Assembly: GCA_950054485.1 (NCBI GenBank)
Contig: CATLPD010000003.1
Location: forward strand, 1 to 64,000
From: an uncultured Alphaproteobacteria bacterium
GTDB taxonomy: Bacteria > Pseudomonadota > Alphaproteobacteria > Micavibrionales > CSBR16-224
Reading direction: 5' to 3'
DNA length: 64,000 bases
Below, in pieces: positions 1 to 64,000 of this stretch. A program made the translations under genes and the position numbers. The notes below the pieces were generated by a model. The model saw only the letters and a program-made list of their open reading frames with translations, was not told where the DNA came from and did not search any database. The stretch's first letter is position 1. The number at the start of each line of letters is the position of its first letter.

Positions 1-504
1 GAACAAGTGGTTGAGTTGAACTTGAGAAAAAATATTGCTAGACTTTTAAATAACGCTGATGACCCACGACAGGCTCATCTGATAAAACATCTGCCGGAGA
101 TCCCGGGGCCGGTCCTGATCAAAAACCTTGTAACTAAAATTACAATTGATCTCGATCATCTTCAAATCAGCATAAACCGGGACGGGCTCAGGATTCCGGC
201 GCAAGAATGTCTTCAGATCGCCTTGCCTGAAAACGCGATCACAGACGATAATATAACCGTGCCATATTCTGTCCGGCGGGGCCGAAATGGGGCGATCATC
301 ATCAATCCCGATCAGCACAGTAAAAAAGACATCTTGGATCTGCCAGCTGATGAGCTGAAGCGCCTGATCCAGGGCATTGACTGGCGTGACCGACATTTTG
401 CAGGTGAAAAAATGTCAGATATTGCAAAAACGGAAGGTTACAGCAGCTCATATGTTAGAAGTACGATCATGAAGAGCTTTGATTCCCTGATACGCCAAAT
501 TTGA
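1..504 (+). CDS. Serine site-specific recombinase, C-terminal part (5' end outside window)
   Basis: The frame is open from base 1, so the gene begins upstream and only the last ~167 residues are visible. These match the C-terminal region of the large serine recombinases common in alphaproteobacteria. A stretch alternating hydrophobic and charged residues (ITIDLDHLQISINRDGL) is followed by a VPYSVRRG segment, equivalent to the usual IPF.LRRRG, and then a helix-turn-helix-like end (MSDIAKTEGYSSSYVRSTI). The N-terminal catalytic resolvase domain is not in the window, so activity cannot be judged. The gene points at the 3' end of the tRNA-Ser gene 300 bases on, and its last codons overlap the first ATTCCCTG repeat. 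The family call is from pattern recognition. Confidence 0.7.
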   Translation, partial: EQVVELNLRKNIARLLNNADDPRQAHLIKHLPEIPGPVLIKNLVTKITIDLDHLQISINRDGLRIPAQECLQIALPENAITDDNITVPYSVRRGRNGAIIINPDQHSKKDILDLPADELKRLIQGIDWRDRHFAGEKMSDIAKTEGYSSSYVRSTIMKSFDSLIRQI

Positions 505-642
505 TTCCCCGTTAATTCCCTGATAATTTAATAACAAATTAGCCCAAATAGGCTCTCAGGCTATATATTCTCTCGGTTTTTGTTAAGCATCAACATTATA
601 AAAATAAATATTCCCTGTAAAATTCCCTGTTATCAGGGAATT
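482..642. repeat. Cluster of ATTCCCTG repeats with a perfect hairpin
   Basis: ATTCCCTG occurs in direct orientation at 482-489, 515-522, 610-617 and 622-629, with a one-base variant at 504-511. It occurs inverted at 634-641. The last direct copy and the inverted copy form a perfect 9-bp inverted repeat with a TTAT loop (621-642). The first copy lies inside the end of the recombinase gene. Position and spacing suggest recombinase-binding or attachment-region sequences; that role is inferred. Confidence 0.6.
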
Positions 643-804
643 AGCAGGCAAACGCACCGCAAAATTACGATTGGAGAATTTAGGGGCAAATTAAATGAAA
701 ACCCTATTCTTCGCAGTGCGTCCAAATCAGCAGGCACAAAAAAGCCCGCAGTTTGCGGGGTAAAAGGTGCGACATCAAAAAGGGCATTAAAAACAAAGGC
801 TTAA

Positions 805-897
805 TGGCGGTGACGGTGGGATTCGAACCCACGATACGGGGATTACCCGTATAACGATTTAGCAAACCGTCGCCTTCAGCCGCTCGGCCACGTCACC
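805..897 (-). tRNA. tRNA-Ser(GCU)
   Basis: Read on the minus strand, the sequence starts GGTGACGTGGCCGAG and ends with the complementary CGTCACC acceptor strand, a G discriminator and an encoded CCA. The TTCGAATCC T-loop is present and the anticodon loop TTGCTAA gives anticodon GCU (serine, AGC/AGU codons). The long variable arm (ATACGGGTAATCCCCGTAT) is typical of tRNA-Ser and gives the 93-base length. The 3' end faces the recombinase gene, the usual arrangement at an island edge. Confidence 0.95.
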
Positions 898-933
898 ATC
901 CGAGGTCATTTTTACCTGTTACACGGTGCAGAG

Positions 934-1161
934 TCAATCGAGATATTTATCGTCTTTCATTGATTTTTCACCTGAAAAGTCCGCCATGACCGCAATTATA
1001 AAGCTGATAACAACGCCCAGAATGACAACGGTCGTCAAAATCTTCCAGAAAAAGATCCATGATATAGATTCAAACCATAGTTGAACCAAAAGCAAGGCCG
1101 CGGCAATAACGACCAGCCCAACAATCATACGTACCAGAAGGGTGTTTTTTGAAATACTCAT
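934..1161 (-). CDS. Small inner-membrane protein, two predicted TM segments
   Basis: A 75-residue protein of unknown function. Two hydrophobic stretches, roughly residues 10-28 and 35-60, are separated by a short tryptophan-containing turn (WFESISWIFFW). A charged tail ending KDDKYLD follows. Its start codon overlaps the stop of the DUF4177 gene by four bases (ATGA), so the two are probably translated together from one mRNA and may act together at the membrane. No family recognised. The gene is supported by coupling and by the membrane-protein composition rather than by homology. Confidence 0.65.
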   Translation of the reverse strand: MSISKNTLLVRMIVGLVVIAAALLLVQLWFESISWIFFWKILTTVVILGVVISFIIAVMADFSGEKSMKDDKYLD

Positions 1162-1391
1162 GACGCTATCTTTCTTTCCAGAATGGTTACAAAGGCCTCG
1201 CGTTTGAAAAAGATGAATTCACGGCGAATTTCGCGCTCCATTGTTTTAACACGCCAGCCCTCCTGTGCATTATTATTTAAAAACTCGCTATAGCGGACTG
1301 GGTTTACGCGGGACCCGCCCAGAAAAATCGACCCCAGCAGGGCTTCGCGGTAGATAACGACCTTATATTCATATTTTGCATTTTCGGACAT
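1158..1391 (-). CDS. DUF4177 domain protein
   Basis: A 77-residue protein matching the small DUF4177 family: an N-terminal YEYKVVIYR strand, a central LNNNAQEGWRV motif and a C-terminal hydrophobic strand ending in ILER. Family members are typically 60-90 residues and have no established function. The start is supported by an AGGAG ribosome site six bases upstream on the minus strand. It is the first gene of a two-gene operon with the overlapping membrane protein. Two interleaved inverted repeats lie in its upstream region. Confidence 0.75.
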   Translation of the reverse strand: MSENAKYEYKVVIYREALLGSIFLGGSRVNPVRYSEFLNNNAQEGWRVKTMEREIRREFIFFKREAFVTILERKIAS

Positions 1392-1400
1392 GATGGCTCC

Positions 1401-1457
1401 TTTGTTGAACTATCCTAGCAAAAGTCATTCAACAAAAAAACCGTATTTCTTAGGATA
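1401..1457. promoter_or_regulatory. Interleaved inverted repeats between divergent genes
   Basis: TTTGTTGAA at 1401-1409 is the exact reverse complement of TTCAACAAA at 1428-1436. TATCCTA at 1411-1417 is the exact reverse complement of TAGGATA at 1451-1457. The order is A-B-A'-B'. The block lies between the divergent DUF4177 gene (start 1391) and the unknown gene at 1513, so it could be an operator pair or, as RNA, a pseudoknot-like leader. Function is inferred. Confidence 0.4.
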
Positions 1458-1512
1458 ATATTAGGGAAAATGCCTTATTGTTAAAAAGGACTGGTACAGA
1501 TGCGGTTGAGGA

Positions 1513-2334
1513 ATGTCGGATAATAATAACAAAAACGGGACACAAATAAAAAAGGGGACATCGAAACTGATGTCGATCGCCCCGACCAAACGATCCAGAC
1601 TGTTTCAATGGGCGCAGGATAAAGGTTACCGCAATACTTTTTTTGCGAACGCAGCCGGAAATACCGGCGTTATCATCTCGGGCATAATGGAAGGAAACTG
1701 GGGACGCGCGGCGTCACCTGCCATGGGTTTAGTGCGTAATGCGGGTGCAGGCGCTGCCATGGACAAGTTAAGCGCAAAATTCTCGAAGGCTGCCGTTTTG
1801 CCCTTTTTTATGGCGATTCCGGCTTTGACCAACATTCCAATGGCGGTCACAGCCTCGACAGTTCCAGAACGTATCGGGGCCATGGTTTTGATTGCGGGGT
1901 ATTCGGTTAAAGCCATTTCCAGTACAATCACCTATAACCGCATGAAAAAGGCGGATCCCGACAATGTGAACAAAGACGGTATTCCAACAAAAATTGTAAA
2001 GGGAATGTCAAAGCGGGTCGGGCTGGATTTGAACCGTGGAAAAAGATACAGATATTTACGTCGTAAAACGCGAAAGGCGCGCAACAGAAGCCTGGATACG
2101 ATTGAACGCAGCGGACATCTGATGCCGGCCATATTGCTTGTCAGGGGGACGATGCGCACGTGGGACGGTATTCTGCGCACAGATCCTGCGGCCATTGGCG
2201 GCGGCCTTGCCTATATTACAGGGGCTGTTAGTATGGCAATGGGGGATATGGGCCTCAGGCGCGAAGCCCGTCAGGTTATCGAAGCATCAAATCAGTCAAA
2301 TGCACCGACACATAAATCAGGGAGATCGCCATGA
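1513..2334 (+). CDS. Unknown protein with hydrophobic segments and a basic central region
   Basis: A 273-residue protein, not recognised. The N-terminus is polar (MSDNNNKNGTQIKKG). Residues about 75-145 carry Ala/Ile/Met-rich hydrophobic stretches that could be one or two membrane helices. A strongly basic stretch around 165-195 (RGKRYRYLRRKTRKARNRS) follows, then another hydrophobic Gly/Ala-rich segment around 230-250. The polar N-terminus argues against a signal peptide. The stop overlaps the start of the acidic gene at 2331 by four bases (ATGA), so the two are probably co-translated. The pairing of a basic membrane-type protein with an acidic soluble one suggests a complex, which is inference. 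Confidence 0.6.
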   Translation: MSDNNNKNGTQIKKGTSKLMSIAPTKRSRLFQWAQDKGYRNTFFANAAGNTGVIISGIMEGNWGRAASPAMGLVRNAGAGAAMDKLSAKFSKAAVLPFFMAIPALTNIPMAVTASTVPERIGAMVLIAGYSVKAISSTITYNRMKKADPDNVNKDGIPTKIVKGMSKRVGLDLNRGKRYRYLRRKTRKARNRSLDTIERSGHLMPAILLVRGTMRTWDGILRTDPAAIGGGLAYITGAVSMAMGDMGLRREARQVIEASNQSNAPTHKSGRSP

Positions 2335-2648
2335 GTGATGATAACGAATTCTCGGAGATACTGGATAATGAAATCGGCTACATCGTTTTTGTGACCGGAG
2401 AGAACCAAAATAATGAAATGTGCTGGTTTTACGCATCCATCGCACCATCAAAGTACGAGGATTTTAAACAGGCAGAGAGCAGCGGTGAATATGATCTGGC
2501 AGACTATGGTGATGTTCTGATGTCAGGCTCTGGCGCGGCGCCGCCCGAAGATGTGCGCCGCAAAATGGAACAGGAATACGGCATATCAGACGCATTCGAG
2601 CAAGACTATCAAAAGGTAGTGCGTAAATTAAGCGGCCTGAAATTCTAG
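2331..2648 (+). CDS. Small acidic protein of unknown function
   Basis: A 105-residue soluble protein rich in Asp and Glu (MSDDNEFSEILDNEIGYIVF at the start), not recognised. A hydrophobic strand IGYIVFVTG is followed by a MCWFYASIAPSKYEDFKQAE segment and a helical, charged C-terminus. It starts inside the stop codon of the preceding gene (four-base ATGA overlap), which implies translational coupling. Its 3' end overlaps the convergent HAD phosphatase gene by 21 bases. The compact overlap and coding character support a real gene. Confidence 0.6.
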   Translation: MSDDNEFSEILDNEIGYIVFVTGENQNNEMCWFYASIAPSKYEDFKQAESSGEYDLADYGDVLMSGSGAAPPEDVRRKMEQEYGISDAFEQDYQKVVRKLSGLKF

Positions 2649-3320
2649 ATCCCAGTTTTCAATCACATCACGCAGGTCGCTGAAAGCATCCTGTACAACA
2701 TGATTTGCGCCGTTCTCAGACAGGCGCGTAATGCAGTGATTGCCCCATGTCACGCCGATGGCCTTGACCTTGGCGGCATTGGCCATTTTCATGTCCATGC
2801 AGGTATCGCCGATCATAAAGCTATCTTCAGGTGTGAAATTCAGCTCGCGGATCACGCTAAGAAGCTGATCCGGGTGGGGTTTGCATTTTTCACCACGGTT
2901 TTTGACGTCATCATGCGTGCGATAGCCACAGAAAAAACGGTGCATATCGTGATGGTTTAAAATAACCTGAAGCGGATCATTCGGGCGCGCGGTGACGATT
3001 GCCAGCGTGTAGCCCCTGGACTTTAGATCGTCTAATGTGTCCAGAACGCCATCATATAGGGTCGGGAATAGCCCTTCCATTAATTCATGGCGCGGGTCAT
3101 CAACCAGACGGTATAGGGTATAAAGATGTTCCAGCTGTTGGTCTTGCGGCAGCCCTTCCCAAAATTGGTGTTCTTCAGGATAGCCGTAGCCCTCCAATAA
3201 CGTTTTTGTGCATAGCGCGGGCAGGTTATTCTGAGCCGTATAACGCAGGGCGGCCTGTTCAAAAGGCGGCCAACTGTTACAAAGCGTACCATCAAAGTCA
3301 AAGCATATTAATTTTGTCAT
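2628..3320 (-). CDS. HAD-superfamily phosphatase, phosphoglycolate phosphatase-like
   Basis: A 230-residue HAD subfamily IA hydrolase. Motif I is FDFDGTLCNS, with the nucleophile and acid/base Asp near residues 8 and 10. Motif II is in TLAIVTARP. The Lys of motif III lies in the KCKPHPDQL segment, and motif IV is IGDTCMDMKMA. The cap between motifs I and II has the helical form of the Gph/PhnX group. The probable activity is dephosphorylation of a small phosphorylated metabolite in the cytoplasm, phosphoglycolate being the default guess; the substrate cannot be read from sequence. It is a single gene, convergent with the acidic gene and followed by gatB on the same strand after a 31-base gap. 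Confidence 0.8.
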   Translation of the reverse strand: MTKLICFDFDGTLCNSWPPFEQAALRYTAQNNLPALCTKTLLEGYGYPEEHQFWEGLPQDQQLEHLYTLYRLVDDPRHELMEGLFPTLYDGVLDTLDDLKSRGYTLAIVTARPNDPLQVILNHHDMHRFFCGYRTHDDVKNRGEKCKPHPDQLLSVIRELNFTPEDSFMIGDTCMDMKMANAAKVKAIGVTWGNHCITRLSENGANHVVQDAFSDLRDVIENWDLEFQAA

Positions 3321-3351
3321 AAGCTGAAAGTAGCCGATTTTAATCGGAAGG

Positions 3352-4803
3352 TCAAGATAACTTGGACTTTAGCAACTGGTTCACCATCGCAGGGTTGGCT
3401 TTACCCTGGCTTTTCTTCATGACTTGCCCAACGAAAAAGCCGAACAATTTATCTTTACCGGATTTATATTGTTCGACCATGTCTGGATTTTCTTTTAGAA
3501 CTTCGTCAACGATGGCTTCAATCGCGCCGGTGTCGGTAACCTGTTTAAGTCCCTTTTTCTCGACGATCGTATCGGCATCTTTTCCAGTTTCGAACATTTC
3601 GGCAAAAACGTCCTTGGCGATACGGCCTGAAATTGTATCGTCTTCGATCAGGCTGACCAGACCGCCAAGCTGTTTTGCGCTGACGGGGCTTTCGGAGATG
3701 TCTTTGTCGGCCTTGTTTAATGCGCCCATCAGCTCGGTCGTGACCCATGTCACGGCCAGTTTCGGGTTGCGGCCTTCGACGACCTGTTCGAAATATTCTG
3801 CGCGTGGTTTGTCTGCAACCAGAACGCTGGCATCATAATGGCTCATCCCGAAATCGCCGATAAAGCGGTGTTTTTTCGCATCCGGCAGTTCTGGCAGGTT
3901 GTCATTGATATTGTCGACCCATTTTTGATCCAAAACCAATGGCAGCAGATCGGGGTCGGGGAAATAACGGTAGTCATGCGCATCTTCTTTTGAACGCATG
4001 GTGCGTGTTTCGCCAGTCGAGGTGTCAAACAGACGTGTTTCCTGATCAACCTTGCCACCGTTTTCGATGATTTCGATCTGACGGCGGGCTTCGTATTCAA
4101 TCGCCTGCTGGATAAAGCGAACAGAGTTCATGTTCTTGATCTCGCAGCGCGTACCCAGTTCATCGCCCGGCTTGCGGACGGATACGTTCACATCAGCGCG
4201 CATCGACCCTTCGTCCATATTCCCGTCACATGTGCCGAGGTAACGGACAATCGCGCGGATTTTATTCACGTATGCGACGACTTCTTCGGATGAACGCATA
4301 TCGGGTTTTGAGACAATCTCCATCAGGGCGGTGCCACTGCGGTTCAGGTCGACAAAGCTTTTTGACGGGTGTTGGTCATGCAGGGATTTACCGGCATCCT
4401 GTTCAAGGTGCAGGCGTTCGATCCCGATCATTTTGGTTGAACCGTCGGCCAGATCGATTTCAATTTCTCCCTCGCCGACAACAGGGATTTCCTGTTGTGA
4501 AATTTGATAGCCTTGTGGCAGATCGGCATAGAAATAGTTTTTACGCTCGAATACAGATGTCAGATTGATTTTGGCATTCAGGCCCAGCCCTGTGCGAACA
4601 GCCTGTTCAACGCAATATTCATTGATCACAGGTAACATGCCCGGCATGGCGGCATCAACGAAAGAGACTTGGCTGTTTGGAGCCGCGCCGAATTCGGTGG
4701 CGGCACCTGAAAACAGTTTAGCGTTTGACGTCACCTGACAATGGATTTCCAAACCCAATACCACTTCCCATGCGCCTGTTTCGCCTTTGATTAATTCTGC
4801 CAT
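3352..4803 (-). CDS. gatB: Asp/Glu-tRNA(Asn/Gln) amidotransferase subunit B
   Basis: A 483-residue protein of full GatB length. It begins with the GatB signature [13 protein letters not shown] and contains [19 protein letters not shown] and the [16 protein letters not shown] region of the kinase-like domain. The C-terminal helical and YqeY-like domain ends in [16 protein letters not shown], which binds tRNA. With GatA and GatC it converts Glu-tRNA(Gln) or Asp-tRNA(Asn) to the amidated forms. An AGGTGA site precedes the ATG. Two unknown genes separate it from gatC-gatA, and a terminator lies just upstream, so it probably has its own promoter. Confidence 0.96.
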
Positions 4804-4870
4804 TTTATCACCTGTAAAAACGATTAATTATCAAGGGCGATCATAAAACGGGATACATCAAAGCGCAATA

Positions 4871-4899
4871 AAAAACCCCGCCAAAGAGGGGCTTTAAAA
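4871..4899 (-). terminator. Rho-independent terminator after the 4901-5338 gene
   Basis: On the minus strand the RNA would read AAAGCCCC, an 8-base loop, then GGGG and a run of six U. It sits directly after the stop of the leftward gene ending at 4901 and before gatB. The GC stem is short (four GC pairs plus flanking A-U pairs), so the terminator may be partial. Confidence 0.6.
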
Positions 4900-4900
4900 A

Positions 4901-5338
4901 TCAAGGTTTTTTAGGGGAGTGTCTTTTATCGACTGTCCTGATGATGCTCTCCAACTTTTTTGGATCGCTTAAGAGCTCTTCTCCAATAAAATCAACAGTC
5001 TTAACCATGTCGCAGATGTATTCTGAAGGGTCTTTTGTATTGTTATGAACCCAGCGAAACAAAGAGATCAAGTTGAGGTTTTGCCTCGCGCTGCTTTTGG
5101 GCACGTTCCCCCCTAGTAAGTCTATAAATATTAAATTTGTAATTTTTGCAGGGACGCGCTTGTTCGCTCTATGCAAATAGTTAATAATTTCATTTTCTAT
5201 TTTTAAAGCAAGCTGGCCTTTTTCAGCAGATGAAAGGCTGTCCGCATTTGTGAGTGCTTTTTCCGTGTGTATAAGCGATCCTGCGGCATCACTGATCTGG
5301 TTGAAGACTTCGGTAATTCTCTTTTGACTATCAGACAT
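4901..5338 (-). CDS. Unknown soluble protein between gatA and gatB
   Basis: A 145-residue protein, not recognised, predicted mostly helical and without signal peptide or membrane segment. The middle carries a hydrophobic helix (ITNLIFIDLLGG) and a tryptophan-containing stretch LISLFRWVHNN, and the tail is basic (DKRHSPKKP). Its sequence looks more AT-rich than the flanking gat genes. It follows the 5358-5804 gene after 19 bases, so they are probably one transcript ending at the terminator by 4871. It interrupts what is normally a compact gat gene group, which suggests a later insertion. Confidence 0.55.
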   Translation of the reverse strand: MSDSQKRITEVFNQISDAAGSLIHTEKALTNADSLSSAEKGQLALKIENEIINYLHRANKRVPAKITNLIFIDLLGGNVPKSSARQNLNLISLFRWVHNNTKDPSEYICDMVKTVDFIGEELLSDPKKLESIIRTVDKRHSPKKP

Positions 5339-5357
5339 TATTATTTTTACTTTTATA

Positions 5358-5804
5358 TTATTTCTGGGGTTTAGGTGCTGTTTGCGGCGCTGATTTTTTA
5401 TCGTATTTATATTCGATATTCTTTTTATCCGGGCATGTGAAAATCAGATAATGTGTGCCCGCGGCGGGCGTTTCTTCAAAAGTGATTTTCAGTGTTTTTT
5501 TGTCCGTAACCAGAATTTCTTTAACGTCCATTTTTCTACCCGCTGTAATAAAATATTCGACGCGGTGGCCTTTTGGCACGTCCTGAACAGGGGCAAGATC
5601 TTGGGCAATATTCTCCCAAAAGCTGGTCCAGAGGTCCTGTGCCCCGCCTTTCGATACGCTGGCGCTGCCCGTTGTGCCAGTCAGGGGTAAAGTGCCGTTG
5701 AAGGCCAGCGCCTGATCTGTAATATCTTGTGGGTATTTCGAGCCTTTGGAGCTGAACAGGTTTTTAATGGATGAAAATATTTTTTTCATAGCTTTAACTT
5801 TCAT
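5358..5804 (-). CDS. Unknown protein upstream of the 4901-5338 gene
   Basis: A 148-residue protein, not recognised. The N-terminus is basic and amphipathic (KKIFSSIKNLFSSKGSKYP) and is not a clear signal peptide. Two Gly/Thr-rich and aromatic stretches in the middle are followed by a beta-rich region (VEYFITAGRKMDVKEILVTD) and a Lys/Pro/Ala tail. No ribosome site distinguishes the ATG at 5804 from an in-frame ATG at 5789 (MKKIFSS), and the latter looks more natural. It lies 66 bases after gatA on the same strand and may be read from the gatCA promoter. Confidence 0.55.
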   Translation of the reverse strand: MKVKAMKKIFSSIKNLFSSKGSKYPQDITDQALAFNGTLPLTGTTGSASVSKGGAQDLWTSFWENIAQDLAPVQDVPKGHRVEYFITAGRKMDVKEILVTDKKTLKITFEETPAAGTHYLIFTCPDKKNIEYKYDKKSAPQTAPKPQK

Positions 5805-5870
5805 TAATTTCGCAATGCCGCAACATTACGGAATCTGATTATGAAAGTCAATGCTATATGTTAATGGCCC

Positions 5871-7361
5871 TTAAGCGGCTTTCTTTTGCGCCATTTCTGG
5901 CATGGCGGTAAAGTTTGCGGCCTTTTCCATGACCTTTGCAACATTCATCACCGTGCCTTCGTCAAAGGGGCGGCCGATCAACTGCAGACCCAGCGGCAGG
6001 CCATTTGCATCAAGCCCTGCAGGGATCGACATACCCGGCAATCCGGCAAGGTTTGTTGTCACAGTAAAGACATCGTTCAGATACATCGCGATCTGATCAT
6101 CCGATTTCTCGCCAACGCCGAATGCGGCAGACGGCGCAGTCGGGGTCAGGATGACATTGACATCTTTGTACGCATTATCAAAGTCCTGCCAGATCAGCTT
6201 GCGCAATTTACGTGCCTTATTGTAATAGGCATCATAGAAGCCAGCTGATAAAACGTATGTTCCGATCATGATGCGGCGTTTCACCTCGTCACCGAAACCG
6301 GCGGCGCGGGTGGCTTCATACATATCGATCAAGTTGCCGCCTTCGGGCGCGACACGCAGACCGTAACGCACGCCGTCATAGCGCGCAAGGTTTGATGATG
6401 CCTCTGCAGGTGCAATAATATAATAAGCAGGCAGCGCATATTTCGTATGCGGCAGGGAAATATCAACAATTTCGGCACCCGCATCTTTCAGCCACGCGAT
6501 ACCATCATCCCACAGCTTGCTGATTTCATCAGAGATGCCATCGATACGGTATTCTTTCGGGATCCCGACCTTCATGCCGCGGATGTCACCTGTCAAAAGG
6601 CTGCGGTAATCGGGAACTTCACAATTCACCGATGTTGAATCTTTCGCATCATATCCTGCCATTGCCTGTAGCATAACGGCGCAATCTTCAACCGTACGCG
6701 CCATTGGACCGGCCTGATCGAGGGATGAGGCAAAGGCAACAATGCCCCAGCGTGAACAACGGCCATATGTCGGCTTGATCCCGCAAATTCCTGTAAAGGC
6801 TGCAGGCTGGCGGATGGAACCGCCCGTATCTGTACCAGTTGCGCCCATTGCGATGCGGGCTGCAACCGCGGCAGATGATCCGCCTGATGATCCGCCCGGG
6901 ACCAGAACCGTGTCATCACCTTTGCGCTTCCACGGGTTTTGAACGCCGCCAAAACCGCTGGTCTCATTCGAGGAGCCCATCGCGAATTCGTCAAGGTTGA
7001 GTTTACCCAGCATCACCATGCCTTCATCCAGCATGTTTTTGGATACGGTTGATTCATATTCGGGTTTAAAGCCTTCCAGAATTTTACTGGCGGCGGTTGT
7101 TTGAACACCTGCCGTGCAGTACAGATCTTTCATCCCCATCGGAATGCCTTCGATAACGCCGACGTCGCCACCAGATCGGCGCGCATCACTGGCACGCGCC
7201 TGATCAAGCGCAAGTTCAGGTGTTTCAACGATATAGGCATTTAAGTGGCGGTTTTGTTCCATCGCCTGAATATGGGCCTCGGTCAATTCAACCGATGTAA
7301 TCTCTTTTTTCTTCAGGCTGTCTAGGGCCTCGGTAATGGTCAGGTTTGTCAGATCGCTCAT
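5871..7361 (-). CDS. gatA: Asp/Glu-tRNA(Asn/Gln) amidotransferase subunit A
   Basis: A 496-residue amidase-signature protein of normal GatA length. The Ser-cisSer-Lys triad is visible: Lys in [11 protein letters not shown], cis-Ser in [11 protein letters not shown], and the nucleophile Ser in [12 protein letters not shown]. It hydrolyses glutamine and delivers ammonia to GatB through the complex. An in-place GGAG ribosome site precedes the ATG. It lies five bases after gatC, so they form one operon. The ADP-like C-terminal end is complete ([16 protein letters not shown]), so the gene is intact. Confidence 0.97.
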
Positions 7362-7366
7362 ATTTC

Positions 7367-7699
7367 TTACTCCACAACTTTCGGCACGACGAAAAAGCCC
7401 TCTTGCGCTTCGGGCGCGTTTGACAGGACTTTGTCACGGATATCGCCGTCTGTAATTTCATCTTTGCGCTGGTGCAATGTCACATCAACAACGGATGTCA
7501 GCGGTTCGACCCCGTCGGTGTCGACTTCTGAAAGCTGTTCGATCCAGTTCATGATTCCGGTCAGCTCGCCCGCGAATTTTTCCTGTTCAGCCTCTGTAAT
7601 TTTGATGCGTGCCAGTTTTGCAACCTTGGCAACGGTTTCTTTATCAATTGTCACCAATGCGTCGTCGCTACGCTCGGGATTGGTTGTTGTAATAGTCAT
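7367..7699 (-). CDS. gatC: Asp/Glu-tRNA(Asn/Gln) amidotransferase subunit C
   Basis: A 110-residue GatC. The first ~20 residues are a variable extension; the family core begins with [18 protein letters not shown] and continues with [15 protein letters not shown], then [10 protein letters not shown] and a C-terminal VVPKVVE. GatC is a belt-like linker that stabilises the GatA-GatB interface. AGGA lies nine bases before the ATG. The start is about 34 bases from that of the divergent ruvX, so the two promoters overlap. The gatC/ruvX neighbourhood is common in alphaproteobacteria. Confidence 0.95.
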
Positions 7700-7733
7700 T
7701 GCAAAATCCTTTTAAATGTTACAGAAACTTAGC

Positions 7734-8216
7734 ATGGGAATTATCGATTTAAAAGACCTTGAAACAGCAATTGGCGGAAAAAAACGCCTGATCGGTATTG
7801 ATCACGGCACAAAAACGTTGGGGCTTGCGGTTTCTGACCCGCTGTGGACCGTTGCAACTCCCCTCCAGACCATAAAACGTACCAAGTTTTCAAAGGATGT
7901 TATTGAACTGGCGAACATTGTCAAAACCTATGAAGTCGGGGCTTATATCATCGGATTGCCTTTAAATATGGACGGCACAGAAGGGCCACGCTGTCAGTCC
8001 GTGCGTCATTTCGCGGATAATCTGATCGGCAAGGCCGATGTTTTAGGCCACGATCCCGTGATCTGTTTTTGGGACGAACGTCTGTCAACGGCGGCGGTCG
8101 AGCGCTTTATGATTGACGATCTGGATTTATCCCGAAAACGCCGCGCCGAAGTCGTCGATAAAATGGCCGCCTGCCATATTTTGCAGGGTGCGCTGGGGCG
8201 GCTGGATTATCTTTGA
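7734..8216 (+). CDS. ruvX: Putative Holliday junction resolvase / pre-16S rRNA nuclease YqgF
   Basis: A 160-residue RNase H-fold nuclease of the YqgF family. The conserved acidic motif is in GIDHGTKTLGLAVSD. It also has GLPLNMDGTEG, the WDERLSTAAVE motif and the C-terminal DKMAACHILQG with the final catalytic Asp. The family acts on 16S rRNA 5'-end maturation in E. coli and has been proposed to resolve Holliday junctions. I chose the ATG at 7734 because MGIIDLKDLE fits the usual family N-terminus. An in-frame ATG at 7716 would add six residues. No ribosome site decides between them. Confidence 0.93.
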   Translation: MGIIDLKDLETAIGGKKRLIGIDHGTKTLGLAVSDPLWTVATPLQTIKRTKFSKDVIELANIVKTYEVGAYIIGLPLNMDGTEGPRCQSVRHFADNLIGKADVLGHDPVICFWDERLSTAAVERFMIDDLDLSRKRRAEVVDKMAACHILQGALGRLDYL

Positions 8217-9146
8217 TCAATATCCGAATTGGCTTTGATAGAACATCATGATTGCTGGAATATAAGCCAGCGCAATCAGCGTTGTTGCCAGAACGGCGCT
8301 CGCGGCTTTTTGCGGATGCACATTTAATTGCGCGGCATAGGCAACTGAATTCGCGGGCAGGGGCATTGCGGCATAAAGAATAATAAAGGCGCGGTAATCG
8401 GACGGTAGCACATCAAAAAACCAGATATCGGCCAAGACGATGGCAAAGGCGGCAAGGCTCCAGACTGGAAAGCGCCACAGTGCCGCATTCCAAATATAAT
8501 TAAAATCAAAATGAACGCGGCTGATTTTGGCCATCGACAACCCGATAATGGCCATCCCCAAAACGAAATAGGCGCCTTTGAACATCGACAGCGTTTCTTC
8601 CAGCCCGTCAACCCAGGGTATTCCGCCAAAGCCAAAAGCAAGGCCGATCACCATGGCCCAGAACAGCGGCAATTTTAAAAGGCGCTTTAAACCATCCATA
8701 GGGGATAGATTCCCGGTTGCCAAAATCCAGTACCCCAACGAGGTATGCAAAATAGTTGAAACCATCATCACCAAAACCCACGCGTTTGCCGTCTGTTCGG
8801 AGAACAGCGCAAAGACAACCGGAATGCCGAAATATCCTGTATTGGAGCCAAGAATCTGGTGAGAAAAAAGATTTTTGCGTTTATCGCCCCATAGCTTTTT
8901 GCCGTAGAGATATGATGTGCCCGCCATAAACAAGGTGAGTAGCGTTAAAGTCAGAATAAACGCAAAAGATGTACCGATATCCAAATCGGTTTGCCAAGCC
9001 ATGCAGAATAAAACGGGCGGCGCAATAAAATGAATTGTGAAATCGGCGATCTGTTTATCGGATACTTCTGCATAGCGTCCGGCAAACCAGCCGATCGCTA
9101 TCATGAGGTATAGGGGAAGAACTTTGATCAAAAGCGCTATAAACAT
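8217..9146 (-). CDS. AEC-family (auxin efflux carrier-like) transporter
   Basis: A 309-residue membrane protein with about ten hydrophobic segments in the AEC pattern. The N-terminal LPLYLMIAIGWFAGR and HFIAPPVLFCMAW, the central NTGYFGIPVVFALF and the C-terminal AMPLPANSVAYAAQ regions are all typical. The family exports or imports small organic anions such as malate and malonate; the substrate here is unknown. I moved the start from 9206 to the ATG at 9146, because the longer form would run into the divergent D-lactate dehydrogenase gene. Its stop lies directly after ruvX, and the two are convergent. Sharing a divergent promoter region with dld hints at a link to organic-acid metabolism, which is inference. 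Confidence 0.85.
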   Translation of the reverse strand: MFIALLIKVLPLYLMIAIGWFAGRYAEVSDKQIADFTIHFIAPPVLFCMAWQTDLDIGTSFAFILTLTLLTLFMAGTSYLYGKKLWGDKRKNLFSHQILGSNTGYFGIPVVFALFSEQTANAWVLVMMVSTILHTSLGYWILATGNLSPMDGLKRLLKLPLFWAMVIGLAFGFGGIPWVDGLEETLSMFKGAYFVLGMAIIGLSMAKISRVHFDFNYIWNAALWRFPVWSLAAFAIVLADIWFFDVLPSDYRAFIILYAAMPLPANSVAYAAQLNVHPQKAASAVLATTLIALAYIPAIMMFYQSQFGY

Positions 9147-9172
9147 GCTTAGACTGTAGCGGATAGTATCTA

Positions 9173-9178
9173 TATAAT
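9173..9178 (+). promoter_or_regulatory. Possible -10 element for dld, near-leaderless
   Basis: A perfect TATAAT lies nine bases before the dld ATG at 9187, which would place transcription start at or next to the start codon. No Shine-Dalgarno sequence is seen. The -35 region is weak (TTAGAC at 9149, 18-base spacer). The call is tentative. Confidence 0.4.
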
Positions 9179-9186
9179 ACAGTCCT

Positions 9187-10857
9187 ATGAATGATAAAAA
9201 TATCATATCCAGCCTGAAATCGATAGCCGGTCATCGTCACGTCATGACGCACAAAACGGCTGTTCGACCATATACACAAGGCTGGCGCGTGGGTGGGGGG
9301 CAGGTTTTGGCGGTCGTGCGTCCTGGTAACCTGATTGAAATGTGGTCTGTTTTAAAAACATGCGTCCATCATGATGTGATCGTTATCATGCAGGCGGCGA
9401 ATACAGGCCTGACGGGCGGATCAACGCCTGATGATCATGGCTATGACCGCGACATTGTTTTGATTAATGTCATGCGTCTTGATGATATTCAGATTATCGA
9501 AGACGGGCGGCAGGTTTTATGCCTGCCGGGCTCGACCCTGTATCAGTTGGAAAAGAAACTGAAACCGCTAGGGCGCGACCCGCATTCGGTGATCGGATCG
9601 TCCTGCATTGGTGCGTCGGTCATTGGCGGGGTCTGTAACAATTCAGGCGGGACACTGATCCAAAGGGGGCCTGCCTATACCGAACTTTCCCTTTATGCCG
9701 AGGTGAACGAAAAGGGCGAGCTGGCGCTGGTCAATAATCTTGGCATTGATTTGGGCGGCGAGCCTGAAGAGATTTTAAAACGTTTGGAGACAGGTGATTT
9801 TAATGTTCAAAAAACGGATAAAAAAGCATCCGATTCAGAATATTGCCAGCATGTGCGTGATATTTATGCCGACAGTCCCGCGCGCTACAATGCAGATGAT
9901 CGCAGACTCTATGAGGCGTCAGGTTCGGCTGGAAAGATTGCGGTATTCGCCGTGCGCCTTGATAGTTTTGAAAAACAGGGCGCAACCAAGATGTTTTACA
10001 TAGGTGCAAAGGATACGAATGTTCTGGCGAAAATACGGCGCGATATTCTGGGCGGTTTCAAACATTTGCCTGTCTCGGGTGAATATATGCATGCCGAGGC
10101 CTATGATATCGCCGAAAAATACGGCCGCGATATATTCTGGATCATCTATCATTTCGGCACGGAATATTTGCCTATTTTATTTAAATCAAAAAGCCGTGTT
10201 GATTCTGTTTTTGCAAAATTTGGTATTAAAAACCTATCCGACCATGTCATGCAGTTTATCAGTCGGTTTCTCCCGAACCATCTGCCCGAACGGCTTCAGG
10301 GTTTTCGCAAAAAATATGATCATTATCTGATGATCAATATGGCGGGCGATGCGACGCAAAATGAAATGCGCGCATATTTATCGACCTTGGAAAATGCAGG
10401 TTGGTTTGAATGTTCGGATGATGAAGCCAAACGCGCAGGCCTTCACCGTTTTGCTGCGGCAGGGGCCGGCATAAGATATCAGAATATTCATGCTGATAAA
10501 ATTGACGACATGATCGCCCTTGATATCGCCCTTAAACGTAACGATCAAAACTGGTTTGAAGATTTACCACAGGATATTGAGGACGCAATTGACTGCCGCC
10601 TTTATTACGGTCATTTTTTCTGTCATGTCTTTCATCAGGATTATCTGATTAAAAAAGAATATGACGTCGAGGCTATTAAAAACCGCATGCTGGAATATCA
10701 TGATACACGTGGCGCCGAATATCCGGCCGAGCATAATGTAGGGCAAATCTATACAGCAAAACCGCAATTAAAAGATTTCTATAAAAAACTGGACCCGACC
10801 AACAGTTTCAATCCTGGCATCGGCCAAACATCAAAGTTGAAAAACTGGAAAACTTAG
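9187..10857 (+). CDS. dld: Quinone-dependent D-lactate dehydrogenase
   Basis: A 556-residue FAD enzyme close to E. coli Dld in length and motifs. The FAD-binding PCMH domain contains VIIMQAANTGLTGG-like sequence followed by KPLGRDPHSVIGSSCIGASV, CNNSGG and QRGPAYTELSLYAEV. The membrane-binding and cap regions follow, and the C-terminus has the AEHNVGQIY and LDPTNSFNPGIGQ motifs. It oxidises D-lactate to pyruvate at the inner membrane and passes electrons to quinone. Its stop overlaps the convergent CorC-type gene by four bases. Transcription probably starts almost at the ATG. Confidence 0.95.
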   Translation: MNDKNIISSLKSIAGHRHVMTHKTAVRPYTQGWRVGGGQVLAVVRPGNLIEMWSVLKTCVHHDVIVIMQAANTGLTGGSTPDDHGYDRDIVLINVMRLDDIQIIEDGRQVLCLPGSTLYQLEKKLKPLGRDPHSVIGSSCIGASVIGGVCNNSGGTLIQRGPAYTELSLYAEVNEKGELALVNNLGIDLGGEPEEILKRLETGDFNVQKTDKKASDSEYCQHVRDIYADSPARYNADDRRLYEASGSAGKIAVFAVRLDSFEKQGATKMFYIGAKDTNVLAKIRRDILGGFKHLPVSGEYMHAEAYDIAEKYGRDIFWIIYHFGTEYLPILFKSKSRVDSVFAKFGIKNLSDHVMQFISRFLPNHLPERLQGFRKKYDHYLMINMAGDATQNEMRAYLSTLENAGWFECSDDEAKRAGLHRFAAAGAGIRYQNIHADKIDDMIALDIALKRNDQNWFEDLPQDIEDAIDCRLYYGHFFCHVFHQDYLIKKEYDVEAIKNRMLEYHDTRGAEYPAEHNVGQIYTAKPQLKDFYKKLDPTNSFNPGIGQTSKLKNWKT

Positions 10858-12188
10858 GTTTCGACGATTTCGTGCTCTTCCTCTTCCGGGGGGGTAACAC
10901 GAATCAGGGTCAGTTGGTTTCGTTGGCGGCGCATAATTTCAAAACGGAAATCATAGCACTGGAATTTTTGACCGATCGATGGAATTGTTTGTGTTTCATA
11001 TAATATAAGGCCGGCCAATGTAGAATATTCATCATCTGGTAAATCCCATTCGAATTCACGTTTCAGATCGCGGATCGTCACCTTTCCGTCAATCATATAT
11101 GATCCGTCGGGCTGTGGGCGCACGCCCTTGACGGCGACATCATATTCATCGTCAATCTCGCCGACAATTTCCTCAAGGATATCTTCAAGAGTCACAATCC
11201 CCATGAAAGATCCGTATTCATCAACCACCAGCGCGAAATGTTCGCGGCGCGTGCGGAATTCCTGCAACTGATCAAACAGTGTTGTTGTTTCAGGAATGAA
11301 CCACGGGTCTAGTGTTGCATTTTTAATATCGACCTTGGACATATCGCCGCCACATTTGTACCATTCTTTAAGCAGCAATTTTGTGTGCAGTACGCCGACG
11401 ATGTTTTCCTGATTATCCTGCCATAGGGGCAGACGCGTATAGGGGCTGTCGAGCACAGCTGAAATTATATCTTCGGACAGCATGCTGGCATCCAGCATCA
11501 TGACATCGCGGCGGTGCATCATAATGTCTTCAACCTCGACATCGGGCAAATCCAGAATGGATCGCAGCATCGCGCGTTCTTCATTCGTCTCTTCGTTTTC
11601 GCCCTGATGCATTTCAATCACGCCGCGCAGAATTTCGTAATGGTTGCCGATACCAACCTGCGTCACATCTACGCCAAACAGCTTCATTGTGAATTGTACG
11701 ATCTTGATGATGGCCTCGGTAATAGGTGAAAGCACCGCAACCAAAACACGAATGATCGGTGAAATTTTCAGCGCCATTTTGTCGGCATTATTCAATGCAT
11801 AGGTTTTCGGTAGAACTTCGGCAAAGATCAGCACCAGCATGGTCATGGCCAAAGTGGCATATACAACGCCTGTTTCACCAAAAATTTTGATCAGAACAGA
11901 TGTCGCAAGGGCAGAAGCCAGGATATTGACAAGGTTATTACCCAGTAAAAGCGCACCGATCAGGCGGTCTTTCTTCTCGAGCAATTCGGTCACCAGATCA
12001 GCGCGGTCACTATCACTGCTTTCTTTGTCACGTGACAGCGAGTGCATGCGTGCACGAGATGTCGCCGTTAACGCGGTTTCAGATCCCGAGAAAAAAGCTG
12101 ATAAACAGAGTAAAAAGAAAATGGCCCCGATCGAAAACCAGACGTCCGAATCAATTTGCGAAAATAAAGCGCTTATATCTATATCCAT
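10854..12188 (-). CDS. CNNM/CorC_HlyC-type membrane protein (hemolysin family)
   Basis: A 444-residue protein with the standard three-part architecture. An N-terminal CNNM (DUF21) membrane domain starts with FFSGSETALTATSRARMHSL, two CBS domains span roughly residues 205-335 (MMHRRDVMMLD and EYGSFMGIVTLEDILEEIVG), and a CorC_HlyC domain lies at the C-terminus. Such proteins are linked to Mg2+/Co2+ transport or resistance; the haemolysin name is historical. It follows aroB by 12 bases and is probably in the aroK-aroB transcript, an order common in alphaproteobacteria. Confidence 0.88.
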   Translation of the reverse strand: MDIDISALFSQIDSDVWFSIGAIFFLLCLSAFFSGSETALTATSRARMHSLSRDKESSDSDRADLVTELLEKKDRLIGALLLGNNLVNILASALATSVLIKIFGETGVVYATLAMTMLVLIFAEVLPKTYALNNADKMALKISPIIRVLVAVLSPITEAIIKIVQFTMKLFGVDVTQVGIGNHYEILRGVIEMHQGENEETNEERAMLRSILDLPDVEVEDIMMHRRDVMMLDASMLSEDIISAVLDSPYTRLPLWQDNQENIVGVLHTKLLLKEWYKCGGDMSKVDIKNATLDPWFIPETTTLFDQLQEFRTRREHFALVVDEYGSFMGIVTLEDILEEIVGEIDDEYDVAVKGVRPQPDGSYMIDGKVTIRDLKREFEWDLPDDEYSTLAGLILYETQTIPSIGQKFQCYDFRFEIMRRQRNQLTLIRVTPPEEEEHEIVET

Positions 12189-12200
12189 AACGGGAGTCTT

Positions 12201-13295
12201 TTAACGTCCTTTTATATATCGGGCAAGAAAATCTTTGATGTCGGCGGCGTTTTCATCTTTTGCAATAAAGCTTTTTCCAATACCGCGCATCAAAATCAAA
12301 ACAATACGGTCTTTTATGTTCTTTTTGTCTTTTTGCATATGCGTCAGCATGTCATCGGCGCTATAGGTTTTGTTCCATTTTGGCCAAAGATCGTGCCTTT
12401 TGTAATGTTTGCGCAATTTTTCCAGATCGCCTTCGGGCGCGTATCCCCGGTCGACAGAATAGGCCAGCGCCATATTCATGCCGATCATCACAGCCTCGCC
12501 ATGCAGCAGCGAATCATCATATCCGGCAATCGCCTCCAGCGCGTGGCCGAATGTATGCCCCAGATTTAGCAGGGCGCGAATATTGCCTTCCTGCTCGTCG
12601 CGGGCGACGACATCAGCTTTCTTGCGGCAACTGACTGCGATGGCCTCGCTTAAGACATCTGGATCACCTGCCAATAGACCGCCGGCATGTTCATCCAGCC
12701 ATTCAAAAAAGCCGGTATCATCAATCAGCGCATATTTCAAAATCTCCGCATAGCCCGCCAGAATATGACGCTGGGGCAAGGTCTTTAGGGTTGTGATATC
12801 GGTATAGACTAGAGATGGCTGATAAAAACTGCCGATCAGGTTTTTGCCAAGCGGGCTGTTTATGCCTGTCTTGCCGCCGACAGAGCTGTCAACCTGCGCC
12901 AATAGGCTGGTGGGAATCTGCACATATTTAATGCCACGTAAAATTGTTGCTGCCACAAAGCCCGCCAAATCACCTACAACACCGCCGCCTAATGCAATGA
13001 CAGCCGCTTTTCGCGTAACACCGTTCTGGATAATATATGTACATATATTGTTATATGTTTCGATTTTTTTCGAGGCCTCGCCGGGGTCTATCTGATAGAC
13101 CTCATACGGGCTGCTTAAACTTTTTTCTAATTGTGAAAGATAAAGTGCGCCGACATTCTTATCCGTAATGATGAAATATTTCTCGGCCCCGACATATCGG
13201 TCCAGCTTGCCTTGCAGGTCTTTCATGCTGCCGCTATGGATATCTATAACATAGGATCGTGCACCCAAATCGACGTTAACGGTTTTATCGGTCAC
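12201..13295 (-). CDS. aroB: 3-dehydroquinate synthase
   Basis: A 364-residue NAD- and metal-dependent enzyme that cyclises DAHP to 3-dehydroquinate in the shikimate pathway. Family motifs are complete: the nucleotide-binding GGGVVGDLAGFVAATILRG, PTSLLAQVDSSVGGKTGIN and the metal-ligand motif NLGHTFGHALEA, with a further His in LLHGEAVMIGM. Its start overlaps the aroK stop by four bases, so the two are translationally coupled. Confidence 0.97.
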   Translation of the reverse strand: MTDKTVNVDLGARSYVIDIHSGSMKDLQGKLDRYVGAEKYFIITDKNVGALYLSQLEKSLSSPYEVYQIDPGEASKKIETYNNICTYIIQNGVTRKAAVIALGGGVVGDLAGFVAATILRGIKYVQIPTSLLAQVDSSVGGKTGINSPLGKNLIGSFYQPSLVYTDITTLKTLPQRHILAGYAEILKYALIDDTGFFEWLDEHAGGLLAGDPDVLSEAIAVSCRKKADVVARDEQEGNIRALLNLGHTFGHALEAIAGYDDSLLHGEAVMIGMNMALAYSVDRGYAPEGDLEKLRKHYKRHDLWPKWNKTYSADDMLTHMQKDKKNIKDRIVLILMRGIGKSFIAKDENAADIKDFLARYIKGR

Positions 13296-13816
13296 GATGC
13301 CTCTTCCAGTTTTTTGCGAATCCGCCGTGCCATGGTCGTGGCCGACCCTTTGTCGACATTAATATGTACGTCAGCGCGCGCATATATAGGATAGCGTTTT
13401 TCAATCAGGGCCTTTAATGTTTCACGGCGGTCGCCCTGCTGTAAAATCGGGCGGTGTGCTGTTGTGACAATCCTGTCCATCAGGATATCCAGTGACGCAT
13501 TCAGCCACACCGATATGCCGTGTTTGGCGATATTCTTTTGTGATTTCTCCGACATATAGGCGCCGCCGCCTGTCGCAATCACGCTGGGCTCGTTTTCTTT
13601 TAGAACGCGTAAGACAACTTTTTCTTCTAATTCGCGAAAGGTCGGCTCGCCGTATATTTCAAAAATATCACTTATACGAAGCCCGGCAGAATATTCGGCC
13701 TCTAGGTCCGTATCGTAAAAGGGACGTTTCAATAGGCTAGCCAATTGCCGGCCTGCGCTGGTTTTACCGGCCCCCATCAGGCCGACCAGAACGATATGTT
13801 TGTTTTTATAGTCCAT
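13292..13816 (-). CDS. aroK: Shikimate kinase
   Basis: A 174-residue P-loop kinase that phosphorylates shikimate at the 3-hydroxyl. It has the Walker A motif GLMGAGKTSAG, the shikimate-binding YDTDLEAE, FRELEEKVV, the GGGAYM loop and the lid with RP (TAHRPIL). Length and motif order are normal. It is the first gene of the aroK-aroB-corC-type operon. The upstream side carries a divergent 49-residue membrane peptide gene and xerD, a grouping known in alphaproteobacteria. Confidence 0.96.
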   Translation of the reverse strand: MDYKNKHIVLVGLMGAGKTSAGRQLASLLKRPFYDTDLEAEYSAGLRISDIFEIYGEPTFRELEEKVVLRVLKENEPSVIATGGGAYMSEKSQKNIAKHGISVWLNASLDILMDRIVTTAHRPILQQGDRRETLKALIEKRYPIYARADVHINVDKGSATTMARRIRKKLEEAS

Positions 13817-13908
13817 AATCTCACTTTATATTTCCTACCTATTTTTACCGCCAGCGCGCTGATGTAAAGAAAAATTTAACAGGAGTTAAGGTTTTATGAA
13901 AAAAATGC

Positions 13909-13936
13909 TTGACTTGATTATAGGATTATGTAATAT
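13909..13936 (+). promoter_or_regulatory. Putative promoter for the small membrane protein gene
   Basis: TTGACT at 13909-13914 and TAATAT at 13931-13936 are separated by 16 bases. Initiation about seven bases on would fall at roughly 13943, next to the first ATG at 13945. It matches five of six -35 and four of six -10 consensus bases. Confidence 0.45.
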
Positions 13937-13944
13937 AGGTATAG

Positions 13945-14019
13945 ATGAAAGTTACAAAGTCGGAAAAAACGAAAAAGATTATTGAAATATTTTTCGACTT
14001 AGGTAAAACAGGAATATGA
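13945..14019 (+). CDS. Possible 24-residue coupled leader peptide
   Basis: An open frame of 24 codons encodes a Lys-rich peptide (starting MKVTKSEKTKK and ending FFDLGKTGI). Its stop TGA overlaps the ATG of the next small membrane protein gene by four bases. This could give translational coupling or a regulatory uORF. No ribosome site is seen; if the promoter at 13909 is right the mRNA would be almost leaderless. It may be coincidental. Confidence 0.3.
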   Translation: MKVTKSEKTKKIIEIFFDLGKTGI

Positions 14020-14165
14020 AGATTTTTGGAATTACAATTTTATCTTTTATATTTCTAGGCATTGCCGGATTTATTTTCATTGCGCAGACGGATTTGAATA
14101 TCCCCGAGCGCACCGTGGAGCAGGCGATTGATAATGAGCGCTTTTTTGACACGGCCACCCGATAA
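14016..14165 (+). CDS. Conserved-type 49-residue membrane peptide near aroK/xerD
   Basis: The product begins MKIFGITILSFIFLGIAGF, a single N-terminal membrane helix or uncleaved signal, and continues with a short periplasmic-type tail containing IPERTVEQAIDNERFF. A small protein of this type, with a hydrophobic start and a Pro/Val/Glu then Asn/Asp-RFF end, is found between aroK and xerD in many alphaproteobacteria. Function is unknown. It is divergent from aroK and points the same way as xerD, 264 bases upstream of it. The match in position and in the RFF ending is what persuades me it is a gene. Confidence 0.75.
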   Translation: MKIFGITILSFIFLGIAGFIFIAQTDLNIPERTVEQAIDNERFFDTATR

Positions 14166-14230
14166 ACCCTTGTTTTTCAAGGCTGGCCGTATTTAAAAAG
14201 ATGTCATATACCAAAATCTTCTCCGCAAAA

Positions 14231-14282
14231 GGTGACAGAAATCACCTAAACCGTGTTAAGGAAGTTTGTTAAAACCTCCTTA
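14231..14282. promoter_or_regulatory. Two dyad symmetries upstream of xerD
   Basis: GGTGA/TCACC (14231-14246, six-base centre) is followed by a longer dyad at 14257-14282 in which TAAGGA pairs with TCCTTA and GTTT with AAAC around GTTA, with one mismatch. They lie in the 264-base leader of xerD. They could be operators or RNA hairpins; there is no T-run, so a terminator is unlikely. Confidence 0.35.
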
Positions 14283-14429
14283 TGTAAGGGAAAAATAAGA
14301 ACGAAGGTTTTTTTTCATATTTTCTCTTGATTTTTTTCGGTTTATCGTGCTTTATGTCATTAACTAAAGTTGGAGTGACACGATTCTTTAAGCAGAATCA
14401 GTCAGAATTAAAAATTAAGGAGAAAACAA

Positions 14430-15407
14430 ATGGCACGTCCAGGTCGTCCAAAGATGAAGAGAGATCCTTTACCGGAAATCCTTGTGGCCTTTTTAGATAT
14501 GCTGACCGCTGAACGCGGCGCTGCCAAGAATACACGCGATGCATACGAACGTGATATTCGTGACTTTAACGAGTTTCTAAAGGAAGATGGCACACAGCTT
14601 GAAACAGCAACAACAGGTGATATTGAAGATTACCTGGAAGAGCTGGCTGAACGCAACCACGCGAAGAACAAAGGCGATAAGACAGCCGTACGTACAATCG
14701 CACGTCGTATCTCGGCTTTACGTCAGTTTTACGGTTTCCTTCTTACAGAAGGTAAAAGATCAGATGATCCTACATCATCTATCGAAAGCCCGAAACAAAC
14801 ACGCACATTGCCAAAAGTTTTGACAGAAGACGAAGTTAGTACATTGATCAAAGTTGCTGGCGAACCAGGTGGTCCGGAAGCGATCCGTTTGGTGGCTCTA
14901 CTGGAAATCTTGTATGCGACAGGTCTTCGTGTTTCTGAACTGGTTGGTTTGCCAATGTCGGCAATCGGTCAAGACAGCCGTTTCCTGAAAGTAAAAGGAA
15001 AAGGCGGCCGCGAGCGTATCGCTCCGATGTCCGAGCCAGCCCGCAAGGCACTTAAACAATATTGCGATGTACGCAAGCGCTTCCTGGCTCCAGGTCAGAA
15101 AGTTGAAGAGAACGCATGGTTGTTCCCATCACGTACATCACAGTCTGGTCACCTGACACGTCAGCGTTTCGCACAGCTTCTGAAAGAGCTGGCCCGCAAC
15201 GCCGACATGCCTGAAGGCAAAGTCAGCCCGCACGTTCTGCGTCACGCGTTTGCAACACACCTGTTGAAACACGGTGCGGATCTGCGCTCTGTTCAAAAGA
15301 TGCTGGGTCACGCGGATATTGCGACAACGCAAATCTACACCCAAATCCTGGAAGAGCAGAAACAGGATACAGTTAAAGAAAATCATCCATTGGCTAAAGA
15401 AGCCTAA
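14430..15407 (+). CDS. xerD: Tyrosine recombinase XerD
   Basis: A 325-residue tyrosine recombinase for chromosome dimer resolution at dif together with XerC. All catalytic residues are visible: Arg167 in YATGLRVSEL, Lys191, His268 and Arg271 in SPHVLRHAFATHLL, His294 in MLGHADIATTQ, and the nucleophile Tyr303. The N-terminal SAM-like core-binding domain spans about residues 15-105. A basic extension MARPGRPKMKRDP precedes it. The ATG at 14430 has an AAGGAG ribosome site. The gene ends in a clear terminator. XerD is preferred over a phage integrase because of the context and the normal length. Confidence 0.93.
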   Translation: MARPGRPKMKRDPLPEILVAFLDMLTAERGAAKNTRDAYERDIRDFNEFLKEDGTQLETATTGDIEDYLEELAERNHAKNKGDKTAVRTIARRISALRQFYGFLLTEGKRSDDPTSSIESPKQTRTLPKVLTEDEVSTLIKVAGEPGGPEAIRLVALLEILYATGLRVSELVGLPMSAIGQDSRFLKVKGKGGRERIAPMSEPARKALKQYCDVRKRFLAPGQKVEENAWLFPSRTSQSGHLTRQRFAQLLKELARNADMPEGKVSPHVLRHAFATHLLKHGADLRSVQKMLGHADIATTQIYTQILEEQKQDTVKENHPLAKEA

Positions 15408-15434
15408 GGACAGATTTTTCGAGTACAGATTAAA

Positions 15435-15461
15435 GGCCGGTCTTATGACCGGTCTTTTTTT
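15435..15461 (+). terminator. Rho-independent terminator after xerD
   Basis: GGCCGGTC and GACCGGTC pair over eight positions with one G-U around a TTAT loop, followed by a run of seven T. It starts 27 bases after the xerD stop. Confidence 0.9.
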
Positions 15462-15612
15462 ATAAGTCCTTAAAATTAAAAGATAAGAGTCCGGGTAATT
15501 TTATTTCAAAACCATCAGCTTTTATGTTTTTTTCCTTGCCAAGACGATTCTTTCTTGCTAGTTTGCATAAGCAATCTTAATAAAAAATTAATAAGCCATG
15601 GAGGACATGTAA

Positions 15613-18171
15613 ATGGCCGATTCTCAAACCACTCGTTATGCCTTTGATCAAAAGTACAAGGTTCAATACCGCCTAAGTTTTAATGGTGACAAGCTGACCT
15701 CAGTACGTGCTTTTGGTCCACTTATGGGCATGGACCTTCAAAACGCTCTGGGAACCGGGCGTATTGTTGCCATCGATGATGCTACGATGGAGCGGGAAGA
15801 AAACGGCAAGACGGTCGAAGCCAGACCCGTTTACAAAATTAAATTAAAGGTCGAGGCAGGGCGCCTTGTAAATCAGAAAGGTGAAATCGCTGTAGAAAGC
15901 TACGAAGTCGATGGAATTAACCCGGCGACACCATTGCCGGCGCAACACACGACAGCGACAGCTAAGATCGCACGTCAGCATGACGGTGGCAGCACACGTC
16001 CTAACCCGAATCAGACACAGCCAAACCCGAATGGCACAGGTGGTCTGCTTGATGACTTTATTAAAGACATATTAGGTGGTCCGACCCAACCTATTGGGAA
16101 CAAACCTGCGCCTAAGCCGGTGACACCGGTTGATCCGGCCGATCCACCACGTCGCCGCCGCGCTGGCGAAATGCGTCAACCAATGGGCCGCACATATTCG
16201 ACACCTGATTCGGTTCTGGAAAGAATGCTGAAAGAATACGGTACAGATTTGACAGCACGTGCCAGAATGGGTGAATTGGATCCGACAATCGGCCGTGAAA
16301 AAGAACGCCGCGATGTTCGCCAACTATTGCTGCGCAAAGGCCGCGCCAGCGTTATGCTGCTGGGTGAAGCCGGTGTCGGTAAAACCGAAATATTTAAGGC
16401 GATTGCCCAAGATATTGTAAATGGTAATGCCGAGGCTGAGCTGAAAGATGCACGCGTTATCACATTAAACCTGCAGGCGATGACGGCCGGAACACAGTTC
16501 CGCGGTGAATTCGAAAAACGCCTGATGCCGATCCTGGATGGTTTGGAAGAGCGCGGTGGTTACATCAACGGTCAGAAAATCGTCCTGTGTATTGATGAAA
16601 TCCACAATGCTTTGACAGCGGGTTCAGCCATGGGTGCCAAAGGCGCCGGTGAGATCATGAAGCCGTTCCTGTCAGAAGGCAGCGTCACATGTATTGGTGC
16701 GACAACTTATGATGAATACGTTAAGCACATTGAAAAAGACAAGGCCTTGGTCCGTCGTTTTGCTCCCTACACAATTGAAGAGCCGATTAACGAAGAAGCG
16801 CTTGAAATTATTGAAAAAGTTCAAGAGCAGATGGCAGATTACCACTGGTTGGAACAAGGGATGTCGACAGAGGATTGCGAATACGTCATGCGTATGACTA
16901 ACCGCTTCATGCCGAATTTCCAACAACCTGATAAAGGCATTTCTGTTATTGATGATGCAATGGCGATTGCCCGATCTGAAGGCAAAACAGCTGTTGAACA
17001 AAAACATATCGTCAGCGCGATTTCTAAAGCCAGCGGTTTGAAGGAAGAATTCCTGAACCAATCTGACTTTGAAAAATATGCGAAACTGGAAGAAAACCTT
17101 AAAGCCGCGGTTATCGGTCAGGATGAAGCTCTGGAAGAATTGGCAGCGAACCTGCGTACAGCCCGTATGGGTTTGACCAAAGAAGATGCGCCACGCGGTG
17201 TATTTTTGATGCCAGGTCCGACAGGTGTCGGTAAAACGGAAACAGCCAAGCGTTTGGCAGAACTGTTAACCGGTGATAAAGCAAACGTTATCCGTCTGGA
17301 TATGAACGAATACAGCGAAAAGCACACAGCTTCACGCTTGCTTGGAGCGCCTCCGGGCTTCGTTGGTCACGATGAGGAAGGCCAGTTGACAGGTCCTGTG
17401 CGCAAAAAGCCATTCAGCGTTATTCTGCTGGATGAAGCAGAAAAAGCACACCCTGATGTTTGGAAAACATTCTTGTCTATTTTCGATGACGGTGAAGTCA
17501 AAGATAACAAAGGTAAGCAAGTTGATTTCCGCAACACCATTATTTTGATGACATCAAACCTGGGTGCCGAGCAAATGCAAAGCATGCTTTCAGGCCCTTC
17601 AACAGGTATGAAGTTCGGTTCTGCGGCTGCGGCAAATGACTCTGCGTCTGATGCTGAAATTGAGGCTAAGGAAATGGCTGTGACACGCGCCAAGATCAAG
17701 GAAATTGCAATGGGTGCCATCAAACGTCACTTTAAGCCTGAATTTGTGAACCGTTTGGATGGGGTTGTACCTTATAACGCGCTTTCAAAATCAGCCTTTA
17801 ACACGATTGTGGATATCCGTTTGAAGAAGGTTCAAGACAGCCTGCGTCACGATGCCAATGGCCTGCAACTTACAAATGCTGAATTTGAAGTGACAGACAA
17901 GGTCAGAGATGTTCTGCGTGAAAAAGGCTATGATAAACAATATGGTGCCCGTCCATTGGAACGCGCGATGGTTGAACATATGACATCGAAACTGGCTGAC
18001 TGGATGATCGCCAAACGCGAAATGCTGGTCGAACAAAATAAAAAAGGTCCGTTTAAGATCAAAATTGAAGATCTGGGCGAAAACTTTAATGCCAAGGTTG
18101 TTGCTGTTAAAACAAAAGCAAATGACAACAAGCCTAAGGCCGCAGCGAAACCGGATAAACCGGCCGCATAA
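15613..18171 (+). CDS. Hsp100/Clp double-AAA+ ATPase with atypical N-terminal domain
   Basis: An 852-residue protein with two complete AAA+ modules. D1 has Walker A at 251-259 (GEAGVGKTE), Walker B at 324-330 (VLCIDE) and pore loop AGTQFRGEF near 295. D2 has Walker A at 535-543 (GPTGVGKTE), Walker B ending ILLDEAE near 609, pore loop GFVG at 582-585 and sensor-2 GAR at 778-780. The paired Clp N repeats are absent; residues 1-125 form an unrecognised beta-rich domain, followed by a Pro/Asn-rich linker to about 185. There is no long ClpB-type coiled-coil insertion and no IGF/IGL ClpP loop. It should unfold or remodel proteins; the substrate and any partner are unknown. It is a single-gene unit bounded by terminators. 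Confidence 0.85.
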   Translation: MADSQTTRYAFDQKYKVQYRLSFNGDKLTSVRAFGPLMGMDLQNALGTGRIVAIDDATMEREENGKTVEARPVYKIKLKVEAGRLVNQKGEIAVESYEVDGINPATPLPAQHTTATAKIARQHDGGSTRPNPNQTQPNPNGTGGLLDDFIKDILGGPTQPIGNKPAPKPVTPVDPADPPRRRRAGEMRQPMGRTYSTPDSVLERMLKEYGTDLTARARMGELDPTIGREKERRDVRQLLLRKGRASVMLLGEAGVGKTEIFKAIAQDIVNGNAEAELKDARVITLNLQAMTAGTQFRGEFEKRLMPILDGLEERGGYINGQKIVLCIDEIHNALTAGSAMGAKGAGEIMKPFLSEGSVTCIGATTYDEYVKHIEKDKALVRRFAPYTIEEPINEEALEIIEKVQEQMADYHWLEQGMSTEDCEYVMRMTNRFMPNFQQPDKGISVIDDAMAIARSEGKTAVEQKHIVSAISKASGLKEEFLNQSDFEKYAKLEENLKAAVIGQDEALEELAANLRTARMGLTKEDAPRGVFLMPGPTGVGKTETAKRLAELLTGDKANVIRLDMNEYSEKHTASRLLGAPPGFVGHDEEGQLTGPVRKKPFSVILLDEAEKAHPDVWKTFLSIFDDGEVKDNKGKQVDFRNTIILMTSNLGAEQMQSMLSGPSTGMKFGSAAAANDSASDAEIEAKEMAVTRAKIKEIAMGAIKRHFKPEFVNRLDGVVPYNALSKSAFNTIVDIRLKKVQDSLRHDANGLQLTNAEFEVTDKVRDVLREKGYDKQYGARPLERAMVEHMTSKLADWMIAKREMLVEQNKKGPFKIKIEDLGENFNAKVVAVKTKANDNKPKAAAKPDKPAA

Positions 18172-18190
18172 AATAAAACCAGATTAGATC

Positions 18191-18224
18191 AACAGGCCGC
18201 TTGCCATCAGGCGGCCTGTTTTTT
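18191..18224 (+). terminator. Rho-independent terminator after the Hsp100 gene
   Basis: AACAGGCCGC (18191-18200) pairs perfectly with GCGGCCTGTT (18211-18220), giving a ten-base stem, and is followed by a T-run. Because it lies over the farthest upstream start of the next frame, the next gene must begin after it. Confidence 0.93.
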
Positions 18225-18251
18225 ATGCTTAAAAAAAGAAGGGCAAGCCGA

Positions 18252-19853
18252 ATGAAAGAATATGATGCGGTAATAATTGGCGGGGGGCATAATGGTCTTG
18301 TCTGTGCTAACTATATGGCGCGTGCAGGCCTGTCGGTCAAAGTTTTTGAAATGCGCCCTGTCATCGGCGGTGCATGCGTGACCGAAGAAATCGCCGAAGG
18401 GTACCACGGCTCGACCTTAGCCTACAGCCTTGGGCAAATGCCTGCGCAGATTATTGAAGAATTAAAGCTGAAAGACTTCGGGCTGGAACTGATTAAACAA
18501 AAATCAGGTGCTATCAGCCTTTTGCCCGAAGGGCGTCATCTGATAATTACGGACGATCATAAAGAAACGCACGCGCAAATCAGCAAATTTTCAACACGCG
18601 ATGCGGATGCACATCTGTCTTTTCGACAGGAAATACAGGAATGTTATCAGGTTTTACAGCGCTTTCGCCAAGATCGCCCGCCGAATTATCGTGGTGGAAT
18701 CGGCGAAATTATGGAGTTTTTCAAGACAGGGCAGAAATTTCGACGCTTGAGCGTCGCGCAAAAAGAGAAAATCATGAATATCATGACAATGTCTTTAGGT
18801 GATTATCTGGATCTATGGTTTGAAAGCGAAGAGGTTAAGGGCTTTTACGCGGCATTCGGTGTAATCGGTAACTTTGTTCATCCCTATTCAGCGGGGAGCG
18901 CTTTTGCCCTTTTATCGCATTTAAGCGATTTGAACGGTAAATCCATGCAGGTTAAAGGCGGTATGGGCAATCTGGGTCAGGCCTTGGCCGAATCGGCCAA
19001 AGCGCAAGGTGTTGAAATTCAAACAGATGCGCGTGTCGAGGAGGTTGTCACCGATATTAGTGATAACAAAAACCGATCGGGTCTGACATACGGGATCAAA
19101 CTTGAAAACGGTGAATTTATTAAAGCCAAGCGCGTTATAGCGAATTGTACGCCCTATATCTTGTTCAACGATCTTTTAAAAGCCGAGCATCTGCCGTCAG
19201 GCTTTTTAAAGCGTATGAGAAAATATAAATATTCCTCCGGCAGTCTTAAAATCAATCTGGCATTGTCGGAATTGCCCGAATTTACATCCTTGACCAGTCA
19301 GAATATCAAGCCGGAATTCTATAACCGTCCAATTAATATTTGCCCGTCATTAAATTATGCCGAGCGCGCCTTTCATGACGGACGCATACGCGGCTTTGCA
19401 CGTAAACCGATTATTTCAATGGTCATTCATTCGATTGCGGACAAAACGCTGGCGCCTGACGGCCATTATGTTGCAAGTCTTTTATGCCAGCACTTTAATA
19501 AAAATCTGCCAGATGAGCTGACATGGCCGACAATAAGGGATGAAGCGGTGGAGGACGTCTTTGACGTGATCAGTCATTATGCACCGAATTTCAGAAATGC
19601 GGTTTTACATCATCAGGTTATCACACCGCAAGACCTCGAGAAAACATACGGCTTTACGGGTGGTGATTTGCACCATGGCGCAATGCAGTTAAATCAGATG
19701 TTCTCGTATCGTCCGGCAGCGAAATTTGCAGATTACCGTACCCCGGTCAAGGACCTGTATCTGTGCGGCGCAGGTGCGCACCCTGGCGGCGGGGTCTCCG
19801 GATTACCGGGGATGCTTTGCGCGCGCGAGGTTTTAAAGGATTCAGCGCAATAG
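18252..19853 (+). CDS. FAD-dependent oxidoreductase, PYROXD2/phytoene desaturase-like
   Basis: A 533-residue flavoprotein. The N-terminal Rossmann motif is YDAVIIGGGHNGLVCANYMARAG, with the acidic residue at VKVFEMR, and a GGACVTEE segment typical of the carotene-desaturase-like superfamily follows. The C-terminal FAD motif is DLYLCGAGAHPGGGVSGLPG. This arrangement matches the PYROXD2 group, whose bacterial substrates are largely unknown. No other carotenoid genes are nearby, so phytoene desaturase is not supported. I chose the ATG at 18252 because upstream alternatives at 18201 and 18225 lie in or against the preceding terminator. Confidence 0.85.
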   Translation: MKEYDAVIIGGGHNGLVCANYMARAGLSVKVFEMRPVIGGACVTEEIAEGYHGSTLAYSLGQMPAQIIEELKLKDFGLELIKQKSGAISLLPEGRHLIITDDHKETHAQISKFSTRDADAHLSFRQEIQECYQVLQRFRQDRPPNYRGGIGEIMEFFKTGQKFRRLSVAQKEKIMNIMTMSLGDYLDLWFESEEVKGFYAAFGVIGNFVHPYSAGSAFALLSHLSDLNGKSMQVKGGMGNLGQALAESAKAQGVEIQTDARVEEVVTDISDNKNRSGLTYGIKLENGEFIKAKRVIANCTPYILFNDLLKAEHLPSGFLKRMRKYKYSSGSLKINLALSELPEFTSLTSQNIKPEFYNRPINICPSLNYAERAFHDGRIRGFARKPIISMVIHSIADKTLAPDGHYVASLLCQHFNKNLPDELTWPTIRDEAVEDVFDVISHYAPNFRNAVLHHQVITPQDLEKTYGFTGGDLHHGAMQLNQMFSYRPAAKFADYRTPVKDLYLCGAGAHPGGGVSGLPGMLCAREVLKDSAQ

Positions 19854-19859
19854 AAAAAA

Positions 19860-19904
19860 GCCCGTCTTTGGCGAGGGGGAAGTGCCAAGAGACGGGCCGT
19901 TTTG
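19860..19904 (+). terminator. Terminator after the PYROXD2-like gene
   Basis: GCCCGTCT pairs with AGACGGGC and TTGGC with GCCAA around an 11-base loop, with one bulged G, followed by a short T-run. It starts six bases after the stop codon. The rest of the gap to acnA has no recognisable gene. Confidence 0.8.
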
Positions 19905-20158
19905 CTGCGACATACGTGTCTTCTCTATATATTCTTTTTCTCTATATTCGCCGTATTTCTATACCGCGGCCACAAGGCAGGTACGGGAGCTAAAAGCTGT
20001 AGAGGGAATATAACCGCTCTGCCTATATTTTTAGAATAGCGCGACAATATGTTCAAAATATGATCGAAATGTGGCGAAAATGTGATTTTTTTGATTCTTG
20101 AGATTTTCTTATATATCACTAGACTAAAGCCGAGAATTTAATAAAAGGAAAAAGAATC
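19905..20158. other. AT-rich upstream region of acnA, no gene seen
   Basis: The region carries several CTATATT-like runs and a candidate promoter TTGAGA (20098-20103), 16-base spacer, TAGACT (20120-20125), about 25 bases before the aconitase ATG. I recognise no riboswitch, sRNA or ORF here. An AAAGGA ribosome site precedes the start codon at 20159. Confidence 0.4.
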
Positions 20159-22840
20159 ATGACACATACTGGACACGACAGCCTGAAAACCCGCAAAACC
20201 CTGGCCGTAGAGGGCGAATCTTACGATTACTTCAGCTTGAAGGCGGCAGAAGAGGCCTGCGGCGATTTATCACGCCTACCATATTCGCTGAAAGTTTTGC
20301 TTGAAAACCTGCTGCGTTTCGAAGACGGCAAGACCGTTACAACCGATGATGTTAAGGCGATGGGCCAATGGCTGAAAGATAAAAAGAACCCGCGCGAAAT
20401 CGCATATCGCCCGGCGCGTGTGCTGATGCAGGACTTTACAGGCGTTCCTGCCGTTGTCGATTTGGCCGCGATGCGTGATGCGATGGTATCTCTGAAAGGT
20501 AAGGCCGAGCAAATTAACCCGAAATCAGCCGTTGATCTGGTTATTGACCATTCGGTCATGGTTGATAGTTTCGGTAACCCGTCATCGTTCCAGACAAACG
20601 TTGAACGTGAATTCGAACGTAACGGCGAGCGCTATTCTTTCTTGAAATGGGGTCAAAGCGCATTTAACAATTTCCGCGTTGTGCCACCGGGCACAGGTAT
20701 TTGCCATCAGGTAAATCTGGAATATCTGGCACAAACCGTCTGGGTTGAAGACGATGAAAACGTCAAAGGCAGCAAGGTTGCCTATCCTGATACATTGGTT
20801 GGGACAGATTCGCACACAACTATGGTGAATGGTTTGGCCGTTCTGGGCTGGGGCGTTGGCGGTATCGAGGCTGAAGCCGCGATGCTGGGTCAGCCGATTT
20901 CCATGTTAATTCCTGAAGTTGTCGGCTTTAAACTGACAGGCAAAATGCCTGAAGGCGCAACAGCGACCGATCTGGTTCTGACCGTGACAAACATGCTGCG
21001 TACACGTGGTGTTGTGGGTAAATTCGTTGAATTCTATGGCGAGGGATTGGGTACGTTGTCTCTGGCGGATCGTGCGACAATTTCAAATATGGCGCCTGAA
21101 TATGGCGCGACCTGTGGTTTCTTCCCGATTGATGATGAGACATTGCGCTACCTTCGCTTTACAGGCCGTGACGAAAAGCGCGTCAAACTGGTCGAGGCCT
21201 ATGCGAAAGAGCAGGGCATGTGGCGCGATGATTCGGTCGAGCCCGTCTTTACAGATACATTGTCACTGGATATGGGCACGGTTGTTCCAACAATTTCAGG
21301 TCCGAAACGCCCGCAGGATAAAATTTTACTGTCGGATGCGGCACAATCCTTTAAGGCGCATGTCGATACATTGGGCGCTGACCTGAATAAAAAAGGCGCG
21401 GTTTCAGGTGAAGATTACGACCTGACAATGGGCGATGTTGTGATCGCGGCGATTACCAGCTGTACAAATACATCAAACCCAAGCGTTATGATTGCAGCCG
21501 GTCTGGTTGCGCGCAATGCGCTTGCCAAAGGTTTGCAGGTTAAGCCTTGGGTTAAAACATCACTGGCACCCGGATCACAGGTTGTCACCGATTATTTGGA
21601 AAAAGCAGGCTTGCAGGATGATCTGGATGCACTGGGCTTTAACCTTGTCGGTTATGGCTGTACGACATGTATCGGAAACTCGGGGCCGCTTGCAGCGCCG
21701 ATCGAAGATGCCGTTAAAGCAAACGATCTGACGGTTTGCGGCGTATTGTCCGGTAACCGTAACTTTGAAGGCCGCATTCACCAGAATGTGAAGGCAAATT
21801 ATCTGGCATCACCGCCATTGGTTGTAGCCTATGCGCTGGCAGGATCGATGCAGATTGATTTGTATAATGACCCGATCGGACAGGATAAAGACGGCAACGA
21901 TGTCTATATGAAAGATATCTGGCCATCAAATGCCGAAATCCGCGATATGGTTGAAAAGGCTGTAACGCCTGAACAATTCAAATCGCGCTATTCAAATGTC
22001 TTTGAAGGGCCAAAAGAATGGCAGAATGTGAAAACATCGGGCGGACAGACATACGAATGGGATATGACATCGACCTATGTGCAAAACCCGCCGTATTTCA
22101 CAGGCATGACAATGGATATCGAAAACCCGTCTGATATTACGGGTGCTAAGGCGCTTGCGGTATTGGGAGATTCTGTGACAACCGACCATATTTCACCTGC
22201 CGGTGCGATCAAGGGCGACAGCCCTGCGGGATCATATCTGCAAAGCCATCAGGTCGGGGCACGTGATTTTAACTCTTATGGTTCGCGCCGTGGTAACCAT
22301 GAAGTCATGATGCGCGGTACATTTGCGAATATCCGCATTAAAAACGAAATGGTACCGGGCACCGAAGGCGGCGTCACAAAATATGTACCGACCGAAACGA
22401 CAATGCCTATTTATGATGCAGCGATGAAATACGTGAATGATAACGTGCCGTTGATTGTTGTGGCCGGTAAAGAATATGGTACAGGCTCCAGCCGCGACTG
22501 GGCCGCCAAAGGTACCGTTTTGCTAGGTGTTAAGGCCGTAATCGCCGAAAGTTTCGAGCGTATTCACAGATCAAACTTGGTCGGAATGGGCGTATTACCG
22601 CTGGTATTCAAAAACGGGGAAACCCGTGAAAGCCTCGGCATTGATGGCAGCGAAAGCTTTGACATCAAAGGCATCGACAGCATCAAGCCGCTTTGCGATC
22701 TGACGCTGGTTATTTATTATGCCGATGGCACATCAAAGGAAACCGAGGTGCAGTGTCGTATTGATACGCTGGACGAGCTGGAATATTACAAGCACGGCGG
22801 TATTCTGCATTACGTTTTGCGATCGATGGCTGCGGCGTAA
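20159..22840 (+). CDS. acnA: Aconitate hydratase A
   Basis: An 893-residue monofunctional aconitase of the AcnA/IRP type, matching the usual ~890 residues. The [4Fe-4S] ligands are the Cys in [13 protein letters not shown] and the pair in [12 protein letters not shown]. Substrate motifs include [14 protein letters not shown] and, in the C-terminal swivel domain, [13 protein letters not shown] and [16 protein letters not shown]. It isomerises citrate to isocitrate in the TCA cycle. It is an independent unit with its own terminator. Confidence 0.97.
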
Positions 22841-22862
22841 ATTTAATGCTATTCAATGAAGG

Positions 22863-22889
22863 TCCCCGCTGATGGCGGGGATTTTTTTT
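22863..22889 (+). terminator. Rho-independent terminator after acnA
   Basis: TCCCCGC pairs with GCGGGGA around a TGATG loop, followed by eight T. Confidence 0.92.
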
Positions 22890-22933
22890 GTTCGATATAC
22901 ATAAAATTAAGGGTTTTGTTCTAGAATGGTGTC

Positions 22934-23440
22934 ATGATTGAAAAAGATAAAACAAACATGGTTTTCGGCGCTCTCAGGGCGGTTTTTGCACTTTTCGGTG
23001 CCAAAAGCGAAGATCGGCGGGATCCGAATGACACATATGTTCATCCCTTGGTAGTGGCAGCGCAAAATAATGATGTGACAGGTATCAAAGCGGCTTTTCC
23101 AAAGCAATTGTATGGGGCACCGGGTTTTCGCAGTGATGATCTAAGGGACGCGCTGCTGACTGCTTTTGAGCATAAAAATTACGATGCATTCGAGGCGCTT
23201 TACGTCGAAATGGCCGCCCATGATAATGGCTATTCCAATTCATATTCCCCGAGCTGGTCAGATAAAATGGAAAGAATGGAGCGGGAAATTCCGAACGATC
23301 TGAAATTTCAAGAAATTAAACAGACCTATATGGATGAAATAGAACGCATAAAATCTATTGGTTTTGAAGAACGCCGCCAGGAAATGTCAAAGCGGTTTGC
23401 ACCGGTTGTGCAGCACCGAACAAATTTTAATAGAAGCTAG
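22934..23440 (+). CDS. Unknown protein, possibly ankyrin-like helical
   Basis: A 168-residue protein, not recognised. The stretch HPLVVAAQNNDVTGIKAAFP followed by DDLRDALLTAFEHKNYDAFEALY has the helix-turn-helix rhythm of degenerate ankyrin repeats, but the turn consensus is poor. The C-terminal third is highly charged and probably a long helix (KMEREIPNDLKFQEIKQTYMDEIERIKS). No signal peptide is seen despite a hydrophobic patch near residue 15. It stands alone after acnA and is convergent with the ROK kinase gene. No ribosome site is obvious at the ATG. Confidence 0.55.
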   Translation: MIEKDKTNMVFGALRAVFALFGAKSEDRRDPNDTYVHPLVVAAQNNDVTGIKAAFPKQLYGAPGFRSDDLRDALLTAFEHKNYDAFEALYVEMAAHDNGYSNSYSPSWSDKMERMEREIPNDLKFQEIKQTYMDEIERIKSIGFEERRQEMSKRFAPVVQHRTNFNRS

Positions 23441-23441
23441 C

Positions 23442-24350
23442 CTATTTTTCCAGCGGCCATAACCAGGCCGCACCACGAACACCGCTGGAATCCCCATGTT
23501 TTGCGGGGACAATGGGCGTGTCACATTCATTGCCATAGACATAGCGTTTCATTTGTGACGGAATATTTTCGTATAAACGGCGATTGTTTGACATGCCGCC
23601 CGCAAAAACAATCACGCCGGGGTCAATGATATTGATCATATGCGCGCAAACGCGGGCAAGGCGGTTCTCGTAGCGCTCCAGATTTTTTAGGGCCGCATCT
23701 TCGCCCTGTTCGGCGCGTTCGATGATCTCCTCCCCTTTCAAGGTGACGCCTGTATGACGTTGATAGTCACGCGCAAACCCGGTGCCCGAAACCCATGTTT
23801 CTATACAGCCTTTGTGCCCGCAATAACAAATATCGGATTCCTCGCGCTCTTCCTTTTTCATCCATGGCAGGCTGACGTGTCCGATTTCACCGGCGACCTG
23901 ATTGCGCCCGTCATAGGCCTGCCCTTTAAAGGCCAGACCTGCGCCGCATCCTGTACCCAGAATGATCGCCAAGACCATATCTTGTCCTGCGCCCGCGCCG
24001 TCAGTTGCCTCAGAAACGGCAAGACAATTGGCATCATTGCTGATGCGAACGTCGCGATCCAGTAGGCGTTCGAAATCGCGCTTCATATTCTGGCCGTTCA
24101 TATAGGCACGGTTTGCGCATTTTACCAGATTGGTTTTGGTGGATATCGCACCTGGAATACCCATACCGACTGTGCCGGTTTGTCCCGTTTTTTCCTCAGC
24201 ATTTTTGACGAGTGTAACGGCCGTTTTCAAAAATTCATTGTAATCATGCTGTGGGGTCGGCAGGCGTTCGCGATAGATTTCTTCACCCCGATCGGACAGG
24301 GCAATGATTTCGATTTTGGTGCCGCCGATATCAAGTCCAAGTCGCATCAT
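23442..24350 (-). CDS. mak: ROK-family sugar kinase, fructokinase (Mak)-like
   Basis: A 302-residue ROK kinase. It has the ATP motif LGLDIGGTKIE, the GTVGMGIPGAIS segment, the catalytic NDANCLAVSEATDGAG and GTGCGAGLA, and the zinc cluster CYCGHKGCIETWVSGTGF. Order and spacing closely follow E. coli Mak, so fructose is the likeliest substrate; N-acetylglucosamine kinase (NagK) is the alternative. The start ATG overlaps the stop of the upstream DUF1192 gene by four bases, implying translational coupling. Confidence 0.85.
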   Translation of the reverse strand: MMRLGLDIGGTKIEIIALSDRGEEIYRERLPTPQHDYNEFLKTAVTLVKNAEEKTGQTGTVGMGIPGAISTKTNLVKCANRAYMNGQNMKRDFERLLDRDVRISNDANCLAVSEATDGAGAGQDMVLAIILGTGCGAGLAFKGQAYDGRNQVAGEIGHVSLPWMKKEEREESDICYCGHKGCIETWVSGTGFARDYQRHTGVTLKGEEIIERAEQGEDAALKNLERYENRLARVCAHMINIIDPGVIVFAGGMSNNRRLYENIPSQMKRYVYGNECDTPIVPAKHGDSSGVRGAAWLWPLEK

Positions 24351-24541
24351 TCATCTTTCGGTTTAAATAGGGCATCTACGGCGTTTTTATGGGCGCTTTT
24401 CTTTTGAATTTCGCCATCAACGCGGGCCATCTCCGCCATCAGATCGTCTTTATATTCGGTCAGCTCGAACACTGACATATCGGTCAGATTGCGGGGTTGG
24501 GGCTTACCGGTTTTTCTGTCAATGTCATCTTCATGAATCAT
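24347..24541 (-). CDS. DUF1192 small protein
   Basis: A 64-residue protein with a charged N-terminus (MIHEDDIDRKTGKPQPRNL) and a heptad-like helix (MSVFELTEYKDDLMAEMARV) ending in the family's VDALFKP. DUF1192 proteins are small and found in alphaproteobacteria; function unknown. The ATG at 24541 is chosen because GGAG lies nine bases upstream and the sequence before it has no family match. The longer frame would overlap the divergent oxidoreductase gene. Confidence 0.8.
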   Translation of the reverse strand: MIHEDDIDRKTGKPQPRNLTDMSVFELTEYKDDLMAEMARVDGEIQKKSAHKNAVDALFKPKDE

Positions 24542-24574
24542 GTTATACTCCATCAAAATATCAGGAGTAGTGTA

Positions 24575-25522
24575 ATGAAAGCCTTTGAAATTGTAAATGA
24601 AACGCTGAAAATGACGGACAGGCCGGTGCCTGCCCCCCAAGATGGGGAGGTTCTGATCAAGGTGCATGCTGCAGGTATTAACCGCCCCGATATTTTTCAG
24701 CGCATGGGGGCCTATCCGCCGCCCGAAGGTGTGACGGATATACCGGGTCTGGAAGTTGCGGGCGAAATTATGGAGCCTGCGGGCAATTTTAAAAAAGGCG
24801 ATAAGGTTCTGGCCTTATTGGCCGGTGGCGGATATGCCGAATATGCGGCCGTGCCCATTCAGCAGGTTTTGCCAATTCCAAATGGTCTTTCAATGGTCGA
24901 GGCGGCAGCCATTCCCGAAACATTTTTCACGGTCTGGACGAACTTGTTTGACAGCGGCAAATTACAAAAAGGTGAGACCTTGCTGGTGCATGGCGGCAGT
25001 TCGGGCATTGGCAGTGCAGCGATTCAGATTGCTAAATATTTTGATTGCCGTGTTTTAACGACAGCGGGTACAGATGAAAAATGTCAATTTTGTAAAGATC
25101 TGGGTGCAGATATAGCCGTTAATTATAAAAAAAATGATTTTGAAGACGTTTTAAAAGACGAAAAAATAGACGTCATTCTGGACATGGTCGGCGGAGATTA
25201 TTACGCTAAAAATGTACGTTTGTTGTCGCCATTTGGACGATTGGTGTCGATTGCATCTTTAAACGGTAAGGTGGGAGAGGTTGAAATATTCCGCGTCATG
25301 CGCAAAAGGCTGACGCTGACAGGGTCAACCCTGCGTGCCCGCAGCGCGGATGAAAAGGGCGAAATTGCGAAAGCCATGCGTGAAAATATCTGGCCCGCAA
25401 TTGAAGCCGGCCAAATTAGGCCGATTATTGATAAAAGCTTCCCCTTTGATCAGGCTGAAGAGGCGCAGCAATATATGATAGGTGGCGGCCATATGGGTAA
25501 AATAGTCTTGTCACTGGCCTAG
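24575..25522 (+). CDS. NAD(P)H quinone oxidoreductase, zinc-independent MDR family
   Basis: A 315-residue medium-chain dehydrogenase/reductase of the PIG3/Qor type. The GroES-like N-terminal domain contains VHAAGINRPDIFQRMGAYPPP. The NADPH motif is HGGSSGIGSAAIQIA, and the rest of the Rossmann domain ends in GGHMGKIVL. No catalytic or structural zinc ligands are seen, as expected for this family. The product probably reduces quinones or alkenals in the cytoplasm. The ATG at 24575 has an AGGAG site eight bases upstream; the in-frame extension to 24497 would run through the divergent DUF1192 gene. Confidence 0.88.
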   Translation: MKAFEIVNETLKMTDRPVPAPQDGEVLIKVHAAGINRPDIFQRMGAYPPPEGVTDIPGLEVAGEIMEPAGNFKKGDKVLALLAGGGYAEYAAVPIQQVLPIPNGLSMVEAAAIPETFFTVWTNLFDSGKLQKGETLLVHGGSSGIGSAAIQIAKYFDCRVLTTAGTDEKCQFCKDLGADIAVNYKKNDFEDVLKDEKIDVILDMVGGDYYAKNVRLLSPFGRLVSIASLNGKVGEVEIFRVMRKRLTLTGSTLRARSADEKGEIAKAMRENIWPAIEAGQIRPIIDKSFPFDQAEEAQQYMIGGGHMGKIVLSLA

Positions 25523-25636
25523 CTTTGTGCCATATTAGGCCTAATTTTCCGGTCATATTGAATATTCATTGATCCGGGGCCGTCTGAGAGACGATGGCCG
25601 CAAAGCAAAACCTGTTTAGATTTTAAGGAGAAAAAC

Positions 25637-26320
25637 ATGTCCCAGACACATCCACTTATGCCGAAAGCAACAGCTGTATGGCTGATAGATAACACAGTTT
25701 TGACATTTGACCAGATCGCTGAATTTTGCGGTTTGCACGCGCTGGAAGTCCAAGCGTTGGCCGATGGTGATGTCGGCAGCCGTATTCAGGGATCAAACCC
25801 GATTACATTTAACGAGCTGACAGCTGAAGAAATCAAACGCTGCGAAGAAGATACAGGCGCACGACTGATCATCAAAAAGAACGACTTGCCAAAGCCGAAG
25901 AAACGTTCGAAAGGTCCAAAATATACGCCGATTTCAAAGCGTGGCGACAAGCCGGATGCGATTGCATTCCTGCTTAAAAACCACCCTGAATTGACGGACG
26001 CGCAAATCGTCAAGCTGGTCGGAACAACAAAGAATACGATTAATGCTGTACGCGATCGTACGCATGCGAATGCACAGAACATTAAACCAAAAGACCCTGT
26101 AACTTTGGGCCTGTGTTCACAAACCGAACTGAACGCGATTGTCGAAAAAGCACAGAAAAAAGCAGGAACATATAAAGAGCCGTCGTCAACAGTTGACGGA
26201 ACAGAGCCTATGGCCGAAAGCACCATTGAAGCCGCGCAGCCAAAAGAAAGCGAAGCGCCGATGGATGCCGGTATGGAAGCATTGGCAGCAGAAGCTGCAA
26301 AATTCCAGAGCCAAAAGTAA
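25637..26320 (+). CDS. trcR: Cell-cycle transcriptional regulator TrcR (DUF1013)
   Basis: A 227-residue protein matching the alphaproteobacterial DUF1013 family. It starts with LMPKATAVWLIDNTVLTFDQIA, has FCGLHALEVQALADG, and a central segment DAIAFLLKNHPELTDAQIVKLVGTT that reads as a helix-turn-helix. TrcR is a regulator described in Caulobacter-type cell-cycle networks; its direct targets here are unknown. An Ala/Glu-rich tail of about 50 residues follows the conserved part. AAGGAG precedes the ATG and a strong terminator follows. Confidence 0.88.
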   Translation: MSQTHPLMPKATAVWLIDNTVLTFDQIAEFCGLHALEVQALADGDVGSRIQGSNPITFNELTAEEIKRCEEDTGARLIIKKNDLPKPKKRSKGPKYTPISKRGDKPDAIAFLLKNHPELTDAQIVKLVGTTKNTINAVRDRTHANAQNIKPKDPVTLGLCSQTELNAIVEKAQKKAGTYKEPSSTVDGTEPMAESTIEAAQPKESEAPMDAGMEALAAEAAKFQSQK

Positions 26321-26337
26321 TACGGCTCAACAGAATG

Positions 26338-26370
26338 AAAAAAAGCCCGGCCGCTAAGCCGGGCTTTTTA
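26338..26370 (+). terminator. Rho-independent terminator after trcR
   Basis: GCCCGGC and GCCGGGC pair around a CGCTAA loop, flanked by an A-run and a T-run, so it may work in both directions. Confidence 0.92.
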
Positions 26371-26428
26371 TTTTTGATAGAGAAGACATGAAACTTTTAC
26401 CGCAAGTTTCCAGCGTATTCCTGAATTT

Positions 26429-26602
26429 CTAGGCCACGCGCCTGCGTAGCGATTCCATTTCATCCCGAATTTTGAGTTTTTCCCTTTTCATCTCTTTAAT
26501 TCTGTCAACGTCCATTGAAGGTTTCAGCACTTCGGCATGAATTCTATCCTCTAATTCGTGGTGGCGATCTTCAAGTGAACGTAGTCGATTATCAAAGCTC
26601 AT
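26429..26602 (-). CDS. YdcH-family (DUF465) small coiled-coil protein
   Basis: A 57-residue charged helical protein with the DUF465 pattern: MSFDNRLRSLEDRHHELEDRI, then PSMDVDRIKEMKREKLKIRDEM. Such proteins are short antiparallel helices of unknown function. The ATG at 26602 has a well-placed AAGGAG, which rules out the 12-residue extension starting at 26638. It is a single gene convergent with trcR. Confidence 0.85.
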   Translation of the reverse strand: MSFDNRLRSLEDRHHELEDRIHAEVLKPSMDVDRIKEMKREKLKIRDEMESLRRRVA

Positions 26603-26708
26603 GAATATGGCTCCTTTCAAGATATATAGTTTAGACACTGTGTATTTAACCAGTTTATCCCAAAATGGTTTTTAACCGGTTAACGTCATCCATGGATATA
26701 GATTTTTT

Positions 26709-27368
26709 TTACTGTAAAACCAGTTTCATATGATCCGGCAGTTCATTGTCGGAAAGCGGCGCAAATTGATTACTGTACGAGGATGGAAGGCGAAAATCCC
26801 ACCATTCTTGCGGCAGGGCAACTAATTCACGTGCCTGCTCTTTTGCGGCTTGCAGCATTGCATCTTCCAGATACATACGGTTTTGCAAAATGTGATCAGG
26901 AAAGTCTTTATAGTGACGGGCGGAGGGGTTCGTCTCAGGGTCTTCACTGAAATAATCAAAAGATGTGCCCATATCAACCAGATCACCGTTTTTATCGATC
27001 AGGACAATATCTATGGCCATACCGCGGGGGTGTCCGCCTTCACCTGCGCGGGCCAGCATTTCACCGACCCAATGCGGGTTGGCGCGGACGATATCTGTAT
27101 TGTTCATTTTTTCCTGTGCTTCGATCGGGCGCAGGCAGTCCTTAATTTCAAAATAATATCCGCTGTTTCTGTAGCAGATTTCAGCGGCCCGCATGGTGAT
27201 GTCAAATAAATCACGCTGGGCCCATAATCTGGCATCTGGTTTGTAAATCGCGGTTTTGAAAATATTGTCTGGATGATCCCCCATGGTATAGACCAGATCT
27301 ATTTTAACAGGTACGGATGCGGAATTTTCCGTTATTTCAACAAAATCATTGAGGTTAATTTTTTGCAT
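26709..27368 (-). CDS. VanX/DdpX-like D-alanyl-D-alanine dipeptidase with altered zinc site
   Basis: A 219-residue M15D-type protein. The first two zinc ligands are present in GGHPRGMAIDIVL (His113, Asp120). The conserved Arg is in DCLRPIEAQ, and MGTSFDYFSE matches the family. The usual EWWHF near the end reads EWWDF, so catalytic Glu188 is kept but the third zinc ligand His is Asp191. The product may therefore be altered, use a different metal geometry or be inactive. No signal peptide is seen, so it is probably cytoplasmic. It is divergent (44-base gap) from a peptide ABC importer operon, as ddpX is linked to ddpABCDF in E. coli, which suggests D,D-dipeptide use. Confidence 0.8.
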   Translation of the reverse strand: MQKINLNDFVEITENSASVPVKIDLVYTMGDHPDNIFKTAIYKPDARLWAQRDLFDITMRAAEICYRNSGYYFEIKDCLRPIEAQEKMNNTDIVRANPHWVGEMLARAGEGGHPRGMAIDIVLIDKNGDLVDMGTSFDYFSEDPETNPSARHYKDFPDHILQNRMYLEDAMLQAAKEQARELVALPQEWWDFRLPSSYSNQFAPLSDNELPDHMKLVLQ

Positions 27369-27412
27369 GATTGATCTTTTGCTAAATTTTCAAACTCCAT
27401 TACACTATAACA

Positions 27413-29083
27413 ATGAAAAAATTGGCCGTCTTCATAATTTGTCTATTTTTGTTTTTGCCGCGCACAGCTGCGGCAGAACAAACGCTTAGAATTGGTGTCA
27501 CGCAATATCCGTCAACTTTGCATCCGATGATTGATTCCATGTTGGCCAAGACATACGTAAACGCAATGGTGCGCAGGCCGCTGACCATTCACAACGCGGA
27601 CTGGCAGCCTGTCTGCATGCTCTGCACGGAATTGCCCAGTTTCGAAAATGGACGCGCGAAAAAAATCACGTTGGAAGATGGTACAAAAACAATTCGTGCG
27701 CGTTATACGCTTCAGCCTGATGCGATGTGGGGCGATGGCGTACCATTAACGACAGATGATATTATCTTTTCCTTGCAGGTCGGGCGGAACGAGCAAGTCG
27801 GTATTTCGAATTTTGAACTTTATGCAGAAGACATTATCGACATAAAAAAGATAGATAATAAAAATTTTGAAATTACATTCGACAAAGAAACCTGCGATTT
27901 TGCCGCCATCAATGATTTCAGTATTCTGCCCAAACATCTGGAGGAAGAGGTTTTTAACGCTGATCCGGCATCATACAAAAATACAAACCACTTCGATAGT
28001 GCGCCTTTGACGGGCGGTCTATATTATGGCCCCTATAAAATCAGCGAGGTTAAGCCCGGACAGGGCTTTACATTAACCCGAAATCCGACGTGGTGGGGGG
28101 AGGCGCCCGCCTTTGATACTGTAAAGATAACAGTCATCGAAAATTCAGGTGCGCTGACAGCGCAGTTGCTTTCGGGACAAATTGATATGATTGCGGGTGA
28201 ACTGGGCCTGACGCTCGATCAGGCATTGTCGTTTGAACGGCGCGTCAAAAAAACACGCCCCGGGCAATATAATATTATTTATAAACCGGGTTTGATTTAC
28301 GAACATATTGACATCAACCACGATAACCCTGATTTGAAAGATATAAATGTACGGCGCGCCCTTTTGATGGGTATTAATCGTTCAGGCATCAGTAATTTCC
28401 TTTTTGATGGCAAACAGCCGGTTGCAGATAGCAGCATAAACCCGCTGGATAGTATTTATGATCAAAATGTGAAACGCTATGATTATGATATAGCGGGCGC
28501 TTCAGAATTATTGGAAAAATCCGGGTGGCGTTTGGCAGAAGATGGATATCGTTATAATAAAGACGGCAAAAAACTGACAGTTGTGCAAATGACAACTGCG
28601 GGTAACAAGGCCCGCGAACTGGTGCAGCAGGCGATCCAGTCTGACTGGAAAAAAATTGGTGTTGATAGCCGTATTCAAAACCAGGCACCGCGCGTTTTGT
28701 TCGGTCAAACAACCCGCGAGCGAAAATTCGAGGATACGACAATGTATGCCTGGATGTCACCGCCGCGGAATATTCCGCGCACGACTTTGCATTCAACAAT
28801 GATCCCGTCCGAGGATAATAATTATTCGGGGCAGAATTACCCGGGATATAAAAACGGGCGCATGGATCAGATTCTGGATGATCTTGAGGTTGTCTGTGAA
28901 GAGAATAAAAACCGTGATCTGTGGTTTGAATTGCAAAACCTTTATGCGGAAGATCTGCCGGCATTGCCGTTGTTTTTCAGATCGGAAGTTTTTGTCTTGC
29001 CGAATTGGTTACAAGGGATTGTGCCGACGGGCCATCAATATCCGACCCCCTTTTGGATTGAAAACTGGAGTATTCAAAAATGA
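27413..29083 (+). CDS. Peptide ABC transporter substrate-binding protein (family 5)
   Basis: A 556-residue periplasmic binding protein. The signal peptide runs from MKKLAVFIICLFLFL to about AAA at residue 21. The SBP_bac_5 fold is shown by TLRIGVTQYPSTLHPMID at the N-terminus, YTLQPDAMWGDGVPLTTDDI, and VRRALLMGINRS. It delivers short peptides to the permeases encoded downstream. Its stop overlaps the next gene by four bases. Given the divergent D,D-dipeptidase gene the ligand may be a dipeptide or murein fragment, which is inference. Sequence TATAAC just before the ATG hints at a very short leader. Confidence 0.88.
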   Translation: MKKLAVFIICLFLFLPRTAAAEQTLRIGVTQYPSTLHPMIDSMLAKTYVNAMVRRPLTIHNADWQPVCMLCTELPSFENGRAKKITLEDGTKTIRARYTLQPDAMWGDGVPLTTDDIIFSLQVGRNEQVGISNFELYAEDIIDIKKIDNKNFEITFDKETCDFAAINDFSILPKHLEEEVFNADPASYKNTNHFDSAPLTGGLYYGPYKISEVKPGQGFTLTRNPTWWGEAPAFDTVKITVIENSGALTAQLLSGQIDMIAGELGLTLDQALSFERRVKKTRPGQYNIIYKPGLIYEHIDINHDNPDLKDINVRRALLMGINRSGISNFLFDGKQPVADSSINPLDSIYDQNVKRYDYDIAGASELLEKSGWRLAEDGYRYNKDGKKLTVVQMTTAGNKARELVQQAIQSDWKKIGVDSRIQNQAPRVLFGQTTRERKFEDTTMYAWMSPPRNIPRTTLHSTMIPSEDNNYSGQNYPGYKNGRMDQILDDLEVVCEENKNRDLWFELQNLYAEDLPALPLFFRSEVFVLPNWLQGIVPTGHQYPTPFWIENWSIQK

Positions 29084-29808
29084 GCCTATTGCCGCGCCGC
29101 GAAGACGGAAAGATAGATTATAAAAATATGTGGGAGGTTAAACTCCTGCGCGGTATTTTTATGTTTTTTATCTACCTGCTTTTATTTGTTTACACTACCG
29201 TTGGTGCGCAAAGTGCATGGACATGGATCCAACTGCGCTATCATGGTGGCGACTTTAAAATTGAAAATATTGACAAAGCAGCCGAGGCGCTAAGTTATGA
29301 CGAAGAACAACTTTTACTCACAGAGCTCCTGACAAAATACCCACCACAAGATATCGGGCAAATCACAGAGAAGCTGCAAGACCAAAGCGCGGAATTTCAC
29401 GCTACATATTTTTTTACGGTGGCTAATCGCTATTATAAAGCAGGAAATATCGACGAGGCCATTTTTTGGACGATGCTGGCTCGTTTTCGTCTACGTTATG
29501 ATGCTGTGCGTTGTCAACATGACGCCTCTGGTGATATATCAAAGTTTTTTGCGCTCATGTATACAGGCGCAGGTCTTCAGCAAGAAATTGCAGCCTTAAC
29601 ACCGCCCGAAACAAAGGCATATCTGCAAAGGGTTTTGGACTGGGATGCCGCCCATCCGCCTGAAAACTCACCGCGGTATTTCTGCAAATATGTTGGTGAT
29701 CTGGAGCGTGTCAAAAACGTAAACATCTCCCCGCGCGCGGATTGGCCCGCAATACGGCTTTTATTGCGCACTGCGGCGCAGGCGCATATCGAGGGTGACA
29801 ACGAATGA
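29080..29808 (+). CDS. Unknown membrane-anchored protein within the peptide transporter operon
   Basis: A 242-residue protein, not recognised. One membrane helix near residues 25-45 (LLRGIFMFFIYLLLFVYTT) follows a charged cytoplasmic start. The rest should lie in the periplasm. Residues about 105-145 (ATYFFTVANRYYKAGNIDE and AIFWTMLARFRLRYDA) have the look of one TPR/Sel1-like repeat. It overlaps both neighbours by four bases (ATGA), so all four genes of the operon are translationally coupled and its product is probably made in step with the transporter. Such an extra subunit is not part of standard Dpp/Opp systems. Confidence 0.75.
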   Translation: MSLLPRREDGKIDYKNMWEVKLLRGIFMFFIYLLLFVYTTVGAQSAWTWIQLRYHGGDFKIENIDKAAEALSYDEEQLLLTELLTKYPPQDIGQITEKLQDQSAEFHATYFFTVANRYYKAGNIDEAIFWTMLARFRLRYDAVRCQHDASGDISKFFALMYTGAGLQQEIAALTPPETKAYLQRVLDWDAAHPPENSPRYFCKYVGDLERVKNVNISPRADWPAIRLLLRTAAQAHIEGDNE

Positions 29809-30767
29809 CACTCTATCTTTTCAAAAGGTTTATACAGGCGCTTTTTGTTTTACTGGCAATGTCATTTGTCTGCTATATCCTGATCGGTTTGATGCCGGGT
29901 GACCCCATTGATATTATGTTGGCAGCAAACCCTGAAGCAACAGCCGAAGATGCTGCACGTCTTCGGGCGATATATGGCTTGGATCAGCCCCTTGTTACAC
30001 GTTATGGCCACTGGTTGGCTGCAGCCATGACAGGGGACTTTGGTTATAGCCGTTTATTCTCGCAGCCCGTATTCGATCTGATCTGGCCGCGTCTTTTAAA
30101 TACTTTCGTGCTGATGGTATCAGCGCTCTTGCTGGCTTTGCTGGTGGCCCTTCCGGCAGGAATATATGCCGCATATAAAAAAGACAGTCTGTCTGATCGC
30201 CTGATCAACGGATTTTGTTTTGCCGGTATCTCTATTCCATCATTCTGGCTGGCTTTGCTGTTGATCAGTTTTTTTGCCGTGACGCTGATGTGGTTGCCGG
30301 CTGGTGGCTTTGCTTTGGATGACGCATCATTATGGGTGCATATAAAATTTATGATTTTGCCGGTCCTGACCCTGGCGATGACATCGGTTGCGGCCTATAC
30401 CCGATATCTGCGTGCGTCGATGATAGAAAGCTTTCAAGGTGATTTTATCAGGACAGCACGGGCAAAGGGGTGCAGCGAGCGCCGTGTTATTCTACGTCAT
30501 GCTTTGCGTCCGGCGTTGGCACCCGTTGTCACCGTACTCTCCCTTGATTTCGGAACGCTGTTCGGCGGCGCGCTGATCGTCGAGACGATTTTTGCAAGGC
30601 CCGGAATGGGGAAGCTGATTTTTGATGCTATTTTGGGCAACGATTATAATCTTGCGATTTTGTCGCTGCTTGTCGTCACAATTATGATTTTGATCGGCAA
30701 CCTTTTGGCGGATTTGTCCTACAGCATCATAGACCCCCGTGTAAAAATTGCGGAGGGTAAAGAATGA
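29805..30767 (+). CDS. Peptide ABC transporter permease, DppB type
   Basis: A 320-residue inner-membrane permease with six predicted helices. It starts with the N-terminal helix typical of DppB/OppB (LYLFKRFIQALFVLLAMSFV), then LMPGDPIDIML and YGLDQPLVTRYGHWL. The EAA-type loop that contacts the ATPase is FIRTARAKGCSERRVILRHALRPA. The C-terminus ends in LLADLSYSIIDPRVK, as usual. It is coupled by four-base overlaps to the genes on both sides. Confidence 0.92.
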   Translation: MTLYLFKRFIQALFVLLAMSFVCYILIGLMPGDPIDIMLAANPEATAEDAARLRAIYGLDQPLVTRYGHWLAAAMTGDFGYSRLFSQPVFDLIWPRLLNTFVLMVSALLLALLVALPAGIYAAYKKDSLSDRLINGFCFAGISIPSFWLALLLISFFAVTLMWLPAGGFALDDASLWVHIKFMILPVLTLAMTSVAAYTRYLRASMIESFQGDFIRTARAKGCSERRVILRHALRPALAPVVTVLSLDFGTLFGGALIVETIFARPGMGKLIFDAILGNDYNLAILSLLVVTIMILIGNLLADLSYSIIDPRVKIAEGKE

Positions 30768-31636
30768 TACAAAAACGCCTCAATAAAACGGCAAGATGGA
30801 TGCTTTTTGTTTTATCTGCCCTGGCAGTCCTGTCATTCGCAGCGCCGATTTTTGAATCAATTTTAAAGGTATCGGCGACAGAGGTTGATATCTATGGACG
30901 CTTTGCCACGCCATCTTTGAAGCATTGGCTGGGCACGGACGAACTGGGCCGTGACGTTTTTGTGCGTTTGCTATATGGCGGGCAGATATCCCTGATTGTT
31001 GGGATGGTGACAGCCCTGACCGCCGCTGTGATCGGAACGGTTATCGGACTTGTCGCGGGTATGGGACGCGGCATAACAGATACAATACTTATGCGTATGA
31101 CCGATGGTGTGATTGCTTTGCCGTTACTGCCGCTGCTGATTATTCTTGCCGCGGTTGATTTATCAAAGCTGGGGCTGTCCGATCAAGCGCTGTCATCTGA
31201 ATATATCAGTTTGATCCGTATTGTCCTCATTCTAGCCCTTTTTGGATGGACGACAGTCGCTCGATTGGTGCGGGCCTCAACCCTTAGTGTACTGGAGAAT
31301 ACGTACATAACCGCCGCCTATGCCTTGGGTGTGCGGCGCTGGCGTATCCTGTTGCGTCATGTGTTGCCGAATGTGACAGCCCCTTTGATCGTTGCGACAA
31401 CCCTTTCAATCGGGAATGTAATTTTGCTGGAATCGGTTCTTAGCTTTCTGGGTCTTGGCATCCAACCGCCGGTCCCCAGTTGGGGCAACATGCTGACAAA
31501 TGCGCAGGACCTGATTTGGGATAACCCCGCGTTGGCCGTATATCCCGGCCTTGCGATTTTTATCACGGTTATTGCTTTCAATATGCTGGGCGACGCATTG
31601 CAGGATGCTTTCAATCCTCGCGAATATCAGAATTAG
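30764..31636 (+). CDS. Peptide ABC transporter permease, DppC type
   Basis: A 290-residue permease. It has the DppC/OppC signature HWLGTDELGRDVFVRLLYGGQISL, the EAA loop YITAAYALGVRRWRILLRHVLPN and the end GWFNMLGD-like region (FNMLGDALQDAFNPR). It pairs with the DppB-type protein to form the channel. It is the last gene of the four-gene unit. The expected ATPase genes (DppD/DppF type) do not follow, so energy must come from an ATPase encoded elsewhere. Confidence 0.92.
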   Translation: MIQKRLNKTARWMLFVLSALAVLSFAAPIFESILKVSATEVDIYGRFATPSLKHWLGTDELGRDVFVRLLYGGQISLIVGMVTALTAAVIGTVIGLVAGMGRGITDTILMRMTDGVIALPLLPLLIILAAVDLSKLGLSDQALSSEYISLIRIVLILALFGWTTVARLVRASTLSVLENTYITAAYALGVRRWRILLRHVLPNVTAPLIVATTLSIGNVILLESVLSFLGLGIQPPVPSWGNMLTNAQDLIWDNPALAVYPGLAIFITVIAFNMLGDALQDAFNPREYQN

Positions 31637-31707
31637 CCCGGGAACTCTAAGGTTATCGTAACGTACGTATAGTGTATTTTATAAATAAACTATATACGAG
31701 TTGGGAT

Positions 31708-32034
31708 ATGTATAATTTATCGGACCTTTTCTCTTGCTGTCACGAGCTTATCGAGAATGCGAATAAAAGCGCGAAAGAATTCGCCAATGACGATATGCAC
31801 GATTTATCAGACCTTTCGATTGAGGCTGCAAATGCATGCCGGTTGATTGTTAACAATGATGACCATAATATTTCCATGATGGCTGCCTTGAGTAACGGGG
31901 TTGAAATTTGTGAGAAATGTGCAGAAGAATGCGAGAAGCACCCGTCAATAAAATCTTTTAGGACAGCGATTGTTTGCCACAAATGTGCAAATATTGCGCG
32001 CAGTTTATATATGATGGGCAAGCGCGCAGCCTGA
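31708..32034 (+). CDS. Small Cys-rich four-helix protein, possible copper-binding (Csp/DUF326-like)
   Basis: A 108-residue helical protein with eight Cys at 10, 11, 44, 68, 71, 75, 90 and 93. The CEKCAEECEKH stretch and the later VCHKCA pair place Cys on helix faces, like the four-helix-bundle copper-storage proteins and DUF326 members that bind Cu(I) inside the bundle. No signal peptide is seen, as for cytosolic Csp3-type proteins. Function is inferred from pattern. I start at ATG 31708; the upstream start at 31672 adds residues with no family character. Confidence 0.7.
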   Translation: MYNLSDLFSCCHELIENANKSAKEFANDDMHDLSDLSIEAANACRLIVNNDDHNISMMAALSNGVEICEKCAEECEKHPSIKSFRTAIVCHKCANIARSLYMMGKRAA

Positions 32035-32104
32035 TTTTTATTGGCGTCTGGTTATAAAGCCCTTATGATTAATCTGAAGATAAACCAAGACTTCGGAAAC
32101 AATC

Positions 32105-33334
32105 ATGAGCATCATCACAATTATCAGTATTCTTGTCACATTCTGTGCGTTATTCGCCTATATCAATTATAGATTTATAAAATTGCCGACAACCATTGGC
32201 ATTATGATGATTGCGTTGGTGTTTTCTACAATTATATTATTCATGCCGACTTTTGGTTTTGATGTTTTACCGGCTGCCCAGAATTTACTTCAAACCATTG
32301 ATTTTTCAGAGGCTTTACTGCACGGCATGCTTAGCTTTTTATTATTTGCAGGTGCCTTGCATGTCGATTTGAATAAACTCAGCGAACAAAAATATATTGT
32401 TTCAACGCTGGCTTTTTTCGGAACATTGTTTTCAACATTTTTAATCGGTTACATAGCATATAAAGTCTTTCCACTATTGGGATTTGATATCCGTTTTATT
32501 GAAGCCCTTCTATTTGGCGCGCTGATATCGCCAACAGATCCAATCGCTGTCATGGCAATTTTGAAAAAGGCGGGTGTACCTAAAAGCCTTGAAATTAAAG
32601 TTGTCGGTGAATCCCTTTTTAATGACGGCATCGCTGTTGTCGTTTTTGTCGCCATCCTTGGTATTATCACAAAGGGTGATACCACAGCTTCCGAAGTGGC
32701 GCTGCTGTTCGTTGAAGAAGCTGTAGGCGGTGCGATTTTAGGTCTGGTCATGGGATATGGGGCCTTTTTGATGCTCCGCAGCGTTGATAATTACCAGGTT
32801 GAAATCCTGCTGACCCTGGCGCTGGTTATGGGGGGGTACGAACTGGCGACATTCCTTCATATGTCCGGCCCGATCGCTATGGTTGTAGCGGGCTTGCTGG
32901 TGGGTAATATCGGGCGCAGCCTTGCGATGTCAGAACATACCAAAGAAAACCTCGATAACTTTTGGGAATTGGTGGATGAATTCTTAAATGCCATTCTGTT
33001 CTTATTGATCGGTTTCGAGCTGTTAATTATACCTTTTGATCAATCAGCGTTGATGGCAGGTTTGATCATGATACCGGCATTGCTAATGGTGCGTTATACC
33101 GCTGTTTTTATTCCTGTAACAGCGCTGAAAAAAATCCGCACATTCAGCCCCGGGGCAATCAATATCCTGACATGGGGTGGATTGCGCGGGGGCATATCCG
33201 TTGCCTTGGTATTATCGCTACCGTCGGGAGAGTTACGTGATTTCTTACTGCTTGTCACCTATTGTATCGTGATGTTCTCTATTATCGTGCAGGGGTTAAG
33301 CATTGGAAAGCTGGCGAAGCGGTACAATAAATAG
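32105..33334 (+). CDS. CPA1-family Na+/H+ antiporter (NhaP-like)
   Basis: A 409-residue protein with about 12-13 membrane segments. The CPA1 ion-binding motifs are ALISPTDPIAVMAILKKAG and VGESLFNDGIAVVVFV; the ND pair marks an electroneutral exchanger. WGGLRGGISVALVLSLP is the usual C-terminal helix. No long cytoplasmic regulatory domain is present. It exchanges Na+ (or K+) for protons for pH or salt balance. It is a single gene. Confidence 0.9.
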   Translation: MSIITIISILVTFCALFAYINYRFIKLPTTIGIMMIALVFSTIILFMPTFGFDVLPAAQNLLQTIDFSEALLHGMLSFLLFAGALHVDLNKLSEQKYIVSTLAFFGTLFSTFLIGYIAYKVFPLLGFDIRFIEALLFGALISPTDPIAVMAILKKAGVPKSLEIKVVGESLFNDGIAVVVFVAILGIITKGDTTASEVALLFVEEAVGGAILGLVMGYGAFLMLRSVDNYQVEILLTLALVMGGYELATFLHMSGPIAMVVAGLLVGNIGRSLAMSEHTKENLDNFWELVDEFLNAILFLLIGFELLIIPFDQSALMAGLIMIPALLMVRYTAVFIPVTALKKIRTFSPGAINILTWGGLRGGISVALVLSLPSGELRDFLLLVTYCIVMFSIIVQGLSIGKLAKRYNK

Positions 33335-33397
33335 GGCTTTCAAATATTGTTAATATAAAAATGATATTCTGATTTTTGAAAAATCGGGAGAGGGCAT

Positions 33398-35581
33398 ATG
33401 GTCAAGAGAATATTCAAAAAGAAAAAAGGAACACCTAAAGTGAAGCCACCACAGTTTCCAAAAGGAACGCATCAAGATACAAGGTTTGGCGATACCCGAA
33501 TTGATGAATATCATGAATTGCGCGATCCAAAATTCGACCTTAAAAAGCCGAAAAAAGTGCGGGAAGATATCCGCAAGCATCTTGATGCCGAAAATGCATA
33601 TTCCGAAGATTTTTTAAAATCTTGTGCGAAACTGACCGAGCAAATTGGCGATGAATATGTTGGTCGTATTATCGAAGATGATTCAAGTATCCCTGCCAAA
33701 CACGGCCCATACGAATATTGGTTCGAGTATGAAAAGGGTGGGGATTATCCGCTTTATAAGCGCCGCCATATCGCAACAGATAAAACCGAAGTTTACTTTG
33801 ATAAGGAAAAAGAAGCGGCGGGTCACGATTTTTACAAACTGGCGGCCTTGTCACATAGCCCGGACCATAAATATATTGCCTATGCCGTCGATACGAACGG
33901 GTCGGAATATTTTGAAATTCGTATCCGTGACCTCGAGACCGGTAAGGATTTGCCTGCTGTGATTCCGCATACTTCGGGCGGCGTTGTCTGGTCAGAAGAC
34001 AGTAAAACAATTTTTTATACCGAGCTGGATGATAACCATCGGGGTAAATTCGTAAAGATGCACAATCTTGGGGACAAGCCGGAACAGGACAAAACAATAT
34101 TTGAGGAAACAAATATTACGTATCATATGGGGATCAGCAAAACCCGTTCAAAGCGATATATAACAATATACCGCGGTGATTCAGAAACAAATGAAGAGCT
34201 GTTTTTTGAGAGTAACGATAAAGATCCGAAACCAGTCGTATTTCGCCCGGAAGAAAAGGGAGTGAAATATTCCATCGAAGATCACGGCGATAAGTTTTAT
34301 ATTCATACAAATAAAGATGGCGCGACAGAATACAAAATAATGACAGCGCCGATTAACGATTTTGCCGATGATAAATGGGTTGAATATCTGGCACACCGTG
34401 ATGACGTAACGCTGGAAGATATCATCATGTGTAAGGATTATATGGTGCGCCTTGAACGTGAAAACGCACTTCAAAAAGTGATCGTTGATGATTTTAAAGG
34501 GAATGTGCGCGAGCTGAAAATCGCGGATGCTGCAGCCTACGAGCTAAGCGCCGGGGCAGGGTACGAGTACGATACAGACAAAATACGCGCTTATTACGAT
34601 ACAATGGCCAATCCGGGTTCTGTTTTTGAGGTTGATCTTAGGACGGGAGATAAGAAGCTGCTGAAACAGGAGCAATTGCCGAATGGCCATGATCCCAGCC
34701 AATATGTGATCGAGCGTTTCGAGATTGATGCGCGCGATGGGGAGAAAGTTCCGGTGACAATACTGCGTCACAAATCAACGAAGGCAGATGGGTCTTCACC
34801 TTTGCATGTATATGGCTACGGCAGTTACGGACATTCAATTGACCCCGGTTTCTGGTCCAGCGCTGTATCCTTTGCAGATCGTGGTGCTATCTTTGCAATC
34901 GCGCACGTACGCGGCGGCGGATTCAAAGGTGAAAACTGGCATTTTGCCGGCAAAAAAGAAACGAAGATGAACACTTTCACCGATTTTATTGACGTAACCG
35001 AAGCCTTGATTGAAAAAGGCTGGGGTAAAACAGGTGAAGTATCGATGGCCGGTGGGTCTGCGGGTGGTATGTTGATGGGTGCCGTTATGAATGCACGTCC
35101 TGATCTCTATCGCACTGTTGTCGCACAGGTCCCATTTGTGGATGTTCTGAATACAATCTTGGATGAAAGCTTGCCTTTAACGCCTGGTGAATGGGAAGAA
35201 TGGGGTAACCCGGTAAAAAGTGAAGAATTTTATAAACTGATTCAGTCTTATTCTCCGTACGATAATATCAAAGGTGTGGAATATCCGATGGTCTACGTTA
35301 AGGCAGGCCTGACTGATCCGCGCGTAACATATTGGGAGCCCGCGAAATGGGTTCTGCGATTGCGTGATATTGCCAAAGGCGGCCCATTTGTCATGAAAAT
35401 GGATATGGGTGCAGGGCACGGCGGTAAGACAGCGCGCTACGAAAAGGTGCGCGAACGTGCAGATGAATGTGCTGTTGCTGTAAAGCGATGGCAGGATCTG
35501 GGATATGATATGAGCCTGCGCGTAAAATACAGCACCCCGCAAACAAAGAAAAAACCGGCGCCGAAGGCCAAGAAAAAATAA
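33398..35581 (+). CDS. ptrB: Oligopeptidase B-like prolyl oligopeptidase family protein
   Basis: A 727-residue S9A peptidase. Residues ~60-430 form the beta-propeller; the alpha/beta hydrolase domain follows. The nucleophile lies in MAGGSAGGMLMG, Asp in AGLTDPRVTYWEP and His in GAGHGGKTARYEK. HVRGGGFKGENWHFAGKK and SLPLTPGEWEEWGNP are typical oligopeptidase B segments. It cuts short peptides after basic residues in the cytoplasm. The N-terminus is unusually basic (MVKRIFKKKKGTPKVK) and so is the C-terminal tail. A GGGAGAGG-like ribosome site supports the ATG at 33398. It is convergent with the iminopeptidase gene (nine-base gap). Confidence 0.9.
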   Translation: MVKRIFKKKKGTPKVKPPQFPKGTHQDTRFGDTRIDEYHELRDPKFDLKKPKKVREDIRKHLDAENAYSEDFLKSCAKLTEQIGDEYVGRIIEDDSSIPAKHGPYEYWFEYEKGGDYPLYKRRHIATDKTEVYFDKEKEAAGHDFYKLAALSHSPDHKYIAYAVDTNGSEYFEIRIRDLETGKDLPAVIPHTSGGVVWSEDSKTIFYTELDDNHRGKFVKMHNLGDKPEQDKTIFEETNITYHMGISKTRSKRYITIYRGDSETNEELFFESNDKDPKPVVFRPEEKGVKYSIEDHGDKFYIHTNKDGATEYKIMTAPINDFADDKWVEYLAHRDDVTLEDIIMCKDYMVRLERENALQKVIVDDFKGNVRELKIADAAAYELSAGAGYEYDTDKIRAYYDTMANPGSVFEVDLRTGDKKLLKQEQLPNGHDPSQYVIERFEIDARDGEKVPVTILRHKSTKADGSSPLHVYGYGSYGHSIDPGFWSSAVSFADRGAIFAIAHVRGGGFKGENWHFAGKKETKMNTFTDFIDVTEALIEKGWGKTGEVSMAGGSAGGMLMGAVMNARPDLYRTVVAQVPFVDVLNTILDESLPLTPGEWEEWGNPVKSEEFYKLIQSYSPYDNIKGVEYPMVYVKAGLTDPRVTYWEPAKWVLRLRDIAKGGPFVMKMDMGAGHGGKTARYEKVRERADECAVAVKRWQDLGYDMSLRVKYSTPQTKKKPAPKAKKK

Positions 35582-35590
35582 AGACTAGGT

Positions 35591-36541
35591 CTAGCCTCTC
35601 CATGCTTTGGTGATTTTTATAAAAGCTTCAATGAGGGGCGGCTCTTTTTGTGAGTGCCCGCATTGCTCCAGGATTTCAAGATCACTGTGTTGGCAGACGG
35701 CGTGTAAATCTTTTGCATTTTGTGCGGGGCAGATATAATCCTGTCGACCATGAATGATATGGACCGGAATTTCAAGCCTGCCCATGATTTTTAAAAGATA
35801 TTCGCGGTTTTTATCATCAAACTGATTTTCGCAAAAATGATACCAGATACGGCTGAGAGGAAGCACGCTTTTAGGGTCTTTCTCTATAGCCTCTATTTCT
35901 TTTGCCGGATGCTCAAGACAATCGATTGATGTGTTCCATATGATGAAACGTTTGGCGGCTTCTATGGCTGTTTGCGACTGCCCTCTTAAAACTCTTTCGG
36001 CATAGGCCGCGCCTAAGCCTTTTTCACGCTCGGCAGTTGGAATCAGATTTTTATAGATGTCAAAATAAGCGTTTGCATTTTCAGTTGCATTGCCATTTTC
36101 TCCGTTAATATAATCGGCACCTTTTTTATCGCCAAAAAAAACACCCCTTAGGATCATGCGTTCGACAGCATCGGGATATTTTGCAGCATAGAACATGGAT
36201 AGAGCTGATCCCCACGACCCGCCGCAAACGGACCATTTTTTTATGCCGAAGTGTTCGCGCATATCTTCGAGGTCTTGGACCAGATGATCAATGCTGTTGT
36301 TTTCTATTTTGCCGTGCGGTGTGCTTTTTCCCGCACCGCGCTGATCAAAAATCAGAAGATCAAAATAATCGGGATCAAACAGGCGTTGTTCGTAAAATCC
36401 ACAACCCGCACCCGGCCCGCCGTGCAGGTAGACTGCTTTTGCCCCGTCGGGATTGCCGTGACGTTCATAATATAAATTGTGTCCGTCACCAGTGTCATAA
36501 AAACCGGTTTCATACGCAGGTGACGATAGGTACAGATTCAT
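35591..36541 (-). CDS. pip: Prolyl aminopeptidase (proline iminopeptidase)
   Basis: A 316-residue alpha/beta hydrolase of peptidase family S33. It has the oxyanion motif LHGGPGAGC, FDQRGAGKSTPHG, the nucleophile Ser in CGGSWGSALSM and the catalytic His in EQCGHSQKEP; the acid lies in IHGRQDYICP. It removes N-terminal proline from peptides. Length and motif order fit pip. Its start overlaps the stop of the mscS-type gene by four bases, so they form one transcript; a functional link between them is not obvious. Confidence 0.92.
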   Translation of the reverse strand: MNLYLSSPAYETGFYDTGDGHNLYYERHGNPDGAKAVYLHGGPGAGCGFYEQRLFDPDYFDLLIFDQRGAGKSTPHGKIENNSIDHLVQDLEDMREHFGIKKWSVCGGSWGSALSMFYAAKYPDAVERMILRGVFFGDKKGADYINGENGNATENANAYFDIYKNLIPTAEREKGLGAAYAERVLRGQSQTAIEAAKRFIIWNTSIDCLEHPAKEIEAIEKDPKSVLPLSRIWYHFCENQFDDKNREYLLKIMGRLEIPVHIIHGRQDYICPAQNAKDLHAVCQHSDLEILEQCGHSQKEPPLIEAFIKITKAWRG

Positions 36542-37443
36542 TTTAAGCTTTTTTTATCTGCTTTCTTTTTATTATCGTTATCCCCTTCAACCTGAACGTC
36601 GAGTTTTTCTTTGAACGTATGGGTGATATAAGGGAATGGAATTTCTATACCTGCATCATCCAGAGCTTTTTTAACAGCCATGATCACTGCATCCTGACTT
36701 TCCATTTTGTCGACGGGTTTTGATTTGGCCCACCAGCGGATTGTAAAGTCAACGCTGGAGGAATTAAATTCACTGGCGAAAACCTGAACGGGCTTATCTT
36801 TATTGACCAGATCGACAGATTTTACAGCGGCATCAATGACAGATTTTGCCTCGGCCAGATTGACATCGTAAGCAACACCACAAACAATCTGGTAGCGACG
36901 GATTTCCTGTTCGGTGCGAACATAAACTTCGTTTTTAAAAAGCTTGCTGTTTGGCATTAAGACCAGCTGATTGTCAGTCTGGCGGATATAGGTGTCGCGG
37001 ATATTGATTTGTTCAATTTTGCCCTCCACACCTTCACATTCGATGAAATCACCAATGCGCATCGTGCGGCGCAGCATGATCATGACACCTGCCAGGAAGT
37101 TTTCGAATATGTCCTGAAAGGCGAAACCAATCGCAATTGACCCAAGGCCCAGTGCTGCCAGAATTTTGGCAGGGGTCAGGCTCGGGAATACAATCGCAGC
37201 GGAAATCAATATACCGATTGTCCAGACGGCGATTTTCGCCATTGTCAGCGCCAGTGTTCTTAAAGACGGGCGAATGTGGGCTTTGTCCAGAACCTTGGTC
37301 AGGATGGTTCGCACGATTTTTGATGCGATCCATGTGATGATCAAGGCCAGTACGGCGATACCCATTAGTGGTAAAAGCTTCATAAAGCCAACCATCATGT
37401 CATCAAGCTGTTCGAGTAAGGGTTCCAGAAAATCCATGTTCAA
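36538..37443 (-). CDS. mscS: MscS-type mechanosensitive channel
   Basis: A 301-residue channel with three N-terminal membrane helices. The pore helix region is LGLGSIAIGFAFQDIFENFLAGVMIML, followed by the beta domain MRIGDFIECEGVEGKIEQINIRDTYIRQ and NSKLFKN. A charged tail (EGDNDNKKKADKKSL) ends the protein. It opens on membrane tension to release solutes in osmotic downshock. It is the small-conductance size class and close to E. coli MscS. It is coupled to pip by a four-base overlap. Confidence 0.92.
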   Translation of the reverse strand: MNMDFLEPLLEQLDDMMVGFMKLLPLMGIAVLALIITWIASKIVRTILTKVLDKAHIRPSLRTLALTMAKIAVWTIGILISAAIVFPSLTPAKILAALGLGSIAIGFAFQDIFENFLAGVMIMLRRTMRIGDFIECEGVEGKIEQINIRDTYIRQTDNQLVLMPNSKLFKNEVYVRTEQEIRRYQIVCGVAYDVNLAEAKSVIDAAVKSVDLVNKDKPVQVFASEFNSSSVDFTIRWWAKSKPVDKMESQDAVIMAVKKALDDAGIEIPFPYITHTFKEKLDVQVEGDNDNKKKADKKSLK

Positions 37444-37510
37444 ATTCCTATAGTTATTGTGCCTCTATGGTATCAGATGCCAAACGGAGGTCAAGAAAGC
37501 AGCACCACCT

Positions 37511-37527
37511 GTAAAGACTTTCTTTAC
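37511..37527. promoter_or_regulatory. Dyad GTAAAG-N5-CTTTAC upstream of the flagellin-like gene
   Basis: A perfect 6-bp inverted repeat around ACTTT lies 63 bases before the flagellin-like start and within the mscS/flagellin divergent gap. It could be an operator for either gene. No T-run follows, so it is not a terminator. Confidence 0.35.
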
Positions 37528-37589
37528 GACTCGCATGATAAAATGGGAATAAGGTCAGGTAGAATATCTGATGAATAGAGGATAGAACA

Positions 37590-39164
37590 TTGACAGGAAT
37601 AATGAGTTCGACATTACGCGCGAGCCTGATCAGCTTGCAGAATTCGACAGTGCTATTCGATCAAAGCTCGGTTCGGTTAGGAACGGGGCGGAAGGTCAAT
37701 AGCGCACTTGATGATTCCCGTTCTTTCTTCGCCGCCCAAGGCCTCTCCAATACAGCAAGTGACCTCGGACTTCTGTTGAATAACATCGGGCAGAGCATCT
37801 CCACTATAAAAGCAGCACAAAACGGATTAGACGGCATCAGTACACTTCTTGAGATGGCCGAAACCCTGACACAGCAGGCGCTGGACGAACGGGCTTTCGT
37901 ACCATCGCAAAGCATCCGCGCACAAATTCTTGATGCTAATCCTGCTTTATATCTTCCGCTTGATGAAACATCCGGCGGCTCAGCGGTTAACCTTGGCTCT
38001 GGTGGTGCGGCCTTAAACTCAAATTACCAGGGTGGGGTGACATTAGGGGCAGACCCGCTTTATACATTCGGCAGTACCAATTCGGCCTATTTCGACGGAA
38101 ATAATGACCGTATAAGCGTACCGAATAGTGCATTGATCAATACAGGTAACGTTCCTGAGAGAACCGTCGAGCTGGTCTTTACGGCGGATGACGTCAATTC
38201 CCGCCAAATTCTTTGGGAGGAGGGTGGCGGCACCAACTCGCTCAGCATTTATATTGATAATGGACGCGTATATGCAAATACAAGAGATGCCGGAGATTTC
38301 GGTCCCTTTAATATCAGTGAGGACATTCAGGCCGGTGAAACATATCATGTCGCGGCGGTCTTCAGTGACTCGCAGGGCGAATTTCGTGGATACCTGAATG
38401 GTGAGCTTATGGGCACAGGCAGTGTCAATAGGCCATTGTCGCCACATACGGGCGCTATTGGTATTGGTTGGATGAATAATGCGACCTATTTCCACGATGG
38501 GCCGGCCGGCGGAAACGGATTTTATTTTAACGGCCGTATTTCGGATGTCGCCTTGTATAATACGGCCCTTGACCAAACCGAGCTGGAAGCGCATTCGAAT
38601 GCGGTTCAGGTTACAGATTCCGATATAACTCTATATAATGATTATCAGGCCTTGTTGCAGCAAATTGATGAACTTGTGCTTGATGCAGGATATCGCGGGA
38701 TTAATCTTTTAAACTCAGATACGCTGAAAACAAATTTCAACAAAGACGGATCATCTTCACAAAATGTGCAGGGGGCTGATACGTCATCGCGCGGCCTGTA
38801 TCTGGATACCACAACCTATGAAAACGAGTCCGATACCGAAGCAACACTGGCCGCAATACGCAGCGCCAAAGACCAAATCAGAATCCTGTCTTCACAAATG
38901 TCCAATAAAATCGGTGTATTGAACAATCGCAACGATTTCATCAGTGAAATCATAAATAACAACCTTGAAGGTGCAGATAAGTTAACGCTTGCGGATGTAA
39001 ATGAAGAAAGCGCGAATAGCATTGCCTCGCGAACTCAACAGCAAATCGCTAATTCAATGATGGGGGTTGCAGCAAGATCCCATGTTGCCGTGTTGGGGGT
39101 CTTCTCGTTGGGGGATCGTTTTACGGCAAATTCAGCGGGCAACGGCCTTTTCGGTAGTTTTTAA
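37590..39164 (+). CDS. Flagellin-like protein with an inserted LamG/concanavalin-type domain
   Basis: A 524-residue protein. Residues 5-105 match the flagellin D0/D1 N-terminal helices (QSSVRLGTGRKVNSALDD, LLLNNIGQSISTIKAAQNGLDG). Residues about 115-340 read as a laminin-G-like jelly roll: ALYLPLDETSGG, YFDGNNDRISVPNSALINTG, RTVELVFTADD, WHDG-like loops and FNGRISDVALYNTALDQTELEAH. Residues ~345-524 return to flagellin (IDELVLDAGYRGINLLNSDTL and the C-terminal IRILSSQMSNKIGVLNNRNDFI). The insertion would be displayed on the filament surface. The start is TTG 37590 with a GAGGA site, or ATG 37602. No export or hook genes are nearby. Confidence 0.82.
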   Translation: MTGIMSSTLRASLISLQNSTVLFDQSSVRLGTGRKVNSALDDSRSFFAAQGLSNTASDLGLLLNNIGQSISTIKAAQNGLDGISTLLEMAETLTQQALDERAFVPSQSIRAQILDANPALYLPLDETSGGSAVNLGSGGAALNSNYQGGVTLGADPLYTFGSTNSAYFDGNNDRISVPNSALINTGNVPERTVELVFTADDVNSRQILWEEGGGTNSLSIYIDNGRVYANTRDAGDFGPFNISEDIQAGETYHVAAVFSDSQGEFRGYLNGELMGTGSVNRPLSPHTGAIGIGWMNNATYFHDGPAGGNGFYFNGRISDVALYNTALDQTELEAHSNAVQVTDSDITLYNDYQALLQQIDELVLDAGYRGINLLNSDTLKTNFNKDGSSSQNVQGADTSSRGLYLDTTTYENESDTEATLAAIRSAKDQIRILSSQMSNKIGVLNNRNDFISEIINNNLEGADKLTLADVNEESANSIASRTQQQIANSMMGVAARSHVAVLGVFSLGDRFTANSAGNGLFGSF

Positions 39165-39214
39165 AACTATAGAATAAAAACCATCTATTAATCTTTATCC
39201 GTCAGAATATAGGC

Positions 39215-41710
39215 ATGGAGCGTTTTCACAAATTTACGTCCAAAATCAGTACCCGCATCGTGCTTAGTTTCTGCGGTATTATTGCTGTTTCGCTGCTTAT
39301 TTCTATCATTTTCCTGCACTTTCAAAATATTGCTGTTTTCTCGCAGGAAGAACTGGTTGAAATGGCATCCCACTCCAATCAGCAGGGCCAGAAAGCATCA
39401 GCCCAAAGTTTAAGAGAAGTTACATTAGAGGCCACAAAATATTACACGGGCCTGGTTTTTATGTGCGTCGTCATCGCATTTGGGATCGTGTTTCTATATG
39501 TCGAACCTAAAATCCTACGGCGCCTTGTCGCCCTTTCAAAAAATATTGAACAGCTATCAAGCGGCAGGTTAGAACAGGAGATCAACGCGGAGGGCCGCGA
39601 TGAAATATCCGAAATGATGCATTCGCTCGAGGCTTTCAGGCTTAAATTGCTTGAAAAACAAAAATCCGAAGAAGAATTGCTGGAAATGCGCGACCGTCTG
39701 GAAGAAAACGAAAAACGCTATCTTTTAACGACACGTGCGGCGCGGATTGGCTTATGGGATTGGAACCCGATTACGAACGAAACTTTCTTTAATGATGAGT
39801 GGTATACAATGCTGGGTTATTTTCCGGGTGAATTGCCGGCAACTTTCGAGACTTTTGAAAACCTCTGCCATCCGGATGATTTTAAAAAATGCACGCAGGC
39901 TATCAGTGAACATTTTGATACGGGCCGTGATTATAAAATCAGTTTTCGTATGCAGCATAAAAATGGTAACTGGATTTGGGTTTTATCAAACGGAAAAGTA
40001 ACAAACTGGGATGGGGATGGGCGCCCACAGCGCATGTCGGGTGTACACACTGACATTACAGAACGTAAAAAAGCGAATGACGAACTGCAGCGCATGAAAA
40101 GAAGCCTTGAGGTAGAGATTGAAAGCCGGACAATCGAGTATAAAGAACAAAAACTTATCGCTGAACGCGCCAATAAGGCAAAAGATGAGTTTCTGGCAAA
40201 TATGAGCCATGAATTGCGTACTCCGCTGAATAGTATATTGGGTCTGACCAACATCCTGATCGATAACCAGAAAGTTTCAAACGATATCAGAAAAGACCTG
40301 AAGGTAATTAAGAGTGCATCAAATTCACTTTTGGGCATTGTTAATGACGTTCTTGATATTTCAAAAATTGAAGCCGGTGCAATCGAACTTGAAGACGGGT
40401 CCTTCAATGTTGCCGAGGTTCTTTATTCTGTGTGGGCGCAATTATCGCCTTTGGCGCAGCAAAAGAAACTGGACTTCAAAAATAATTTTTCCGAATATGC
40501 ACACGTAAGTGTCATGGGCGATTCATTCCGTTTCCGGCAAATCATGGTTAATTTGATCGGCAACGCGATAAAATATACCGAGGACGGCTTGATTGACGTC
40601 AATATTGTCTTCAGGGAGCATGACGTTTCAACGCAAACAAAAAAATTCATATGCGAAATAAAAGACACCGGCATTGGTATCCCGGCAGATAAGCTTCCGA
40701 CAATCTTTGACAAATTCACACAGGCTGAGACAACGTCAAACAGGAAGTTTCAGGGAACAGGTCTGGGGCTGAATATTACGAAACTGTTGGTTGATAAAAT
40801 GGGTGGTGATATTCGTGTTCACAGCGAACTGGGTATCGGGTCAGTCTTCATTTTATCCATTCCCTTTCAGCGGGCGGAAGGGCTTGTTAACTTCGAGTCG
40901 GAAGAAAAAGATTTTTCTTTGGATTCATCACCGAAGCAGAAAAAGAACTTTAATGATGCCAGAATTTTAATTGCCGAAGATCACGATTTAAACCGCCTAT
41001 ATATGGATAAATTGATGCAGAAATTAAATTGCGGTTATTTCGCTTTTGCAGAAGATGGTGGCAAGGCTTTGTCCGCTTACAAAAAGGAAAAATGGGATCT
41101 GATTTTAATGGATTGTCACATGCCCGAAATGAATGGTTTTGAGGTGACGGAAAAGATTCGTAAACTGGAAAAGCAAAGCGGCAGTTACGTGCCAATCGTT
41201 GCGGTGACGGCGGACGCAATGGATGCAACGCGTCAATTGTGTACAGAAGCCGGTATGGATCTATATCTTAGCAAACCCATCGACGAAAGGCAGTTTGTAT
41301 CCGTTTTAAAAAATTGGTTTGAATTTGAAGAGATTGGAAATTTGTCAACCGGCGATTCTGATCTTGATCAAAACGTCATTGATTTTTCGCTTTTAAAGGA
41401 ATATTCGAATGGTGATTTTGAATTTGAACGTAAGTTGGTGCAGTCCTTTTATCATACGGGTAGTTTGGATATTAATATTCTTAAAGAGAATACGGATCCG
41501 GAAAATCACGATATTTTTACCGAGGCTGCCCATAAGCTGAAAGGAAGCAGCGCTTTTATCGGTGCAAACCAATTGTCTGCCTTGTGCCAGAAGGCCCAGA
41601 TAATTGACAAAAAAATGTCGAGCGAAAACCGAAAGAAAATATTTGCAGAAATTGAAAAAGAGTTTTCAAATGTAGAGGGTTATTTGAAAGCACAGGATTA
41701 TCTGGAGTAA
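39215..41710 (+). CDS. Hybrid histidine kinase: TM-HAMP-PAS-HisKA-HATPase-REC-Hpt
   Basis: An 831-residue membrane sensor. Two TM helices (about 15-36 and 77-95) flank a short periplasmic loop. A HAMP-like region, a PAS domain with PAC (about 165-285, ending RMSGVHTDITERKKA), HisKA with SHELRTPLNS and HATPase with DTGIGIPADK and GTGLGLNITK follow. Next come a receiver with its Asp in LILMDCHMPEMNG and an Hpt with EAAHKLKGSSAF. It carries a full phosphorelay in one chain. The 41715 regulator follows four bases after the stop and is the likely output. Confidence 0.92.
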   Translation: MERFHKFTSKISTRIVLSFCGIIAVSLLISIIFLHFQNIAVFSQEELVEMASHSNQQGQKASAQSLREVTLEATKYYTGLVFMCVVIAFGIVFLYVEPKILRRLVALSKNIEQLSSGRLEQEINAEGRDEISEMMHSLEAFRLKLLEKQKSEEELLEMRDRLEENEKRYLLTTRAARIGLWDWNPITNETFFNDEWYTMLGYFPGELPATFETFENLCHPDDFKKCTQAISEHFDTGRDYKISFRMQHKNGNWIWVLSNGKVTNWDGDGRPQRMSGVHTDITERKKANDELQRMKRSLEVEIESRTIEYKEQKLIAERANKAKDEFLANMSHELRTPLNSILGLTNILIDNQKVSNDIRKDLKVIKSASNSLLGIVNDVLDISKIEAGAIELEDGSFNVAEVLYSVWAQLSPLAQQKKLDFKNNFSEYAHVSVMGDSFRFRQIMVNLIGNAIKYTEDGLIDVNIVFREHDVSTQTKKFICEIKDTGIGIPADKLPTIFDKFTQAETTSNRKFQGTGLGLNITKLLVDKMGGDIRVHSELGIGSVFILSIPFQRAEGLVNFESEEKDFSLDSSPKQKKNFNDARILIAEDHDLNRLYMDKLMQKLNCGYFAFAEDGGKALSAYKKEKWDLILMDCHMPEMNGFEVTEKIRKLEKQSGSYVPIVAVTADAMDATRQLCTEAGMDLYLSKPIDERQFVSVLKNWFEFEEIGNLSTGDSDLDQNVIDFSLLKEYSNGDFEFERKLVQSFYHTGSLDINILKENTDPENHDIFTEAAHKLKGSSAFIGANQLSALCQKAQIIDKKMSSENRKKIFAEIEKEFSNVEGYLKAQDYLE

Positions 41711-41714
41711 ACAG

Positions 41715-42488
41715 ATGTTTATTTTTGATGTAGAACAGCGCCAGGATGCACAAGCAGTTTTTCAAACCATAGAGGCCGGTTTGCGCGATTGGGAGATGAT
41801 GTCTTTTAGAATGTATCGCCGTGATGCGGATATGCTTCAAAAGCTTGCAGACCATCTACTTGCAAAATATCAAAAAGATTCAGGTATGATTGTAAAAATA
41901 TCTGATTATAAAATTGTCTGTTTTATGCGTACATTCGGTGGACAAAATCACGCTGCGGCTATACGCAGGATTGAGAAAGATCTGGGCGGATATGAGGCCC
42001 AGTTATCATCAGAACGGATCACAATCGACAAGCTGAAGAAGTTTTCCGAACTGCACCTTAGGCAGAGCGCGCCGCATGAAAACGAAATGTATCTGGAGCG
42101 CATGCAGCGTGATGCCAATAAGGTTTTAATTATTGATGATGACCTTTTTGTTCGCAAGGTTATAAAATCGGGTTTTGCACCCTATGCAGAGGTTCTGGAT
42201 TTTGACGAGAGTCCCGATATATTGGACAACATAAAGGCCTTTAATCCGGACATCATATTTATCGATATTCACATGCCCGGGCGTAATGGATTTGAAATTA
42301 CAGAAACAGTTATAGATTTTGATCCGGATGCTTACATCATTCTTGGCAGTTCCGATGCTAGCGTTGATAATGTTTTGAAAACTCTGGCCTTTGGCGCAAG
42401 CGGTTTTCTTGCAAAACCAATACGCAAAAATAAACTATTGGAACATGCAAAACGCTGTATTACTTTTAAAATCGAATATGATATCTGA
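41715..42488 (+). CDS. Response regulator with unknown N-terminal domain and C-terminal REC
   Basis: A 257-residue protein. Residues 1-125 form an unrecognised domain, then a receiver starts at KVLIIDDDLFVRK. Its phospho-acceptor Asp is in IIFIDIHMPGRNG, with the Ser of GSSDAS and the Lys in FLAKPIRK. Receivers are usually N-terminal, so this order is unusual. GGAG lies before the ATG, four bases after the upstream hybrid kinase, so they form one operon and probably one pathway. The N-terminal part has no DNA-binding motif I can see. Its stop directly abuts that of the convergent kinase gene. Confidence 0.85.
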   Translation: MFIFDVEQRQDAQAVFQTIEAGLRDWEMMSFRMYRRDADMLQKLADHLLAKYQKDSGMIVKISDYKIVCFMRTFGGQNHAAAIRRIEKDLGGYEAQLSSERITIDKLKKFSELHLRQSAPHENEMYLERMQRDANKVLIIDDDLFVRKVIKSGFAPYAEVLDFDESPDILDNIKAFNPDIIFIDIHMPGRNGFEITETVIDFDPDAYIILGSSDASVDNVLKTLAFGASGFLAKPIRKNKLLEHAKRCITFKIEYDI

Positions 42489-44453
42489 TTAAATGTAGCG
42501 GCTGAGCGTGATATAGAGCTCCTGTTCTTTCACGGGTTTGGATAGATAGTCATCCATGCCGACTTTCAGACATTTTTCTTTCTCGCCGGCCATTGCATTT
42601 GCGGTCATCGCCACAATTTTCTGACGCGGCAGGTTATCATTCTTTTCACAATTTCTGATTTTTTCTGTGGCTTCGAACCCGTCCATTACGGGCATCATAC
42701 AATCCATCAAAATAAGATCGTAATCGGATTTTGCTTTGATTTTATCGACCGCGATTTGCCCGTTTTCTGCGACATCAACAGTACATCCTAAGCCCTCCAG
42801 CATGTCGGTTGCAACGATTTGATTGATGGTTTCATTTTCAACCAGCAGGACATGTGCTTTTAATGGCATCATACTAGACTTCTGATTTTTAGGCGGCGCG
42901 CTCACTTCTTTTTTATACAGGTTGTAAATCAGCTTTCCGATATCTGACGTATTAATAGGTTTATAGATGTGCGCATCATAGGCATTCATATTGAAATTTC
43001 CCGTTTTTGCGGGCAATGATCCCAATTTGGCGATCAATACCATATGCGCTTGTTGATATTCGGGTGTGGCACGCAGGTTTTCTATATATTTTACACCGTT
43101 TTCGCTGTGCAGTTCGTTATCGACCAGCAGCATATTATATGGTTTACCGTTTTTAATCGCCGCATTTAACGTGTCGATCGCACCCTGACTGTTTGAGGTG
43201 CTGTAATCAACTTCCAATTTATCCATTACAGATTTTGTATATTCGCAGCTGACTTCAATATCATCAATTATCAGGATACGCAGGTCGTCGCACCCCTGAA
43301 GTTTTTTAATGATCTCGGAATGGTCGCTATTTTTCATGATGGGGCATGTAATTTCAAACCAGAATGTTGTACCGACGCCAACTTCACTTTCAAGGCCGAT
43401 ATAGCCGCCCATCATTTCGACAAGCTTGCGCGTAATAGCAAGGCCCAGCCCCGTACCGCCGTATTGTTTCGTTGTCGAGGAATCAACCTGTGCAAATTTA
43501 TCAAAAACGGTATCGATTTTATCGCGCGGAATGCCGATGCCCGTATCCTGAACGCTTACACGCATGGTTATGTCGGTTTCTGTTTTGTGTTTTTCTTCGA
43601 TGTGAAGTGCGATAAGACCTTTATCAACAAATTTTACGGCATTCCCGACAAGGTTGACCAGAATCTGGTTCAGACGAATAGGGTCGATATGGATGGCAGC
43701 AGGCAGGTCGCCTGAATATTGTACCGTAATTTCAATGTTTTTCTCGCGTGCTTTGGGCAGGAAAGAGCTTTGGACGCGGTCAAAAAACTCGCGGAGGTCA
43801 ATCGTCTCGGGCGCTATTTTAAGCTCGCCGGCTTCAATTTTTGAAAGGTCCAGAATGTCATTAATCAGAACCAAAAGGGTATCGCCCGAATATTGTACAA
43901 TATCCAGATATTTTAACTGTTCGGGTGACATGTTTGTTTTTTTCAATAGTTCAACGGCGCCGATAATGCCGTTCAAAGGCGTGCGGATTTCATGGCTCAT
44001 GTTGGCCAGAAATTCAGACTTTAATCGATTAGCCTGACGGATCGACTGGTTGATTTTGTGGCGCTGAATGGCATATTTTATCGCATTGGGAACGTCATGT
44101 TTTTGCAATTTGCTTTTTACGATGTAATCCTGAACGCCTTCTTCCAGCGCCTGCAAAGATACACGGTCGTTTTCGTCACCGGTTAAAACGATCAAAGGCA
44201 ATTCCGTATGTTCGATCAGCTTTTTATATGTTTCCGGCCCGTGCGAATCCGGCAGACTAAGGTCTGATAAAATGATGTCGAAGCTCCCTTTTTCTAGGGT
44301 CTCCAAAGCTGCGTCCATATGCGTTTCCCATACAATGTTGTATAGGTCGCGGGCATCCGATTTCAGGTCCTCCATCAGGATGTAGGCATCACTGTCGTCA
44401 TCCTCGATAAGTAATACGGATATGGTTGTTTTTGTTATATTTATGCCATCCAT
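42489..44453 (-). CDS. Soluble hybrid kinase: REC-HisKA-HATPase-REC-REC
   Basis: A 654-residue protein without membrane segments. The N-terminal receiver is [15 protein letters not shown] with Asp in [12 protein letters not shown]. HisKA has [12 protein letters not shown] and HATPase has [10 protein letters not shown] and [11 protein letters not shown]. The middle receiver (~395-510) looks degenerate ([23 protein letters not shown]). The last receiver has [13 protein letters not shown] and [10 protein letters not shown]. It is the last of five leftward signalling genes, 16 bases after the Rcp1-like regulator, so it probably takes phosphate from the kinases upstream. Confidence 0.9.
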
Positions 44454-44469
44454 ATTGGTCTCTTTTTTT

Positions 44470-44895
44470 TTATTTTCTCCTTGGCAGTTTGGCTGTATTG
44501 GCCCAGAAGCGGTGTGTGTCGATTATAATTTTTGTAAAGTCTTCCAAATCAACAGGCTTGGTGATATAGCAATTTGCATTTTTGTTATAGCAGGCTTCTA
44601 TGTCCTGTGCTGAATCGGATGTGGTTAAAATAATCACGGGAATGGAGCGAAGGTTATCCTGACTTTTCAGCCAGTCCAGAAACTCATGACCGGTCATGCG
44701 CGGCATGTTTAAATCGAGTAGAATAAAATCGGGTTTTGGGGCGGATTCGTAAGGGGCCTCGTTTTGCAGAAAAGAAACGGCATCAAGACCGTCGTGTGTG
44801 ATGTGAAGTGTAAGTGGTAGGTCAGCCCCCTCCAGCGCCTCTTTCGCCATCAGCGTATCGCCGGCGTCATCGTCCACCATCAAGACGTTAATCAT
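44470..44895 (-). CDS. Rcp1-like single-domain response regulator
   Basis: A 141-residue receiver-only protein. It begins [22 protein letters not shown] and has the phospho-Asp in [18 protein letters not shown], Thr in IILTTSD and Lys in [12 protein letters not shown]. The [11 protein letters not shown] style and length are those of Rcp1, the regulators paired with phytochrome-type kinases. It lies between kinases of that HisKA type (45001 and 46384) and the soluble hybrid kinase, so it is likely to be phosphorylated by them. No output domain is present. Confidence 0.9.
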
Positions 44896-45000
44896 ACAAG
44901 AGCCCCATGTCTGTATTCAGTTCGCACATTTCTCTATTTAATATTATACACTGAAATCCTTTACAAAATATATCCTATACGAAAGTATTAAGCTAAATGA

Positions 45001-46371
45001 TCAGGTTGTTGGGACTGTAAAAAAGAAGGAGCTGCCGTCTCCGGGGGTGGATGTCACCCAAATATGCCCGCCATGAAATTCGACAATTCTGCGCGCGACA
45101 CTCAGGCCCGCCCCGATACCGGGGATTTCCTCTTTTCTATGAAGGCGCTGAAACATTGTAAACACCTTATCCAGATGGTTTTCGGCGATCCCAATTCCGT
45201 TGTCCCTGACTTCGAAACGGTAAAAATCTTCCTCCTTAGTGGCGAGTATCTCGATCTTCGGGGTGTCTTCGCCACTGTACCGAACCGCATTGTTGATCAG
45301 AATTTCGAACAGCTGCGTTAGCAATGCGGGGTTATAAAAAAGTATGGGGAGATCATTATAAAGGATATCGCCCCCTGATTCGCTAATAAGCGATTTTTGA
45401 CGTTCCATAGCAAGCTTTACGGCGTCATCAGCCGAAATGTCTCTCATGTCATTCTTGTGCGTAGATAAAACCGTCGCGTATGCTTGTAATCCATCGACCA
45501 GATCACGCATTTGCGCTGCCCCCGCGATAATAAAATCAAGGCAGGTTTCTACATCTTTCTTATTTTTGGCGGGTATGTTTTCAGACAATTTTTGTGAAAA
45601 GCTTGTTATTTTCCTGAGAGGTTCACGTAAATTATGCGACGCAATATAGGTGAAATGCTCCAATTCCTTGTTCTGCTGTTTGATGATGTTTTGACGTTCT
45701 TCCAGCTCTTGAACGTATTCGCGGATACGATTGACCAATGGACGGAAAAGAAGCAAGGCTTCAAGCAGCAGCACCAAAGTGGTGAGAAGCAGGAACACCC
45801 CTTGTATTTTCAGTGTCTCTTGTGTTTTCTTGCGGGCCGCCTGTTCATGCAAGACAACGACGGTGTTAAGGTCATTCAAAAGCGCGTTCGGCCCCTCCTG
45901 CAATATATATCGCAAACTTTCGCTGTTGGCGTTTTGCAGGGTGATTTGACGTGCATTGTTAATATAGGCTTTGACCCTGCGATCAAGCTGTTTCGGGTCA
46001 TCGAAATAAACGGCTTGTATCTCCGGATTGTTCAATCGCGGGATATTCAACGATGTGTTGCCGTCTATCAAGGCCATGTGATTGCGCTCAAACTCATTAA
46101 CTGTATCCGTCAGGTCAGATGCCGTTGAAAGACGCGCCTGATCGGATTTGTTTTGCATGTTCTCGAGGCTGAAAAGGGCAATGCGCTGACTTAACATGCG
46201 CTGTCGACCGCTAATGTTGATCACTGATGCGTCATCTTCTTGCTGTTGAATCAGTTGGGCCATGAAAAAATACTTAAAGCAAGCCACCGTGAAAATCAGC
46301 GCCAAAGCCAGGATATACGCCCGTTTCAGGTTCAGGGCGTCTTTATCGGCATTTGTATTTATATTTTTCAC
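45001..46371 (-). CDS. Membrane histidine kinase with PilJ/NarX-type sensor region
   Basis: A 456-residue kinase. TM1 (about 15-35) is followed by an IINISGRQRMLSQRIAL-like motif (VINISGRQRMLSQRIAL), characteristic of the PilJ/NarX N-terminal four-helix sensor. TM2 lies near 185-210. HisKA has the variant FTYIASHNLREPLRKI and HATPase has DNGIGIAENH and GIGAGLSVAR. The HisKA type is that of phytochrome-like and Rcp1-paired kinases. It closely resembles the C-terminal half of the 46384 kinase and is 12 bases after it, so they probably arose by duplication. Confidence 0.88.
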   Translation of the reverse strand: MKNINTNADKDALNLKRAYILALALIFTVACFKYFFMAQLIQQQEDDASVINISGRQRMLSQRIALFSLENMQNKSDQARLSTASDLTDTVNEFERNHMALIDGNTSLNIPRLNNPEIQAVYFDDPKQLDRRVKAYINNARQITLQNANSESLRYILQEGPNALLNDLNTVVVLHEQAARKKTQETLKIQGVFLLLTTLVLLLEALLLFRPLVNRIREYVQELEERQNIIKQQNKELEHFTYIASHNLREPLRKITSFSQKLSENIPAKNKKDVETCLDFIIAGAAQMRDLVDGLQAYATVLSTHKNDMRDISADDAVKLAMERQKSLISESGGDILYNDLPILFYNPALLTQLFEILINNAVRYSGEDTPKIEILATKEEDFYRFEVRDNGIGIAENHLDKVFTMFQRLHRKEEIPGIGAGLSVARRIVEFHGGHIWVTSTPGDGSSFFFTVPTT

Positions 46372-46383
46372 GGGCTTTACCCT

Positions 46384-48723
46384 TTATTTCACGACCGTAA
46401 AGTAAAAGGTCGATCCGATATCCGGTGTTGATGTGAGATAGATACGCCCGCCATAACGTTCAACAATTTTCTGACAAAGGGATAGACCGATACCTGTTCC
46501 GGGGATGTCCTCTTTGCGGTGCAAGCGCTGGAACATGGTGAAGATCCGGTCAAAATATTTTTCCTCCATGCCCATACCGTTATCTTTAACGGCGAATTCC
46601 CAGACTTCGCCCTTATCAGTGGCTGAAATCTCGATCATGGGGTCTCTGTCGCTTTTGTATTTCATGGCGTTCCCGATAAGGTTTTGGAACAACTGGGTCA
46701 GCATGATCTTGTCATAGGATACAACCGGCAAATCCTGAAACTGAACTGTAGCCTTCGTATCTTTTACACGCTCGCTGAGGTTATCGACCGCCAAAGCAAC
46801 AATTTCATTCGCATCCAGCTTTTCGACTTTGACGTCTTCGGTCGTGATGCGGGAATAGGCCAACAAGCCCTGAATCAGATTCCGCATACGCTCGACACCA
46901 TCCAGAATGAAATTCATATAGACCTGCGTTTGTTCATCAAGATCATCGCCGATTTTCTGATTGAGACGATCTGTAAACCCACCGATTTTCCTGAGGGGTT
47001 CTTGCAGGTCATGAGATGCGATATAGGCAAACCGCTCAAGCTCCTTGTTCGAGCGGATAAGTTCCTGGTTGGTCTGTTCCAGAATTTTTCTGTTTTTCCG
47101 CACTTCACGGGTTTGTTTTTCGACTTCTTTGGCAATGGTTTCACGGCTGTGCATGATGCGGCTGAAGGCAAAATAGACCAATATAGAAAAGAGTAGGCCG
47201 AATATCGCCAAAAGGGTCGGCGCATTGTCATCAATGGATGCAACCATTTTACTTGTAGAGGCCCATGCGATCGTCCAGGTTTGACCGGCAATTGACAGGG
47301 TTGACTGAAGCATATAGTCAGCTGTTTCCGTATATTTGGGCGAGCTGTAAATAATATTCTTTTCATCTGTTCCCTTGCCGTCAAAAACAGCAAAAGAAAG
47401 ACGCTCGTTACTGACATTTGTCAGGTCGGTCATAAAATTCGAGCCCATAAAGGGGGCGTAGACCCAACCCAGAATTTGCTCGCGTCTTTCCTGTTCGTTT
47501 TGCGGCGTGTTTTTACCTTCGTATACGGGGATAAGTAATAAAAATCCCGGCTGTTTTTTGTTGTCCTGCACCAGCTGAATTTTTTTTGTCAGTGATGCCT
47601 GACCTGTATCGCGCGCACGTTCTGCCGCCGCACGCCGGTTTGCTTCAAAGCCGATATCAAGTCCGACAGCCTCCTTATTGCGGAATACGGGTTCGATATA
47701 ATTGATGATAAATTTATCGTCAAAATCCGTTTCAGGGTGGTTTTTAAATTCCGGCGCATCATCAGCGCGCGTTTGTTGTAAGTAGCTATCGAGATTTTCT
47801 TCGGTAACGTAGTCGATATACCCGATCCCATTGATACCGGGTAAATTTTCGTCGACGCGCAAGGCTTTTACAAAGTCATGCCATTCGCCGCGTTCTACCG
47901 ATTGGGAGGCGTAAAAAAGAGCAAGCCCGCTTCTGAGGCTTTGCTCGTATAGTGTATATCTTTCCAACAGCGCATCGTTTGTTTCCTCGGTTAGGGTTTT
48001 GAACTGCATATTGATGCGGGCTTCGCGGGCCTCTTCCATGTTGTGCCAAAAGAAAAAAGTCATAACAAAGACCAGGGTGGCAAGGGTAAAAGGTGTCATG
48101 CTCCACATATCAAAGCGACTGTTGGGCGCGTTCACATAGGCGCCTGCCAGCATACCGGTCCCCACCAGTGAAAAGCCGATTGCCGTGTGAATGGCCATGC
48201 GCGTCAGGTTCCCCCAGCCATAGAGGTTTTCAGTGTGAAAGATATAGCCGATCAAGGATAAAAAGCTGAATAAAAGCACAACGACAGCAAACCCTATAAA
48301 AACATGACGGTTAAAAGGCCGCAGAATAAAAGCAAGGCCGGTCAGGGTAAAGCATATGGCTGTATTAGGTGCCATGCGCCCCGGGTGGGACGTTTTTGTT
48401 GTGATCGTATGATCAGTGAAAATATGGTCAATGTGAAGATCAATGTGAAAGACATATTGCAAAAGACTTGAAAAACCGATGAAGGCCACAATAACGCCTG
48501 CCACCTGCGAGCAGTCGCGACGGCCTTTATAGACGCAGATCAATGCAAGCCCCGAAAACAAAAAGGCCAGTGCGGTGTTGAACTGCATCGGAGCAAAAGA
48601 TTTATGAATCTGAACCAGAATCTGATTTTCTGTCTGCCAGCCGGCCATCACGGTTATGGCCAGCACAATGCAAAGCAGCCCATTTATCAAAATAAGATTA
48701 TTCCAGCGTGTTCTATTCATCAA
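46384..48723 (-). CDS. Membrane histidine kinase with multi-TM and CHASE domains
   Basis: A 779-residue kinase. The N-terminus has seven or eight hydrophobic segments in a MASE-like unit (to about residue 230). A periplasmic CHASE domain follows (~255-495, with GINGIGYIDYV and EPVFRNKEAVGLDIGFEANRR), flanked by TM near 500-520. HisKA has FAYIASHDLQEPLRKI and HATPase has DNGMGMEEKYF and GTGIGLSLCQK. CHASE domains bind small ligands; the ligand here is unknown. It is the first gene of the five-gene leftward signalling run. Confidence 0.9.
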   Translation of the reverse strand: MMNRTRWNNLILINGLLCIVLAITVMAGWQTENQILVQIHKSFAPMQFNTALAFLFSGLALICVYKGRRDCSQVAGVIVAFIGFSSLLQYVFHIDLHIDHIFTDHTITTKTSHPGRMAPNTAICFTLTGLAFILRPFNRHVFIGFAVVVLLFSFLSLIGYIFHTENLYGWGNLTRMAIHTAIGFSLVGTGMLAGAYVNAPNSRFDMWSMTPFTLATLVFVMTFFFWHNMEEAREARINMQFKTLTEETNDALLERYTLYEQSLRSGLALFYASQSVERGEWHDFVKALRVDENLPGINGIGYIDYVTEENLDSYLQQTRADDAPEFKNHPETDFDDKFIINYIEPVFRNKEAVGLDIGFEANRRAAAERARDTGQASLTKKIQLVQDNKKQPGFLLLIPVYEGKNTPQNEQERREQILGWVYAPFMGSNFMTDLTNVSNERLSFAVFDGKGTDEKNIIYSSPKYTETADYMLQSTLSIAGQTWTIAWASTSKMVASIDDNAPTLLAIFGLLFSILVYFAFSRIMHSRETIAKEVEKQTREVRKNRKILEQTNQELIRSNKELERFAYIASHDLQEPLRKIGGFTDRLNQKIGDDLDEQTQVYMNFILDGVERMRNLIQGLLAYSRITTEDVKVEKLDANEIVALAVDNLSERVKDTKATVQFQDLPVVSYDKIMLTQLFQNLIGNAMKYKSDRDPMIEISATDKGEVWEFAVKDNGMGMEEKYFDRIFTMFQRLHRKEDIPGTGIGLSLCQKIVERYGGRIYLTSTPDIGSTFYFTVVK

Positions 48724-48796
48724 AGTTTTCCCGTCTATTGCTTATAATATCATAGCCATAGTTTTTAAAAGATGAACAAATGAAATCACGGGGTGT

Positions 48797-50236
48797 TTAA
48801 AAATCAAGCTTATAATCAATAACATCCGGGAAGTCTGAATGCTTTTTTAGTTTGAAAGCACCTGATCTGTCGATGATTGCGGCCTCTCCATAATTGGCAA
48901 GTCTTATAACGGGTTTTCGGTTTTCAACTGCACGCATGCGTGCGATGTAGCTGTTATATTCAATCATATGAGGGGCATATTTTTTAAACCATGCATCGTT
49001 TGCCAGTATGGTGATCAAGTCGTTTTGCTTAGCAAAATTGTGGATCTGTTTCGGGAAAAGCATCTCGTAACAATTCAAGGGCGCGATTTTTAAATTGTTT
49101 ATATTAAGACCAGAAAATGCCCCGCGTATGAAATGGGGGCGTTGACCGAATATTTCGCGACTACCCTTGATGAAGTCAAAGGGGTTATATTCGGCATAGG
49201 GGACCAGAATTTTTTTTGTAGAAATGCCGGTTTTGTTATTCGGGTCAATCAGCATGGTGGCGTTTTGATAAGCATTCTGTTTTTGGTCAAAAATCAGCCC
49301 GCCGGCAATGGTTTTAGCGGGTATATTTTCGCGAATATGGCGCAACAGCGGTGCGTTCAAGCTAGTTATCGCGGGTAAGGTGCTTTCTGCCCAAAGAACC
49401 AAATCAATCTTTGCAGTCCCGGGATCATTGCTGAATGCAATGTGATCGGCAACCTTCCTTCGATGGGCTGCGATATTCTCGCTGGTTTCAAGCGGGGTGT
49501 TTGTTTGAACCAGTCGCAAGGTAATATTCCGATAAGCATGTTGATTGCTTTGAACGGTCTGTAGCTTTGCATAGCCAAAGGTAAAAGAAGTAATCGCAAT
49601 GAATACGGCAAGATACATATATTGTTTTCTAAAGGAAATAAAGCAACTGCAAAAAAGGAGCACGAGAAACCCAAGGCCATAGATCATAAGCGGTGTGTCA
49701 GCCAACTGTATAAGTGTATGGCTATGAGAGATTGTATATCCGCTTAAGGCCCAAGGTGAGCCGTATTCATAAGGCAGGCCGCGCAAGACCTCACTGATGA
49801 AAATTGCCGTGGCAAGTATGAAAGGTTGCCATATGACATCAGCTTTACGGCAAGCGCTTGCCGCAATCACACAGGCGGTGACGCTGAGGGTGAAGCTGGG
49901 CAGGACAGATAGTAAATAAAAAGCGAGACTAGCTGTATGAATGTAGAGTGTGCGAAGATTGTGACCGAGGAATGCGTTTGAAGTATCGATATAGTGGTAG
50001 GACAACAGGTAAAACCAATAGAAATGGACAATGTAAAATCCACCCCAGAAAGCCGAAGACATTTTTATGGATTTGTAAATATCGTCATTCGCCAGCAAAA
50101 ATCTTAGGAATAATCCGTATGAAATGATCGAAATCGGAAAAATAAAAAAAGGTGGATAAGCAAAAAGCGTTAAAATGCCGCCCAAAAAAATTAGAAGATA
50201 AGAAATTCTTGGATTGTTTTTAAAAAATATGTTCAT
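48797..50236 (-). CDS. lnt: Apolipoprotein N-acyltransferase
   Basis: A 479-residue membrane enzyme with about seven N-terminal TM helices and a nitrilase domain from about residue 230. The catalytic trio is visible: Glu in LVLWAESTLPA, Lys near TKKILVPYAEYNPF and Cys in IAPLNCYEMLFP. It adds the third acyl chain to lipoproteins at the inner membrane. It is slightly shorter than many Lnt proteins (about 500-530). The region opposite the fimbrial pilin gene is 38 bases, so promoters overlap. Whether this is the main lnt or a second copy is unclear. Confidence 0.85.
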   Translation of the reverse strand: MNIFFKNNPRISYLLIFLGGILTLFAYPPFFIFPISIISYGLFLRFLLANDDIYKSIKMSSAFWGGFYIVHFYWFYLLSYHYIDTSNAFLGHNLRTLYIHTASLAFYLLSVLPSFTLSVTACVIAASACRKADVIWQPFILATAIFISEVLRGLPYEYGSPWALSGYTISHSHTLIQLADTPLMIYGLGFLVLLFCSCFISFRKQYMYLAVFIAITSFTFGYAKLQTVQSNQHAYRNITLRLVQTNTPLETSENIAAHRRKVADHIAFSNDPGTAKIDLVLWAESTLPAITSLNAPLLRHIRENIPAKTIAGGLIFDQKQNAYQNATMLIDPNNKTGISTKKILVPYAEYNPFDFIKGSREIFGQRPHFIRGAFSGLNINNLKIAPLNCYEMLFPKQIHNFAKQNDLITILANDAWFKKYAPHMIEYNSYIARMRAVENRKPVIRLANYGEAAIIDRSGAFKLKKHSDFPDVIDYKLDF

Positions 50237-50274
50237 ATTGTATTCTTATAAATTAATAAATATCACCCTGAAAG

Positions 50275-50826
50275 ATGAAAATTCAAAACAAAAGTCGAAT
50301 AGTTGCCGTTTTTTTTGCATGCCTTTTAGCGCTACCCCAGATAGTACTTGGTTTGCCGAGCGTTATTCTAAGCAATAACGTCGACATGGATTTTGGTCTT
50401 ATTGAATACTCTGGTGCGGGAAATGCGTCTGTCGGAACAGACGGAAATGTATCTTATTCTGGTGGTTTTACCGGGGCGGGGCTTGGTACATCCGGTGCAA
50501 CGCTTGTGAGTTTAACCAATTCTACCCAGGCAACTATTGCTTGCAGTGCGACGGCTACAATGACAAACTCCACGGGCGATACTTTAATGGTTTCCGACAT
50601 TGAATTTGTCGTGGGGTCGGCAAGTCGCACAAGTTTTGGGAGTGGGACGCCTTGCCAGGGCATCGGAACATCTTCCGGAACTTTTACCTTTTCAGGCACT
50701 GTAAATAATCGTACTATATACGTTGGGGGTCGTATCAATGCGGCAGGTCCTCTGTCGGGTGCGGGTAACTATTCGAGTGCAAATGCCGGTGGCTCAAGTA
50801 TAACTATTGTAGTCACAGCAATCTAA
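50275..50826 (+). CDS. DUF4402 pilin-like subunit, first copy
   Basis: A 183-residue secreted protein. The signal peptide is near residues 1-26, with a basic start KIQNKSRIVAVFFACLLALP. The body has the DUF4402 pattern: a DMDFGLIEYSG strand near residue 40, a Gly/Ser/Thr-rich middle and the Cys pair in IACSATATM and GTPCQGIG. It ends in a beta strand, SSITIVVTA. It resembles the pilin at 55125 and is probably a minor or adaptor subunit. It starts the locus that continues with the chaperone 17 bases on. Confidence 0.85.
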   Translation: MKIQNKSRIVAVFFACLLALPQIVLGLPSVILSNNVDMDFGLIEYSGAGNASVGTDGNVSYSGGFTGAGLGTSGATLVSLTNSTQATIACSATATMTNSTGDTLMVSDIEFVVGSASRTSFGSGTPCQGIGTSSGTFTFSGTVNNRTIYVGGRINAAGPLSGAGNYSSANAGGSSITIVVTAI

Positions 50827-50843
50827 GTCTTGGGAAATTCATA

Positions 50844-51698
50844 ATGCACAAGTTAAAATACAGTTTTATATTCTTTATGGCTCTGGCGGTTTTTGCTGTC
50901 GCGGGCTTTTCAAACCTTATGGCGCAGGATCAGGGAAGCATCCTCTATGTTTCGCCCAGCCGGGTTGTTATTGACCCGTCCGAGAAAATTCAGACTTTGA
51001 CAGTCAGTAATCGTTCGAATGTGGAACGCCGCTATGATATTTCTGTAATTGATCAAACAATGACTGAACAGGGTATCACCCAGCGCGTTGATACTTTCGA
51101 TTATTCGGCCAAACGCATGCTACGTTTCGTACCAAAGCGTTTCACCCTAAAGCCGGGCGAGCGCCAGATTATCCGTGTTATGGTTCGCCGTCCGGGCGAT
51201 CTGACAGATGGTGATTATCATAGTCATATGCTGTTCCGTGAAATTCCGGTCCAAAATAAATCACCTGACCAATTACTGACTGGAAATCAGAACAGCGGCA
51301 AAGCCAGCTTTGAAATTAAAACCCTGTACGGTTTGGCTGTTCCGGTTGTTGTTCAGCAGGGTACAATTCAGGCTGATATGCAGATGGTTGATGCGCAGAT
51401 TTTGAAAAACCCTTCGGGTCCTGTTCTGGCAATTTCTATGCAACGTCAGGGAAATGCCGAAGCTGCACGTTACGTGACAGCAGATCGTATTGGCGCCGAT
51501 GGCCAAAGACAGCCTTTGATGCCCGGTCAATGGGTGCGTATGTACCGCGAGGTTTCACAAGTCAGCAAGATGATTGAAATGAATGCACCGGCTGCCGCTT
51601 CTCTGAGAGCGGGCGATCGAATAGAAGTCCGCGTTTCACAGGCCGTAGAAGGCCAGCCGGAACTGAAAGTTTTACAAAATAAAAACCTGACATACTAA
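50844..51698 (+). CDS. Periplasmic fimbrial chaperone, PapD-like
   Basis: A 284-residue protein. The signal peptide covers about residues 1-27, ending SNLMAQ. The first Ig-like domain has LYVSPSRVVIDPSEKIQTLTVSN, then MLRFVPKRFTLKPGERQIIRVM, the strand used to bind subunits, with HSHMLFREIP. A second domain follows. The chaperone holds fimbrial subunits in the periplasm and passes them to the usher. The sequence is of the alternative class rather than classical PapD. A terminator follows the gene, so the usher has its own promoter. Confidence 0.87.
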   Translation: MHKLKYSFIFFMALAVFAVAGFSNLMAQDQGSILYVSPSRVVIDPSEKIQTLTVSNRSNVERRYDISVIDQTMTEQGITQRVDTFDYSAKRMLRFVPKRFTLKPGERQIIRVMVRRPGDLTDGDYHSHMLFREIPVQNKSPDQLLTGNQNSGKASFEIKTLYGLAVPVVVQQGTIQADMQMVDAQILKNPSGPVLAISMQRQGNAEAARYVTADRIGADGQRQPLMPGQWVRMYREVSQVSKMIEMNAPAAASLRAGDRIEVRVSQAVEGQPELKVLQNKNLTY

Positions 51699-51718
51699 AA
51701 TATTAGCAAAACTCTTTA

Positions 51719-51749
51719 AAACCGCCGTATTTTTGCGGCGGTTTATTTG
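51719..51749 (+). terminator. Rho-independent terminator after the chaperone gene
   Basis: AAACCGCCG pairs with CGGCGGTTT around an 8-base loop with a short T-run. It separates the pilin-chaperone pair from the usher. Confidence 0.85.
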
Positions 51750-51769
51750 TATTTAAGGTTATGCATTCT

Positions 51770-51798
51770 TTGCTAATCCCCCGTAAATAACGTATAAT
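51770..51798 (+). promoter_or_regulatory. Promoter for the usher gene
   Basis: TTGCTA at 51770-51775 and TATAAT at 51793-51798 are separated by 17 bases. Initiation near 51805 would give a leader of about 30 bases before the TTG at 51834. Confidence 0.65.
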
Positions 51799-51833
51799 CT
51801 TGGGAAGAAGAACCTTGAGAGTGTGAACACATC

Positions 51834-54800
51834 TTGCGTCCTTTATCTTTGTGCACCAAGTGGCGTTCTGCCACGAATACGGTGCCATCAGTATTGTATT
51901 TTGCTATTGGGCTTTTGATCGCGGTGACGGTCTGGGCGCATGCAGGATTTCTACATTCAAAATCTGGACATATTACAAGCACATCGTCGTATCAATTTTC
52001 TGCTGTCAGCGTGGGGCAATATGCGCAAATGGGGATGGATCTTGGGACGATTGAAAACAGCGACGAGGCCAATCAACCCGCTGAGGATGAATTTGATGAA
52101 AATGCTGCCTATGAGGCCGCCTTTGCCGAGGAGTACGAGGAAGATGAAGATCTGGAGGATCTGCAGATTTTTGTGCCCGAAGATAACGCGGTGGTGCAGG
52201 GGGCATCGGACAATGTTGTGACTGACACAACCGCCCCGGATGAAGTCGAGTACGTCGAGCGTCCCGAAGAACAGCTTTTGATCGTCGAGGTGGTTGTCGA
52301 CGAAGACAGTATTCTTGATGCCGGAATTATCATTTATGTTGATGATGAAAGCCGTCTATGGCTGCCGCTGGGCGTTTTGACCGAATTGATGCAATTCCCT
52401 ATTGATGTTAATCCCGGCACCGGCGAGGCAAACGGCTGGTTCATCGCCGAAGAAAACAGTTTCGTATTGAAGCCGCCTTATCGACAAATGACCTATAAAG
52501 GCGAGCAAATTGAAATTGTCACCGGTAGTGTTGAAAACCATTTCGATGATATCTTTGTCAGTGAAGCGTTTTTCGAAAATGTTTTTCCTGTTACCGCCGA
52601 TCTCAGCTTTAATGATCTAAGGCTGTATCTTGAAGCCGAAGAAGACCTACCGTTTCAGGTTCTGGCCAAGCGTCGCGCAAAATGGCAGCAGGCATCGCGC
52701 CAGAGTAACCAGCCCGGCCGATACCTGGAAGGCGACATCATTCGTCTGCCCTATCGTAAATATTCATTTCCCAGTGTGCAGGTTACCCACAGCCTAAATG
52801 CGCTCAGCATGTCGGGGGCCTTTCAAAATAATTCAACAACAAGTGTGCAAAGCCAAGGTGATTTTCTGGGTATGAACCTGCGCGTGAATGGCAGCTTTAC
52901 AACCAACTCCGAAACTTTTAACGAATTTAGCAGCTTGAATGTAACGTTCGAAAAAGAAGACTATCAATCGAAAATGCTGGGACCGCTTCAGGCCAGCCAG
53001 TTCGAACTGGGGGATGTCAGCGGTAATGGTCTGACGCTGGCAAATAATTTTCAGCGCGGACGCGGCTTTGCCGTGACCAACGCCCCGTTGAATTTTGTAC
53101 GCAGCCCGAACGACTTTACGGTCGAAGGCTTTGGCCCCGTAGATTGGGATGTAGAAGTTTATCAGGACGGGCGTTTACTGGAATTTGACACGATTGATGC
53201 GGATGGCCGCTATGAATTCGATGCCTTGCCCCTGCGCCGCGGTTTTAACCAGTTCCAGATTGTCCTTTATGGGCCGAACGGGGAGCGGGAGGAGCGCTAC
53301 GAGCGTTTTTATCTGGGCCAGAATATGGTCGATAAGGGCGAATTTATTTATGATGTTACATTGCTGGAATCCTCGACCCCCCTGATTGACCCGCGCCGCG
53401 ACCCCACGGACAAGACGTCGGGCACTGTTTCATTCCAGGGGGATTACGGCATTTCGGAAAACTTTTCTGTGAACGGCGGGTTTTACCAGGGCCCAATCGG
53501 CAGCACCATGATCCGCGGTGCCGGTGCGGGTGTCCGCGGAACTGTTGGCAGTACATATGCCCAGTTCAATATGTTCCAGACAGACGACAGTGCAAGATCT
53601 TTTAATTTTGAGGCCACCGGTAATATTACCAAGGACCTATACTGGAACGCGGGTCAGGTCATTCATAACGGATACGAGCCGGGCGTTCGAACCACCGAAC
53701 GCGATACATTTGCCAGTTTATCCAAACAGTTTTCGCTGAAACTGATCCCGCAGGGTAACATCAGTTTTGGTGTGCGGGATCAAAAGTTTGACTCGGGACA
53801 GACCACGCGAACCTACAGCAACACCCTTTCGGGGCAGATATTCGAAACAAACTTTACGAACGATATTGAATATGAAGTTCAGGAAAATGCCGATCCGCAG
53901 ATAACAGGTAGTCTAACAGCGCGCCGTCGTATTCCGCTTGGGAATTTCAGGGCTAGATTGAATTATGGTCTTAAAAATCCAGCAGAATTCACCAGCGCCG
54001 ATTTACAATTGCAAAGCCGCTTGAATGACCGTTTTACATTTAACGGTCTTCTCAGCAGTAACTTTATAGGTGATCGCGAAACAACCCTTCAGGCCGGTAT
54101 TGATGTTAAGTTCGACAAATTCCGTCTGGGGGTATCGGGTTCTGCCTCGACCGAGGAAAACTACCGCGCCGGTCTGACGTTATCTTATAACTTCATTCCG
54201 CAATCCCTACAGGGCAACTATAAAATGACGGGGGATACCAGTGATCTGAATACAGGGGTGCTTTTGGTGCGCCCATATCTGGATGAAAACCAGAACGATA
54301 TGTATGACGACGGCGAAAAGGTTATTGAAGGCCTTGAATTCCGAAACCTTTTATCGGGTAAGCGCGGAACCGTTGATGAAAGCGGAGTTGCAACTCTACA
54401 AGGTTTGACGCCGGCTGTTGTAAACCGCGTCAGGGTTGAACCGGAAAGTTATCCTGATATTTATCTGGTTGCAGATAAGGAAGAAGTTAACGTCTATGGT
54501 AAACGCGGTATTGGCGGGCCAATAGATTTTGCCCTGAATAAGCTGGGTGAAATCAGCGGCAGTATATATGTAAGTGATCCTGCTACGGGCGGAATGGAGG
54601 GGCTAGCCGGTGTAGTCCTCTATCTGCTGGATGAAAACGGCGATGTCTATCAGGAAAGCTATTCGGAATTTGACGGCTTTTATTCTTTCACATCTGTTCC
54701 TGTCGGCACGTACCGTATTTATTTCCCAAAATCGCAAGCCCTGGTTCAGGTGACAGGCGGGCGAACAATGACAAGCGAGCCTTTCCAGCTAAGTTATGAT

Positions 54801-55019
54801 GCTATTGAAATTTTTGACGGTGATTTCGAGGTTTCGCCAATGGGCATAGAGCCGCTGGGTGATACCATTACAGGCGATATGCTGATATCCGGCACAAATG
54901 GCGGGGGGTCTAATGCGCAGAGTGCCATGGTATTGGCGCAAAAACCGGCGTTTCAGCCGCGCGCACCCCTGATAAATGGCTTTTATTCCCTTATTTTTTC
55001 AAGGGTTGAGTCAAATTAA
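51834..55019 (+). CDS. Outer-membrane usher with C-terminal carboxypeptidase-like/CNA-B-type domain
   Basis: A 1061-residue usher. After a basic start and a hydrophobic signal (VLYFAIGLLIAVTVWAHA) comes an acidic linker (EEYEEDEDLEDL near residue 95-105). The N-terminal usher domain has an ESRLWLPLGVLTELM segment. The barrel region spans about 300-830 (FGPVDWDVEVYQDGRLLEFD, YGPNGEREERYERFYLGQ). Residues ~830-1060 hold regulatory-like repeats: GRLEISGSIYV-like strands and DENGDVYQESYSEFDGFYSF. It translocates subunits in the alternative chaperone-usher class. The first start is a TTG; GTG codons downstream could also serve, so the first ~20 residues are uncertain. Confidence 0.85.
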   Translation: MRPLSLCTKWRSATNTVPSVLYFAIGLLIAVTVWAHAGFLHSKSGHITSTSSYQFSAVSVGQYAQMGMDLGTIENSDEANQPAEDEFDENAAYEAAFAEEYEEDEDLEDLQIFVPEDNAVVQGASDNVVTDTTAPDEVEYVERPEEQLLIVEVVVDEDSILDAGIIIYVDDESRLWLPLGVLTELMQFPIDVNPGTGEANGWFIAEENSFVLKPPYRQMTYKGEQIEIVTGSVENHFDDIFVSEAFFENVFPVTADLSFNDLRLYLEAEEDLPFQVLAKRRAKWQQASRQSNQPGRYLEGDIIRLPYRKYSFPSVQVTHSLNALSMSGAFQNNSTTSVQSQGDFLGMNLRVNGSFTTNSETFNEFSSLNVTFEKEDYQSKMLGPLQASQFELGDVSGNGLTLANNFQRGRGFAVTNAPLNFVRSPNDFTVEGFGPVDWDVEVYQDGRLLEFDTIDADGRYEFDALPLRRGFNQFQIVLYGPNGEREERYERFYLGQNMVDKGEFIYDVTLLESSTPLIDPRRDPTDKTSGTVSFQGDYGISENFSVNGGFYQGPIGSTMIRGAGAGVRGTVGSTYAQFNMFQTDDSARSFNFEATGNITKDLYWNAGQVIHNGYEPGVRTTERDTFASLSKQFSLKLIPQGNISFGVRDQKFDSGQTTRTYSNTLSGQIFETNFTNDIEYEVQENADPQITGSLTARRRIPLGNFRARLNYGLKNPAEFTSADLQLQSRLNDRFTFNGLLSSNFIGDRETTLQAGIDVKFDKFRLGVSGSASTEENYRAGLTLSYNFIPQSLQGNYKMTGDTSDLNTGVLLVRPYLDENQNDMYDDGEKVIEGLEFRNLLSGKRGTVDESGVATLQGLTPAVVNRVRVEPESYPDIYLVADKEEVNVYGKRGIGGPIDFALNKLGEISGSIYVSDPATGGMEGLAGVVLYLLDENGDVYQESYSEFDGFYSFTSVPVGTYRIYFPKSQALVQVTGGRTMTSEPFQLSYDAIEIFDGDFEVSPMGIEPLGDTITGDMLISGTNGGGSNAQSAMVLAQKPAFQPRAPLINGFYSLIFSRVESN

Positions 55020-55124
55020 CGTTTTTTAAACAGTTCTCATGTAGTATGAAGGTATAGGTACTATTGTACTTATTTTGGTAGGAACGGTATCAAACAAGAA
55101 ATACTATATATGAGGAGACGTTCA

Positions 55125-55712
55125 ATGAAAATTTTTAATAAAAAAACACTGGGCCTGGCCGCGATTGCGCTGGCATTGCCTATGACAGTTATGGCGGCAT
55201 CAACAACGATTGAGGCTACAGCTTCCTTTCGCGAAGCCATTACACTAGGTGGTGAAGTTGATATGGCCTTTGGACAGGTTGACTATTCGGGTACACCGGG
55301 AGCGGGTGACACTGTAACAATGGACCTTTCAGGTAACCTGACATCAGCGGGTAACTTTACAGGTGCTGCGACTGGTACTGCGGGTAGCGTTGACATTCAA
55401 ACAGGTACAGATGGCCTGACCATCGAAGTACAGTGTGATACTACAGCAACTTTGACAGATGCTGCGGGTTCCGAATCAATTCAGGTTAATAACATTTCGG
55501 TGGGTACAATTGACAACCTGGGCTCGCCATCAGCTTGCGCGGGTACAGGTAGTGCCGCGATGACATTCGCATTGTCAGCCGGAACAAATGATACCTTGAA
55601 ATTGGGTGGTGTTCTTGATGGTAACACCGCATCTGCCGGATTTGGCGGCGGTGCGTACAGCACAGCGAACACAAGTGGTGACAACATTGAAGTTGTTGTG
55701 ATTTACCAGTAA
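55125..55712 (+). CDS. DUF4402 major pilin candidate
   Basis: A 195-residue secreted subunit. The signal peptide is MKIFNKKTLGLAAIALALP to about MAA at residue 25. DUF4402 features are VDMAFGQVDYSG, a Thr/Gly-rich middle, the Cys pair in EVQCDTTAT and SACAGTGS, and a terminal IEVVVIYQ strand. It is likely to be the main shaft subunit, because it has its own upstream region and a strong ribosome site (GAGGAG) before ATG 55125, with a strong hairpin after the gene. It is a paralogue of the 50275 subunit. Confidence 0.85.
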   Translation: MKIFNKKTLGLAAIALALPMTVMAASTTIEATASFREAITLGGEVDMAFGQVDYSGTPGAGDTVTMDLSGNLTSAGNFTGAATGTAGSVDIQTGTDGLTIEVQCDTTATLTDAAGSESIQVNNISVGTIDNLGSPSACAGTGSAAMTFALSAGTNDTLKLGGVLDGNTASAGFGGGAYSTANTSGDNIEVVVIYQ

Positions 55713-55752
55713 TCACGGAACCATTTAAAAGTTTTCTCATATAATAGTGTAT

Positions 55753-55779
55753 GGGCCCGTGCCTTCGCGGGACGGGCCC
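55753..55779 (+). terminator. GC-rich hairpin after the pilin gene
   Basis: GGGCCCGT pairs with ACGGGCCC, with an inner CC/GG pair. There is no T-run, so it may protect the pilin mRNA or partly reduce read-through into the 55807 gene rather than end transcription. Confidence 0.55.
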
Positions 55780-55806
55780 GATCTATGAAATGAAAGACGG
55801 GACACA

Positions 55807-56373
55807 ATGAATTATAAAATTTTCCACATATTACTTGCGCTGCCGCTGTTGATGACGTCCCCGTCAATGGCAAACGATTACAAGCAAGTATTAAATGAAA
55901 ATCAGATTACTTATGATTACGAAGCCGATATTCAGGCCGCTGCAAAAGTGCCATACAACGGCAATATATCTTCCGCAGTTGTCGGAGGCACGGCAAGCGG
56001 AGGTACTGTAGTCGATGTTTACGCAAAGTTCGTACCGGCGGCATCTGTAGAATTCAAACATGATGCGTTCTTTATGCCTGATTTTGATAACATAGACCTT
56101 AAAGCGCAGACCTATTTCAAAAATACAGAAGTGAAGATTAAAGGCGTCCCCGGCGAAACCGCAGTTTTAAGTTGTGAAATTCAGTACATGGAAATTGAAA
56201 CGATTAAAAGCTACACACCCGTGCAAGCGCAGGAATGCGGGCACAATCTTGTAAAACAAAAAGTTTTGGCCTCAACAGGTGACACCCTGCAAAACAATGT
56301 TGAATTAACGGATAAGGCAATTCAAACTGCAAAATACGATAGTTATGTTGCATTGGAGATAACTTATCTTTAA
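55807..56373 (+). CDS. Unknown periplasmic protein of the fimbrial locus
   Basis: A 188-residue secreted protein, not recognised. The signal peptide is MNYKIFHILLALPLLMTSP to MAND. The mature part is beta-rich, with Gly-rich SSAVVGGTASGGTVVDVYAKF and two Cys (VLSCEIQY, AQECGH) that could form a disulphide. Its position after the pilin suggests a tip, anchor or accessory subunit; this is inference. It is separated from the pilin by a hairpin and probably read from the pilin transcript. Confidence 0.6.
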   Translation: MNYKIFHILLALPLLMTSPSMANDYKQVLNENQITYDYEADIQAAAKVPYNGNISSAVVGGTASGGTVVDVYAKFVPAASVEFKHDAFFMPDFDNIDLKAQTYFKNTEVKIKGVPGETAVLSCEIQYMEIETIKSYTPVQAQECGHNLVKQKVLASTGDTLQNNVELTDKAIQTAKYDSYVALEITYL

Positions 56374-56425
56374 TATTTTTTTTATACACTTATAGAGTGT
56401 ATTTTTTAACTTGGGGCAGACAGAT

Positions 56426-56740
56426 ATGAAATATTATCCAACAGTATTATCACAGTCGCTTATCCACATTGCCCTGAATCAGCTTGAAAAAAGAAATATT
56501 CGTGTCGGTGAAAAAAACACAACCGTTCGTATGGAGCCGGAGTTCTGGCATATGTTCCGTGAGATCGCCGAACTGGAGGCTATTTCTCTGACAGACCTAT
56601 ATACCATGGTAAACGACCGTAAACACCCTGACACATCGCTTTCTTCAGCGCTCAGGGTTTTTGTGGCGGCCTATTTACGCAGTGCTCTGCGCGAGGCGAC
56701 GTCCTCAAAGGTTGAAGTTGCTGCAGATATGATCGGATAA
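56426..56740 (+). CDS. Ribbon-helix-helix domain protein
   Basis: A 104-residue protein. The N-terminal half is a helical/polar region. The RHH-like unit is TTVRMEPEFWHMFREIAELEA then LTDLYTMVNDRKHP and RVFVAAYLRSAL. This arrangement matches the alphaproteobacterial RHH_4-type proteins that bind DNA or nucleotide signals; activity is unproven. The ATG at 56426 is chosen over TTG 56411. It is followed after nine bases by a CheY-like gene, so the pair may control the fimbrial locus. Confidence 0.75.
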   Translation: MKYYPTVLSQSLIHIALNQLEKRNIRVGEKNTTVRMEPEFWHMFREIAELEAISLTDLYTMVNDRKHPDTSLSSALRVFVAAYLRSALREATSSKVEVAADMIG

Positions 56741-56749
56741 GGGGTATTC

Positions 56750-57136
56750 ATGGCTGAAATTCTGGTTGTTGATGATGTCGAAAATATCCGCATGGCAATT
56801 AAATTTGCCCTCGAAAGCCAAAATCACACGGTTGCGATGGCCGAGAACGGTGAAGAAGCCATCGAGATTTTGAAGCAAATTCCCTTTGATCTGGTTATCA
56901 CCGATATCCTGATGCCGCACAGCGATGGCATTGATCTGATCCGCTATATCAAAGACAATAGCGAAAAGAGCATTCCGGTTATTGCGATCTCCGGCGGCGG
57001 TCACACGGCGAGCTATCAAGAAGTTCTAGCCGTTGCAAAAACATATGTTTCGACGGTGCTTGAAAAGCCGTTTTCAAAGGACCTTCTTTTACAATCTGTC
57101 GACGCTCTTTTAAATCAAGAGGCCTCTGTCGCTTAA
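56750..57136 (+). CDS. CheY-like single-domain response regulator
   Basis: A 128-residue receiver. It has ILVVDDVENIRMAI at the start, the phospho-Asp in DLVITDILMPHSDGI, Ser in VIAISGGG and the conserved Lys in LEKPFSKDLL. No output domain is present. A GGGG ribosome site precedes the ATG. It follows the RHH protein by nine bases and ends a transcript that may start with the pilin. Its kinase may be one of those at 39215-48723, which is inference. Confidence 0.88.
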   Translation: MAEILVVDDVENIRMAIKFALESQNHTVAMAENGEEAIEILKQIPFDLVITDILMPHSDGIDLIRYIKDNSEKSIPVIAISGGGHTASYQEVLAVAKTYVSTVLEKPFSKDLLLQSVDALLNQEASVA

Positions 57137-57202
57137 CTTTCCAAATACTTTCGGATCAAATATTATTTATATGCGTTGGTCGCATATATGAAAGGATAGA
57201 TC

Positions 57203-57460
57203 ATGAGTGATTTCAGCAACAATACAGATAAAAGCCGCTTTGAACTAGAAGAAAGTGGCCATACAGCCATTGCAAATTACCGATTAAAGGATGATACAAT
57301 TTACATTGATTTTGTCGAGGCACCGCCTGCCCTGCGCGGGACAGGAGCCGCAGGGAAATTAATGGGCGAAATTGTCGGCTATGCCGAACAGAAGGGCTAT
57401 GATATCGTACCTATATGCGGTTATGCGGCGCATTGGATGGATAAAAACAGGAAATCATAA
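57203..57460 (+). CDS. GNAT-like N-acetyltransferase, YjdJ type
   Basis: An 85-residue protein of the short YjdJ-type GNAT group (N-acetyltransferase-like, CoA-binding). The acyl-CoA loop is LRGTGAAGKLMGEIVGYAEQKG, preceded by a strand TIYIDFVEAPP. A C-terminal CGYAAHWMDKN is typical of these small proteins. The substrate is unknown. AAGGA lies before the ATG. It is alone and near glutamate dehydrogenase. Confidence 0.8.
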   Translation: MSDFSNNTDKSRFELEESGHTAIANYRLKDDTIYIDFVEAPPALRGTGAAGKLMGEIVGYAEQKGYDIVPICGYAAHWMDKNRKS

Positions 57461-57493
57461 CCTATATAACGCACAAAAACAGGAAACGTACTT

Positions 57494-58825
57494 ATGCTCG
57501 ATGTTGTCAAAAAACAGTTGGAAAACTTTCATAAAAATCAGCCCGAATTTCATCAGGCTGTTCAGGAGGTCTTCGAAGATATCCATGACTTTTATACCGA
57601 TCATGAAATTTACGAGCGATTTGCAATCGCAGAACGCATGATCGAACCGGATCGTATCATTCAGTTTCGTGTAACTTGGGTGGATGACAGCGGAAATGTG
57701 CAGGTCAACAGGGGCTGGCGTGTCCAATTCAATAATGCGATCGGTGCCTATAAAGGGGGCTTGCGCTTTCACCCTTCAGTTAACGAAAGTATCCTGAAAT
57801 TTTTGGGGTTCGAACAATGTTTCAAAAATGCCCTGACCGGTATGCCGATGGGCGGTGGCAAGGGCGGGTCGGATTTTGACCCCAAGGGGAAATCCGACCT
57901 TGAAGTCATGCGATTTTGTCATGCTTTTATGGAGGAATTACATCGCCATATCGGCCCGAATATTGATGTGCCTGCGGGCGATATCAATGTCGGTACGCGC
58001 GAAATCGGTTATATGTTCGGCCATTATCTGAAGGTTGAAAACCAGTTTCAGGGCGTTATCACTGGTAAAGGCCCGAACTTTGGCGGCAGCTGCGGGCGTA
58101 CCGAGGCAACAGGCTACGGCTGTATATATTTTCTGGAAGAAATGCTGAACGCGCATGATCAGAAATTGAAGGGCAAACGTGTGATTATTTCAGGCGCAGG
58201 TAATGTTGCGCTGCATGCCGCCGAAAAAGCCATTGCGGAGGATGCAAAGGTTCTATGCCTATCTGATTCAAAGGGCCTGTTGTATTTCAAAGACGGTTTA
58301 AGTGATAAGGATTTGAAAGAGATCAAAGTTATCAAAACGCAAAATCACGGCGCGCTGAAAGATTTCAAAGGCACCGCTGGTGAATATAAATCAGGGGCCG
58401 AGCCGTGGGATATCGAATGCGATATCGCGCTTCCCTGTGCGACACAGAACGAAGTTGATGACAAAGAAGCCAAAAAACTGGTTAAAAATGGCGTCCTGGC
58501 AATCGCAGAAGGGGCAAACATGCCCCTTACCGCAAAGGCGCAGGATATTGTGATGAAGGCCGGTGTGATTTATGGCCCGGCAAAGGCAGCGAACGCCGGC
58601 GGTGTTGCCGTTTCGGGCCTCGAGCGCACACAGAATGCGGAAATGCGATCATGGCCTTTGCAACGCGTGGATCAGGAACTGCGGGAAATCATGAAAGACA
58701 TTCATAAACGTTCTATCGAGCATATCGAACGTAACAAAGAGGGCGTTTATAATTACCGCAAGGGTGCGAATATCACATCATTCAAGAAAATTGCCGATAC
58801 GCTGGTCGCATACGGGGTTAAGTAA
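57494..58825 (+). CDS. gdhA: NADP-type glutamate dehydrogenase
   Basis: A 443-residue enzyme of the hexameric bacterial GDH type. The substrate motif is GGLRFHPSVNESILKFLGFE, with catalytic Lys in GMPMGGGKGGSDFDPKG. The dinucleotide motif is ISGAGNVALHAAEKA. It makes glutamate from 2-oxoglutarate and ammonia. Length and motif order are complete. NADP preference is by family resemblance. Its 3' end overlaps the convergent 58818 gene by eight bases. Confidence 0.95.
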   Translation: MLDVVKKQLENFHKNQPEFHQAVQEVFEDIHDFYTDHEIYERFAIAERMIEPDRIIQFRVTWVDDSGNVQVNRGWRVQFNNAIGAYKGGLRFHPSVNESILKFLGFEQCFKNALTGMPMGGGKGGSDFDPKGKSDLEVMRFCHAFMEELHRHIGPNIDVPAGDINVGTREIGYMFGHYLKVENQFQGVITGKGPNFGGSCGRTEATGYGCIYFLEEMLNAHDQKLKGKRVIISGAGNVALHAAEKAIAEDAKVLCLSDSKGLLYFKDGLSDKDLKEIKVIKTQNHGALKDFKGTAGEYKSGAEPWDIECDIALPCATQNEVDDKEAKKLVKNGVLAIAEGANMPLTAKAQDIVMKAGVIYGPAKAANAGGVAVSGLERTQNAEMRSWPLQRVDQELREIMKDIHKRSIEHIERNKEGVYNYRKGANITSFKKIADTLVAYGVK

Positions 58826-60089
58826 GCACGTCTTTATAGGCCTCGCGCACAGCGTTCAGATCCATTTTTTCAAGAAAGCTTTGATAGCTGATGATGGTTG
58901 CCAGAAACCGCATGTCTTCGATCCATGGCGGTCGGTATTTCGGGAAGGTCAACAGTTGCTGTTCATCCAGCATTTTCAGGGCCGGAATGTCATCCAGATC
59001 CAACTTGCCGTAGAACAGGTAATTCGGGTAATGCAACTGACCTGTCGGAATCGAAACCCGCAGATAGTTATGCACGCGGGCCAATCCTTCCAGGTAGATC
59101 GCATCTTTTGTGAAAGGGGCGCCGCCCTTTAATGAACCGCCACGGAAAATTCGGCGTGTGTTTTCATAGGCCTCGCGGTCCGATTTTGAACGCTCGCGAT
59201 AAAAATTGTGATAAACGTCCAGAAAGTCAGCCCCGTCAATTGCCATTTGCACGGCCAGAACGCGGTTGGTTAGACGGCGCATGCGAAACGGGTCAATCGC
59301 CCCGCCGATCATTTCAGAAAAAACGCATATGCCTTCCTGTGTTTTTGTTGTTAGCGCATGCGCTGTGCCCAAGACCTTGAATCGTTTATGTGCCCGCCCG
59401 TTTAATGTTGTTGCGATATGGACATGGGCCTCGTGCAATAATAATTGCGGGGCATCCAGATCGCTGAAGGGGGCATCTTTGCGTAGCTTGATAATATTTG
59501 TTGTTGCCAACGCCTTGGCTGAAATCTCGTCAGATATTTCAATGACGGGTGCATCATCGCCAAAATGTTCTTTAATTTTGGGCAACATGAAATCGCGCAC
59601 TTCTTCGGCGGTAAAACTGAGGCCATGGTGATCACCCGCAAGGCTGCGCATGCAAAAAAGATCAAACTGGCCATCCAAAGATTGCGCCAATTGCAGGGCT
59701 GATGTTTTATCATCTAGAAACAGTGAAGATGGTGTGCCGTAAATGTTTTTTGAGTGCTCAAAAAATTCGGTCGTGCCGCGTGTTTCGATTAATCGCGTGG
59801 CCTCGGCAAAGGAATAATGTATTCGGCGCAACCAGTCATGGACCTCGCTTTCGCCACTGATAAGGGCTTTGGCACGATCAAGCAGGCCCCATACTTTTTC
59901 GGTTTCGACAGGATCATATGTGGGGTCGGGATATTCTTTTGCCCCTTTGGCAAAAAACCTGTCGGCAACGTCACTGCCCCAGTTAATCGAATTTAAAATA
60001 CCGATCGATTTACCAATCTCGACAAATATGTCTGAGGCCTGGTCGAGTTTTTCGATTTCTGAATCTGAAAAATGTCTTTTTACTTTCAT
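58818..60089 (-). CDS. DUF1704/QEGLA-type metallopeptidase homologue (tyrosine carboxypeptidase family)
   Basis: A 423-residue protein matching the DUF1704 family. The HExxxH zinc motif is in LLLHEAHVHIATTLNG, and TKTQEGICVFSEMIG carries the QEGLA-type motif with the third-ligand Glu. Eukaryotic members (MATCAP type) remove C-terminal tyrosine from tubulin; bacterial members have no established substrate. No signal peptide is seen. ATG 60089 is preferred over the 60167 start, because the upstream part would overlap the divergent CDF gene. Confidence 0.82.
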   Translation of the reverse strand: MKVKRHFSDSEIEKLDQASDIFVEIGKSIGILNSINWGSDVADRFFAKGAKEYPDPTYDPVETEKVWGLLDRAKALISGESEVHDWLRRIHYSFAEATRLIETRGTTEFFEHSKNIYGTPSSLFLDDKTSALQLAQSLDGQFDLFCMRSLAGDHHGLSFTAEEVRDFMLPKIKEHFGDDAPVIEISDEISAKALATTNIIKLRKDAPFSDLDAPQLLLHEAHVHIATTLNGRAHKRFKVLGTAHALTTKTQEGICVFSEMIGGAIDPFRMRRLTNRVLAVQMAIDGADFLDVYHNFYRERSKSDREAYENTRRIFRGGSLKGGAPFTKDAIYLEGLARVHNYLRVSIPTGQLHYPNYLFYGKLDLDDIPALKMLDEQQLLTFPKYRPPWIEDMRFLATIISYQSFLEKMDLNAVREAYKDVLT

Positions 60090-60118
60090 TCCTATGGTCC
60101 TGAAATTATAATGGCGAA

Positions 60119-61018
60119 ATGCCACACGGATCACATTCACATTGCCACCATCATGACACATCGTCAATGAGCGAAAAAGCCCTGATGAAGGCTATTTTTG
60201 CGAATGTCGGATTGACCGTGGCACAAGTGGTCGGGGGGCTGGCATCGGGCAGTCTATCACTGGTCGCCGATGCGCTCCATAACCTTAGCGATGCTGCATC
60301 CCTTTTTATTGCAGTTGTCGCCATCCGGATCGGGCGGAAACCTGCGGATGAACAAAAGACATTCGGCTATAAACGTGCTGAAACGATTGCCGCATTGATT
60401 AATCTGACAACACTGGTTGCGATTGGTGTCTATCTGATGGGCGAGGCCATTCGCCGTTTTTTCGTGCCAGAACCGATTACAGGATGGATGGTTGTTATTA
60501 TTGCGGGCATTGCCCTGATCGTGGATGTTTACACGGCTTTTCTGACATATAGGCAATCAAAAACCAGCATGAACATGCGCGCGGCCTTTTTGCACAATGT
60601 TACAGATGCGCTGGCATCGGTTGGGGTTATCGTTGCCGGCCTTTTAATTATCTGGAAAGGTTGGGTCCTTGCCGACACGATCATGACTGTGATTATCGCG
60701 GGATATGTCCTTTATCATGGGTTCAAAGCCATGCCTGAAGTCATCCACCTGCTTATGGAGGGGGCGCCCAAAGGGCTGGAGATGAAAGATATAGAAAATG
60801 CGATGGAGTCAATCGAAGGCGTTAATGATGTCCATCATATTCACATCTGGCAAATTGACGAAAACAAAACAGCGCTGGAGGCGCATGTGCAAGTTAAAGA
60901 CTTATCTACAATTGTAGTGCTCAAGAAAAAACTGAAATCGCTGCTGGAAGAAAATTTTGATATCCATCATTCTACCCTGGAATTCGAAACAATAGATGAG
61001 GATTGCGAAGATTGTTAG
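60119..61018 (+). CDS. Cation diffusion facilitator, Zn/Co/Cd exporter
   Basis: A 299-residue CDF protein with six predicted TM helices. A short His-rich start (HGSHSHCHHHD) may bind metal. TM2 and TM5 metal-site motifs are VADALHNLSDAASL and LHNVTDALASVGV. The cytoplasmic ferredoxin-like domain follows from about residue 205 (MESIEGVNDVHHIHIW). It exports Zn2+ or a similar divalent cation in exchange for protons. The HxxxD pairs in TM2/TM5 suit zinc. It is divergent from the 58818 gene and convergent (four-base overlap) with the 61015 gene. Confidence 0.93.
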   Translation: MPHGSHSHCHHHDTSSMSEKALMKAIFANVGLTVAQVVGGLASGSLSLVADALHNLSDAASLFIAVVAIRIGRKPADEQKTFGYKRAETIAALINLTTLVAIGVYLMGEAIRRFFVPEPITGWMVVIIAGIALIVDVYTAFLTYRQSKTSMNMRAAFLHNVTDALASVGVIVAGLLIIWKGWVLADTIMTVIIAGYVLYHGFKAMPEVIHLLMEGAPKGLEMKDIENAMESIEGVNDVHHIHIWQIDENKTALEAHVQVKDLSTIVVLKKKLKSLLEENFDIHHSTLEFETIDEDCEDC

Positions 61019-62277
61019 ACAGAAGGCCTCGTCTGCTGTCGTGTGTTTTTCGGCACAAGCTTTTTAAACTGTTGAATTAAATTGGCATTACCCTGCGTCG
61101 TATCAATTTCATTGAGATCAACCCCCAGATATGGGTTTCTTTCAGAAACGGCAATATATAGTTGACCACGATACATATGATTGTTCCGGCCGTATACTTG
61201 TTCAATTCTTCTGATTTTCAAAACCTGAAATATTTGCCGTATGTCGCGGTTCGTACCAAAACGGTTTTCCTGTTCGGGCAAGGTTTCCAAATTACGTAGG
61301 AAGTTAAACTCGTCATTAAGCTGTCCCGTAAGACGCGCATCTTCGACGGTGTATTGCCCGTTTTCAGGTTCGTCCAGGCGCCCTTCTTGATAATTGATGA
61401 TAAAGTTTTTAATAACTGTTGTGTTGTAGTAATCAAGCCAGTATTGATTAGTGAATAAACTTTCCCAACCCAAGTGCCCTGCGCGTTCCAAAGCTCTTTG
61501 GTGTGAAACCCCATCAGAGCGGGCCTCTTCGTATTCACTCTCAATAAGTTTGTATAAAGTACGATAAGATGCCGTGACTTCGATTGTGCCCGGGGCTTCC
61601 AAATTACTTTCAAAGATATACAGAGTATCTAGCGTTTTTGCGGCGGCCTCGAAGGACAGGCGCCATATTTGCGCGTCCTCCAGTGACATATGGGTGGGAT
61701 AAAAACTGACATTATTATCATCCTGAATAGAATGAAAAATTTCATGCACTGTTGCAGACAGCATTTGCGAATGATAACGCGCCTGATCATTAAAAGTCAC
61801 GATCCCATCGGAATTATTTTTCCAGCCTCCCATTCGATCTGCAGGCATATTTTCAGCATCGAGACACATGAAAATGTCTGCGCGAATAGCTTGTTCCCGT
61901 ATTGCGGTGGCGATATAGCCCCTTTGATTCAGAAGCGGACCAATGTTGCGATAATAGACTCGTGATGCGCTTGGCACCTGATCGGCGGAATAGTCCATTT
62001 GAAAACAGTCGCGGTAATATTCAGAGGGGTCTTCCCGCGTCACAAGGTAATTATTAAAACCGGCATCATGGCGCTGACGTGCATCTTCAATACGCTGCAG
62101 GGCCTGCTCGTCTGTAAGCAAACCGCCAGATTTTTCAACTACCTGTTCAACAGACGGCGCATCAAAAGCATTGGGATCGCTGTATGTTGATGCGGAAAGT
62201 GCAAATGCGGAAAGCGGTGTCAAGGCAAGCCCGACACGGCGGATAGTTTCCCGATTGAATTTTTGCAAAAGCTTCAT
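61015..62277 (-). CDS. Secreted HExxH putative zinc metallopeptidase
   Basis: A 420-residue protein. The N-terminus is a signal-like segment (TIRRVGLALTPLSAFALSAS). A zincin motif HEIFH lies at 178-182 in SATVHEIFHSIQDD. Candidate third ligands are Glu200 and Glu210, the latter in LSFEAAAKTL about 28 residues on, suitable for a gluzincin-like arrangement. Two Cys (91, 138) flank the start of the domain. I cannot name a family with confidence; a DUF6782-type domain is possible. It is a single gene and could act on external or periplasmic protein. Confidence 0.65.
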   Translation of the reverse strand: MKLLQKFNRETIRRVGLALTPLSAFALSASTYSDPNAFDAPSVEQVVEKSGGLLTDEQALQRIEDARQRHDAGFNNYLVTREDPSEYYRDCFQMDYSADQVPSASRVYYRNIGPLLNQRGYIATAIREQAIRADIFMCLDAENMPADRMGGWKNNSDGIVTFNDQARYHSQMLSATVHEIFHSIQDDNNVSFYPTHMSLEDAQIWRLSFEAAAKTLDTLYIFESNLEAPGTIEVTASYRTLYKLIESEYEEARSDGVSHQRALERAGHLGWESLFTNQYWLDYYNTTVIKNFIINYQEGRLDEPENGQYTVEDARLTGQLNDEFNFLRNLETLPEQENRFGTNRDIRQIFQVLKIRRIEQVYGRNNHMYRGQLYIAVSERNPYLGVDLNEIDTTQGNANLIQQFKKLVPKNTRQQTRPSV

Positions 62278-62354
62278 TAAGCCCCCATTTTTTACATAAT
62301 AATATATTTTTTCGCTCTAAAAGTCAAGCAAAACTTTGATAATCTTGGGTTTTT

Positions 62355-63965
62355 CTAGATCGCGGCCTTTAATTTTCCATCCAGCACTTCGCGGATTAAA
62401 TCAATCATATTTTGAAGGCCGTAAAGCTCGATAAATGAACCCATACGGGGTCCTTGGCTTTGCCCCAAAAGGGTTTCATACATGGCCTTAAACCATTCCC
62501 GCTGGTTTTCAGGATAATATTCGCGCCCTATGGTATAGATTTCGGTCTGAATGGCTTCTGCATCTGCTTTTTCATCCAGCGGTTCAAGGCGTGCCAGCAA
62601 ATCAGTCAGCGCCTTACGTTCAATATCTGTTGGTTTTCGGTATGTTTTTTCAGGTTTCACAAAGTCCTGATAGTAATTGACCGCGTATTGTGTCAAATGG
62701 TCCAAAAATGGAGCGTTTTCAGGCGATAAATCAGGCGCATAGCGATTGATAAAGCCCCATAAGACATTTTTATCCATCGCATTCGCGGCAGACGCCAGAT
62801 TCAACAGCAGGTTATAGCTGATGCCCGTATCATTTACGTCAGGCAGGTTTCCGGCATGGATGTGAAAAGCCGGGTTTTCAATTTGTTTTTCAGGCTCCTC
62901 AGTCGGCAGGCGGGATGCGAAATGAATATATTCATCAACAGCCTTTGGAATTACATCGAAATAAAGACGTTTGGCTGTTTTCGGTTTTTGATACATGAAT
63001 AATGAAATGCTTTCATTCGGCGCATAACGCAGCCACTCTTCAACGGCAAGGCCGTTTCCTTTTGATTTAGAAATCTTCTGACCTTTGTCATCCAAAAACA
63101 GTTCGTAATTAAAGCCGGCAGGCGGGCGACCGCCCAGAATTTTAGTGATTTGGTTCGCAACTTTGACAGATTCAATCAAGTCTTTGCCCGACATTTCATA
63201 GTCGACCTGTAAAGCATACCAACGCATGGCCCAGTCAGGTTTCCACTGCAGTTTTGCATTGCCGCCACGGATGTCAAGTTCGATGTCTTTTCCATCCACA
63301 TCTTCGAAGACGACAGTTCCTTTTGATGCATTGATTTGTTTCATCGGCACCTGAAGAACATGGCCGTTTGTGGGGGATACAGGAAGGATCGGGCTGTATG
63401 TTTTGCGGCGTTCTTCACCCAGGGTCGGTAGCATGACGTTCATAATGTCATCATAGGTTTCCAAAACGCGGATCAGCGCATCATCAAACTTTCCACCTTC
63501 GTAATATTCAGTTGATGAAATGAATTCATATTCAAAACCGAATGAATCCAGAAAATCGCGCAGACGTTTGTTGTTGTGAGCTGCAAAGCTGGGATATTTA
63601 TCCGAAAAAGGATCAGGAATTTTGGAAAGCTGTTTGTTCAGATGCTTTTCCATCATGTCTTTGTTCGGGACATTATCAGGAACTTTGCGCAGGCCATCCA
63701 TGTCATCGGAAAAACAGAACATCTTGGTCGGGATTTCAGGGGCCAGCATTTCGAATGCTTTACGTACCATAGAAGTACGGCAGACTTCACCGAATGTGCC
63801 GATATGCGGCAGGCCTGATGGGCCATAACCCGTTTCAAACAAAACATATCCTTTTTCAGGAACTTCGCCGCGCAGGCGTTTCAGCAGGGCTTTGGCTTCC
63901 TGAAACGGCCAGGCTTTGGCATTATTGGCCATTTCAACGGTTATATTGTCCAAAAGTGATGTCAT
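62355..63965 (-). CDS. lysK: Class I lysyl-tRNA synthetase
   Basis: A 536-residue enzyme of the archaeal-like class I LysRS used by many alphaproteobacteria. The HIGH-type motif is in GYGPSGLPHIGTFGEV and the KMSKS-type motif is KISKSKGNG. A helical C-terminal anticodon-binding region follows. It charges tRNA-Lys; no class II lysS is in the window. AGGA lies before the ATG. The gene is complete; 35 bases upstream of it end the window. Confidence 0.95.
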   Translation of the reverse strand: MTSLLDNITVEMANNAKAWPFQEAKALLKRLRGEVPEKGYVLFETGYGPSGLPHIGTFGEVCRTSMVRKAFEMLAPEIPTKMFCFSDDMDGLRKVPDNVPNKDMMEKHLNKQLSKIPDPFSDKYPSFAAHNNKRLRDFLDSFGFEYEFISSTEYYEGGKFDDALIRVLETYDDIMNVMLPTLGEERRKTYSPILPVSPTNGHVLQVPMKQINASKGTVVFEDVDGKDIELDIRGGNAKLQWKPDWAMRWYALQVDYEMSGKDLIESVKVANQITKILGGRPPAGFNYELFLDDKGQKISKSKGNGLAVEEWLRYAPNESISLFMYQKPKTAKRLYFDVIPKAVDEYIHFASRLPTEEPEKQIENPAFHIHAGNLPDVNDTGISYNLLLNLASAANAMDKNVLWGFINRYAPDLSPENAPFLDHLTQYAVNYYQDFVKPEKTYRKPTDIERKALTDLLARLEPLDEKADAEAIQTEIYTIGREYYPENQREWFKAMYETLLGQSQGPRMGSFIELYGLQNMIDLIREVLDGKLKAAI

Positions 63966-64000
63966 GATGCGTCCTTAATCATATCTATATGTTCTATTCC

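Follow-up and report, generated by a model that had tools for sequence, protein, structure and literature searches.

The window analysed here, a stretch of 64,000 nucleotides from an uncultured member of Micavibrionales, holds at positions 37590-39164 (+) a single intact reading frame of 524 amino acids that opens with TTG; an ATG at 37602, four codons downstream, is a possible alternative start. On the whole protein, Pfam detects Flagellin_N at residues 15-101 (31.7 bits, cut-off 26.6) and Laminin_G_3 (PF13385) at residues 169-332 (57.9 bits, E 1.8e-15, cut-off 27.6), and Flagellin_C at residues 423-494 reaches 13.8 bits against a cut-off of 23. Despite this weak Flagellin_C score, the C-terminal half is most probably that of a flagellin, judging from the NCBIfam flagellin PRK12688 (141 bits overall, the best stretch pairing residues 343-503 with profile positions 585-749), from the solved structures of the Caulobacter flagellins FljL/FljK, which match residues 342-505 at E about 1e-6 in PDB, and from the AlphaFold2 helix at residues 409-504. 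The preliminary description had read flagellin N- and C-terminal helical signatures in one frame and a laminin-G/concanavalin segment inside it, and these matches agree with both readings. Overall, the gene almost certainly encodes a flagellin with a LamG insert. The Pfam scan finds no peptidase family in the protein, hence not the zinc metallopeptidase that marks flagellinolysin. A chance or frameshift artefact is ruled out by the one intact frame and by about 30 relatives. FlgL or another hook-associated protein is ruled out as well, since a separate FlgL-like gene is present in the same genome (G000:C1:263223-264185), and the window protein has no FlgL match at E <= 0.001.

Genome context of the window gene

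The source assembly has 2.28 Mb in 12 contigs and is 99.99% complete. Comparing the other flagellins of the genome, as had been proposed, we find three, two of them with LamG. Besides the window gene (P0001), these are P0002 (515 aa, contig C1), which also carries LamG and has CheB- and CheR-like genes and a hybrid kinase nearby, and the plain P0003 (392 aa), which has a Flagellin_IN insert and lies near flgE, flgD and fliK; other flagellar genes, the absence of which would have spoken against a flagellin, are thus present. The two LamG copies do not group as close sisters in the flagellin core tree. At L047:8864-10411 with 10419-11818, P0002 has the CheB-like and CheR-like genes after it, as well as the hybrid kinase, a multi-receiver one, on the opposite strand.

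The window copy itself is an orphan gene adjoining MscS and a hybrid kinase. The earlier remark that it stands away from other flagellar genes is true in the window but not in seven relatives, which have a LamG flagellin following flgE (L069, L070, L073, L075, L078, L081 and L082), with a Flagellin_IN flagellin directly downstream of it in five of the seven. The signalling cluster beside the window gene (39215-48723) includes a hybrid kinase with Hpt, a response regulator, a second hybrid kinase, a PilJ-type sensor kinase and a CHASE kinase. Farther on, positions 50275-56373 encode a DUF4402 protein, a PapD-type chaperone (50844-51698) and a 1061-aa SdrD_B-like protein, which suggests an unusual chaperone-assembled surface fibre locus. 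In addition, contig C2 of the same genome (L045, about 5232-5945) has a distant LamG near the N-terminus of a giant cadherin-like repeat protein (2026-aa frame), adjoining a membrane peptidase/HlyD-like gene.

Structure and position of the insert

All elements of the protein are on the forward strand. The flagellin N-terminal core (37602-37895) comprises an ND0 helix at residues 3-28, counted from the ATG, and an ND1a helix at residues 39-98, as given by Flagellin_N and by an AlphaFold2 model of the full protein (28 family members, mean pLDDT 85.4). It is followed by the inserted LamG/concanavalin A-like beta-sandwich (37902-38609), with the PF13385 core at about 38094-38585 and modelled strands at residues 116-319, and directly after the insert by the ND1b helix (38616-38684), where the NCBIfam flagellin match starts at residue 343; one modelled helix, residues 325-361, joins the last LamG helix to ND1b. 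Next are the D1 beta-hairpin (residues 374-390; 38721-38771) and the C-terminal core, which is the CD1-CD0 helix mentioned above (38826-39113), and finally an extra C-terminal tail of about 16 residues (39114-39161), modelled at low confidence and longer than in most relatives. From the order of elements in the model, the insert is placed at about residue 105, between ND1a and ND1b, while nothing occupies the canonical D2/D3 position behind the hairpin. The preliminary description had put the segment between the N and C helices; it does lie inside the flagellin, and its exact site is the ND1a-ND1b junction.

The jelly-roll expected for the middle part is also what is predicted, for the insert modelled alone gives a beta-sandwich with pLDDT 95.0 and pTM 0.92, which excludes a fold of another kind at the level of prediction. 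The sequence profile of the insert has matches in an S-layer protein, in the lectin domain of NanB (sialidase B) and in pentraxins, and in Foldseek the model of the insert matches ConA/LamG-like domains with probability 1.00 at 9-20% identity. The best Foldseek matches are clostridial neurotoxin receptor-binding domains (9-16% identity), which we read as a general likeness of LamG-like folds, pointing to no particular ligand, function or toxicity.

Among flagellins carrying foreign domains, the nearest precedent is flagellinolysin, a metallopeptidase-containing flagellin (Eckhard et al. 2017, PMC5595980; Hylemonella gracilis, PMC7643111). The principle is alike, that is, a functional foreign domain between conserved flagellin ends, described there as a surface-exposed and less abundant filament component. 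The domain and the insertion point differ: flagellinolysin has a protease in the central hypervariable region after ND1b (residues 163-450 in H. gracilis), whereas the window flagellin has between ND1a and ND1b a lectin-like domain that RTX proteins share. The large alphaproteobacterial flagellins PRK12688 and PRK14708 (752 and 888 aa; NCBIfam) are the best family match for the C-terminal half, and from the coordinates of the match they would have a large insert in the same position; however, the window protein is far below their curated cut-off of 614 bits, and the models are described without a LamG or lectin domain. Giant flagellins (PMC6248924) are likewise enlarged by big central inserts, but these replace D2/D3 and come from internal duplication plus a novel insert, with no lectin domain mentioned. 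In the open-access literature searched, no publication was found to describe a LamG or C-type lectin flagellin, which is not proof of absence, and the LamG flagellin is a further kind of domain-bearing flagellin alongside, for example, flagellinolysin. Since Flagellin_C falls below its cut-off, surveys in which a protein must match the two Pfam flagellin domains, such as that of PMC7018530, could overlook such proteins.

LamG flagellins and alternative inserts in Micavibrionales

A search with the LamG insert gives matches in 37 of 142 genomes of Micavibrionales, an order whose records include Micavibrio sp. UBA1850, UBA2137, UBA6147 and others. By our own count there are 33 LamG flagellins in about 26 of the 142 genomes, from three families, where a LamG flagellin is a frame of 480-545 aa with a strong LamG match and those fetched were checked for the N, LamG and C parts. 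Laminin_G_3 and Flagellin_N both match in all 28 aligned LamG flagellins, and both D0/D1 halves are retained across the family. The order-wide matches rule out a lone oddity of one genome. Outside Micavibrionales, LamG flagellins are found neither in the other alphaproteobacterial genomes sampled nor in a scan of the whole collection, except one (L058) on a record labelled Cytophagales, probably a Micavibrionales contig that was mislabelled or wrongly binned; because the scan relied on two short peptide patterns, it could have missed distant LamG types. Upstream of 30 examined genes, sigma-54-like sites are detected at seven, nearly all LamG flagellins, against an expectation of 0.35. Among them is P0002 with 10/11 matches, no such site lies upstream of the window gene, and no sigma-28 promoters are found with the pattern used.

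What the preliminary description missed is that the window gene is one of a family of flagellins in which a single site takes alternative inserts. The sampled long flagellins of the order form four clusters with inserts at the same place: LamG, Flagellin_IN, C-type lectin and a beta domain without a Pfam family. The C-type lectin flagellins score 31-49 bits for Lectin_C (Pfam cut-off 22.6), and their inserts match the asialoglycoprotein receptor, DC-SIGN and others in PDB. Judged by these sequences, the ND1a-ND1b site acts as a cassette site in Micavibrionales, taking LamG, C-type lectin, the unnamed beta domain or Flagellin_IN repeats in different flagellins. In order-wide searches LamG, C-type lectin and the unnamed beta domain each occur in flagellin-sized as well as giant frames. 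The giant frames with LamG, among those read, are mostly RTX-repeat proteins, some of them also with C-type lectin and unnamed domains, and the unnamed beta domain occurs in RTX proteins too. Four loci (L040, L041, L044 and L046) have RTX proteins combining LamG, C-type lectin and other beta domains, with LamG just before the C-terminal end in several.

In the domain tree, a single clade of flagellin LamGs apart from RTX LamGs is rejected (AU test, p 0.010), and therefore LamG has moved between flagellin and RTX contexts. In the flagellin core tree, the Flagellin_IN type forms a single clade (99), and 4 changes are needed for the four insert types. A single clade of LamG flagellins is not rejected (p 0.37) and a single clade fits equally well for the unnamed-domain flagellins, so the sister pair L063/L147 is not counted as proof of a recent swap. 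Many separate acquisitions of each insert type are unsupported, with 4 changes for four types and the LamG clade not rejected.

The median identities of the N part, the insert and the C part are 0.42, 0.43 and 0.40 in LamG flagellins and 0.52, 0.48 and 0.44 in C-type lectin flagellins, compared with 0.64, 0.27 and 0.55 in Flagellin_IN flagellins, in which insert identity is above that of the core in 0 of 324 pairs. Thus the lectin-type inserts and the flagellin core are conserved to about the same degree, whereas the inserts of the ordinary flagellins of the order are variable. Most of the residues that hardly vary among flagellin LamGs are conserved in RTX LamGs too, and the LamG core of the window copy keeps all the nearly invariant ones. 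Because the inserts are as conserved as the core and the same residues are kept in RTX LamGs, the pattern speaks for retained binding rather than for packing in the filament.

Possible role of the insert

To our knowledge, flagella are often called adhesive, but a dedicated binding domain within flagellin has seldom been identified. Here the product is best explained as a true flagellin that probably forms a minor part of the filament. Its LamG lectin-like beta-sandwich in D1, between ND1a and ND1b, would be displayed along the outside of the filament, and each filament would then carry a surface-binding module in many copies, with glycans on prey, host or biofilm as possible ligands. That the protein is a filament subunit is likely; surface or glycan binding by the LamG insert is fairly probable on comparative grounds; prey binding in particular is less likely than not. 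As a whole, we lean towards a minor filament subunit displaying a lectin-like domain for surface binding, for which we infer assembly, display, ligand and prey target. Surface display with glycan or prey binding is plausible from the conservation of the insert, the C-type lectins that relatives carry at this site and the same domains in RTX proteins. Counting against this role are four features of the window copy: its orphan locus, the lack of a sigma-54-like site, the C-terminal tail absent from most relatives and the Flagellin_C score below cut-off.

LamG folds can be structural, and the insert may be an outer domain that makes the filament thicker or stiffer or provides subunit-subunit contacts, with no external ligand. 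This is in line with the structural outer domains of many flagellins, with the thickened filaments of giant flagellins (PMC6248924) and with the Flagellin_IN repeats at the same site in flagellins beside flgE. We consider it unlikely, as the lectin-type inserts are conserved like the core and the IN inserts are hypervariable, as the conserved LamG residues are largely shared with RTX proteins, where filament packing does not exist, and as the site is used by two other domains, one of them a clear C-type lectin. Still less probable is a protein that the flagellar system exports without its being a filament subunit, namely a junction protein, a tip protein or a secreted adhesin with a flagellin-like export signal: the weak Flagellin_C score, the extra tail and the orphan gene would agree with it, but a FlgL-like gene is present separately, the NCBIfam and PDB matches are flagellins and not HAPs, and the family retains both D0/D1 halves. 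The window copy could also be little used or in decay, with its paralogue on contig C1 as the functional lectin flagellin; this reading has in its favour the sigma-54-like promoter of P0002, which the window copy lacks, and is very improbable, given the intact frame, the unimpaired LamG core and the deep divergence of the two copies, both of which were therefore retained for long.

Beyond the displayed lectin-like subunit of one genome, the Micavibrionales filament could double as a recognition organelle, with LamG, C-type lectin and the unnamed beta domain as exchangeable lectin-type cassettes at a dedicated ND1a-ND1b site, drawn from a pool shared with secreted RTX proteins, by which swimming cells would recognise prey or host with the filament; we put this forward only tentatively, at somewhat less than even odds. 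If it is true, with a whole order carrying such cassettes at one flagellin site and conserving them like the core, the motility organelle would be a recognition organelle too, and the ND1a-ND1b junction would be naturally suited to the display of folded domains on filaments.

The lineage includes epibiotic predators of bacteria. Not all Micavibrionales are predators, one member being proposed as photoheterotrophic (PMC9933672). The organism of the window is not a known predator, and we infer the link between lectin flagellin and prey; its family also differs from that of Micavibrio aeruginosavorus. In order-wide searches, none of the lectin-flagellin types (LamG, C-type lectin, unnamed domain) is found in M. 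aeruginosavorus ARL-13, a cultured predator, and therefore predation does not require lectin flagellins. ARL-13 has the C-type lectin subtype of the relatives' lectin flagellins, at 48% identity, in a 1,244-aa frame. This frame is most likely GMV2456 (1,238 aa), a hemolysin-related protein containing a lectin, for which a part in prey recognition has been discussed (PMC3189940); it shares the subtype but is an RTX type I secreted protein and not a flagellin. M. aeruginosavorus has a single sheathless polar flagellum, and its flagellar genes are highly expressed in the attack phase (PMC3189940). As the flagellum is sheathless, a displayed domain would be exposed, and the attack-phase expression fits exposure of such a domain during prey search.

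In addition, on contig C4 of the window's genome, flgE and P0003 are separated by a TPR plus Sulfotransfer_3 gene (L048:10037-11611), and similar genes adjoin flagellins in three other loci (L073, L083 and L206). The TPR-sulfotransferase might modify flagellin or flagellin glycans.
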